Shown: positions 1 through 36,992 of the stretch, piece after piece
How the letters are laid out: every line of letters begins with the position of its first letter
Position numbering within the stretch: the first letter of the stretch is position 1
Virus record (IMG/VR): IMGVR_UViG_3300028394_000172
Location: 1-36,992 of that record
DNA: 36,992 nucleotides
Origin: a virus
Direction: 5' to 3' (one strand)
Position numbers and translations under genes: made by a program
Notes under the pieces: generated by a model
Seen by the model: only the letters and a program-made list of their open reading frames with translations
Databases searched by the model: none
Told to the model about the DNA's origin: nothing

Positions 1-1128
1 CACCAAAGTGAAAGAGTGCCCGGCAGCTACTGGGAAAGTACCATAGGCAAATCCGCCTACGCCACCAGGCTTGTCCGCTTTGATGCTCCCGCCAGCGCCC
101 CAGCAGTACACCTCCATGCTGGTGATGCCTGCGGGCACCGTCAGCAATTGGTCCGCTCCGGTGTATTGGTACACCTCAATGAAACCCTTACTATCAATCC
201 AGACAGGAATGCCAGACGTCCGATTAAAGCCGAGCACTGGAGCAAAGATACTGGTGGGGGGGTTGGGGAATAATCTCAGCTCCCCATTCGTCAATTGCAC
301 CACCAGCTCCGCTCCCAGCATACGCTCTGCATCGGTCAGGCGGGAGAGCAGGCTCAGGGAGGCGACGGGAGCGGCAGGGCGCGCGAAAGTAGTCGCGGCG
401 GAGGCCGGCTCCAGCTGGGCCTGTGCCACTCTCATCGCGGCCCCGGTGGCGCTCAAGCTCGTGGTCACCACGCCAAAGCCGGCACCCTTGCTCAGATCGT
501 ATGTGGCGGCATTCACCGTCAGGCTGAGGCGGGTCCACACATTAGTGGGCACCGTGGTCGTGGTGCCGCTGACGGCCGCCTGCAGCGTCAGGCGTTCATT
601 CGTGTTCGACGCTATTTCCATGTACGGCGTCACAAAAATATTGGATAGCGTCTGGTTCTTCACCCAGAACGAGAACGTGATATCGCCACTGCGGAATCCG
701 CCTCCGATAGATGGTGGCACCCAGGTGTAAAAGCTGGCACTGGTGACCCCGGTCCCGGCCTGCAGCTCCGCGCTCCAGGTGCTGCGGAGGGTGATGGTAG
801 GAGCATCGATCACTCGACGTACCGTCACCGGGCCGCCCGCAGCCTTGCACCACCATTCAGCGGTCACGGTAGAGGTGGTACCCGCCGCAGTGGTGGCCTC
901 CACTGCCGCCCAATCCTCATAGTTGAAATTCCCACGCCGCAGGTAATTCCGCGTAGGATCTCCCACGGCGTTGATGAGCGAGGGAAGGTTCAGATAGTCC
1001 GGCGTGATAGCCCCGGTGGGAACCAGCTCCACCAGGGGGTTGGCGATCGCGTTCAGGGCCGCCGCATCCAGCCGCGTGGTGGTGGTGGCGGTCAGGCCGG
1101 GGGTGGTGGTCAGGGTAAGGTTGGGCAT
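1..1128 (-). CDS. Tail fibre-like protein, C-terminus cut by window edge
   Basis: The gene starts at an ATG at 1128, 4 bases after the stop of the tail nozzle gene, and runs open through position 1, so 376 residues are visible and the C-terminus lies outside. The N-terminal part (MPNLTLTTTPGL...) is Thr/Ala-rich. Residues about 65-240 alternate short beta-like segments with aromatic residues, as in carbohydrate-binding jelly-roll modules. The last visible 40 residues contain TVPAGITSMEVYCWGAGG followed by GGVGG, the glycine-rich sheet domain common in phage tail fibres and appendages. Its place directly after the nozzle gene suits a receptor-binding fibre or tail appendage. The fibre role is inferred from composition and context; the carbohydrate-binding fold needs a profile search. 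Confidence 0.75.
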   Translation of the reverse strand, partial: MPNLTLTTTPGLTATTTTRLDAAALNAIANPLVELVPTGAITPDYLNLPSLINAVGDPTRNYLRRGNFNYEDWAAVEATTAAGTTSTVTAEWWCKAAGGPVTVRRVIDAPTITLRSTWSAELQAGTGVTSASFYTWVPPSIGGGFRSGDITFSFWVKNQTLSNIFVTPYMEIASNTNERLTLQAAVSGTTTTVPTNVWTRLSLTVNAATYDLSKGAGFGVVTTSLSATGAAMRVAQAQLEPASAATTFARPAAPVASLSLLSRLTDAERMLGAELVVQLTNGELRLFPNPPTSIFAPVLGFNRTSGIPVWIDSKGFIEVYQYTGADQLLTVPAGITSMEVYCWGAGGSIKADKPGGVGGFAYGTFPVAAGHSFTLV

Positions 1129-1132
1129 GGCT

Positions 1133-2935
1133 TTAGTTCCGGCGCGTGGCCAGGTTGCTCTCGCCGATTCCGTCGGCGGATACGGTCTTCAGGGTGCAGC
1201 GGCCCTTCCGGCTCTCGAAGGTAAAGGCCAGCCACCGCACCTGCTGGCGTAGCGGGTAGGCCTGCACCCAATGCTGGGGCGCATACAGGGGCAGCCCGTT
1301 GTTTCCAACGCTCGTGCCATCGCCAGCCACGATGGAATAGTCCTCACGGTATGGGCTGTTGAAAGTGTCAGTCGTATTGATGGGGTCAAACGGGGTCAAT
1401 CCGTGCCGCGTATAATTGGTGCGGGAGTAGCTGCGCCAATCGCTCAGAGTGCGGGTCTCGCCGGGGCCCTCACCCACCAAGGAGACGCGGGTCTCAGCGC
1501 CTTGGGTGCCGGTGGCAGCACTCACATTGCGCAGCTGCTTCAGGCCGGCCTCTCCCAGCGTATACCCGCGCGTGGTCAGGCTCCAGGAAATATCGATATC
1601 CGGGGTGGCGGTGCCAGTGCCCGTACTTCCGGGAATGCCAAAGATGCGCACGCGCCGCCGGTCGCAAAGGCCCGGCTGATCCATAGCGATGATGCGGCTA
1701 CCTCCTGACCAATCAACCAGGAACGGCACGCGCCGGCCATACAGATCGGTCTGCAGCATTTGCATACACGCTAGCCCAACCACCGGGAAAGTATCGATGC
1801 CCTGCCAGTAGCCGCTCACCGTATCGTAGACAAGGATGGCGTTATTTGACTGAGCGTTATCCAGCGGCACGGCCAGGTAGTAGTATCGCCCGTGGACGGT
1901 CCCGCAGGCTGCCGAGGCGGCGAGCCAGTTGATCCGTCGCATCGTGTTCTCAATGGCGTCGCTGATCGGCACGGCGTTCGAGGTCAGTCTGGTCTCGTTG
2001 GTCTGGGACAGGCGATAGACGCCACCCTCCGCCAGCCAGATCACATCGCTGCCCACTTGCGCCACACTGCGCCGGGCCAGGCAGCCGATGTTCCGGTTGA
2101 GCTGTTGCGCCGCAAGATTCGTGAGGTCGCCAGTTATACCTGACAGAATAAAGATAGACTGGCTTTTCCAGACAATGAGGTTTTGCTCGAAAGGGAAAAG
2201 CGCCGTGATCTGATCATCCTCTCCGGAGTTCAGGCGGGCAGTGTTGAGGCTGAGGTCGAAAGCATTCCAATCCAGCAAGTCGCTCCACGCAATGGTATCC
2301 CGCCCCGTCACCACCCACAGCCGATCAGCAGCCACGATGCCGTATTCCCCGGGCGGGGTGGGCGAGAGGAATCGCGGCGCGTCCGGGTTTGCCAGGTCCG
2401 GCGGCGGAGCGCTGCTGAGATAGAACCCCCGGTTTTGATCGCCATTCCAGTGCAGCGGTTCCAGGTCACGGCCACGCCAGAGGATCAGCATGCCAAACGC
2501 CTGCGTGAATTCCAGCACATTCACTCGTGGCCACTTCGCGGTAGCATCCAGATAGCCTGCCAGCACTACACCATCAGGCAGGGAGATCTCCTGCCGGCTG
2601 CAGCGGTCTGCCAGGAGCCAGACCTTGTTTGGCGTGCCTACCACCATCCACTCGCGGCCGAGCGGGTCGCTGTAGATCCCGGCCCCCAGCAGCCCGCCGA
2701 ATGACGGGTTGAAGTGAATCGGTTGCACCGTGGCCGGTCGGGTCTCCGCCTGGCTGCTGATAAAGCGGTTATTCAGGGCCGCACTCACCAGACCGGCGGG
2801 CTCCTGACCGTTGGCAAATCCGGCCCCGGAGCGCAGCAGGCTGGGATCCAGCCGGTCGTTCACGCCCACGAATCCAGTATCCAGATCCACCTGGAGTGGC
2901 TGGTCACCTTGGGATTGTGGGGTGCGGCGCGGCAT
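1133..2935 (-). CDS. Tail nozzle / packaged-DNA stabilisation-like protein
   Basis: A 600-residue protein starting MPRRTPQSQG. It has the repeated strand pattern of a beta-propeller and the segment DRLWVVTGRDTIAWSDL ... LNSGEDDQITALFPFEQNLI, about residues 205-260. That combination of viewing or reading a value, a 'WSD' blade and 'ItaL..f.n.LivwK' is typical of podovirus nozzle proteins (P22 gp10-like and T7 gp12-like families). Such proteins close the tail tube below the connector and hold the packaged DNA. No Shine-Dalgarno is seen; the ATG follows a pyrimidine-rich stretch. It sits between the lysis/fibre block and the distal fibre gene, in T7-like order. I am fairly sure it is a virion tail protein and less sure of the exact subfamily. 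Confidence 0.75.
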   Translation of the reverse strand: MPRRTPQSQGDQPLQVDLDTGFVGVNDRLDPSLLRSGAGFANGQEPAGLVSAALNNRFISSQAETRPATVQPIHFNPSFGGLLGAGIYSDPLGREWMVVGTPNKVWLLADRCSRQEISLPDGVVLAGYLDATAKWPRVNVLEFTQAFGMLILWRGRDLEPLHWNGDQNRGFYLSSAPPPDLANPDAPRFLSPTPPGEYGIVAADRLWVVTGRDTIAWSDLLDWNAFDLSLNTARLNSGEDDQITALFPFEQNLIVWKSQSIFILSGITGDLTNLAAQQLNRNIGCLARRSVAQVGSDVIWLAEGGVYRLSQTNETRLTSNAVPISDAIENTMRRINWLAASAACGTVHGRYYYLAVPLDNAQSNNAILVYDTVSGYWQGIDTFPVVGLACMQMLQTDLYGRRVPFLVDWSGGSRIIAMDQPGLCDRRRVRIFGIPGSTGTGTATPDIDISWSLTTRGYTLGEAGLKQLRNVSAATGTQGAETRVSLVGEGPGETRTLSDWRSYSRTNYTRHGLTPFDPINTTDTFNSPYREDYSIVAGDGTSVGNNGLPLYAPQHWVQAYPLRQQVRWLAFTFESRKGRCTLKTVSADGIGESNLATRRN

Positions 2936-2950
2936 GGAGAAATTAGGAAA

Positions 2951-3490
2951 TTAGATCAGGACGTAGCGGAATGTCTTCTGCCCCCGGCGGGCCAGCTGGT
3001 CCTTCAAGGTGGCGTTGAAGGCCGTCCACTGCACCGGGGGGAGCGTTTGGCAGCCCAGGGAGGAAGTGCCGCTGTCCCCGCCACGGTGGAGATTGATCCC
3101 AAACCAGCCGGTATCCTCGCCCTCGCCGTCGCGGATCACCGTCACCTCGCTCGCCTGCACGTAGGCTTGATATTGTCGCGCCTTGGGTTTGCTCAGCCCG
3201 TGGATGCCGATCTGATATTCATAGACTCCCGGCTTCAGCCTTGCGATGTGCGTCCGGAACACGCTGGGATCCACGTTGGCGTTGTAGGTGCTGTAGTGAT
3301 CCGAGCCAAAGATGACCATCGCATCATCGTAAATCCCCCGCTGGTTGCTGCTTGTTGCATCTTGGTAGTAGCCCCGCAGCGCCATCACCACCACCTCCTG
3401 CGGGATGCGCGTCACGCCTGCCGCAGCAAGCCGCGCGAGGGCATCCTCACGGCTCAGTCGGGGGCGGGTAGCGGGCAGCAGGGCGTTCAT
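2951..3490 (-). CDS. Putative L,D-transpeptidase-fold peptidoglycan enzyme (endolysin candidate)
   Basis: A 179-residue protein. Near residues 130-155 it reads GWFGINLHRGGDSGTSSLGC and then QTLPPVQW. The His followed about a dozen residues later by Ser-x-Gly-Cys resembles the YkuD/L,D-transpeptidase catalytic signature (HG...S.GC). The conserved P.QW..F after the Cys is also seen in phage proteins of this type. No signal peptide is visible. It lies within the cluster of small membrane proteins and no other lysozyme or amidase is recognisable in the window, so it is the best endolysin candidate. Alternatives are a virion-associated wall-remodelling enzyme or a structural protein that keeps the fold. 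The fold assignment rests on one motif; the lytic role is inference. Confidence 0.5.
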   Translation of the reverse strand: MNALLPATRPRLSREDALARLAAAGVTRIPQEVVVMALRGYYQDATSSNQRGIYDDAMVIFGSDHYSTYNANVDPSVFRTHIARLKPGVYEYQIGIHGLSKPKARQYQAYVQASEVTVIRDGEGEDTGWFGINLHRGGDSGTSSLGCQTLPPVQWTAFNATLKDQLARRGQKTFRYVLI

Positions 3491-3491
3491 G

Positions 3492-3821
3492 TTATTCGGG
3501 GATCGCGGCAGCTTCCGCTTTCATTGCAGCGATGACTTTCTCCAGTTCTGGGATCGCCTCCAGAATTGCAGCATAGGCGGCACGGCTCTTGACCGCACTG
3601 GCATGGGATAATACGGTAAACAGTTTGTCCGTGGTAATCGTGCGCAACCCATCCACCGGACCGATCTCGCCTGTATGTGCGTTATAAGGCAGCGTCTCAA
3701 TCTGCACGCGGCCGCTGGTGGTTGTATCGGCAGAAATGACCAAAAGGGAAACCCACAACTCCGCAAATGTTTTTGCTGGGGTGGCTGGTACGGTGTAGGG
3801 GATATCGGATGCGATTGCCAT
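3492..3821 (-). CDS. Unknown small protein between fibre and lysin genes
   Basis: I chose the ATG at 3821 (MAIASDIPYTVPATP, 109 residues) over an upstream TTG, because the preceding bases form a C/A-rich leader like those of many genes here. No domain is recognised. The first half is beta-like and the C-terminus (about residues 75-109) is an alanine-rich helix (EAIPELEKVIAAMKAEAAA). The stop is 1 base before the next start, so it is translated together with the lysin-like gene. The position next to a fibre gene would fit a fibre chaperone or small tail protein, but nothing in the sequence proves this. Confidence 0.65.
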   Translation of the reverse strand: MAIASDIPYTVPATPAKTFAELWVSLLVISADTTTSGRVQIETLPYNAHTGEIGPVDGLRTITTDKLFTVLSHASAVKSRAAYAAILEAIPELEKVIAAMKAEAAAIPE

Positions 3822-3846
3822 GGTGATGTTTTTTGGGGGATTGGAA

Positions 3847-4854
3847 TTAAGAAACAATAATCTTTATTACCCCTGCATCGTTGTATAGTGCTCCCGTAGG
3901 GAGTCCTGTTGTCGAGGTGGGCAGATTGGTCAAAATAACGTATCCTGATGGGTCAATGGTAAGTCCGAGCGGGCCGTTGGTGATTGCTCCGTTGGTGTCA
4001 GTGCCCGCGCCCCGCAGTTCGATTCCCCGGGCAGTTCCACCGGAGCTGCCCTTGAGTGTTTGGATCACAAAATTATTGCCAGTGCTGGCTCTGATATCGA
4101 GGGCTTCAAGGGTCGTCGTCGCCCCACGTGAGGTGAAGGTGGAATACACACGCAGGTTCTGAGGATTGGTTCCGTTCCTTTGTGCCAAGATTCCTGTACC
4201 GTCGAGAGAAATTGAGGCAACTGGCGTGTTTAAATCCTTTAGAGCTGACCAAGCTAGCGCCAGATTCCCAGCTAATCTGAAGCCATATTGGCCAACATAA
4301 GCAGAAGCACTGCTATTTGATGTGCCTGCAAATACTATACCGCTACCGTCACCACCTACAGGAGCAAATGTTATAAGCCCATCGTAGCGGATTTTAAATT
4401 GACTTACCCCATTAAGAGTCGCTTCAAATTGCGTGCCAGTGTACCCAGTTGCCGCAGTCACTGTAAGCGGCGTGGAAAGATTTGCCGTCGGCGTAATCCA
4501 GGTGCCCGGAGTGCCTGCAACACTACACACGACCTCAATAGGGAACCGACTCGCAGAGTAGGTCGTCCCATTGATGGTAGCGCTCCCCGCCGCGATAACA
4601 ACCTCAAATGGATCGCCGAGTACTCCCGTCCCCGGGTTGCTGATAACCACAGTGCCACCGCTCGAAACCACGTACCTGCCATAGGCGACTGCGGTAAAAT
4701 TGGCAGTCTTATACTCACGCTTCGTTGCCGCACCAACCATGGCGGCGGTGATACCGCCTACCGTTCCGGTGAAGGTCGGACTGTTGATGTTTGCTTTGGT
4801 CGGGTCAGAGCCGCCACCACCGCTGGATGTGCTGCCAAGAATATTAATAGCCAT
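3847..4854 (-). CDS. Second tail fibre/spike-like protein
   Basis: A 335-residue protein. The N-terminus has a flexible Ser/Gly run (STSSGGGGS) and then NSPTFTGTVGGITAAMVGA, a motif repeated in many phage tail fibre shafts. The rest is rich in Gly, Thr, Asn and short beta strands (ARGIELRGAGTDTNGAI, LGLTIDPSGYVIL), as expected for trimeric beta-structured fibres. By eye its DNA is richer in A and T than the neighbouring structural genes, which suits a horizontally exchanged host-range module. The C-terminus (GALYNDAGVIKIIVS) resembles the end of phage proteins that carry 'lyNd.GvlkI'. The receptor-binding role is inferred. Confidence 0.75.
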   Translation of the reverse strand: MAINILGSTSSGGGGSDPTKANINSPTFTGTVGGITAAMVGAATKREYKTANFTAVAYGRYVVSSGGTVVISNPGTGVLGDPFEVVIAAGSATINGTTYSASRFPIEVVCSVAGTPGTWITPTANLSTPLTVTAATGYTGTQFEATLNGVSQFKIRYDGLITFAPVGGDGSGIVFAGTSNSSASAYVGQYGFRLAGNLALAWSALKDLNTPVASISLDGTGILAQRNGTNPQNLRVYSTFTSRGATTTLEALDIRASTGNNFVIQTLKGSSGGTARGIELRGAGTDTNGAITNGPLGLTIDPSGYVILTNLPTSTTGLPTGALYNDAGVIKIIVS

Positions 4855-4863
4855 AGTTGCAGA

Positions 4864-5127
4864 TCAGAAAATGTTTTGATAGGAAACCACTGCGCCATTC
4901 AAGGAGTACAAGCCGATGGGCTGCTGGTAGGTCTTATGCTCCTCATCCGTCAGAGCAATGGGCACGCCGATGGTCATGGCGATGCCAGAATTCCCGGGGG
5001 TATCACTGGCTCCGGTCATCCCACATTCGCCAAAATTGCAATCGCCGGATTTTAGTTGCAGGATCAAGGCTTTCCGCCCCACCGCAGCGGGAATTTCTCC
5101 GATTTCAAAAACATTAATGAGTGGCAT
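4864..5127 (-). CDS. Unknown 87-residue protein upstream of the fibre gene
   Basis: Starts MPLINVFEIGEIP at an ATG preceded by a C/A-rich leader and ends 10 bases before the fibre start. It contains CNFGECGM, two Cys four residues apart, then a Thr/Gly/Pro-rich turn and a short hydrophilic segment (TDEEHKTYQQP). No family is recognised. A real gene is supported by its fit between the two neighbours and by codon use like that of surrounding genes. It may be a small tail or fibre accessory protein. Confidence 0.6.
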   Translation of the reverse strand: MPLINVFEIGEIPAAVGRKALILQLKSGDCNFGECGMTGASDTPGNSGIAMTIGVPIALTDEEHKTYQQPIGLYSLNGAVVSYQNIF

Positions 5128-5131
5128 AAAG

Positions 5132-5233
5132 TCAGGGATTGAAGTGGGTGAGGGCGAAGAGGAAAATAAATCCCAGCCAGAGGCAGGCGATGATGAAGAA
5201 GCAGATGGTATTGAAGCGGTCGCCGGCAGTCAT
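5132..5233 (-). CDS. 33-residue single-pass membrane peptide overlapping lipoprotein stop
   Basis: A very short gene, MTAGDRFNTICFFIIACLWL and on, with one strong hydrophobic segment from about residue 9 to 29 and a short polar C-terminus (THFNP). Its ATG shares four bases (ATGA, 5230-5233) with the stop of the lipoprotein gene, which is strong evidence for coupled translation. It lies in the lysis region, so it could be a small holin, antiholin or spanin partner. It is too short for an ordinary i-spanin, because almost nothing remains outside the membrane. Function is inferred from context only. Confidence 0.5.
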   Translation of the reverse strand: MTAGDRFNTICFFIIACLWLGFIFLFALTHFNP

Positions 5234-5472
5234 GGGGTGGGGGTGGGGTTTTTGCCGCTGCCACCAGGCAACAGCGCATTGAAGGCGGTTCCCGCCTCCG
5301 TCAGGGTAGGGGGCAGCGGGGCCTTGCTGATCAGAGTCACCGAAAGCTCCACGCCTTCGTATCCGATGCCGAATTTCAGCGATGGCCCTTTGTATCCGGC
5401 GGTGCTGCCGCAGCCAGTAAGGATGCCGGTGGTAAGGACGGCCAGACATGGGAGGAGGGGGCGGGGTTTCAT
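5230..5472 (-). CDS. Small phage lipoprotein (spanin-like candidate)
   Basis: An 80-residue protein beginning MKPRPLLPCLAVLTTGILTG followed by Cys21. This is a type II signal peptide with lipobox L18-T19-G20-C21, so the mature protein of about 60 residues should be lipid-anchored. The start at 5472 was chosen because it places the signal peptide correctly; the upstream part of the frame is proline-rich and not signal-like. The mature part has a short beta-like stretch (LKFGIGYEGVELSVTLI) and a Pro/Thr-rich end. It overlaps the 33-residue membrane gene by ATGA. An outer-membrane spanin subunit is possible, but a surface-exclusion lipoprotein is an alternative. Confidence 0.65.
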   Translation of the reverse strand: MKPRPLLPCLAVLTTGILTGCGSTAGYKGPSLKFGIGYEGVELSVTLISKAPLPPTLTEAGTAFNALLPGGSGKNPTPTP

Positions 5473-5521
5473 GGGATGGAAAGGAGCCGTTATTTCGGGG
5501 TGGTGGTGCAACTGGAGAGGA

Positions 5522-5917
5522 TCAGGGGGCGCGGGGGTCGCGCGGTTCCCCGCCAAAGGGGGTTTCCTCATCGTTCCACTCCTGCGCGGTGGTGAGGGCC
5601 TGCTTCACCAGGTCATACACGGATCCGATGCGGCGGCGGGCGATGCCGGAGCCATCGTTTTCCAGGTCCAACTCGCCGATGACAGCGAAGTAAAATTCCT
5701 CAAACTCCAGAGGGGTGAGGTCAAGTAATTCCGGGAAGACATGGCCCGCATCCAGCAGGGAGGCTAGGATTTCACTGGCATTGCCAATGCCAATCCGGAC
5801 CCACTCCCACAAAGTGATGCGGCCGTCCGCAGTGGCAGCGGCATAGGACTTCATCAGCGCGGCCACGGCAACGCCGGCCTCCGTCAGGTTGGTGATTCCA
5901 AGGGTGTTTTTGCTCAT
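5522..5917 (-). CDS. Unknown helical acidic protein
   Basis: A 131-residue protein (MSKNTLGITNLTEAGVAVAA) with an amphipathic helical N-terminus, an acidic middle (LDLTPLEFEEFYFAVIGELD) and a charged Pro/Arg C-terminus. No transmembrane segment is convincing and no family is recognised. Its start is 3 bases past the stop of the 82-residue membrane protein gene, so the two are co-translated. A role in lysis or head completion is possible from the position alone. Confidence 0.65.
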   Translation of the reverse strand: MSKNTLGITNLTEAGVAVAALMKSYAAATADGRITLWEWVRIGIGNASEILASLLDAGHVFPELLDLTPLEFEEFYFAVIGELDLENDGSGIARRRIGSVYDLVKQALTTAQEWNDEETPFGGEPRDPRAP

Positions 5918-5920
5918 AGG

Positions 5921-6169
5921 TCAGGCGGTAGCGGGTGGCGGTTTGCGGAAGGTGCCAGAATCGTGGCGCGGCCAGAGCCGGATCCGGGCGGGACAGTGCT
6001 CGGCCTCACAAGCGCCGATGATTTTCTCCATCGCCTCGATCCTGGCATCCTTCGCCTTGTGCTCCTCAATGCACCGTTCGGATCTCGACCAAAGGATTTT
6101 CACCACCGCCGTAAGGCCGGTGGCCACGGCGGCGAAAGCAGCTTGCACGATAGCGTCTCCGATTTCCAT
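5921..6169 (-). CDS. Small membrane-anchored protein (holin/spanin candidate)
   Basis: An 82-residue protein. Residues about 8-28 (VQAAFAAVATGLTAVVKILW) form one transmembrane helix, followed by a charged helical tail (SERCIEEHKAKDARIEAMEK) with two Cys in CEAEHC. An N-terminal anchor followed by a soluble helix fits a pinholin-like or i-spanin-like protein. It starts 4 bases after the stop of the connector candidate. The lysis role is inferred from topology and from the neighbouring lipoprotein. Confidence 0.6.
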   Translation of the reverse strand: MEIGDAIVQAAFAAVATGLTAVVKILWSRSERCIEEHKAKDARIEAMEKIIGACEAEHCPARIRLWPRHDSGTFRKPPPATA

Positions 6170-6173
6170 GGCG

Positions 6174-6899
6174 TCAGGATTGGTAATATTTTTGTTGACG
6201 TTGCTGGGTGGCGATCAGGTCGATTTCGTGGTCGAGGAACTCTACCATGATGGCCTCGATCCCGGCGGCCGTGCCGGATTGGCCCTCGGTACGGTTCAGG
6301 CTGGCCACGGCTCCGTACTTCACGGCCTCGGCTAGGAACTTTGGGAAATATTCGGTGGTCCATCCTGCCACAGACGGTCCGGGGGCAGGGGTATTGCCGC
6401 TACTTACTAAGGCAGTGCACCGGTACACCAGGCCATCTCCCGGCACATAGACTACCTCATCCACCGCGTAGAGGCGGGCCTCATACACCGCATCCGTAAA
6501 GGTGGGACAGGGGCGGCGGTGCTGGACCCAGACGGTGGCCGGCGCGTGTTGGTTGAGGTAATAACCATCCTCAAGGAGGAGAAACTTCAGCCGCTTGGCA
6601 TTGGCCTTCCTGGGATCCCCATCGAAGATGTTGAAAACGGTGCCAAACCTGTCCTGGCCGGTGCCAGTGACATTGGCCAGATAGCGCGATCCGCCGGTGT
6701 CAGGATGAGCGGTCACCGTGTAGGATGCGGTCGTCATGAGCTGCGGCCAGTCGTGGTATTCCCACGCCAGCTTCAGGCTCGTGTTCATTCCGTCCACGAG
6801 CTGTGCGGCGATGGCCTTGTCGATGCCATCCGTCTCCGGGCTGATCCCGAGCTTGCGGGCCGCCGACCAAAGCACTGTCTTGAACGGCACGGAAATCAT
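6174..6899 (-). CDS. Head-tail connector / tail tubular A-like protein
   Basis: A 241-residue protein (MISVPFKTVLWSAARKLGIS). The N-terminus is helical; the middle contains WEYHDWPQL and a beta-rich insert with VVYVPGDGLVYRCTALV, a motif of short carbohydrate-binding-like modules in phage neck proteins. The C-terminus is helical (FPKFLAEAVKYGAVASLNR...). Size, helix/beta/helix layout and position after the capsid gene fit a T7 gp11/P22 gp4-type adaptor that joins portal to nozzle. The ATG overlaps the upstream stop by ATGA. The adaptor call is inference from order and architecture. Confidence 0.5.
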   Translation of the reverse strand: MISVPFKTVLWSAARKLGISPETDGIDKAIAAQLVDGMNTSLKLAWEYHDWPQLMTTASYTVTAHPDTGGSRYLANVTGTGQDRFGTVFNIFDGDPRKANAKRLKFLLLEDGYYLNQHAPATVWVQHRRPCPTFTDAVYEARLYAVDEVVYVPGDGLVYRCTALVSSGNTPAPGPSVAGWTTEYFPKFLAEAVKYGAVASLNRTEGQSGTAAGIEAIMVEFLDHEIDLIATQQRQQKYYQS

Positions 6900-7303
6900 G
6901 CGGCGGTGAGGATCAGGGGTTTGGGTTTATCGCGGTCCAGCCACGTTTTCAGGTTCATCACCGTGGTCTTCCTCGGCGCGTAGGGCACGCGCGTGCCGGG
7001 GTTGTCCCGGCCGAACTCATCCCAGAATTCCCGGTGCTTCCAGCCCTGCCCCTTGGTCCGCGCATTCCAATACACCCAGGCAAAGAGGTCCACGCTGTGC
7101 GTTAGTTGCCCCAGCCCTTCCACCGTATGCCGTCCGAGCCGGTGGGAAGCCTGGGCAATGCGGCGCTGGCGTTGCTCCGCCAACACTTTTTCCACCTCCC
7201 ACCCGCGCCGGAACTCCGTCACCACGGCCGACGCCACATCCGGCCCCACTGTCGCCAGCAGGTGATTGTGGAGTGAATCGTCAGGGAGGAGATCGGCAGT
7301 CAT
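6896..7303 (-). CDS. Unknown structural-region protein
   Basis: A 135-residue protein (MTADLLPDDSLHNHLLATVG) that is mainly helical, with a basic middle (AEQRQRRIAQASHRLGRHT) and a C-terminal segment rich in aromatic and basic residues (WKHREFWDEFGRDNPGTR). Its stop is coupled by ATGA to the connector candidate. No family is recognised; a head-completion or neck role would suit the position. Confidence 0.65.
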   Translation of the reverse strand: MTADLLPDDSLHNHLLATVGPDVASAVVTEFRRGWEVEKVLAEQRQRRIAQASHRLGRHTVEGLGQLTHSVDLFAWVYWNARTKGQGWKHREFWDEFGRDNPGTRVPYAPRKTTVMNLKTWLDRDKPKPLILTAA

Positions 7304-7333
7304 AATCCAGCGGGGCAGGAAGCGGAAAGGGGT

Positions 7334-7561
7334 TCAGCCATTCAGGGCGGCCGCGAATTGGTCCCAGATCACCTGACGCTCCTCCGTCAGGTCAGCGTAG
7401 GCCACCGGCAGCGGCTCGCTGCGGTGGGACTTGCCCCCGGCGGCGGCGGCATAGAGCGCGTAGACGCTGGCTCCCGTCCGTTCCGGAGTGGCAGGAGTCG
7501 CTTCTGGGGCGGCGGGGGCGGGGGTTTCCGGCTCCTTGGTATCTTTGGTTTTTGCTGACAT
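7334..7561 (-). CDS. Small Ala/Pro/Thr-rich protein behind the capsid gene
   Basis: A 75-residue protein. Residues 5-30 are low-complexity (KDTKEPETPAPAAPEATPAT), and the C-terminal 40 residues are a compact sequence (ADLTEERQVIWDQFAAALNG). It starts 29 bases after the capsid stop. The composition resembles small head-decoration or head-completion proteins that have a disordered arm, but no family can be named. Confidence 0.55.
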   Translation of the reverse strand: MSAKTKDTKEPETPAPAAPEATPATPERTGASVYALYAAAAGGKSHRSEPLPVAYADLTEERQVIWDQFAAALNG

Positions 7562-7589
7562 GGCAGTAAAAGGCTGAAGTTGGTGCCGG

Positions 7590-8585
7590 TCAGGTCAGAG
7601 CGATCTTGCCTTCCGCAATCGGATTCATACAGGCGAGGCCGTTGATAGCGTCAATCATGGCGCGGCGGCCGGATCCGTTATTTGGCAGATCGGTGCGGCC
7701 CGGATTGGTTTGGTTCCGGGTCTCCCATTTGCTCATGTGCAAGAAGTAGGCGAGCTGCTTCGATGCGTTGGTGTCGTCAATGAAGGTGGTGGGGATGAAC
7801 ATCACGCTGCCAAAATCTCCGACATAACGGTTAACGGTCAGGCTGATGGTCCCATTTTGCGGGCTGGTGTAGCGGCGCAGTGGAAGGGAGGTGGTGCTCT
7901 GCGTCTCCACGTCCGCGAAGTCGGTGACGACTTTCTGGAAGGTGCTACGGCAAAAGCAGGCCAGCTCGTCGGAGCTGCCGGTGATGTTCCAGATGGCCTC
8001 AAGCACGCCACGGAGGGTGGTCTCAGTCACCGCACCCACGGTCGCCACGGTAGGCACCTGGGCAGACCCCGGGCGGAAGGATGAATTGACAGGTTGATCT
8101 GTCTGGGCGGCACTCTGGATCCATTTCCCGATCCCACGGGTCAGGCTGGCGACGGTGCCGTTATCCGCCTGGCTCTCCTGGGTGGACAGATAGGTGTATT
8201 CCATGCGTCGCTTGAGCTTCTCCATCTTCTTCTTGATGGCGTAGTCGAATATCCGACCCTTGCCGACGCCAGCCACCACGGGCACGCTATCCGCCACAGG
8301 GCCGATGCCGACGCCCTCGCGCCAGTATTGGGTGCGTGCGGCCAGCTTGGCCATGTTTTCCTGGCCGGTGCCGGTTTCTCCGGTAGTCATATCGACGCCA
8401 TCCACCGTGCCGCCGAGTGATGGGCTTTCGTGGCGGTCCACGGGGTACTCGAACAGGGTGGCATTGGGGGCAGCGCCCTTGCGGACGACGGAGGCAAAGA
8501 CGCACTTCCGGCTGTCTACCAGGGTGAGTTCGTCGGAGATATCCTCGCGTTTGTTGATTGTGTTGGGTTCAGTAAGCAGAGCCAT
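7590..8585 (-). CDS. Major capsid protein (SU10/DUF5309-like)
   Basis: A 331-residue protein (MALLTEPNTINKREDISDEL). Features that fit an HK97-fold capsid of the SU10/DUF5309 type are the N-arm motif KREDISDELTLVD, a central stretch with KKKMEKLKRRMEYTYLSTQES (the long spine helix), and the C-terminal part KWETRNQTNPGRTDLPNNGS. It follows the scaffold gene by 32 bases, the standard order in podoviruses. The leader is A/T-rich and lacks Shine-Dalgarno. I am confident that it is the capsid from position, length and pattern; the family name is from memory of the pattern. Confidence 0.75.
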   Translation of the reverse strand: MALLTEPNTINKREDISDELTLVDSRKCVFASVVRKGAAPNATLFEYPVDRHESPSLGGTVDGVDMTTGETGTGQENMAKLAARTQYWREGVGIGPVADSVPVVAGVGKGRIFDYAIKKKMEKLKRRMEYTYLSTQESQADNGTVASLTRGIGKWIQSAAQTDQPVNSSFRPGSAQVPTVATVGAVTETTLRGVLEAIWNITGSSDELACFCRSTFQKVVTDFADVETQSTTSLPLRRYTSPQNGTISLTVNRYVGDFGSVMFIPTTFIDDTNASKQLAYFLHMSKWETRNQTNPGRTDLPNNGSGRRAMIDAINGLACMNPIAEGKIALT

Positions 8586-8617
8586 ATTTTTATGCTATGA
8601 TTGGTTTTTAGATAGGG

Positions 8618-9604
8618 TTAATGCCGGCTCGCCAGCATGGCGGACACGGCTTCGTCGGGATCCATCTCGCCAGAGAAGGCCCGTTGGGTGATGGCGCTCT
8701 TATCCGCCGCGCCCTTCCGGGCTGGGGCAGCGATAGAGGCAGAAGAAGATAGGGACGACTTGGCGGTAGAGGTGGCAGCACTGCCGTTGGCTTTGGCTTT
8801 CTGCGCAGGGTCCGCTTTCACGGCTTTCATTTTCCCCTCGCGCAGTTGGCGGCCCATCCAGAGGTCGCCGATGATTTGCTCATGCCTGGGGTGCCGGGCC
8901 AGACCGGGGACGGCTTTGATGACCTCCGACACGAAGGCATTTTCCGGCGTGTCCTTGACGAACATCTTCGGATAGGCCTGCAGGGCGGCGGCGTGCGCAG
9001 CGGTGTATTCTGTGATCCACGCTTTCCGTTTCGGGGCAGCTAGTAACACGGCCTCCTGCTGTTCGCGGAAGGCCTCGACGTCGTCAGCATCCATCTCCAC
9101 GGGGCCTCGCTCCGTTTGCACGGTGGCACCATTCCGGTTCTTCTTGGCCCAGGTGAGGTAGTTCTGCGCCTTGGATAGGGCATCTTCCACCGCCTCATCC
9201 GAGACCAGATAGCTCAAGGGATCCTCCGGCAAGGGCACCAGGGCGAGAGGCTGGCCCGGCTTGATGCCGGACGCATTTTGCAGCGCAGTTTTCAGGCCGG
9301 CGTTCTCCGCTTCCAGCGTCTTGCTCTTGGCGGTCAGCTGGTCGATGCGTTTCTGCACCTTGGTCCGGGGTTCCTCCTCTTCGCTCGGCTCCTCGGTTTC
9401 CTCGGTCTCCTCCTCTTCGGTGGGTTCCTCGGTCTGCTCCTCGGCGGGTTCGTCATCCTCTCCGGATGGATCGTCGTCGTCGTCGTCGTTGGCGTCTTCC
9501 GCGCCGTCGTCTTTTGCCGCCTTCCAGGACGCCAGTAATTCCGCCGATTCGGAATCAAGCTCGCCAAGGTCTCCGGTGATAGTTGATAGGGTATCTTTAC
9601 TCAT
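8618..9604 (-). CDS. Capsid scaffolding protein
   Basis: A 328-residue protein. Residues about 35-85 form a very acidic tract of Asp/Glu repeats (DDDDDPSGEDDEPAEEQTEE), followed by a coiled-coil-like segment (RIDQLTAKSKTLEAENAGLK). The C-terminus is basic and Ala/Ser-rich and ends in short helices (AITQRAFSGEMDPDEAVSAM). Acidic N-terminus, coiled-coil centre and basic helical C-terminus are the typical build of tailed-phage scaffolds, and the gene lies between portal and capsid. It should line the inside of the procapsid and leave before or during packaging. Confidence 0.8.
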   Translation of the reverse strand: MSKDTLSTITGDLGELDSESAELLASWKAAKDDGAEDANDDDDDDPSGEDDEPAEEQTEEPTEEEETEETEEPSEEEEPRTKVQKRIDQLTAKSKTLEAENAGLKTALQNASGIKPGQPLALVPLPEDPLSYLVSDEAVEDALSKAQNYLTWAKKNRNGATVQTERGPVEMDADDVEAFREQQEAVLLAAPKRKAWITEYTAAHAAALQAYPKMFVKDTPENAFVSEVIKAVPGLARHPRHEQIIGDLWMGRQLREGKMKAVKADPAQKAKANGSAATSTAKSSLSSSASIAAPARKGAADKSAITQRAFSGEMDPDEAVSAMLASRH

Positions 9605-9633
9605 GGAATCAGGCCAGCGCGGCCAGGGCGTCA

Positions 9634-9645
9634 GGCCATATGGCC
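9634..9645. promoter_or_regulatory. GGCCATATGGCC palindrome in the scaffold leader
   Basis: A perfect 12-base palindrome 29 bases upstream of the scaffold start, flanked by further GGCC blocks. It is a possible operator or leader hairpin. The GGCC richness of this leader makes chance possible. Confidence 0.3.
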
Positions 9646-9689
9646 AGGCCGCCCTGTAGCACGCGCTTCCCGATTGTCACTGCACCACC

Positions 9690-9736
9690 TGCCGGACTGT
9701 GCCGGACCCTGATCAACCTTGCCGGAACCTGCCGGA
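9690..9736. repeat. Four TGCCGGA repeats phased at 10-bp steps
   Basis: TGCCGGA occurs at 9690, 9700, 9720 and 9730, with starts 10, 20 and 10 bases apart; the skipped slot at 9710 reads TGATCAA. The spacing equals one or two turns of B-DNA, so the copies face the same side of the helix. The array lies in the 173-base gap between the 103-residue gene and the scaffold gene, where no gene is seen. The 10-base period excludes codon structure. A protein-binding array for late-gene control or DNA packaging is the simplest reading. Confidence 0.6.
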
Positions 9737-9777
9737 ATAGCTTTCACCAGCAGATGGCATCCAGCCTTTGCATGGTG

Positions 9778-10089
9778 TTATTTCTGTGTTTGCCAAGGGC
9801 GGGGGCGCTGGGGATCCGGGATGCGCCCTTCCGTGTAGTCCGCTACGTCGCTGAGGATGGCGGAGAGGAAGGACCAGGCCATGAGGAATGGCGTGGCCTG
9901 TCCGGTCAGGATCAGGTTCTCCTGCGCCGCCGTCTGCAGCGTCTCGTGAGCATAGGCCTCCACGATCTGGATCATGGCCCGCTGCGCCGGGTGGCTGCGG
10001 TTCGCCTGCAGCGTGTTGGCAATCAGAGCCAATTCCATCGGCTCGCCCCCGATGGAATTGGGGAAATAGTATTTTTGTGGTTCAGACAT
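9778..10089 (-). CDS. Unknown 103-residue helical protein
   Basis: Starts MSEPQKYYFPNSIGGEPMEL and consists mostly of helices (IVEAYAHETLQTAAQENLIL) with a basic Pro-rich end. It lies between portal and scaffold, where podoviruses often carry a small head gene. Its 32-base leader is almost entirely C and A with several CCAAC/CAACC blocks and no Shine-Dalgarno. No family is recognised. Confidence 0.65.
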   Translation of the reverse strand: MSEPQKYYFPNSIGGEPMELALIANTLQANRSHPAQRAMIQIVEAYAHETLQTAAQENLILTGQATPFLMAWSFLSAILSDVADYTEGRIPDPQRPRPWQTQK

Positions 10090-10121
10090 AGTGGGTGGAG
10101 TTGTTGGTTCTTGGTTGTTGG

Positions 10122-12359
10122 TTATGACATCACGGTCTGCTGCATGGTGCGGCCGGTGATGGCGTTCTGCTGTTGCTGCATCTGGGCTTGGAAATATTTC
10201 ACCCGGGCGCTGAAGACAGCCTTCATCTGCTCATTGCCGGTCAGGCGCTGCTGGATCTCTTGGCTGGCCTGGAGGAAACGCTCCAGCACTCCGAGGCGCA
10301 GCGCGTAGTTCTGTCCCTGCTTCTGGGGCGGCTCTGCCCCGCTCATGATGATGGCCAGCTGGGTCAGCTCGTCCTCGGTCTCGCTCTGGGCGGCGGCGTC
10401 CTTGCTCAGGATGAACCGGCCGGCGGCCTGCGGACTCACCATGCCAACGACGTACTCCACGAATTTTGCGCGGTCGAACACGCCCTCCGCATCGAGCGGA
10501 AGGATGAACATGCTATACAGCTTCACCAGCTCCATGATCCATTCCATGTTCAGGTTGCGGACATCGAAGGTGATATTCAGGTCGAACCCGTAGGGATCCA
10601 GCTCTGGCTTTGGCACTCCAGCGATGCGTTGCCAGACTTCTTCCGGCCAGTAGGCCTGACACAACCCCCACGCCAGCTGGAAGGCGCTGCCAATGTCCAC
10701 GAGGAAATCCGTGGTGACCTTGGTGTAAAACTGTTGTGTGACCGAGGACGGCACGTCTTCCGACATGCGCCCGAATTGAATGTTGACCAACCTCCACTCC
10801 TCCCGCCGCACCATGCTGCTATCAATCGACACGGGGGGAATCTTCATGAACTCGAGCGTGCCAGAGCGCCTCACGGGAATCTGGGCATTCGGCCCGAGGC
10901 TCCATTCATTCCCGGCCCGATTGCTGGGCACCAGGGCGGGCGGGGTCAGCTCCTGATCGGTGCGGTTCGTGGCAGAATCATGTTGGCGCTTGATGGCGTC
11001 CTGACGGCTCTGCACCATTTCCGGGATGCCCCGGCTGTCCAGCAGGTAGGGGCTTTCCGTCCGCTCCCGCCGCAGCGCGACAAAGGGGAAGCCCGTGTTC
11101 ACGGTGTTCACCGGCTCGTGATACCCATAGAGGCCGGTCACGCTCGGGTGAATCAGGCTGCGGTATAGCACCGGCGTGCCGCCCTTGCAGGTGGCCTTGT
11201 GATAGATCTCGACGATCTGGTACTCCTCCGTCTGCTGGGACTGCATGATGCCCCGCCGCACCGCCGCACCACCGAGCAGCCAGGATCGCCCGGGCCCGAT
11301 CAGGCCCGCGAAGGCGTGCCCCGCGTGTTTCATCACCTGCTCCACCCATGCCTCATCCCAGCCCTCAAGCGCGGCCAAATCCTGCAGCCGCGTCTTGGTG
11401 AACCACCGCACCCGTGCCACCCATTCCGCGCGGTCCAGCTCCGTGGTATTGGCCGGATAGAACACATCCACAAAAGGCATCAGTGCCTCGAAGCGGGGTT
11501 CATTCGTTTTCAGATAGGGCCGGTAATAGATGCCGGGTTCACCGGCCTGCAGCGCGGCCACCAGCCGGCAGATCTCGTCCTTGTCCACATGCAGGGTTGC
11601 TTCCTCTTCCCCATTGAGCAGCTGCCCCACGAGGGCTTCCAGCTCCGGCCGCTTCGCCGGATCCAGCAGCGCCGCCTGCAGCTGCTGCTCCGTCTGCATC
11701 AGCACCATCTCCGCCTCCTGCACCGCCTGCGTCATTTCCTCGCTCTGCGCATTTTCCGGGTTCTCCTGCCCGGCCTCGAGCACCTGCTGCAGGCCCGGCA
11801 TGGTGGTCTGCAGCATGAGGCGTTGCGCCATGCCGAGCAGGTCCGCTTCCGTCAGCTCCTCCTCGCGCAACCCCCGCTCAGTGTGCCACTCCACCGCCAG
11901 CACGCTGTGCCCATAGGTGTTCATCCCGTTCACGGCCCGATCGATCTGATCCCGCAGCAAGCGGCGGCGCGGGCCGCTGCGCAGCCATTTCAGCACCGGC
12001 CCCACGGCGCTGGCGGCCGCCGGGTCATCCGCCCCATCCACCGCCTCCGCCTGCGCCATGCCGGCCGCCAGCGCGGTGGTGCATAGCAGGTTCTGCTCCG
12101 TGATGATGATCTCCGCCAATGGCACCTGCGCATCCGAGGCCCCCTCCCACGGCGTGGCCGGATGCCCGAGGTCGTCCTCATGCTTGCGCCCATCCGCACT
12201 CTGCCCGTCCCACGAGCAGCCCTTGATCCGTTCGTTATTTTCCATGCGCCCTTGGAAATCGCCGGAATCAGTGAGGGCGTTCTCCATGTTATTGATGAGG
12301 GCGGACACGTCTGGGGCAGAACGTGGACTGAGGATGGCTGGGATTTTGTAGTTTTTCAT
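10122..12359 (-). CDS. Portal protein
   Basis: I start at the ATG at 12359 (MKNYKIPAILSPRSAPDVSA, 745 residues), because the upstream part of the frame overlaps the MerR-like gene and the ATG has a CCAAC-type leader. Size, position directly after the terminase and the pattern fit a P22-sized portal. There is an N-terminal clip/wing region with ATPWEGASDAQVPLAEIII, then IPEMVQSRQDAIKRQHDSAT in the stem/crown region, and a long Gln-rich helical C-terminus (FQAQMQQQQNAITGRTMQQT) like a barrel. It forms the dodecameric ring through which DNA passes. A large insert with Gln/Glu-rich helices at about residues 180-260 is notable. Confidence 0.8.
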   Translation of the reverse strand: MKNYKIPAILSPRSAPDVSALINNMENALTDSGDFQGRMENNERIKGCSWDGQSADGRKHEDDLGHPATPWEGASDAQVPLAEIIITEQNLLCTTALAAGMAQAEAVDGADDPAAASAVGPVLKWLRSGPRRRLLRDQIDRAVNGMNTYGHSVLAVEWHTERGLREEELTEADLLGMAQRLMLQTTMPGLQQVLEAGQENPENAQSEEMTQAVQEAEMVLMQTEQQLQAALLDPAKRPELEALVGQLLNGEEEATLHVDKDEICRLVAALQAGEPGIYYRPYLKTNEPRFEALMPFVDVFYPANTTELDRAEWVARVRWFTKTRLQDLAALEGWDEAWVEQVMKHAGHAFAGLIGPGRSWLLGGAAVRRGIMQSQQTEEYQIVEIYHKATCKGGTPVLYRSLIHPSVTGLYGYHEPVNTVNTGFPFVALRRERTESPYLLDSRGIPEMVQSRQDAIKRQHDSATNRTDQELTPPALVPSNRAGNEWSLGPNAQIPVRRSGTLEFMKIPPVSIDSSMVRREEWRLVNIQFGRMSEDVPSSVTQQFYTKVTTDFLVDIGSAFQLAWGLCQAYWPEEVWQRIAGVPKPELDPYGFDLNITFDVRNLNMEWIMELVKLYSMFILPLDAEGVFDRAKFVEYVVGMVSPQAAGRFILSKDAAAQSETEDELTQLAIIMSGAEPPQKQGQNYALRLGVLERFLQASQEIQQRLTGNEQMKAVFSARVKYFQAQMQQQQNAITGRTMQQTVMS

Positions 12360-12405
12360 GAGGTGGAAATTTGTGTTGGTTAAATGGAGACGGGAGGTGG
12401 TTGGG

Positions 12406-12609
12406 TTACTGGGATTGAGTGAATATTTTGACAATGCTATCCCGCTGGAACCAGCGGCGGGTGCCTCCAGCGGTGGATGAGGGGAGTTTTTTTTCTGCGG
12501 CCAGCTTCCGGAACTGGCCGGCCGTGGCCCCCAGTTCCTCGACCAACTGGATGGCCAACGCACGCCGCATGACGGGTGGATATTTTTTCGTGATTTCGGC
12601 GGTGCTCAT
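12406..12609 (-). CDS. Small MerR/excisionase-like DNA-binding protein
   Basis: Starts at an ATG at 12609 after a C/A-rich leader and has 67 residues (MSTAEITKKYPPVMRRALAI). The C-terminal half reads LAAEKKLPSSTAGGTRRWFQ then RDSIVKIF, which resembles the wing of MerR/excisionase winged-helix domains ('LPss..gGgrRrF.r.dv..f'). It lies between TerL and portal, so a small terminase-like or head-region DNA-binding role is possible. Its function is not established by the sequence. Confidence 0.6.
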   Translation of the reverse strand: MSTAEITKKYPPVMRRALAIQLVEELGATAGQFRKLAAEKKLPSSTAGGTRRWFQRDSIVKIFTQSQ

Positions 12610-12623
12610 ATTTGGGTGTGGGT

Positions 12624-14459
12624 TCAGTTGGCGCGGGCTTTGCGGGCCATGGTGGGTTGGCCGGCGTAGTCCTCCGGCTTGGAGAGGAGATGATAGCGGA
12701 TGGTGTCCCCCGCATCCTTGCAGGCTCCCTTCTGCCCGTCCTTGCCGGTCCAGTTGGTGAGGAAGAAGATGATCGCCTCGCAACGGTCCACCACGAAGAG
12801 GTGCGGGCAGTTCAGGCTGCTGACGGGCTGGGTGGCATCGTAGCTCAGCTTGTCATTGATCAGGGCCTCCCCCTCGCTGCTGACCTTCCCGCTGGCGGGC
12901 TCGAAGAGCAGGCCCAACTCCTCACACTCCTCGATCAGGGTGGTGTAGTCACCGGTGGTGGGCGTGGCCACAGCGCCGAACCGGCTATCCATGGACCGCT
13001 CATGCACCTCGATGGCGCGTGGTGCGGCGTCCGGAGCCAGGCTGTAAAACCACTTCCCCAGCTCCAGCTCGACGCGGGCAATCTCCGCCTTGTATTCCGT
13101 GAGGGAAAACCCCAGCGCCTCCTGCGCCGGCCCGGGGTCGCCGTCCGCCTTGCCGCGCTGGCTGGTCTCTGCCCAGTCCCCCAGATCGCCGTGCCCGGGG
13201 ATGTAATCGCCGGCCTGCGGCCACTGCCGCACGCAGTAGTGCCGGTGCCCGCTCACGAGCCACCAGGTCTGAAACCAGTTCCGGCTGTCGCAAGGATCGA
13301 CGACGTGATACCAGGTGCCTGATTTCGGCACGCGGTCCAGAGGAATGATGTGGACGGTGTCGGAAAATTTTGGGAACTTGGCGGCCCATGCTTTCCTGAC
13401 ATCGCCGTAGGCAATGATGCGGATGTTGTCCTCATGGGATCCGGCGAGGTCTTTGCAAAGGCCCTCCCAGTTCCCGTAAGGGTTATCGCGCGTCCAGAAG
13501 TAGAACACCCGGCGGGTCAGCTTCTTGCACTGCCGGACGCGCGGGGCTTTTTGGTAGCCTGCCACGGTCATTTCGCCATCGGCTCCCGTCGTCATGAGGG
13601 GCAGCAGCTCGGCGTCCTCCTCCTCGAGGATGCGCGAGCCATCCAGGAAATCCGCCACGGTGGCCGAATAACCTTCCTTCGGGGTGAAGGTGATGATGTG
13701 AACCGCCAGGTAAAGCTGCGCGACCTGTTGGGGCGTGAGGGCCCGGCCCGCCAGCAAATCGGCACGGCAGGCCTCCACGTCCCGCCGGTGCTCGGCGGTG
13801 CCGGTATCCTTGGCCCGGGTGTTGAGTCGCTCCTTCACGGTGGCCACCACGCTCTTCGGCACCAGCTCATCGCTCCACGCGGCCGTCAGCTCCGCTCCCT
13901 GCAACGTGGAGTTATCGGCTCCATACATCTTGAAGTCGCACAATCTGCCATCTGTTATGAACATCTCGTTCGTGAACCCGCTGCCCTCGGTGTAGGACAG
14001 CTTGGTGCTGCGCGTGTGCTTGGCTTTCCCGCTGTCTGTTTTCAACTCCGGCGGGAGGTATTTGTAGATGCGGGTCTGCGCGATGGTCTCGGAGGCGCGT
14101 TCATTTTCGTGCAGGCTCCACGTCCATGCGACGTAATCGCCGCGCAGGTTGTAGGGCCGGAAGTGGATCACATGGGGAGCCAGCCGCGCGGCGGCAAACT
14201 CGGTCTTGGCGGATCGGATCCCGCCCATGATGAGGATCTCCAGGACCGCCAGGGGATTGGCCAGCCGCATCTCGGCGACGTGCAGGTCCACCTTCCGCCA
14301 CATGGGCGGATGATACCCGTAATTGTGAGGGTCCGTGCGCTCCCGCCCGATCGCCTCCTCCCTCCGCCGCACCAAGTCCGCCGCCTGCCGCGCCGGCAGG
14401 GTCAGCAGCAGCTCGTCAGGGACGGGCTTGATGACGGGGTGGTAGGACTGGGCGATCAC
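12624..14459 (-). CDS. terL: Terminase large subunit (ATPase and nuclease)
   Basis: A 611-residue protein starting at GTG 14459 (no upstream ATG; the next Met is at residue 53). It has a Walker A-like GGIRSAKTEFAAARL at about residues 79-93, a Walker B-type LTAAWSDELVP near 190-200 with Asp-Glu, and a coupling motif ITFTPKEG near 255. The C-terminal nuclease half shows Asp-containing strands (VVDPCDSRNW, ERSMDSRFGA) and a final DAGDTIRYHLL near 590. These are the ATPase and RNase H-like nuclease of a phage packaging motor. It starts 9 bases after the SSB-like gene and is followed by the MerR-like gene and the portal. No separate small subunit is obvious. Confidence 0.85.
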   Translation of the reverse strand: MIAQSYHPVIKPVPDELLLTLPARQAADLVRRREEAIGRERTDPHNYGYHPPMWRKVDLHVAEMRLANPLAVLEILIMGGIRSAKTEFAAARLAPHVIHFRPYNLRGDYVAWTWSLHENERASETIAQTRIYKYLPPELKTDSGKAKHTRSTKLSYTEGSGFTNEMFITDGRLCDFKMYGADNSTLQGAELTAAWSDELVPKSVVATVKERLNTRAKDTGTAEHRRDVEACRADLLAGRALTPQQVAQLYLAVHIITFTPKEGYSATVADFLDGSRILEEEDAELLPLMTTGADGEMTVAGYQKAPRVRQCKKLTRRVFYFWTRDNPYGNWEGLCKDLAGSHEDNIRIIAYGDVRKAWAAKFPKFSDTVHIIPLDRVPKSGTWYHVVDPCDSRNWFQTWWLVSGHRHYCVRQWPQAGDYIPGHGDLGDWAETSQRGKADGDPGPAQEALGFSLTEYKAEIARVELELGKWFYSLAPDAAPRAIEVHERSMDSRFGAVATPTTGDYTTLIEECEELGLLFEPASGKVSSEGEALINDKLSYDATQPVSSLNCPHLFVVDRCEAIIFFLTNWTGKDGQKGACKDAGDTIRYHLLSKPEDYAGQPTMARKARAN

Positions 14460-14468
14460 GCGGAAAGT

Positions 14469-14795
14469 TCAGAAAGGAATTTGATCGCCATCCACGTCCG
14501 GAGGCGGGACGGCCTCGGACTTCCCGCCTTGGCCATTACGCTCCTCCGCCCGGGGCTCAAAGACGGAGCAGATAAAACTATCATCTCCCGCCTTCATGCT
14601 GGCGCTGCGCACGAGGGCGTAGAGGCTGGCGTGCAGGATATCCGCATCCATTTTAACCCAGAGGTTCCGGCGGCCATCCGAGTGGGTGCTCTGCATGAGC
14701 GTGCCGATATTTTTATAACGGTTTTTTTCCTGCGCCCCCTTCATGTATTTGCCAGTGACGGCGGCGATGCGACCGAGTTCGATGTGTTCTGCCAT
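14469..14795 (-). CDS. SSB-like protein with acidic IPF tail
   Basis: A 108-residue protein (MAEHIELGRIAAVTGKYMKG) ending in PPPDVDGDQIPF. The end matches the acidic tip with terminal Pro-Phe that bacterial SSB uses to bind partner proteins. The body has a beta-like pattern (RNLWVKMDADILHASLYALV) that could be an OB fold, though shorter than usual SSB (150-180). It sits immediately downstream of the replicative helicase gene, and its leader is a clear CCAACC-type tract. Single-strand DNA binding in replication is a reasonable inference; the OB fold is unproven. Confidence 0.6.
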   Translation of the reverse strand: MAEHIELGRIAAVTGKYMKGAQEKNRYKNIGTLMQSTHSDGRRNLWVKMDADILHASLYALVRSASMKAGDDSFICSVFEPRAEERNGQGGKSEAVPPPDVDGDQIPF

Positions 14796-14821
14796 GGTGT
14801 TTGGTTGGTTGGGTTATTGCG

Positions 14822-16579
14822 TTAGAATCCGGCATCGTCATCAGACGTGGCCGGGAGATTTTGTTGCCGCTGGTTGGGGTTGTTGGAATACAGGCTGGCG
14901 GTCTTGGGGGCGAAGCGGGCAAGGTCGCCACGGAATAGGACGGGCAGGTCCGCCTGGGCGCAGGCTCGGCCTTTCCGGATGGCGAAGATGCCTTGGGCGC
15001 TGTAGTAGGACTCCCCGTCCCAGCGCGGTTCCTTGAGCAGCTCGGCGTCCTTGCTGCTGTTGCGGCCCTTGGCGTATTCCTCCCATTTTTCCTGGTCGTC
15101 CTCTTTGAGCTTGTCCCAAGGTTTGTAATAACTCTCCCGGTGGACGAAGGCGACGCCGTCCGCGTACTCCTCCATGGAGCCACCTTCCTTCAGGTGGGAC
15201 AGCATAGGGACGCGGCCGGCATTGTCTTCCGCCCCGCGTGAGACCTGGGCCAAGCCCACGATGACGATCTGGAATTTCTTGGCGAGGCCCTTCAGCATTT
15301 CGCAGACTTCCATGATGGCGAGGCGTGGATCGCCCTTGGCCTTTTTCTCGCAGGCTTTCACGAGCTGGAGGTAGTCCACGATAACAAGCGGGGGCTGGTG
15401 GCCCTGCTTCAGCTTTTCCGCATCCCAGGCGATGCGCCTGACAAAGTCCGTGATCTGGGCGCGGAGTTCCTGTGACGTGACGCCGTAGCCATCGTAGAAT
15501 TTCAGGCTGCCGGTGAGGATGCTGCTGATGGACTCGGAGAGGCGGCGGATTTCTGCTTGGGCGTCTTGAATGTGCCCATTGGTCAGTTCCACGGGGGGCT
15601 TGCCATCCGCTGCACGGCGGGCGGCCTTGGCTTCCAGGCGGCTTTCAAGCTCGCCCACGGCTTCCACCACGAGGGCGCGGTAAATCGTGTCAGCAGTCGC
15701 CCCCCGGTTCGCGTCCGCCACGCGCCGGGCGACCTTCCAGACCATGGCCTCGGCAGCCGAGAACATGCCGGTGCGGCTCTTGCCCAAGGCGATGCGGGCA
15801 CGGCCGAGGACGCTGCGGCCCATGATCTGCACGTCGGACATTTCCAGGGTGACCATCAGCACGTCGCAGTTCTTTTTGTTGGAGGCATCCAGGGCGATGG
15901 CTTCCGCGATGGCGGTGGCGAAAGATGTCTTCCCCATGCCGGGCCGGGCGGCGAGGATCCAGAACTCCTGCGGCTGCAAGCCATTCACCACGCGGTCGAT
16001 GTCAGGGAAGCCGAGGCTCAAGCCCATGGGATTCCCCCGGTGCTTGAAGGCAGCGGCCATGCTATCCGCGAGGTCCAGCACCACGTCCCGGCCATCCCGC
16101 AGGCCCTTGTGGGAATTGGTGCTGCGCATCCCCATGAGGCTGGCCTCCACGTCTTCCACGCTGGGGAGCCATTCCTCCGAGGTGTCGAGGAAGGCTTCCT
16201 TCATCTGCTCGGCGAGGGCGATCCCGCGCCGGCGGCGGGCTTTGTCGAGGATCTCCTCACAGTAGTGCTCCAGCGCAGTGGAGTTGGGCGCGAAGGTGTA
16301 GATCTCCGGCACCATGGCGGGCCCGCCTACCTTCTCCATGAGGTCGCGGTCCATCAGCGTCTGCTGCAGGAGGGTGGGATCCACCATGCGCCCGGCATTG
16401 TACGCTTCCCGCATGAGGCCAAAGATGATGCGGTTCGCCGGGAGGTAAAAATCCTCTTCCGTGACGAGGGCGCAGAGGCGAGGCATGTTGCGCCCGGGGT
16501 CGATCATGGCCGTGGACAAGGCCCCCTTCTCGCCGGTTTCAGCGTAAGGGTAGGAGCGGATGGAATCAGGGGAGGTCAT
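14822..16579 (-). CDS. dnaB: DnaB-type replicative helicase
   Basis: The start at 16579 (MTSPDSIRSYPYAETGEKGA, 585 residues) overlaps the stop of the initiator gene by ATGA. The N-terminal domain at about residues 15-125 matches DnaB N (ALSTAMIDPGRNMPRL..., ANRIIFGLMREAYNAG). The RecA-like domain has Walker A AARPGMGKTSFA near residue 230, Walker B VIVDYLQLV near 410 and the following GLAQVSRGAED. Between the two motifs it has about 60 extra residues (helical, Ala/Arg-rich) compared with ordinary DnaB. The C-terminus is polar and ends DDDAGF. It unwinds DNA at the phage fork; coupling with the initiator suggests it is loaded by that protein. Confidence 0.85.
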   Translation of the reverse strand: MTSPDSIRSYPYAETGEKGALSTAMIDPGRNMPRLCALVTEEDFYLPANRIIFGLMREAYNAGRMVDPTLLQQTLMDRDLMEKVGGPAMVPEIYTFAPNSTALEHYCEEILDKARRRRGIALAEQMKEAFLDTSEEWLPSVEDVEASLMGMRSTNSHKGLRDGRDVVLDLADSMAAAFKHRGNPMGLSLGFPDIDRVVNGLQPQEFWILAARPGMGKTSFATAIAEAIALDASNKKNCDVLMVTLEMSDVQIMGRSVLGRARIALGKSRTGMFSAAEAMVWKVARRVADANRGATADTIYRALVVEAVGELESRLEAKAARRAADGKPPVELTNGHIQDAQAEIRRLSESISSILTGSLKFYDGYGVTSQELRAQITDFVRRIAWDAEKLKQGHQPPLVIVDYLQLVKACEKKAKGDPRLAIMEVCEMLKGLAKKFQIVIVGLAQVSRGAEDNAGRVPMLSHLKEGGSMEEYADGVAFVHRESYYKPWDKLKEDDQEKWEEYAKGRNSSKDAELLKEPRWDGESYYSAQGIFAIRKGRACAQADLPVLFRGDLARFAPKTASLYSNNPNQRQQNLPATSDDDAGF

Positions 16580-17523
16580 GCCGCGCTTGAGGTTGAGGTG
16601 AGGTAGGCCACCACGGCATCGCGGGCGTGGACCTGTTGCTGGTGCCATTCGCCGCGCGGCTGGATGTCGTAGATGGCCTCAAAGGCGTCCTGCCAGGCGT
16701 CCGGCGCGGCGGGCACGGTGTCGGCCTGAAAGTGCCGGGCAGCGCCGCCCGATTTTTTTGCAGCATCCGGCGGGCTGGAATCCACCAGGCGCGACCAATG
16801 GGCTGCCAGGGCGCTGGCGGTGAGGGTGGCCCCGGGCATGGCAGCGCGGTAGGCGTCCGCCCGGCGGCGGATCTCGGCCGGAGTCAGGCCCGGGCAGGCA
16901 GCGCGGATTTCGGCGAGGGCCGCATTCAGCCGCCCCCTTTCACTTTTCGTGAGATTAGATAGTGTGGAACCTTGGATGATGCACAGGGCTTCAAAGCATC
17001 CATCCGAAACTCGCTTGGCAGGTATTTTAATCTGGCGTGGAACATTTGCCGTTTTCTCAAATCCGGGAAATTCCTCCACCACCAAGGCGGCAGCCTTGGG
17101 TGGATCTCCTTCTTGGATCTCCTTAAATGGATATCCTTCGTACCCCCTCTTTTCCGCCACCTGGTACCCCTCCTTTTCCGCCACCCCGTGGCGGAATTCA
17201 GGGGGTACCCCCTCTTTTCCGCCACCCCCCGGATTCCGCCACCTTGATGGCGGTTCCAGGGTGACTTCCGTGGAACGTCCAGGACGTGACGTGCGGACCA
17301 GCATCCCTCGATCCTCCAGTTCAGCCAGGCTTCGCCACACGGTGTCCTGGTTCATGCGGCACGTTTTCGCCATGCTTTCCGCCGCAGGGTAGACCCCGGC
17401 TTTTCCGGCCCGCCGGGACAGGTGACAGAAGAGCCGGAACGCCGCCATGGACAGCCCGGCGTCATCCAAGGCGGAGTGGATGAATACCATGTTGGATTCG
17501 CTGTGATCGGCCACGAGGTTCAT
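16576..17523 (-). CDS. Replication initiator-like protein with N-terminal winged helix
   Basis: A 315-residue protein. Residues about 20-95 form a winged helix (FRLFCHLSRRAGKAGVYPAA, then MNQDTVWRSLAELEDRGML), like the N-terminal domain of phage O/replisome-organiser proteins. The middle (about residues 96-130) is low-complexity with the repeated element VAEKEGY/VAEKRGY, encoded by the iteron cluster. The C-terminal half is helical with LTPAEIRRRADAYRAAMPGA and a basic, aromatic end. It overlaps its upstream neighbour and the helicase by ATGA. Position before DnaB, a winged helix and iterons inside the gene are the lambda O arrangement. The initiator role is inference with good context. Confidence 0.6.
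   Translation of the reverse strand: MNLVADHSESNMVFIHSALDDAGLSMAAFRLFCHLSRRAGKAGVYPAAESMAKTCRMNQDTVWRSLAELEDRGMLVRTSRPGRSTEVTLEPPSRWRNPGGGGKEGVPPEFRHGVAEKEGYQVAEKRGYEGYPFKEIQEGDPPKAAALVVEEFPGFEKTANVPRQIKIPAKRVSDGCFEALCIIQGSTLSNLTKSERGRLNAALAEIRAACPGLTPAEIRRRADAYRAAMPGATLTASALAAHWSRLVDSSPPDAAKKSGGAARHFQADTVPAAPDAWQDAFEAIYDIQPRGEWHQQQVHARDAVVAYLTSTSSAA
17140..17255. repeat. Iteron-like cluster inside the initiator gene: candidate origin
   Basis: A 21-base unit, GTACCCCCTCTTTTCCGCCAC, occurs at 17140-17160, 17164-17184 (one adjacent base pair swapped) and 17205-17225. Its 3' core TTCCGCCAC is found again at 17234-17242 and in inverse at 17188-17196, with a weaker inverse copy at 17247-17255. 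All lie in one block of the initiator gene, and the repeats encode a low-complexity linker. As in lambdoid phages, this can be the replication origin recognised by the protein that it encodes. Inferred, not proven. Confidence 0.6.
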
Positions 17524-18104
17524 GAGTTTCTGTGGATTTTGGGGGCCTTGCCGCGGAAAACGAACAGGCCGGGGGTTTCGGTGGGTTCACATTCCAGCAC
17601 CAGGCCGGCGCGGAATTTCCGGCCGTCCCGCACGCGGATCCGGGCGAGCGGCACCACTTGGTCCTGCAGGAGCCTGATGCCCCGCTCGGTATAGGTCACG
17701 GCTCCATCCTGTATCACCCAGTCCTCATCTTTCTGGAGCCGCTGGAAGCGCAGCGAGGCGATGCTTTTCCTATCAAGGTCAAAGACCCGCGCAAGGTCAC
17801 CCTCCAACGCAGGGCCCGGAGGGAACAGGATCGCGCGGCCCATAAGGATCTTCACGTTCCTGGTGGCCCTGACCACCACGAGATCTACCGACGCAGCGGC
17901 CGTGGCGGCCGTGGCCGTGGTCTCATCCGGCAGCTCCAGCGCCGCCATTATTTTTTTGACCCCCTCCTCCGTATAACAAATTCCGCGCCCTTCTTTTTTC
18001 CAGTCGGATTCCGCCAGAGTCGCCCGTATTTTTTGCAGGGCCCTGGCTGGCAGCCCCAGCTTTTCCCGGAGGTCCGTTTCAGTCGTGAGTGGATCTTCTA
18101 TCAT
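17520..18104 (-). CDS. Protein with two HTH-like repeats, unknown role
   Basis: A 194-residue protein (MIEDPLTTETDLREKLGLPA). Two similar segments, LREKLGLPARALQKIRATL...ICYTEEGVKKIM (about 12-52) and LARVFDLDRKSIASLRFQRL...VTYTERGIRLLQ (about 103-145), look like tandem winged-helix domains. The C-terminus is beta-like with ARIRVRDGRKFRAGLVLECE. It overlaps the initiator gene by ATGA. A DNA-binding regulator or replication accessory is plausible; no family is recognised. Confidence 0.65.
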   Translation of the reverse strand: MIEDPLTTETDLREKLGLPARALQKIRATLAESDWKKEGRGICYTEEGVKKIMAALELPDETTATAATAAASVDLVVVRATRNVKILMGRAILFPPGPALEGDLARVFDLDRKSIASLRFQRLQKDEDWVIQDGAVTYTERGIRLLQDQVVPLARIRVRDGRKFRAGLVLECEPTETPGLFVFRGKAPKIHRNS

Positions 18105-18110
18105 AAAATT

Positions 18111-18899
18111 TTACAGGTTAGTGATGTAACGTCGAACCTCCACCCGCTCGCGGTGCGACCCCCTCCCCCCCCTCTCGGCATCGCCTCCCGTGGTATAAAA
18201 TCCGGTATCATCTCCCGTCACCCCTTGTAAATCAACGGGTTGCGAGCCATGAACAGACGGTTCACAGCCATCTATTTTCACCGGAACAGCCGCCGGAGCC
18301 ACCGCCGGGACGGCCGCAGCGACCGCCGGCGCGGCTGGATTCTCCGCCGCCTTTTTCTCCAGCCCATAACCTATTGCCGGGAGGGCCGTTGACTCCTCCA
18401 CTACTCTCCCCGTCACCTCTCTTGATTCCAGCGCTTGGCGCTGGGCTGCAGCAATCAGCTGCTCCACATCATCGAGGCTCTCGCCCCGCTCATGCCGCAC
18501 GATCGCCGTGGCATTGCCCTCCAGAAGCAGCACCTGTTGGTTGATCGCCGCGATCGCTGCTGGCAGCTTATCCACCGGGATCAGCGCAAGGCCCTCGGCA
18601 AGCCGCAGAGCTGCCCCATGAAGACTCTTCCGGAGGTTGCTCAGCAGGCTGTCCTTGTAGGCCTCCACGCTCTTGCACTCAGCGAAGGCCACGGCCCGCA
18701 CCGTATTTTCGGAAATCCCCACGTCCCGCGCGATCACCACCACCGGCATCCCGTACCCCAGCGCGGCCGCGATCATCTTGTAGAGTCGTGGATTGCGCTC
18801 CCGCAGGTAGGCTGCACTATGCTCCCGGGTCTCCGGCTTGATGCCATCCAGATTATCCTCCGGGAAAAGTTCCAAATCCGTAGATTCCAAGCCTGACAT
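18111..18899 (-). CDS. HTH-containing early-region protein
   Basis: The ATG at 18899 (MSGLESTDLELFPEDNLDG, 262 residues) was preferred over upstream Mets that overlap the next gene. Residues about 45-80 form a helix-turn-helix (LGYGMPVVVIARDVGISENT then VRAVAFAECKS). The middle is helical (NLRKSLHGAALRLAEGLALI), and residues about 180-225 are Ala/Pro/Val low complexity. The C-terminus is encoded by DNA that contains two motifs repeated near the att site (18190-18234). The position suggests a regulator or small-terminase-like DNA-binding protein. Its role is unknown. Confidence 0.65.
   Translation of the reverse strand: MSGLESTDLELFPEDNLDGIKPETREHSAAYLRERNPRLYKMIAAALGYGMPVVVIARDVGISENTVRAVAFAECKSVEAYKDSLLSNLRKSLHGAALRLAEGLALIPVDKLPAAIAAINQQVLLLEGNATAIVRHERGESLDDVEQLIAAAQRQALESREVTGRVVEESTALPAIGYGLEKKAAENPAAPAVAAAVPAVAPAAVPVKIDGCEPSVHGSQPVDLQGVTGDDTGFYTTGGDAERGGRGSHRERVEVRRYITNL
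18190..18234. repeat. Two motifs shared with the att region
   Basis: GTGGTATAAAATCCGGTAT at 18190-18208 is the exact reverse complement of 25287-25305. CCCGTCACCCCTTGTAAATCA at 18214-18234 matches 25388-25408 at 19 of 21 bases in the same orientation. Here both lie within 45 bases inside the 3' end of a coding gene. They may be recombinase or regulator sites. Confidence 0.55.
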
Positions 18900-18934
18900 T
18901 TTGCAGAAAAAAAAGAAGGGCGCGGCACAGGCCA

Positions 18935-19285
18935 TCACCCGTTGATCAGCTTGGTTAAGGCTGGCAGCTTCACCCGCTGAATCCCCAGATCTGGGATCTC
19001 GATCACCAGCCCGAGGGCCTTCAGCCGCCGGAACACATGGTGATAGCTCGCGTCCAGCAGCTCGGCCACGCGGCCGATGCTCAGCAGCTGCACTGGCTGG
19101 AATCCCAGCATCGCCTTGATCCCCCGCGCGGGAATCACCCACGCGCCGTCTTTTTCTTGGAAGGCGTACAGCGTCTTATCCAGCCCTCGATCCATCGCAC
19201 GTTGCAGCATCCCCGGCTCCACGCCAAACACGTCCGCCGCTTCCGCGACGGTCCACAGCTTGGAATCAGGTGCCGGCTTTGCCAT
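18935..19285 (-). CDS. Tandem HTH (excisionase-like) protein
   Basis: A 116-residue protein. Residues about 10-58 (LWTVAEAADVFGVEPGMLQR ... WVIPARGIKAMLGF) and 66-110 (LLSIGRVAELLDASYHHVFR ... VKLPALTKLI) each read as a small MerR/excisionase-type winged helix. The pair could bind two half-sites. It lies at the head of the leftward early operon. It may be an early regulator; the domain call is from pattern alone. Confidence 0.65.
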   Translation of the reverse strand: MAKPAPDSKLWTVAEAADVFGVEPGMLQRAMDRGLDKTLYAFQEKDGAWVIPARGIKAMLGFQPVQLLSIGRVAELLDASYHHVFRRLKALGLVIEIPDLGIQRVKLPALTKLING

Positions 19286-19312
19286 TGGGTGCGAAAAGAA
19301 AGTGGCGGCCCC

Positions 19313-19579
19313 TTATTCCAGCACCGAGGCGGCAGCCTCCCGGCTCAGCTCCAGCGGCATCCGCTCTATGAAAGGAGCGTCCCGGCTCACCCGGCTGGCC
19401 ATCTCCCGGTAGGTTGCCCAGACGTGAGGGAAGGCCGTCTGGATCGCACGCACCTCATCCAGCGTGGCAAAGCCCAGCGCCACGCCCAGCCTTTGCTGGA
19501 AGGGAGATCCATGCAGCGCCATTTGCGCCATCGTCGCCATGTCCAGCTCCGCCTCGTCTAGTTGCGTTGGTTTTTCCAT
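19313..19579 (-). CDS. Unknown 88-residue early protein
   Basis: A small, mostly helical protein (MEKPTQLDEAELDMATMAQM) with FATLDEVRAIQTAFPHVWAT and an acidic/hydrophobic end. It overlaps the end of the upstream membrane protein gene by 22 bases. No motif or family is recognised. Confidence 0.6.
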   Translation of the reverse strand: MEKPTQLDEAELDMATMAQMALHGSPFQQRLGVALGFATLDEVRAIQTAFPHVWATYREMASRVSRDAPFIERMPLELSREAAASVLE

Positions 19580-19848
19580 ATCAAATAATCAGTTGGGGTT
19601 GAAGGGTGGCGGACACTCACAGGCCGATTGATCCGGGGCAGTCCGGCCCGCTGCCGGGCCTCATCCGCCTCCAGCCCCAGCTGGCGCAGCCACAGCGCAC
19701 GGTCCTGTTGGCGTCTTTGCCGCACATAGGTCAGGCTATCCTTGTACAGCCACCAGCCCGCCGCGTAGCAGCTTAGGGCCAGCGCGATCACCAGCCAGCC
19801 CAGCACGGCATCATTGCCCGCCATCGCATCAATATAATGAGGTTCCAT
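19558..19848 (-). CDS. Small single-pass membrane protein
   Basis: Starts at an ATG at 19848 (MEPHYIDAMAGNDAVLGWLV, 96 residues). One hydrophobic helix at about residues 15-36 (VLGWLVIALALSCYAAGWWL) is followed by a basic cytosolic-type tail (YVRQRRQQDRALWLRQLGLE). Its leader carries three AACTC repeats and then ACCC, the C/A-rich pattern seen in front of other genes. It could be a superinfection-exclusion protein, but nothing in the sequence decides this. Confidence 0.6.
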   Translation of the reverse strand: MEPHYIDAMAGNDAVLGWLVIALALSCYAAGWWLYKDSLTYVRQRRQQDRALWLRQLGLEADEARQRAGLPRINRPVSVRHPSTPTDYLIWKNQRN

Positions 19849-19880
19849 TCGTTTGGGTTCAGTTGAGTTGAGTTGAAAAA

Positions 19881-19969
19881 TGGAGGGAAGCCGGGGAATC
19901 GAACCCCATTGAAGCAGTCGGCAGGGCAGGCCCTGCCAGTCGCCAAGCGCTCCGCATACGGCGCTTCCC
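19881..19969 (-). tRNA. tRNA-like element without a normal anticodon arm
   Basis: On the minus strand, GGGAAGC (from 19969) pairs perfectly with GCTTCCC, followed by T and an encoded CCA ending at 19881. The T arm TGGGG-TTCGATT-CCCCG fits the consensus, and a D-like loop contains GCGGA. The length, 86 plus CCA, is that of class II tRNAs. However, no 7-base anticodon loop with a 5-bp stem can be found; the centre is instead a strong hairpin GGCAGGGC-CT-GCCCTGCC. It may be a decayed tRNA, a tRNA mimic, or a tRNA whose arm I cannot fold by eye. It lies in a 128-base gap without a gene. Confidence 0.4.
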
Positions 19970-19976
19970 AGATTGG

Positions 19977-20195
19977 TTATCCGGCCTTCGCCAGCGCCGG
20001 GGCGGGTTGTACAAATGGGATCCCAGCCGGCAACCCGGCTTCCTTCGCGCTCCGGATGCAAAGCCGCAGCGCTCCGCTTGTGGTGTTGCAGGTCGCCTTG
20101 GCGATCTGGCGGATGAAGTCCGCTAGTTCAGGTTCAAGCCGCACCGTCATGGTGGGGTTGACTTCAGTTTCAGGTTTGGTGAATGTCACGCTCAT
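19977..20195 (-). CDS. Small ribbon-helix-helix-like regulator
   Basis: The start at 20195 (MSVTFTKPETEVNPTMTVRL, 72 residues) is chosen over an upstream alternative that begins in the promoter region. It has a short strand (PTMTVRLEPELADFI) and two helices (RQIAKATCNTTSGALRLCIR), the build of Arc/CopG proteins that bind operators as dimers. It is the first leftward gene and faces the rightward operon across a 77-base gap with a palindrome, so it could regulate both. Confidence 0.65.
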   Translation of the reverse strand: MSVTFTKPETEVNPTMTVRLEPELADFIRQIAKATCNTTSGALRLCIRSAKEAGLPAGIPFVQPAPALAKAG

Positions 20196-20272
20196 GAATT
20201 CAAAATAAGACAGAAAATACTTGCGTCGCAACAACTTTCTTGTAATTTTTTGAACACAGCGTAAATAATGAT
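20196..20272. promoter_or_regulatory. Divergent promoter region with TTGCGTCGCAA palindrome
   Basis: This gap lies between leftward and rightward operons. TTGCGTCGCAA (20221-20231) is a perfect palindrome around its centre and a likely operator. Rightward, TTGTAA (about 20240) and TAAATA (about 20262) are spaced by 16 bases and end almost at the GTG start, which would leave little or no leader. Leftward, the region is A/T-rich with poor consensus. Promoter calls are by eye. Confidence 0.45.
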
Positions 20273-20593
20273 GTGCCTAAGCAAACCCTATCCAACACGG
20301 AGCCCTTCAGCTTCCGCCTCCCTACCGAGGATCGGAAATGGCTGGATGAAACCGCCCGCGCCAACGGCGTTGAGGTCGGCCAGCTCGTCCGTTGGGCCGT
20401 TATTGCCGTCAAGCAATACATCGACGCACACGGTGGCCGCATCCACCTCCCGCTTGATATCCGCACCATGTGGGAACAGCGCCAGCAGTCCAGCGCCGTC
20501 GAAGGCCCCGTGTCAGACGCAAACGCCGGATCCAACCCTCCGACGCCAGCCAGCTTCATCCAAGCGCCCAAAAAGCGCATGGTCGGAAAATAA
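20273..20593 (+). CDS. RHH-like protein, paralogue of the immunity-region protein
   Basis: A 106-residue protein with GTG start (no in-frame ATG upstream). Residues about 11-60 read FSFRLPTEDRKWLDETARAN then VEVGQLVRWAVIAVKQYIDA, a ribbon-helix-helix pattern, followed by HGGRIHLPLDIRTMW. The same strand-helix-helix-HGG-HLPLD-W arrangement occurs in the protein at 26383. The C-terminal 40 residues are polar and disordered. It is the first gene of the rightward operon and probably its regulator. Confidence 0.65.
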   Translation: MPKQTLSNTEPFSFRLPTEDRKWLDETARANGVEVGQLVRWAVIAVKQYIDAHGGRIHLPLDIRTMWEQRQQSSAVEGPVSDANAGSNPPTPASFIQAPKKRMVGK

Positions 20594-20603
20594 TCCCTGG
20601 CCC

Positions 20604-20777
20604 ATGGGTCAGGCGGCACTAGCCGCCCCGGTCAATTCAGGCGTTTGCCCATCCCCCGGGCGAATAGCGTCATCACGCCCATCAAGCAGGCCCCAGGCCG
20701 GTCCTACCATACCACCACCCATCCCCACCACGGAAGCCCCGTCGTGGACGGATCTCCGTGTAATAACAAAAATCTGA
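20604..20777 (+). CDS. Possible 57-residue Pro/Ser-rich peptide
   Basis: An ATG 11 bases after the RHH gene stop opens a frame of 57 residues (MGQAALAAPVNSGVCPSPGR) in a 238-base gap without any other gene. The composition is low-complexity (Pro, Ser, Arg) and no motif is seen, so it may not be expressed. The rest of the gap, to 20831, contains only a C/A-rich leader for the next gene and a GGCGGC-ACTA-GCCGCC hairpin at 20612-20627. Confidence 0.25.
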   Translation: MGQAALAAPVNSGVCPSPGRIASSRPSSRPQAGPTIPPPIPTTEAPSWTDLRVITKI

Positions 20778-20831
20778 ACCTCATAAGTTCCTCATCATAA
20801 GCACCTCCACCTCATCCAACAAGAGAAAATC

Positions 20832-21095
20832 ATGACATCACCCATCTACACCCCCCACTGCCCCACCGGCTGCTACCCCACCTGGATCCCAGTCGCAGAC
20901 GCCCTCCCAGATTCCTGCCGCTGCGTCCTTTGCAGTGATTCCGAATGCACCTACCTCGGCGTCTATAGCCGCAAGGAAATAATCTGGAGCCCAGCCGACG
21001 AAGGCACGGACGGCTGGCAGGACGCCCAAACCGAAGGACCCTTCGACAGCATCATCACCCACTGGATGGAACTCCCACCCGTCCCTGAAACCTGA
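20832..21095 (+). CDS. DUF551-like small phage protein
   Basis: An 87-residue protein. WIPVADALPDSCRCVLCSDS at about residues 18-37 and ITHWMELPPVPE near the end are the two conserved ends of DUF551 (W.pvse.LPd...vl ... iTHWmpLPepP), a common phage accessory protein of unknown function. The leader contains CATCCAAC. It is followed 24 bases later by the next rightward gene. Confidence 0.75.
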   Translation: MTSPIYTPHCPTGCYPTWIPVADALPDSCRCVLCSDSECTYLGVYSRKEIIWSPADEGTDGWQDAQTEGPFDSIITHWMELPPVPET

Positions 21096-21119
21096 ATAGC
21101 TGAAAACCGGAACTTCCCC

Positions 21120-21509
21120 ATGAACCCAGCCTACCTCACCTATCTCAACAAATGCCGCGTCCGCACCGGAGACTACGGCACGGACGACAGCGATGGCTTC
21201 ACCGGCTTCTTCCTCATCCGCCCCCTGCACCGCCGGCTAAAGGTCATCGCCAGCGATGGCCTCGGCTGGCAGCACGTCAGCGTCAGCATCCCCAGCGCCC
21301 CGCGCGAGACGCCCAGCTGGGCCGAGATGGCCGCCATCAAAGACATCTTCTGGCCCCCGGACCAGGCCGTCATCCAGATCCACCCTCCGGCCGCAGACTA
21401 CATCAACAACCACCCCGGCTGCCTCCACCTCTGGCGTCCCACTACCGGCCCGGAAATCCCTCTCCCGCCTTCCTATATGGTAGGCCTTCCCGAACTCAAC
21501 CTCGCCTGA
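21120..21509 (+). CDS. Conserved phage accessory protein, W-HVSVS/HP.CLHLW type
   Basis: A 129-residue protein (MNPAYLTYLNKCRVRTGDYG). It contains GWQHVSVSIPSAPRETPSWA at about residues 49-68, then FWPPDQAVIQIHPPAADYIN and HPGCLHLWRP. This arrangement is recurrent in phage and prophage accessory genes (I associate it with a DUF7694-type family, from memory). It may have an OB- or barrel-like beta fold, but its function is unknown. Confidence 0.65.
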   Translation: MNPAYLTYLNKCRVRTGDYGTDDSDGFTGFFLIRPLHRRLKVIASDGLGWQHVSVSIPSAPRETPSWAEMAAIKDIFWPPDQAVIQIHPPAADYINNHPGCLHLWRPTTGPEIPLPPSYMVGLPELNLA

Positions 21510-21520
21510 CAACCAACCAC

Positions 21521-22393
21521 ATGAAACCCAAACCATACGACAACTTCACCATCACCCTCACCACCGGTCAGCCCGTCACCTGCACCCGCGAGACCATCGG
21601 CCCATCCCTCGCTCGCACCTACCTGCAGACCAACCTCACCAACCGCAAGCCCCGTCCGAGACAAATTGAGATCCTCAAACGCGACCTCCTCGCCGGCGCG
21701 TGGCGCTTCACCCACCAAGGCGTCGCCTTTGACGCATCCGGCAACCTCATGGACGGCCAGCACCGGCTCATGGCCATCATCGCCGCAGATATCAGCATCC
21801 CTGACATCCTCGTCTGGCGCGGCATCCCGGCAGAAGCCAAAGAAGCCACAGACCAAAGCCAAGGCCGCACCCTCGCCGAGAACCTTCAGCTCATCGATGG
21901 CGAGAAAAACACCGCCTCCCTCTGCTCCCTTGTGAATGCCATCGTCCGCTGCTGGACCTTCTACGACTTTCGCCTATCCTTACCCCAGACCCGCGAAATC
22001 CTCGCCCTCTTCCCCCTCCTCAGAAAAGTCGCCGCCGTAGACTCCCGGTCCGTCCCACCGCCCTTCGCCGTGCCCGCCGTCCGGGCCTGCTGCGGCATCG
22101 CCCTGCACCGCTGGCCCCAGGAAGCCGCCGCCTTCCATGACTCCTACCAGAAAGGCCTCAACCTCAGCGCCGACAGCCCCGCCCACCATTTGCGGAACTT
22201 CTGCCTAAACAGTGAGATCAAAGGCAGCAAAATCGCCAAAACACTCTTCGCCTACACCGCAGACTGCTTGGAAAGACACATCGCCGGCCGCCCCATGTCC
22301 TTATCCAAGCCCACCGGCACCGGCCGCGAATGGCTCCGCCAAGCCATGCCCAAAGAATACGCCGCCCTCCGCCAGATCCTCAAACTCGTATAA
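21521..22393 (+). CDS. DGQHR / ParB-sulfiredoxin-like protein
   Basis: The ATG at 21521 follows CAACCAACCAC, the leader type seen across this phage; 290 residues. Residues about 45-85 read RPRQIEILKRDLLAGAWRFT then GVAFDASGNLMDGQHRLMAI. DGQHRL with the preceding 'G.L.DGQHRL.A' is the signature of ParB/sulfiredoxin-like and DGQHR-domain proteins, which often bind DNA or act in nucleotide-dependent steps. The C-terminal half is helical. The known catalytic use of such folds varies widely, so I leave the function open. Confidence 0.65.
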   Translation: MKPKPYDNFTITLTTGQPVTCTRETIGPSLARTYLQTNLTNRKPRPRQIEILKRDLLAGAWRFTHQGVAFDASGNLMDGQHRLMAIIAADISIPDILVWRGIPAEAKEATDQSQGRTLAENLQLIDGEKNTASLCSLVNAIVRCWTFYDFRLSLPQTREILALFPLLRKVAAVDSRSVPPPFAVPAVRACCGIALHRWPQEAAAFHDSYQKGLNLSADSPAHHLRNFCLNSEIKGSKIAKTLFAYTADCLERHIAGRPMSLSKPTGTGREWLRQAMPKEYAALRQILKLV

Positions 22394-22397
22394 CATC

Positions 22398-22727
22398 ATG
22401 CCAGACCTCATCATGCCCTGCCACGAATGCTGGGGATCCGGCACCCTGCGCGGCTACTTCCTGCGTTGGGTCAGCCCAGCCCCCGCATCCCAGCAGCACA
22501 CCCGCGCAGAGCAACGCCGCCTGCAGGCCCCCCGGTGGGCAGACCAGGAACCCGCAGAAGAAGAACATCCCTGCCACCTCTGCGCCGGCACCGGCCAGCT
22601 CCGCAACCACGAAGCCGAAGACCTCGCCGCCCAAGCCGCTGCCCCCAGCCGTGGCGGCATGGCCCTCTACAACCCCACCACCCGCCAATGGTGGCCCGCC
22701 CCTTACCAACCGACACCGACACCATGA
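22398..22727 (+). CDS. DnaJ-type zinc-ribbon small protein
   Basis: A 109-residue protein with two CxxCxGxG motifs, CHECWGSG near residue 8 and CHLCAGTG near residue 58, the zinc-binding repeats of the DnaJ cysteine-rich domain. No J domain or substrate domain is present. Its ATG is 4 bases after the previous stop and its own stop overlaps the exonuclease start by ATGA. It may be a small adaptor or a nucleic-acid-binding zinc protein working with the exonuclease. Confidence 0.6.
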   Translation: MPDLIMPCHECWGSGTLRGYFLRWVSPAPASQQHTRAEQRRLQAPRWADQEPAEEEHPCHLCAGTGQLRNHEAEDLAAQAAAPSRGGMALYNPTTRQWWPAPYQPTPTP

Positions 22728-23254
22728 AAACTCAAATAATGCTCGACCTCGAAACGCTCGGCAACAAGCCCGGCTCCGTAATCGTCGCCATCGGAGCCGT
22801 CAAATTCGGCAACCGTGAAATCCTCGACAGCTTCTATGAACGCATCGACGCCGCAAGCTGCTTGCACCTCGGGCTCCGCCTGGACATCTCCACGGTACTG
22901 TGGTGGATGCGCCAGAACGATGCCGCCCGCCACGAAATCACCCAGCCAGGCAGCAACCTCATTGAAGTACTCATGCGCTTCTCGGCATGGTTAGGCGACC
23001 CCGACGCCGAAGTATGGGGCAACGGTGCAAGCTTCGACAACGTCCTACTCTCCGACGCCTACGACCACGCCCAACTGCCGCGCCCGTGGAAATACTACAA
23101 CGACCGCTGCTATCGCACCGTCAAAAACCTGCATCCTGCAGTAGTCATGGCCCGCCGAGGCACTCACCACAACGCCCTCGACGACGCCAAATCGCAGGCC
23201 ACTCACCTCATGGCAATGATAAATCCAAACACCCCAACTGAGCCGCGCCCATGA
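22724..23254 (+). CDS. DEDDh-type 3'-5' exonuclease
   Basis: A 176-residue protein (MKTQIMLDLETLGNKPGSVI). The catalytic motifs are D-x-E in MLDLETLG (residues 7-14), Asp in EVWGNGASFDNVLL near residue 95, and H-N-A-L-D-D in GTHHNALDDAKSQATHL near 145-160. These place it in the DEDDh family, close to phage/Rv2179c-like exoribonucleases and exonucleases that need two metal ions. Its start overlaps the zinc-ribbon gene by ATGA and its stop overlaps the next gene. It may degrade DNA or RNA; the substrate cannot be told from sequence. Confidence 0.8.
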   Translation: MKTQIMLDLETLGNKPGSVIVAIGAVKFGNREILDSFYERIDAASCLHLGLRLDISTVLWWMRQNDAARHEITQPGSNLIEVLMRFSAWLGDPDAEVWGNGASFDNVLLSDAYDHAQLPRPWKYYNDRCYRTVKNLHPAVVMARRGTHHNALDDAKSQATHLMAMINPNTPTEPRP

Positions 23255-23580
23255 AAACTGCGGCGTCGGTTCCAGCGAATTGTCCTGCTTCCCGCGACCG
23301 TAGGACACGGGCAGGACGGAGGACGGAGATACTGGCCCATATCCGATTCCATGGGGGATTCTCGATCTTCTGGGTTACTGAGCATCATTTGCGGGCCGTT
23401 GTTGCTGAAGCGATGCGGAAAACCGGTGAGATCGTGACTGACGAAAAAACTTACCCTTACCCATGGATCGGAGCAAAGATTTCAAGGCAGAACACGGCCA
23501 TCACGCCATCCGGATCACATTCTCCGGCTGCCGCTCCTCCTGCAGCCATGCCCCCATTTCCCGCCGCATCAGGGCCGTGA
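23251..23580 (+). CDS. Small protein converging on the integrase
   Basis: A 109-residue frame whose ATG shares ATGA (23251-23254) with the exonuclease stop, which is the main reason to believe in it. The middle (ILAHIRFHGGFSIFWVTEHH then LRAVVAEAMRKTGEIV) looks like a compact winged-helix-like domain; the last 30 residues are Ala/Pro-rich and overlap the integrase 3' end by 80 bases in antisense. No family is recognised. Confidence 0.5.
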   Translation: MKTAASVPANCPASRDRRTRAGRRTEILAHIRFHGGFSIFWVTEHHLRAVVAEAMRKTGEIVTDEKTYPYPWIGAKISRQNTAITPSGSHSPAAAPPAAMPPFPAASGP

Positions 23581-24793
23581 CATCGATGCGCTTGGCATAG
23601 TGCTTGGCCGTCGTATCCACACTACTGTGCCCCAGTGCTTCCTGCGCGGCCGTCGGCTTATCGATGCTCCAGAGGATTGATCCCACCGTATCGCGCAGCC
23701 GGTGATTCCCCTGCGTCCTCTCCCCCGTCCCGCCGATGATCGTTTTCACCCACTCATTGTGCTGCATCCGCACCAGCTCCTCCCGCTGCTTCTCCGTCCC
23801 GCCCGGCAGGATCAGATAGTCCCCCTTCCGGCGGTTCGCCAACAGCGCCGCCGCCACCATGCGGGTCAGGGGTATCATCTGGTCGCGCGTCCCCGGCTTC
23901 TTGCGGAATTTCGGCTCCGTCCGGTTCCGGATCTCCAGATGCCAGCGGCCGCCCACCTTCACCAGCCAGCTGGCATGGATCGCCACCACATAAGCGCTTC
24001 GCAGCCCCGTCTGTCGCAGCACCGCATTCACCAGCGCCAGCGCCGGCCTCGTGCGCCGCAGCTCCTCAGCGCCTTTCAGCATCGCGGTGAACTGCTTACC
24101 ATCCAGCGGCTCCGGCCGGCTATCCTCCTCCGGCAGCCAAGGCCCCTTGCGGAATCCGTCCAGCGTCCCCGGCAGCTGCAGCGTCTTCAGCTTGTGGTAG
24201 GTGGCATCCTTGGAAAACAAATCCGTCGCCATCGCCAGCGTAGAATTGATCGTCGTATTCCCCTCCTGCGGCTCGCTCCAGTCCAGCGTCCCGCCCTGCG
24301 CCTTCTGGAAATACTTCTCCCTCAGCTCCGCCGTCAGGATCCCCGTAGACATTGCCCCGATCCGCGTCCAGTCCGCCACCTGCGCCCCGATCTTCTTCCC
24401 TTGGATCCCACCCGTGTGGATCGTCCATGCATCCAGCGCCGTCGCCACCACCCGCCGCATCGCATTGATATTCCGCTGCACATACATCGCATTCTTCAGC
24501 ACCTTCACCCCCTCCGCCTCGTAGGCCTCGAACAGCTGCTTGAACGTGCAAAGCGTCGCCCGCCCCTTCACTGGTTCCAGCGCATCCATCATCGCCTGCC
24601 AGCCCTCCGCCTTAATCTTCCGCTTCGCCGCCGCCTCCAGCCGTTCCGCCAGCGCCTTGTCCGTCGCGTTCGTATTGCGCAGAATCTGCCTCCCATCCGC
24701 CCCCCGGATCTTCAGGTAATAAGTATCGTAAAACTCCGGCACCTCCGGATTGGACCATTGGGCTTTCGGACGGCGCAATTTAAAGACTGACAT
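23501..24793 (-). CDS. int: Tyrosine-type phage integrase
   Basis: The ATG at 24793 (MSVFKLRRPKAQWSNPEVPE, 430 residues) was chosen over an upstream TTG because it follows a clear CCAACC leader. The N-terminus resembles an arm-binding/core-binding region. The catalytic domain shows Arg in VLRQTGLRSAYV, His-x-x-Arg in GNHRLRDTVGS, His in LGHSSVDTTAKHYA and the nucleophile Tyr in KHYAKRIDV. It should insert the phage into the tRNA-Lys gene whose 3' half lies about 660 bases upstream. Two small genes lie between it and attP. Confidence 0.9.
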   Translation of the reverse strand: MSVFKLRRPKAQWSNPEVPEFYDTYYLKIRGADGRQILRNTNATDKALAERLEAAAKRKIKAEGWQAMMDALEPVKGRATLCTFKQLFEAYEAEGVKVLKNAMYVQRNINAMRRVVATALDAWTIHTGGIQGKKIGAQVADWTRIGAMSTGILTAELREKYFQKAQGGTLDWSEPQEGNTTINSTLAMATDLFSKDATYHKLKTLQLPGTLDGFRKGPWLPEEDSRPEPLDGKQFTAMLKGAEELRRTRPALALVNAVLRQTGLRSAYVVAIHASWLVKVGGRWHLEIRNRTEPKFRKKPGTRDQMIPLTRMVAAALLANRRKGDYLILPGGTEKQREELVRMQHNEWVKTIIGGTGERTQGNHRLRDTVGSILWSIDKPTAAQEALGHSSVDTTAKHYAKRIDVTALMRREMGAWLQEERQPENVIRMA

Positions 24794-24822
24794 GATGGTT
24801 GGTTTGGTTGATTGTTGACCTT

Positions 24823-24981
24823 TCAAAGGTTTGCGATCAGCAGAGCAAATACCTTTGGATATTCCTCCTCGATGCGGTCCATGACAGCGGCAAACGCCGC
24901 ATCTACACCCATGCCTTGGTCCATGAGCTTCTCCGTTTTAGAATTGATCATCTCGATGAGTGCGTTGATTTCGGTATTCAT
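24823..24981 (-). CDS. Unknown 52-residue protein upstream of int
   Basis: A short but well-formed gene, MNTEINALIEMINSKTEKLM and on, ending in ALLIANL. It is an acidic helical protein with no known motif. Its start follows a leader with two CCAAC blocks and its stop is 30 bases before the integrase ATG. It is a candidate recombination accessory protein by position only. Confidence 0.6.
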   Translation of the reverse strand: MNTEINALIEMINSKTEKLMDQGMGVDAAFAAVMDRIEEEYPKVFALLIANL

Positions 24982-25019
24982 GACAGTGGTGGTAGTTGGT
25001 TCTGGTTGGTGCGTGGCGG

Positions 25020-25268
<249 letters not shown>

Positions 25269-25286
25269 TGGTGGGCTGGGTTGATT

Positions 25287-25305
25287 ATACCGGATTTTAT
25301 ACCAC
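25287..25305. repeat. 19-bp motif, inverted copy of 18190-18208
   Basis: ATACCGGATTTTATACCAC; contains TATACC-type half-sites. A related sequence (ATACCGATTATTATACCA) is at 25560-25577 on the other side of the tRNA fragment, so the motif flanks the attachment core. It also overlaps the -10 region of the int-operon promoter. It is a candidate recombinase- or regulator-binding site. Confidence 0.55.
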
Positions 25306-25323
25306 AGGAATCTGTCACGTCAA
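25296..25323 (-). promoter_or_regulatory. Promoter of the int operon
   Basis: On the minus strand, TTGACG (25323-25318) and TATAAA (25301-25296) are 16 bases apart; a second TATAAT lies a few bases further on. The gene at 25268 follows 27 bases after the first -10, with leader ending CAACCCAGCCCACC. It overlaps the 19-bp motif. Confidence 0.55.
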
Positions 25324-25338
25324 GCAAACTCAAGCAAA
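25320..25338. repeat. Two TCAAGCAAA direct repeats, 10 bp apart
   Basis: TCAAGCAAA at 25320-25328 and 25330-25338, one helical turn apart, between the int promoter and the tRNA fragment. This resembles integrase arm-type sites; the -35 box overlaps the first copy, so repression by bound integrase is possible. Confidence 0.45.
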
Positions 25339-25387
25339 TAAAATTCAGCCATCCAGACCCAAACGAACTCCAGAATATTCCATTTTC

Positions 25388-25408
25388 CCCGTAACCCCCT
25401 GTAAATCA
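25388..25408. repeat. Copy of the CCCGT..CCC.TGTAAATCA motif
   Basis: CCCGTAACCCCCTGTAAATCA matches 18214-18234 at 19 of 21 positions and in the same orientation. It lies directly downstream of the tRNA terminator. Confidence 0.5.
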
Positions 25409-25414
25409 GCACAC

Positions 25415-25444
25415 AAAAAAGCCCCATCCGTTTCCGGATGAGGC
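25415..25444 (-). terminator. Intrinsic terminator after the tRNA-Lys 3' half
   Basis: Minus strand GCCTCATCCG-GAAA-CGGATGGGGC followed by TTTTTT: a 10-bp stem with one G-U pair, a GAAA tetraloop and a U tract. It lies 7 bases past the CCA end of the tRNA fragment, so integration would give the host tRNA a terminator. Confidence 0.8.
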
Positions 25445-25451
25445 TGAAAGA

Positions 25452-25496
25452 TGGTGGACAGGCTGGGACTCGAACCCAGGACCAGATGGTTAAAAG
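25452..25496 (-). other. attP: attP core: 3' half of a tRNA-Lys (UUU) gene
   Basis: On the minus strand, the sequence starts with the anticodon loop CTTTTAA (anticodon TTT), then the 3' anticodon stem CCATC, variable loop TGGTC, T arm CTGGG-TTCGAGT-CCCAG, acceptor CCTGTCC, A73 and CCA. The bases before the loop do not pair with CCATC and no 5' half is present. This is the usual identity block of phages that integrate into tRNA genes and rebuild the 3' half. No second copy occurs in the window. Confidence 0.8.
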
Positions 25497-25566
25497 CGGC
25501 CCGTTCGCAGGTATAATTAAGATCATTTTGAACAAGTTACAGAACGTGGCGGGGACTTCATACCGA

Positions 25567-25595
25567 TTATTATACCAAAAGTGCCCGGGAGTCAA
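25567..25595 (-). promoter_or_regulatory. Promoter reading across the att core
   Basis: TTGACT (25595-25590) overlaps the HNH stop; TATAAT (25574-25569, 15-base spacer) or TAATAA (25572-25567, 17-base spacer) serves as -10. A transcript would cross the tRNA 3' half and end at the terminator near 25415, giving an RNA of about 140 bases. Confidence 0.45.
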
Positions 25596-26386
25596 TCTGT
25601 TTTCCGCTTCATCACCTTGGAAACGGTATCTGGATGGATATGGAACGTCCGGGCAACCTCCTTCATGGTGAACCCGGCCCGGACACGGCGCTGGATTTCC
25701 GCAACCTCAAAGTCCTTCAGGGGTTGATTTGGTTTCCGGCTTCCATCGAAAGTTCCCTTCCACTTTGATAGGCTTTCTGGATAATACTTCCGCTTTGGCG
25801 GGGGGGCTGGCGGGGAAGGTGGGGGATGCGGCGGTTCATCTTTTCCCAGGTGCTTCCAGGTCAGTCCAAGGCAGACTTTCCTGATGGTCGATGAGTCCAC
25901 CCCGTATTGCCTGCCAAGCTCACAGTAGGACTCGCTTTCTGGCGTCCAATTTGAGCGGATCTCCCGGACTTCCTTCTCGGTCAGGACGTGGTTGAAATGG
26001 ACTTCCCCTCGTGGGCAGGCTTCGGGCTTGGCGCGGAAGGGGGCGCGGTCGCCAGTGAGGGCGCGGCCGCGATCTACCATGTCTTTGGCGTTGGCGAGCT
26101 TGTGGCCGGCGCGGAGGTGGGCGGGGTTGACGCAGATGGGGTTGTCGCAGGAATGCAGGGCATCCGGGCAGTCCGCTGTGAGGGCGCGGCCATCAATGAG
26201 GAGGGCCAGCCGGTGGGCGAGGACGCGGACCATGTCATCCAGGAAGGCTCTGCCGTAGCCCTTGCTGGCCATGGCTCCTTTCCATGGCCAGCATTCATCG
26301 GCAGCGCGCCGGTCCACCCGGGCCCAGAAGCGGGCTCGGGTGGTGGCGGTGATTCGTTCGTCGCGGGGATCAAGGAGGCGGATCAT
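25592..26386 (-). CDS. HNH endonuclease with C-terminal helix-turn-helix
   Basis: A 264-residue protein. The HNH core is at about residues 70-105: ADCPDALHSCDNPICVNPAH followed by LRAGHKLANAKDM, the HNH_3 pattern with His, two Cys-x-x-x-Cys type positions and Asn. A middle linker is Pro-rich (PPHPPPSPPAPPP). The C-terminus (residues about 232-262, IQRRVRAGFTMKEVARTFHI then HPDTVSKVMKRK) is a helix-turn-helix that would bind specific DNA. It overlaps the RHH gene by ATGA and ends at the att promoter. It may be a free-standing homing-type nuclease or aid exchange or packaging. Confidence 0.75.
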   Translation of the reverse strand: MIRLLDPRDERITATTRARFWARVDRRAADECWPWKGAMASKGYGRAFLDDMVRVLAHRLALLIDGRALTADCPDALHSCDNPICVNPAHLRAGHKLANAKDMVDRGRALTGDRAPFRAKPEACPRGEVHFNHVLTEKEVREIRSNWTPESESYCELGRQYGVDSSTIRKVCLGLTWKHLGKDEPPHPPPSPPAPPPKRKYYPESLSKWKGTFDGSRKPNQPLKDFEVAEIQRRVRAGFTMKEVARTFHIHPDTVSKVMKRKTD

Positions 26387-26661
26387 GGATGGGTTAAGCA
26401 GGCAGGGGTTGAGCTGATCCAGAGAGCAGTAAAGTCCAGCGGCAGGTGCAGGGTGCCCCCGTGCGCCTCCGCATAGCTCAGCAGGGCCCGGACGGCGAGG
26501 CAGCGGATTTGCTCCGCCTTCAGTCCGGTGCGGCCCGCCAGCGCAGCAAGCTGGGCGTTGTGCTCCTCTGTCAGTTTCCAGTATCGCTCAGGATCTTGTC
26601 CAGCATCTCGTTGATCAATTTGAGGGACAAGCCCTGCGGGGTTGACTGATCGTTTTCCCAC
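26383..26661 (-). CDS. RHH-like protein overlapping the HTH gene (start uncertain)
   Basis: The conserved part, RYWKLTEEHNAQLAALAGRT then GLKAEQIRCLAVRALLSYAE and AHGGTLHLPLDFTALW, is clearly homologous to the protein at 20273. Its strand begins upstream of the HTH stop (26571), so translation must start inside the HTH gene in another frame. A GTG at 26661 (92 residues) is my choice; an ATG at 26781 and a CTG at 26574, which overlaps the HTH stop as CTGA, are alternatives, as is ribosomal frameshifting. The stop overlaps the HNH start by ATGA. Confidence 0.5.
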   Translation of the reverse strand: MGKRSVNPAGLVPQIDQRDAGQDPERYWKLTEEHNAQLAALAGRTGLKAEQIRCLAVRALLSYAEAHGGTLHLPLDFTALWISSTPACLTHP

Positions 26662-26768
26662 TTGATCAAGGTGCCACGCGGCATCCCGATTTGTTTGGCG
26701 AATTGGGCTTGGGATAATCCCAATTTGGCCCGTGCGTCTTTCAGCTTGCGGCGCAGTTCCTCTGACAT
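26571..26768 (-). CDS. Cro/CI-family helix-turn-helix regulator
   Basis: A 65-residue protein (MSEELRRKLKDARAKLGLSQ) with the XRE signature LGLSQAQFAKQIGMPRGTLI followed by KWENDQSTPQGLSL. It has no oligomerisation or protease domain, so it resembles Cro or a minimal repressor. It lies in the usual place of immunity genes, next to attP, with palindromes upstream, and may control lysogeny together with the RHH gene. Confidence 0.8.
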   Translation of the reverse strand: MSEELRRKLKDARAKLGLSQAQFAKQIGMPRGTLIKWENDQSTPQGLSLKLINEMLDKILSDTGN

Positions 26769-26813
26769 AGTTTTGTTTCATGATTTGGAGTTGGTTCTGT
26801 CGACTCTGGTCTA

Positions 26814-26870
26814 GGCCCAGCGGAGTGTTGACGCACTCCTTGGGCCGCTTTGTTTCACCCGTGGCACGGG
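26814..26870. promoter_or_regulatory. Two operator-like inverted repeats upstream of the HTH gene
   Basis: 26814-26846 is a hairpin-like inverted repeat (GGCCCA...GGAGTG-TTGACG-CACTCC...TGGGCC). 26858-26870 is CCCGTGGCACGGG, a perfect palindrome around one base. Both lie in the 171-base gap between the giant gene and the HTH gene. A further GCAAG-CACAAA-CTTGC hairpin is at 26907-26922. Promoter boxes are not clear. Confidence 0.45.
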
Positions 26871-26939
26871 CTTCACGGCTTACTATTGGCAGGTAGCTAA
26901 TAGGACGCAAGCACAAACTTGCAGATTTGGAAACTTCTA

Positions 26940-29900
26940 TTATTTTACCAATTGAATCCGGGCGATGCGGCGGACGGTGGTCACGTAGTCGCTGAGGCGG
27001 CGCTGCAGGGCGGCGGGGGAGGCTGGCTGGTATTGGCCGGTCTCGATCTCCCGGCGGAGCTTCTTCACGGCGTTCCGGGTGCCGGGGCCGGCGCTGCGGA
27101 TGAGGGCGGTGCGCTGGTCATCGGTGAGGTAGCCGTTGGTGATCCGCTCGAGGGCGGCAGCGCGGACATAACGGTCGGCAGCGAGGCCTCGCAGGCCGGC
27201 GGCGGCGGCGGTGGCCCGCAACTCGCTGGGGGTGTCGTCGAGGTATTGAGACAGGGCCACTTCGTTGTCGATGCCGGAGATGCTCAGGCGATTCCGGGCC
27301 AGCCAGGAGGCCTCGGGGTCGCTGCGGTCCTGCTGGGTGATCAGCCGATTGATGACCCACGGTCCGGGTTCCCTCACCGGCTCGCCGAAGAGGTTGATGG
27401 CGGGCTGGCCTTGGGATTTCAGCACGGGGAGGTTGGCGAGCATGGTGCCGTTGAAACTTCCGGTGTCGATCTTGGTAGGGTCGATGGCCTGGGCGATGTT
27501 GCGCAGGAGCCCCTGCGCCGGGATCAGCCCGGCGGCGGTGCGGTAGGCGATGCTGTTGGGCTTGGCCGTGCCGTCGAGCATGCCGAAGAGCTTGTCCATG
27601 CTGGAGAGGACGCCGGTCTTCATGAGTGCTGCCCCACTACCGGCAAGGATGGCCTGGGCGCGTTGCCATGGCTCGTCGCTGTCCTTCCGGCCACCGTAGC
27701 GCCGGCGGTCCATGCTGGTGCCCACAGCGGATAGGATGAGACCGAGAGGGGTTTCCGCGTAGGAGATGTAGGCGGATCCTATCTTGATCGTGAAGGGACG
27801 CCATCCGCGCGGCATTTGATCGCGCTTGGCTTTGTCGGTGGGGCCCAAGCCATAGACCATGAAGGGCACGCGCTCGTCGTCCTGGTCTTCGTTGCCTTTG
27901 GCGAGGAGGTAGAGCAGGCCGGCCCCGGTGATGCCGATCACCGAGGCGGCCATCTTCTCGGCGCGTTGCTGCCGCGTCAGTCCAGCGCCTTGCTGGTTGA
28001 AAAGGTGCCCCCCTTTGAAGGCCCTCACTGCCCCCACGGGGGTGTAGTCGAGGGCTTGATCTGCCACGTTGGCGACGATGTTCACGAACGGGATGACCAT
28101 CCTCGCCACCGGGATCCGGCGCACCAGCAGATTGGCGACCTCGGCAAATGCCCCCATGGTCCCCTCTGGCACGTAGTTGTAGGTGGCCTCTCCGCCGAAG
28201 CGGCGCGCCGTGGCGAGGACTTCAGCGGAGCGCTTGCCTTCCACGATCTCAAAGGCGCGGCGATCGATCTGCCGGGCGGTCGGGGTGGAGGTGCCGGCGG
28301 ATTGCAGGTCGAGCTTGGCCTGGTCCATGGCGGCGGTCCAGGTGGCGGCGTCAAAGCCGAGTGTGGATTTCAGGTTGCCGCCGTTGGCCAGGGCGCGGGA
28401 GGTCTCCAGCCAGGCGCGGCCTTCCTTGGCCGTGTTGAAAAAGAAGCTATCCATGGCGGTGAGACTGCGGAAGACGTAGCGCCCCCAGGAGGCGGCACCT
28501 ACTCTGGCCAGCTTCTCCTTGAAGTTTCTGGGGTTCTCACTCCACAACATTTCGAGGACATCGTGCCGCTGCCATTCCGTCTCGCCCTTCATGACAGGGA
28601 TGCCCTTGCTGAAGGCCTCCCAGCCTTGCTTGGCTCCCTCGGCGGCCCCCTTGAGCATGCCCCTGATAAACTGGGCCGTGTGCCTGGGGTTGTTGGTGAG
28701 GACCACCTGCAGCGTCTTGCCGAGCAGCTGGGTGGCGTTGCCACTGACGTTCACCAGTTGGGTGCCGATGCCTGACAAAATGTTGGCATACCAGTAGGCG
28801 GTGAGCATTTGCCCCACCGGGATGCTTTCGTGGTGAGAGAGGGCGGCCAGAAGATTTCGCTGGGCCAGATTGCGCAGCCAGCTGCCCTGCGGTGCGGCGT
28901 TCACGCGGTCGGCCAGGGTGCGGATCCTAGCGGCGAATTCCGGGGTGAACTTAGGCAGGCCAAACGCGGTGGCGTAGGCGTCGAGGAACCACCGGTCGGT
29001 GAGGGCCCCAGCGGCGTGCCCTTCCATCAGGGCCTTGGCAATCGGGGGGATTTTGGCGGCGGCCTTCCGGGTGACCTTGGGCTTGGTGAGCTTCTCCGTG
29101 AGCTTGAGGATGGCCAGATCCTTGGCCATGGCGGCGCTGCGGCGGTGCTCCTCGAGCACCAGCCGGTCGAGCACGCCGGCCTCGTGATCCGGCACCCCGA
29201 GGGCGGCGGCCTGTGCGGCGAAGGCGGGGTTGATGTCCTTCATGTGGGCGCGGATCAGCTTCTCCAACTCGCTCAGGGTGCCGGCGGTGCCCCAGCTCAG
29301 GGTGTCGCTCTGGCTGCGGGCCAGCCTGGCAATCCAGTTGGTGGCGGCGTCCGGCGTCCGGGCGGCGCGTTCCTTGTCCGCTTCCGCCTTGGCCTCGGCG
29401 GCGGCTTGTTTCGTGGCCTGCACCACTGCCGCCGGGGTGGTGGCGAGCGTGGTCTGGACATGCTCGGTGCGCACCCGGTCGGTCTGCCGTTGGACTTGGC
29501 GGATGATGCCGCGCGGGGAGAACTTGGCCCAGAGGCCGAAGGCGCGGAGGGCTTGCCCGGCTTGGGTCGCCAGCGTCTCCAGCTGGGCGACCACGGCATC
29601 GAGCATGGCTTCCGCCTGATGCACGGCGGGGGCATTGCCGGTGTTTTCCGCGCGGCGGGCCCGGAGGTCCAGGCCGATGGCGAGCTGCTGCCCTAGCGCG
29701 TTCCTCTCATAATCCCGGAGACCGGCGGCGGGATCCAGGAAGAGCCGGGCCGCGCCTTCCAGGCCGCCTTCCCGGCCGATCCACTCGCGCACCTGCCGGG
29801 CTAGCTCCTCCTCCGTGAAGGGGGAATACTCTGCGGGCGTGAAGCGGGCCCGCCAGGACTCCCGCAGCCGGGCGTCTGCCTCCACCCGCTGGCCGAAGAT

Positions 29901-32900
29901 ATTGATGGGCGGGCCGTCCGGGGTGGCGGGGATGGTGCTATCCGTGAGAGGGGTGTCCACGGCCGTAGTGGCCTGGGCAAAGATCTTGTTGAGGTGCGGG
30001 CGGACGCTTTCGCCGAACTCGCGCAGCATGACGGCGCTCCACTGCGTGAAGTCGCGGATGCCACGGGCAAGGATGAGACTGCCCTTCACCGCGTAGGCGG
30101 TGATCAGGGCAGGATCCGGCACGCCGGAGAGCATCTTGCCTTTCCCTTCTTGGATGGTTTTATCCGCCCACTGCTCAGCGCGTTGGGCAGGGGTGAGCGG
30201 CGCTTCAGCTCCAGCTTGCGCCACCTCGGCCGCCACGGCAGCGTCCAACCCGCTGAAGATTTCAGCCTCCCACTCTCTGGGTTGGATCCGGGGACTTGCG
30301 GTTTCCCCTGCATCATCCTTCTCTTTGCCGATCCGCTCGTAGAGCGTTCCATTTTGGATCCGGGCGAATGTGGTTTTGGCGGCGTCCTCGTAGTCTGCCG
30401 GTGCGGAAAGTTTAGTCGTGGATCCCAGCGTGGCATACAGATCCTTCTCGTTATACCACAGCGCTGCCTGCATATCGGCGATGTTGATATCGATACCCAT
30501 GCGCTTGAGCATCCGCTGGGCTTTCTCCATCACGTCTTGCTGGAACATCCGCTCGTGGTCGGAGCGCGGGGCTTCTTCCACATTCTCCCGGTTCTCGACC
30601 CACGTCTTCGCCGCCCTCCTGACAGCCGACTTGTCTTTGTAGCTGGTCGTCTTTTTCTGTCCTTCCCGGTATCCAGTGCGGAATACCTTCTCGACTTCGG
30701 CGGCGAAGTCCAGCATCCTTTGGGGGTCATTGATAAATTGATCAAACTCTTCCGGCGACAGGTTCAGCTTGGTCACATCGGTGCCATGGTCCCAGTAGAT
30801 GGGCTTGCCCTTCTCCATTTTCCTGACCGACTTGTCGTTGGTATACTCTGCCACCATGGCATCCCTCAGCGCGAGGTATTGCTGCGCCTCGAGCGCAGGA
30901 GAGTGGATGAAGCTCCACCCGAGGATGCGGTTCCATGTCCGGCTGAACCACAGGTCCGCCGTCAGGGTGGAGTAGTCGCCGTGGAGGTTATTGATGAAGC
31001 TGCCAATCTTGGGTCCGAAGACCATCCATCCTGTCACCGTTTGTTTGGCTGCTCCTTTTACCTTCAACGGCTGCCCGTTAAACCACAGGTTTTTGTTCTT
31101 TCTCAGGTAGGCATTGATGTTGCCCACCGTGTCCGTTTTATTGAGAAATTTCCGCAGGTCGGCGTAGGAGTTATTCTTCAGCAGCGTCTCCAGCTTCAGG
31201 TAGTTATTCTCAATGGCCACCGTCTTGGATCCAAAGGTTCCCGTTACCGGTTGCACGGCCTCGGTGATGGTTTTCCCTCCTTTGCGCCAGTTGGCATAGA
31301 CCCGCACCGCCATCACGCTGTTGTCGGTGACGTTGTTCCCCTGACTGGCAATGCCGAGGATGGCATCGAAGATCATGGCCTTGTCAGGATCATATTCCGC
31401 TCCATTCACATCTAGCTCGGAGAACATGGAGGAGTAGATGGCTTTGGCGGCTTTGAGCGCACGGTCATACCACCCGATGGCGGAGCGCTTCCCGGATTCC
31501 GCTGCCTTCCTGACATGCCATGCCACCTCGTCGGCGATGGTCTGAGCAATCAGTTTCCCCGCCTTTGGGGAGTAGTCATCCGGCGCGATGAGGCCCCGCT
31601 GGGCACTCCAGTTCTGGAGAGACCACACCACATTGGTCACGCTGGCCACGAAGCGGCCCTCCTTGGTCGTGACCCCCTCCACCCCGAGGTCCACTTTGCC
31701 CTCCATGATGGGCACCGCGCTCTTCAGCTTGCCATTCGTCGGATACAAGGCGTCGGCGACGATGTCCCGCTGCGCCGGCGTCAGTCCGAATCGCTGGGCG
31801 TAGAGGTTGACGTCGAAGCGATAACCCTCGGATCCGATGGCTTTTGCATACGGGGCGACAAGATCATGAACGATTCTTTCAAATAGGGACTGTCCTTCGG
31901 CAGTGGCGTGAAGCCATGCGGCTTTCCTGCTGCTTCCATCGCTTCCCGAGAAATTGGTTTGTGTTTCATTGAGGTCGGAGGATACGAGTTCATGATGACT
32001 TTCCGTTAGACCGGCAAGCCGCTGGATGTCTGCAATGGATTGAGTGAAGGCAGGCAAATCCGCCTCGCCCCCAAAGTAAAGGAACTGGGCCGATTTCCCA
32101 TCGGGCGTGGTGGAGAAGTCGAGACCCCTCTGCCGTGCCGCCTGATGGATCGCATTGACTTGCTTTTCCGACAAGCGTTTTCCTGAGCCGATGAAATAGG
32201 AGGGGATGCCCTCCGTCAGGCTGGGGTTGGGCCGGGATACCACGGTGGCATCCTGCGCCCAGGCGAAACCAAACAGGGCCCCTGCTTGGGCCGCCTGCTC
32301 ATCTGTCATGGTGGCACTGCGGACCACGAAGGATGGCTCCCGGTTCCCCTCCCAGGTGCCGGTGATGGGCTGCACCTCCAGCCCGGTGATGCCATACAGG
32401 TCGGACAACAGTTGTCCCACCTTGGCAGACTTGAGGATCTTTCCAGCCGCCACTCCGATCCGCTCCAGGCGGGGCTTCGCCTGGGTAGGGTGAGTCACCG
32501 GCCCGGGCAAAGTCTTCGACGCGATCCCGCGCAACTCCGCCTCGATCTCCTTGATCCTCTCACCGTTTTGGTCCGGGTCTTTGTTCAGGTCGGCCAGTTC
32601 CGCCGTCAGCGCCCGCTGCTCCTGTTCCGTAGCAGCGATGCCGGATGGCTTCCACCCGTATTCCCCGGGCCGGGCACCCAGCACCATGGATCTTCCTACA
32701 GCGCCGGCAGTGGCCTGCGCATAAATTTGTGGTAGGTGCGGGCGGATGGCCTCGCCGAATTCCCGCACCATCTCCGCTGTCCACGCGGCCAGATCGCGCA
32801 CCCCCCGGGCGATCAGGAGCGAGCCCTTGACGGCGTAGGCGGCGAGCAGCTCGGGATCCGGCACGCCACTGAGCATCTTGCCCCGGCTGTCTGCAATCTT

Positions 32901-35405
32901 CCGGTCCGCCCACTGCTCCACGCGTTGTGAGGTGCTGACATTATCTGAACCTCCAGCCGGGGCAGATTGGGGCATTGCCGGGGCAGGTTGGGGCATTGCC
33001 GGGGCAGATTGGGGCATTACCGGGGCAGGGGCAGGGAGGCCGACGGCTTGACGGTAAGCTTCTTCCAAAGCCGCCGGGGTGACGGGAGCAGAAGCAGCAG
33101 GGGCAGGGGCAGAACCGAGGGACTGCTGGCGGGCCAGCGCCTGACGGAAGGCGAATTCCAACACGCCAGCCGGGGCATCCACCATAGGGGCTTGGGCTTG
33201 GGTTTGGGCTTGGGCTTGGGCTTGGGCTTGGGCTTGGGTAGTATTTGCGGGAAATACTACCGTAGGGTCAAGCCGCTGCTGCAGAACCTGTTCCGGCATT
33301 TCCACCGTGATGGTATCGCCCGGGCTGCTGTTGTTGCGCAGCATTTCCACTGTGGCCTGGGCGGTGTCGGGGGTCACGGCGGCGGCGGTCACCTCGGTGC
33401 CAGCGGCGGTGCGCTGGACGATGGCGGCGCTGGCCCCGTCCGGCTTGGACGGGGTGGCCATGCCGAGGAGGTGGCCGGTGCGACCTTCCTCCACGGCTTG
33501 CTGGATTTCGGAGGAGCTGACATCGAATCCATGCAGAAACGTCCCGGCGGGGGTGGCGGTGAGGAGCACTCCCTCATCTTGCCCGGGCTGGTATTCCGCA
33601 GGCACCTGCTCTGGATCGATGCCGGGGAAGAGCATGGCCGGGCGCTGTCCACTGAGGACGCGGCGGCGCTGCTCGAGCAGCGTCTCCCGAGTCTCCGGCA
33701 CAGTGCCGGTGGGATCCGTGGCCGTTGGCGGCGTGAGCGTCGGTGCAGCCTGCGCCCTGGAAGCGCCCGCAGTGAACCCGGTGATTTTGCTCCCATCGTT
33801 GGCAGGCGGGCCGTCAGGGCTATAGAGGTCGTAGCGGCCACTCAAGCTGTCGGAGGTGACATCCATCCAGCGCCCAGTGTGGGTGGTGCCGTTGCTGTAA
33901 TGGATGGTGACGGTATCTTTCGGGCGGATGCCTTGCTCACGGAATTGATTCTCGATATCGGGAGAAACTGCCAGATCACCGGGGCGCAGGCGGTATTCGC
34001 TCGGTTCGCCCCGCTTGATTTTGGCGGCTTCCACATCCGGCACAAAGGCCCCGATCCCGGCTGAGCTGTTGGGGTCCGGCGTGGAGTCTCCCCGGTAGCC
34101 GTAGGCGGTGGTGCGGCCGGCGGTGGGGATGGGGGCCGCTTGTCTGGTGGCAATCGCGGGCTCCGTTCCGGACGGGTCGGGGAACAGGCTGGCGTCCGGG
34201 CCGGGGGCTGCAGTTGTAGTGTCCTGGGGGGGGGATGACTCTACAAGTGCTGGCGCTTGACCGGGGGCGTTCCGGTCCCGCATGGCATTGACGGCCTTGC
34301 CCATTAGGTGCCCGCCGGTTTCCACCACGCCCGCGCCGATGGCCCCGCTGAGACCATCCTTGAAGACCTGTGCATTGCTGGCATTGGGATCCTGCAGGAA
34401 GGTGGTGCCGGACTCCTGCACCCCCTCCATCGCGGCCCCCTTCGCCAGCTCCCGGCCAAAGCCTGCCGCGCCGGTGCGGGCCGCCTTTAGCGCCTTGGTC
34501 CCGCGCAGGAACGGGATCACGGCCGTGGCCAGATCGATAGGACTGCCCTGCATGTCCATGCCGCGCAGGGCCAGGCTGTCCAGCAATCCGGGGTCTCGCC
34601 CGGCGATGCGGTTGGCCTCCTGCAGCTTGGGTGCGTTGCGCACCTCGGCCTTCCATTGAGCATCGGTCTGCTTCACCTTATTGGAAAAAGCCTCCCATGA
34701 GGAGGGCTCGCCCGTGGCGATGTAATCGGCCAGGAACTCCCGGGCGGGTGGACCGTTCTCGCCTTGGCGGTTCCCCAGATAGCGGCCGCTCTGCTTGTAG
34801 GCCGCGAACCGGTCCGGGGGGGCCTCTGCTCCATGGTCCGCGCGGACGGCGGCCGTGGCCAGGCCATCGGTCAGTTGTCGCACGTATTCTTGTGCTGGCT
34901 TGTCCAGCTTGTCCTCAGCCTCGCCGGACAGCCAGGCTTCCACGCCGGCGGGGTAGGTCCGCTGGTCGATGTCCGCCTTCAACAGCTCCAGCCCGCCGTC
35001 CCGGTTCTCCTGCAGGTCGTTAGGGTCGAAGCTCTTGATGCGCTGCAGCGTGCCATCCGCCAGCGTCTTCACGCCCTGCATCAAGCGTCCGCCGGAGCCG
35101 GTATCCGTCAGGCCCGCCGCATCCGTGCCCGCCAGGACAATGGCGGCACCGGAAGCCGGGAAGCTGGCCACCACCTCTTTGACCGCGTTGCCGATGAACC
35201 CAGCGGTGGAGCGCACCCACCCCGGCTCATTGCGCGTCCACAGTTCCTGCACCAAGGCCGCGTGCGCCGCCGGGTCCGGGTTGTTGGTGCGCTGGGAGAT
35301 GCTATATGACCGGATCATCTTGGACCGGGCGGCGGCATCTGCCTGCTGCCACTCCGGCGCGGAGGTCAGGGTATCCGCCCATGTGCCTATTGTTGTGGGA
35401 TCCAT
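26940..35405 (-). CDS. Giant 2821-residue virion (ejection-type) protein
   Basis: One continuous frame of 8.5 kb. The N-terminal 350 residues are helical with hydrophobic patches. Residues about 380-830 are low-complexity linkers with a small beta domain (TVTIHYSNGTTHTGRWMDV). A module QRVEQWADRKI...MLSGVPDPELLAAYAVKGSL at about 827-899 recurs at about 1739-1813. Between them lies a long globular region with FGPKIGSFINNLHGDYSTLT, a pattern of phage 'large polyvalent proteins'. The C-terminal third has hydrophobic helices and YTPVGAVRAFKGG. Its place after the internal-virion genes suggests a T7 gp16-like protein that is ejected to carry DNA across the envelope. Enzyme domains are not certain. 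Confidence 0.75.
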   Translation of the reverse strand: MDPTTIGTWADTLTSAPEWQQADAAARSKMIRSYSISQRTNNPDPAAHAALVQELWTRNEPGWVRSTAGFIGNAVKEVVASFPASGAAIVLAGTDAAGLTDTGSGGRLMQGVKTLADGTLQRIKSFDPNDLQENRDGGLELLKADIDQRTYPAGVEAWLSGEAEDKLDKPAQEYVRQLTDGLATAAVRADHGAEAPPDRFAAYKQSGRYLGNRQGENGPPAREFLADYIATGEPSSWEAFSNKVKQTDAQWKAEVRNAPKLQEANRIAGRDPGLLDSLALRGMDMQGSPIDLATAVIPFLRGTKALKAARTGAAGFGRELAKGAAMEGVQESGTTFLQDPNASNAQVFKDGLSGAIGAGVVETGGHLMGKAVNAMRDRNAPGQAPALVESSPPQDTTTAAPGPDASLFPDPSGTEPAIATRQAAPIPTAGRTTAYGYRGDSTPDPNSSAGIGAFVPDVEAAKIKRGEPSEYRLRPGDLAVSPDIENQFREQGIRPKDTVTIHYSNGTTHTGRWMDVTSDSLSGRYDLYSPDGPPANDGSKITGFTAGASRAQAAPTLTPPTATDPTGTVPETRETLLEQRRRVLSGQRPAMLFPGIDPEQVPAEYQPGQDEGVLLTATPAGTFLHGFDVSSSEIQQAVEEGRTGHLLGMATPSKPDGASAAIVQRTAAGTEVTAAAVTPDTAQATVEMLRNNSSPGDTITVEMPEQVLQQRLDPTVVFPANTTQAQAQAQAQAQTQAQAPMVDAPAGVLEFAFRQALARQQSLGSAPAPAASAPVTPAALEEAYRQAVGLPAPAPVMPQSAPAMPQPAPAMPQSAPAGGSDNVSTSQRVEQWADRKIADSRGKMLSGVPDPELLAAYAVKGSLLIARGVRDLAAWTAEMVREFGEAIRPHLPQIYAQATAGAVGRSMVLGARPGEYGWKPSGIAATEQEQRALTAELADLNKDPDQNGERIKEIEAELRGIASKTLPGPVTHPTQAKPRLERIGVAAGKILKSAKVGQLLSDLYGITGLEVQPITGTWEGNREPSFVVRSATMTDEQAAQAGALFGFAWAQDATVVSRPNPSLTEGIPSYFIGSGKRLSEKQVNAIHQAARQRGLDFSTTPDGKSAQFLYFGGEADLPAFTQSIADIQRLAGLTESHHELVSSDLNETQTNFSGSDGSSRKAAWLHATAEGQSLFERIVHDLVAPYAKAIGSEGYRFDVNLYAQRFGLTPAQRDIVADALYPTNGKLKSAVPIMEGKVDLGVEGVTTKEGRFVASVTNVVWSLQNWSAQRGLIAPDDYSPKAGKLIAQTIADEVAWHVRKAAESGKRSAIGWYDRALKAAKAIYSSMFSELDVNGAEYDPDKAMIFDAILGIASQGNNVTDNSVMAVRVYANWRKGGKTITEAVQPVTGTFGSKTVAIENNYLKLETLLKNNSYADLRKFLNKTDTVGNINAYLRKNKNLWFNGQPLKVKGAAKQTVTGWMVFGPKIGSFINNLHGDYSTLTADLWFSRTWNRILGWSFIHSPALEAQQYLALRDAMVAEYTNDKSVRKMEKGKPIYWDHGTDVTKLNLSPEEFDQFINDPQRMLDFAAEVEKVFRTGYREGQKKTTSYKDKSAVRRAAKTWVENRENVEEAPRSDHERMFQQDVMEKAQRMLKRMGIDINIADMQAALWYNEKDLYATLGSTTKLSAPADYEDAAKTTFARIQNGTLYERIGKEKDDAGETASPRIQPREWEAEIFSGLDAAVAAEVAQAGAEAPLTPAQRAEQWADKTIQEGKGKMLSGVPDPALITAYAVKGSLILARGIRDFTQWSAVMLREFGESVRPHLNKIFAQATTAVDTPLTDSTIPATPDGPPINIFGQRVEADARLRESWRARFTPAEYSPFTEEELARQVREWIGREGGLEGAARLFLDPAAGLRDYERNALGQQLAIGLDLRARRAENTGNAPAVHQAEAMLDAVVAQLETLATQAGQALRAFGLWAKFSPRGIIRQVQRQTDRVRTEHVQTTLATTPAAVVQATKQAAAEAKAEADKERAARTPDAATNWIARLARSQSDTLSWGTAGTLSELEKLIRAHMKDINPAFAAQAAALGVPDHEAGVLDRLVLEEHRRSAAMAKDLAILKLTEKLTKPKVTRKAAAKIPPIAKALMEGHAAGALTDRWFLDAYATAFGLPKFTPEFAARIRTLADRVNAAPQGSWLRNLAQRNLLAALSHHESIPVGQMLTAYWYANILSGIGTQLVNVSGNATQLLGKTLQVVLTNNPRHTAQFIRGMLKGAAEGAKQGWEAFSKGIPVMKGETEWQRHDVLEMLWSENPRNFKEKLARVGAASWGRYVFRSLTAMDSFFFNTAKEGRAWLETSRALANGGNLKSTLGFDAATWTAAMDQAKLDLQSAGTSTPTARQIDRRAFEIVEGKRSAEVLATARRFGGEATYNYVPEGTMGAFAEVANLLVRRIPVARMVIPFVNIVANVADQALDYTPVGAVRAFKGGHLFNQQGAGLTRQQRAEKMAASVIGITGAGLLYLLAKGNEDQDDERVPFMVYGLGPTDKAKRDQMPRGWRPFTIKIGSAYISYAETPLGLILSAVGTSMDRRRYGGRKDSDEPWQRAQAILAGSGAALMKTGVLSSMDKLFGMLDGTAKPNSIAYRTAAGLIPAQGLLRNIAQAIDPTKIDTGSFNGTMLANLPVLKSQGQPAINLFGEPVREPGPWVINRLITQQDRSDPEASWLARNRLSISGIDNEVALSQYLDDTPSELRATAAAAGLRGLAADRYVRAAALERITNGYLTDDQRTALIRSAGPGTRNAVKKLRREIETGQYQPASPAALQRRLSDYVTTVRRIARIQLVK
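32959..33021. repeat. Three 21-bp tandem repeats in the giant gene
   Basis: GGGGCAGATTGGGGCATTGCC and two near copies (one base different each) at 32959, 32980 and 33001 encode a seven-residue MPQSAPA-type linker. Confidence 0.8.
33190..33237. repeat. Eight GCTTGG hexamers encoding a Gln-Ala run
   Basis: Eight units of GCTTGG (the third is GTTTGG) encode a Gln-Ala linker with one Thr near residue 730 of the giant protein. Next to it, 33237-33261 is a perfect 10-bp inverted repeat GGTAGTATTT-GCGGG-AAATACTACC. Confidence 0.8.
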
Positions 35406-35420
35406 GTTATGGGATGGGTA

Positions 35421-35570
35421 TTAAAAGCGGAAAAGTAAAGTCAGCAGCCCGCAGATCAGAACTACCCCGCCGAGGGACAGCACACACAGCAGGAGGATGA
35501 TCATGATTTTGGCATCCAGGGGCAGGCGTTCATGATCCGGGGAGGGGTCAGGGGCGGGGTCAGGTTTCAC
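35421..35570 (-). CDS. 49-residue membrane protein
   Basis: The GTG at 35570 shares four bases (GTGA) with the stop of the upstream gene, so I start there (MKPDPAPDPSPDHERLPLDA) and reject longer versions that overlap that gene. Residues about 22-47 form one strong hydrophobic helix (IMIILLLCVLSLGGVVLICG) after a Pro/Asp-rich N-terminus. It ends 16 bases before the giant gene. It may be a virion membrane protein or a holin. Confidence 0.6.
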   Translation of the reverse strand: MKPDPAPDPSPDHERLPLDAKIMIILLLCVLSLGGVVLICGLLTLLFRF

Positions 35571-36466
35571 TGGTTTGCGTTCCAGTTCAGGAAAGAGGGG
35601 AGTCCGGAAGCCGGTGGATTTACCGCGCCTGCGGCAGCCCCATTCACGGGCACTGCTGTCACCCCATCCGCGCTTACCCGATACCAATTGCCATCCTTGC
35701 CCTGCCGCACTTGCGGCTGTTGCCCGGCGGCAGAAGGAAACTGGCCTTGTTGGATTTCCGTTAGTTTACCTTGACTGCGGATGGGTAGTCCTCCCGGAGT
35801 CATACCCATTGACCCTTTTTCCTGAATAAAGGCAGGCGCATTTGAAACAACGTTGCCATTGGCAACCAACCGGCGCAGGGTTCTGCCGTCCGGCATTGGA
35901 ATGTCCTCGTATTTCGGCCCGCCGGGCTGCTGCTGCGCGTCAATGAATCGCTTGATCTCACCTCCTTGGGTGATGACCCTGCCCCCACCGGGGAGGGTCT
36001 GCTCACTGATCGGCCCGGGGGCCGGCGTCACGGGGTCCGGTCGGTTATTATAAGCCACCCTCCCATCCCCGGTCAGGATGAGCGTCCCGCCGTCCTGCGT
36101 GGTGATCGTCTGGAGCTGGGAGCGCAGGGCGTTCTCCTTCTCCATCATGGCTTCCTTCCGCATCAGATCCTGCTTCTGCTGGGATTCCAACATGTATCCC
36201 TTGGCCATACCCAGGAGCTTCTGTTTCCCGGCCAAGTTGGCGGCGTGGAATTTTTCCGGGTCGATGTTCGCGGCCGCCTCCGGGTACAGGGATTGCAGGC
36301 CCTCATATTCCACATCCGCAGCCTGGGCTGCGGCGCGGTTGCTGGCCCATTGGCCGATGCCGTTGGCGATGGATTGGCCGGCGGCGGCGATGGCCGGGCC
36401 CATGCCCTGCGTTTCGCGGTCGATGGACGCGCTGAGTAGGTCGGATCGTGGAGAGTAAGCACCCAT
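35567..36466 (-). CDS. Internal virion-like protein
   Basis: A 299-residue protein (MGAYSPRSDLLSASIDRETQ). Residues about 20-120 are helical with coiled-coil character (QQKQDLMRKEAMMEKENALR), and the C-terminal half is Gly/Pro/Gln-rich (GGRVITQGGEIKRF, TDGNWYRVS-like beta repeats). It stands between another internal-virion-like gene and the giant gene, in the order of T7 gp14-15-16 or P22 gp7-20-16 ejection proteins. The call is by order and composition. Confidence 0.5.
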   Translation of the reverse strand: MGAYSPRSDLLSASIDRETQGMGPAIAAAGQSIANGIGQWASNRAAAQAADVEYEGLQSLYPEAAANIDPEKFHAANLAGKQKLLGMAKGYMLESQQKQDLMRKEAMMEKENALRSQLQTITTQDGGTLILTGDGRVAYNNRPDPVTPAPGPISEQTLPGGGRVITQGGEIKRFIDAQQQPGGPKYEDIPMPDGRTLRRLVANGNVVSNAPAFIQEKGSMGMTPGGLPIRSQGKLTEIQQGQFPSAAGQQPQVRQGKDGNWYRVSADGVTAVPVNGAAAGAVNPPASGLPSFLNWNANQ

Positions 36467-36484
36467 ATTTGTTATAAAGTTAAG

Positions 36485-36992
36485 TTAAAGAAGAGAAAGC
36501 AGGGCCATGCCCACGCCGCTGCCAAGGCCTGCCATGCCGCCCGCAGTGCCGACTCCGGCAGCAATACCAGCACCTGCCAGACTGGCCCCGGCGCTTAGCA
36601 GCCCAGACTTCATGCTGGCTTGCCGGGCGGCGGCTGCGTTGGCATTGCCGTTGATCATGTTTTGGTTGGAGAAGTAATAACTATCCTCACGGTTGACGTC
36701 GAACTGGGCCTGATCCTGCCGCAGACTCATGCCGGAAAGCAGGGCACTTTGGTTGGTGGCTCCCACGCTATTGGCAGAGGATAGGTAGTTCCCGTATTGC
36801 GCCGGTCCGGAGACCTGACCGCTCGCCTGGCTGCCGCCCCTGCCATACATGCGGGTGTAGGGATCGAAGACCGCATTGCTTTGATTCAGCGCATTCAGCA
36901 CATAGCTGCGATCGCTGGCCATTCGCTGGTTGCTGTTGGCATCCACTCCGGCGGCGTAGTTCCTCCGGGCATCCAGCCGGCCCCGGCTGGCG
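36485..36992 (-). CDS. Internal virion-like protein, N-terminus cut by window edge
   Basis: The frame is open to position 36992 (visible part begins ASRGRLDARRNYAAGVDANS), so the true start lies outside; a GTG at 36946 is only internal. The visible 168 residues contain a Gln/Asn/Ser-rich helical region (FSNQNMINGNANAAAARQAS) and end in a hydrophobic Gly/Ala tail (LAGAGIAAGVGTAGGMAGLG). This is like gp14-type ejection proteins that enter the membrane. It is the first gene of the ejection-protein block in the window. Confidence 0.6.
   Translation of the reverse strand, partial: ASRGRLDARRNYAAGVDANSNQRMASDRSYVLNALNQSNAVFDPYTRMYGRGGSQASGQVSGPAQYGNYLSSANSVGATNQSALLSGMSLRQDQAQFDVNREDSYYFSNQNMINGNANAAAARQASMKSGLLSAGASLAGAGIAAGVGTAGGMAGLGSGVGMALLSLL

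Follow-up and report, generated by a model that had tools for sequence, protein, structure and literature searches.

C/A-rich, G-poor leaders without Shine-Dalgarno sequences precede the genes of a G+C-rich phage with relatives in Verrucomicrobiota

C/A-rich and G-poor leaders, free of Shine-Dalgarno (SD) sequences, are confirmed as a real and genome-wide property of the phage studied here. The window, i.e., the whole stretch of DNA analysed, corresponds to a virus record of IMG/VR and comprises 36,992 bases, with a G+C content of 62%. Our computations find leaders of this composition directly before the starts, devoid of SD and of predicted structure, and find them again in phage relatives and in a clade of bacteria. 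We infer that they are used by the ribosome, and the explanation that we consider quite probable is an SD-independent initiation guided by a local lack of RNA structure, which is reached by dropping G.

The window encodes a terminase, a major capsid protein, a scaffold protein, a DnaB helicase, an exonuclease and an integrase, most of its genes being carried by the minus strand, and it contains no tRNA gene. The leaders listed by the initial annotation and the terminase gene are as follows (energies are predicted folding energies in kcal/mol).

10090-10121, minus strand: the leader singled out at first, the whole 32-nt gap between genes 10122-12359 and 9778-10089; CCAACAACCAAGAACCAACAACTCCACCCACT
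12360-12389, minus strand: leader of the 745-aa gene 10122-12359 (portal-like by position); no G in 30 nt, CAACC, energy 0.0
12610-12639, minus strand: leader of gene 12406-12609, mostly within the terminase gene; 4 G in 30 nt, CAACT/CCAAC, energy 0.0
14796-14825, minus strand: leader of gene 14469-14795; CCAACCAACCAAACACC, 1 G in 30 nt
24794-24823, minus strand: leader of gene 23501-24793, an integrase by PF00589; CAATCAACCAAACCAACCATC, energy 0.0
24982-25011, minus strand: leader of gene 24823-24981; CACCAACCAGAACCAACTACC, energy 0.0
25269-25298, minus strand: leader of gene 25020-25268; 3 G in 30 nt, energy 0.0
26769-26798, minus strand: leader of gene 26571-26768; 2 G in 30 nt, energy -0.7
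20802-20831, plus strand: leader of gene 20832-21095; 2 G in 30 nt, energy 0.0
21491-21520, plus strand: leader of gene 21521-22393; CAACCAACCAC before the ATG, energy 0.0
22694-22723, plus strand: leader of the exonuclease, start 22724 (MKTQIMLDLETLG), inside a longer upstream ORF; energy 0.0
3822-3851, minus strand: leader of the alternative ATG 3821 (gene 3492-3857, called with TTG); no G in 30 nt, no CAACC, energy -1.5
5128-5157, minus strand: leader of gene 4864-5127, C/T-rich and not C/A-rich; 2 G in 30 nt, no CAACC, energy 0.0
19849-19878, minus strand: leader of gene 19558-19848; CAACTCAACTCAACTGAACCC, 2 G in 30 nt, energy -2.4
12624-14459, minus strand: terminase large subunit, with Walker A-like GGIRSAKT and WSDEL motifs, aligned with L002-L004

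All 14 starts of that list are in-frame ATGs on the expected strand, and 12 of them are also starts in an independent gene call. The starts at 3821 and 22724 are in-frame alternatives to this call, the latter suiting the exonuclease domain boundary better than the longer ORF, as PF16473 starts at residue 103 of the long ORF, just past 22724. The leader at 10090-10121, described as almost only C and A, is indeed made of these two bases at 29 of its 32 positions (15 C, 14 A, 2 T and 1 G on the minus strand), with a predicted energy of 0.0 kcal/mol from -20 to +20. CCAAC or CAACC, announced as preceding the starts, is found within 30 nt in 11 of the 14 leaders and is lacking before 3821, 5127 and 19848.

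Leader composition was assessed on all 36 ATG genes given by a codon model trained on the window, and not just on the 14 listed starts, with the 183 internal in-frame ATGs of the window as controls. At positions -20 to -1, G amounts to about 10% at the 36 starts versus about 32% before the internal ATGs (mean count of 1.97 versus 6.47 in 20 nt; Mann-Whitney p=2e-16). C is the commonest base of these positions (39%, with A at 30%), and position -3 shows no clear preference for A (11 A, 12 C, 7 G, 6 T). The G content of the 36 leaders is 24-28% farther out than -40 but drops to 7-12% over the 20 nt next to the start, and codons 2-6 are likewise G-poor; upstream of the internal ATGs, G is flat at about 32% at all positions. 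The 13 leaders located within upstream genes resemble the 23 intergenic ones. No SD core is present in the 36 leaders, versus 39 of the 183 controls, and the leaders thus stand where an SD would be, as had been proposed. They also mark the true starts: the G count separates the 36 starts from 1091 other ATGs with an AUC of 0.93, folding energy does so with an AUC of 0.91, and a combination of at most 2 G with an energy above -4 selects 25 of the 36 starts and 21 of the 1091 other ATGs.

The leaders had been supposed to be unstructured, and folding predictions, made for local RNA only, agree with this. The mean predicted energy from -20 to +20 is -2.65 kcal/mol at the starts versus -9.63 at the internal ATGs, and the folding minimum is centred on the start codon (offset 0), within an unfolded zone extending from about -25 to +25. 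After shuffling, the start regions have a mean energy of -3.11 versus -2.65 kcal/mol for the native ones, which indicates that the start regions are unstructured because of their base composition. As composition explains most of the missing structure, G content itself may be under selection, and the lack of structure could be a by-product of composition.

According to the explanation that we favour, the leaders would be translation initiation regions acting without SD. Each start would be cleared of G between about -25 and +18, leaving C and A with few partners; the start codon would lie in single-stranded RNA, accessible to the 30S subunit, and other ATGs, lying in folded or G-rich RNA, would be ignored. 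At 62% G+C, unstructured RNA is most simply obtained by keeping C and dropping G, hence leaders that are C/A-rich and not A/T-rich. A milder preference for CAAC/AACC, and a bias against ACAC, would be superimposed. The initial proposal of a ribosome-loading signal is thus retained in a modified form: the trait common to the leaders is G depletion together with the unstructured zone from about -25 to +25, and CAACC is only an added preference.

Relatives of the phage were sought through its terminase. They are found at 80 viral loci and in the genomes of one Verrucomicrobia and one Lentisphaerota bacterium, as well as in 12 of 387 Verrucomicrobiota genomes, and those with a placeable origin fall in Verrucomicrobiota. 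The nearest relatives of the window in the terminase tree are L005 and L006, grouped with it at a support of 85, a placement made uncertain by long branches. Both have leaders of the same kind (0.41 and 0.37 times the control G; 0.54 and 0.42 CAAC per leader), and an adjacent group (L008, L009, L010, L012) has similar, weaker leaders. The 16 contigs classified as SD-using all fall in a separate cluster of 24 rows. Leader type requires 9 changes on the tree versus 21 in shuffles, a figure helped by near-identical rows. In this phage family, leader type tracks phylogeny, C/A leaders and SD use being found in distinct clusters. One relative, L082, is a provirus in a Verrucomicrobia genome, its terminase being 37% identical to that of the window. 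A capsid scan of the viral contigs yielded nothing, a terminase search in the family of genome G278 gave no match in 117 genomes, and an integrase search for the host gave weak matches only, the best one with 32% identity over about half of the protein.

Since leaders differ across Verrucomicrobiota, host genomes were compared over 21 conserved genes that lie on one strand in the S10-spc region, after alignment of their starts and with sense-strand groups only; a small number of these starts were probably placed at internal ATGs by mistake, an error that would weaken the contrast and not create it. Five genomes (G270, G278, G320, G308 and G180), three of them in one GTDB family, form one well-supported clade with SD in only 2-3 of the 21 genes, 11-16% G and 34-41% C. 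SD is present in most genes of G333 (14 of 18), G085 (5 of 6) and G163 (4 of 6). Verrucomicrobiota thus holds both SD-using and SD-poor lineages, the latter being one clade of five sampled genomes. The clade offers a plausible host group with a matching leader type, in line with the initial suggestion that host genes use similar leaders, and the most likely host of the phage is a lineage of Verrucomicrobiota in which cellular genes, too, begin behind such leaders.

The anti-SD sequence CCUCC is kept in all 12 of the 16S tails read, including those of G180 and G320 from the SD-poor clade. In this clade, uL16 has AGGAGG in 4 of the 5 genomes and uL6 has AAGGA in 4 of 5 (L262, L264, L259, L263; both names were assigned by us from the sequences), and nearly all neighbouring genes have none, so that the anti-SD may still be used there. 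Protein bS21 was found in 30 of 30 genomes and does not distinguish hosts. In another genome, G130, SD is present in 7 of the 15 genes of a provirus region (L143) but in only 2 of the 21 conserved genes of the host; a phage can therefore differ from its host in leader style, and this case counts against the favoured explanation. G115 (L138, L176-L178, L199) is a single contig with three 16S copies, whose general samples show G-poor leaders and no SD excess; SD cores are present in 5 of its 11 conserved operon genes.

Beyond G depletion, the 1080 leader bases contain 29 copies of CAAC in the sense orientation and none of its reverse complement, versus 27 copies on both strands of 3522 bases of other non-coding DNA. 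CAACC likewise occurs 14 times, with no reverse complement, versus 8 times on both strands of the same other DNA, and the motif is thus commoner upstream of starts than elsewhere. After mononucleotide shuffling of the leaders, the CAAC level is reached in a fraction of 0.0005 of the shuffles and that of AACC in none. After dinucleotide shuffling (1000 shuffles), the fractions are 0.003 for CAAC, 0.012 for CAACC and none for AACC, so that the excess of CAACC, like that of CAAC and AACC, holds against both kinds of shuffle; ACCA and AACCAAC also exceed these shuffles, and ACAC/CACA are depleted. CAAC/AACC is a milder preference superimposed on G depletion, and lack of structure alone does not explain its excess over shuffles, a point which counts against the favoured explanation.

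This excess, and the frequency of AACC in leaders of the SD-poor clade (0.43-0.71 per leader), could indicate that the ribosome recognises CAACC/CCAAC as a specific sequence, for example through protein S1 or another factor, or through 16S pairing outside the anti-SD. We regard this as rather unlikely. Many leaders do without the motif, those of 5127, 19848 and 3821 for example, and part of the AACC signal in host operons stems from TAA stop codons followed by CC. No pairing partner for CAACC/CCAACC was found in the 12 16S sequences, and no GGTTGG site is common to the 16S of C/A-leader hosts (G180 has one at -967 and G320 none). Pairing of the leaders with the 16S tail is moreover weaker than at internal ATGs (-7.5 versus -11.5). 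The corresponding scenario, in which a sequence-specific CCAA-type loading element, read by S1 or another ribosomal component, would have replaced SD in this clade of Verrucomicrobiota and its phages, the anti-SD being kept for a few genes such as uL16, appears equally doubtful. As a candidate genome-wide marker, CAACCAACC-N2-10-ATG gave no strong outlier among 387 genomes.

It is very improbable that the leaders are transcription signals, regulator binding sites or leaderless-promoter remnants and not translation signals: a short motif does recur upstream of genes, but the leaders lie in tight gene runs, 13 of the 36 sitting within upstream coding sequence, which also argues against leaderless transcripts, and they are tied to the ATG, with a G depletion that runs on into the coding sequence. 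Even less credible is an artefact of mutational or strand bias, or of a start choice favouring G-poor upstream DNA: a codon-model gene caller could push starts to composition boundaries, but a 'leftmost ATG' rule, by which starts are chosen without a coding model, gives the same composition (10.3% G), the same caller yields SD-rich and not C/A-rich leaders in L074, L075 and G333, G-poor leaders are present for genes of both strands, and the other non-coding DNA of the window is not G-poor overall (29.6% G).

SD-independent initiation at unstructured starts has known counterparts. SD-less mRNAs have been shown to have a folding minimum at the start and structured internal AUGs, with support from E. 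coli reporters (Scharff et al., 2011; PMC3121790), and similar symmetric base biases up- and downstream of starts are found in many phyla (Nakagawa et al., 2017; PMC5397173). The phage shares all these features, but here they concern about all genes of a phage of 62% G+C, are achieved via C and A, and are accompanied by the CAAC/AACC preference. SD is scarce and the anti-SD conserved in Akkermansia and another Verrucomicrobia strain (PMC10783764); these belong to the same phylum as the placed phage relatives and are alike in having rare SD and a kept anti-SD, but the C/A-rich leader, the SD-poor clade seen here and phages are not described in the sections consulted. The Kozak-like leaders of Bacteroidetes (Flavobacterium johnsoniae, PMC6847099) also combine no SD, a conserved anti-SD, low structure and a role of upstream bases. 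They are A-rich, however, whereas C comes first in the phage leaders; a Bacteroidetes-type leader with A at -3 is thus not what the phage has. In E. coli, translation is raised by CA-repeat enhancers (Martin-Farmer and Janssen, 1999, cited by PMC4611024), which also bring C/A-rich sequence near the start, but, as presented there, they are CA multimers downstream of the start, whereas the phage sequences lie upstream, with ACAC depleted and AACC enriched.

SD scarcity in Verrucomicrobia and structure-free initiation are thus both already published. What looks new is the C-rich character of the leaders, the additional preference for CAAC/AACC, the bacterial clade and its match with the phage. 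The literature searched, which covered few subscription journals, yielded no account of C/A-rich leaders in this phylum or its phages. Such leaders provide a simple rule for locating the starts of genes in Verrucomicrobiota of high G+C content and in the phages of this phylum, for which gene finders based on SD are liable to err, and suggest that SD-free initiation can run on C-rich instead of A/T-rich leaders. The contrast within the clade, where SD is lost from nearly all conserved ribosomal-operon genes and kept at uL16, offers a test of the remaining role of the anti-SD after SD loss.

Other features of the window concern its coding sequences. A single ORF of 2821 aa (26940-35405, minus strand) covers 23% of the window, matches neither PHROG nor Pfam entries, and contains two perfect or near-perfect tandem repeats (32956-33028 and 33188-33238) with units of 21 and 6 nt. 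The product of gene 25020-25268 carries an N-terminal Thr-Asp repeat, encoded by (TCGGTG) x6.8 at 25219-25259. Finally, gene 10122-12359, on the minus strand, has a distant relative in Phage C75C1 (OQ984151.1; 25% identity over 56%), the sole match among 50,697 phage records.
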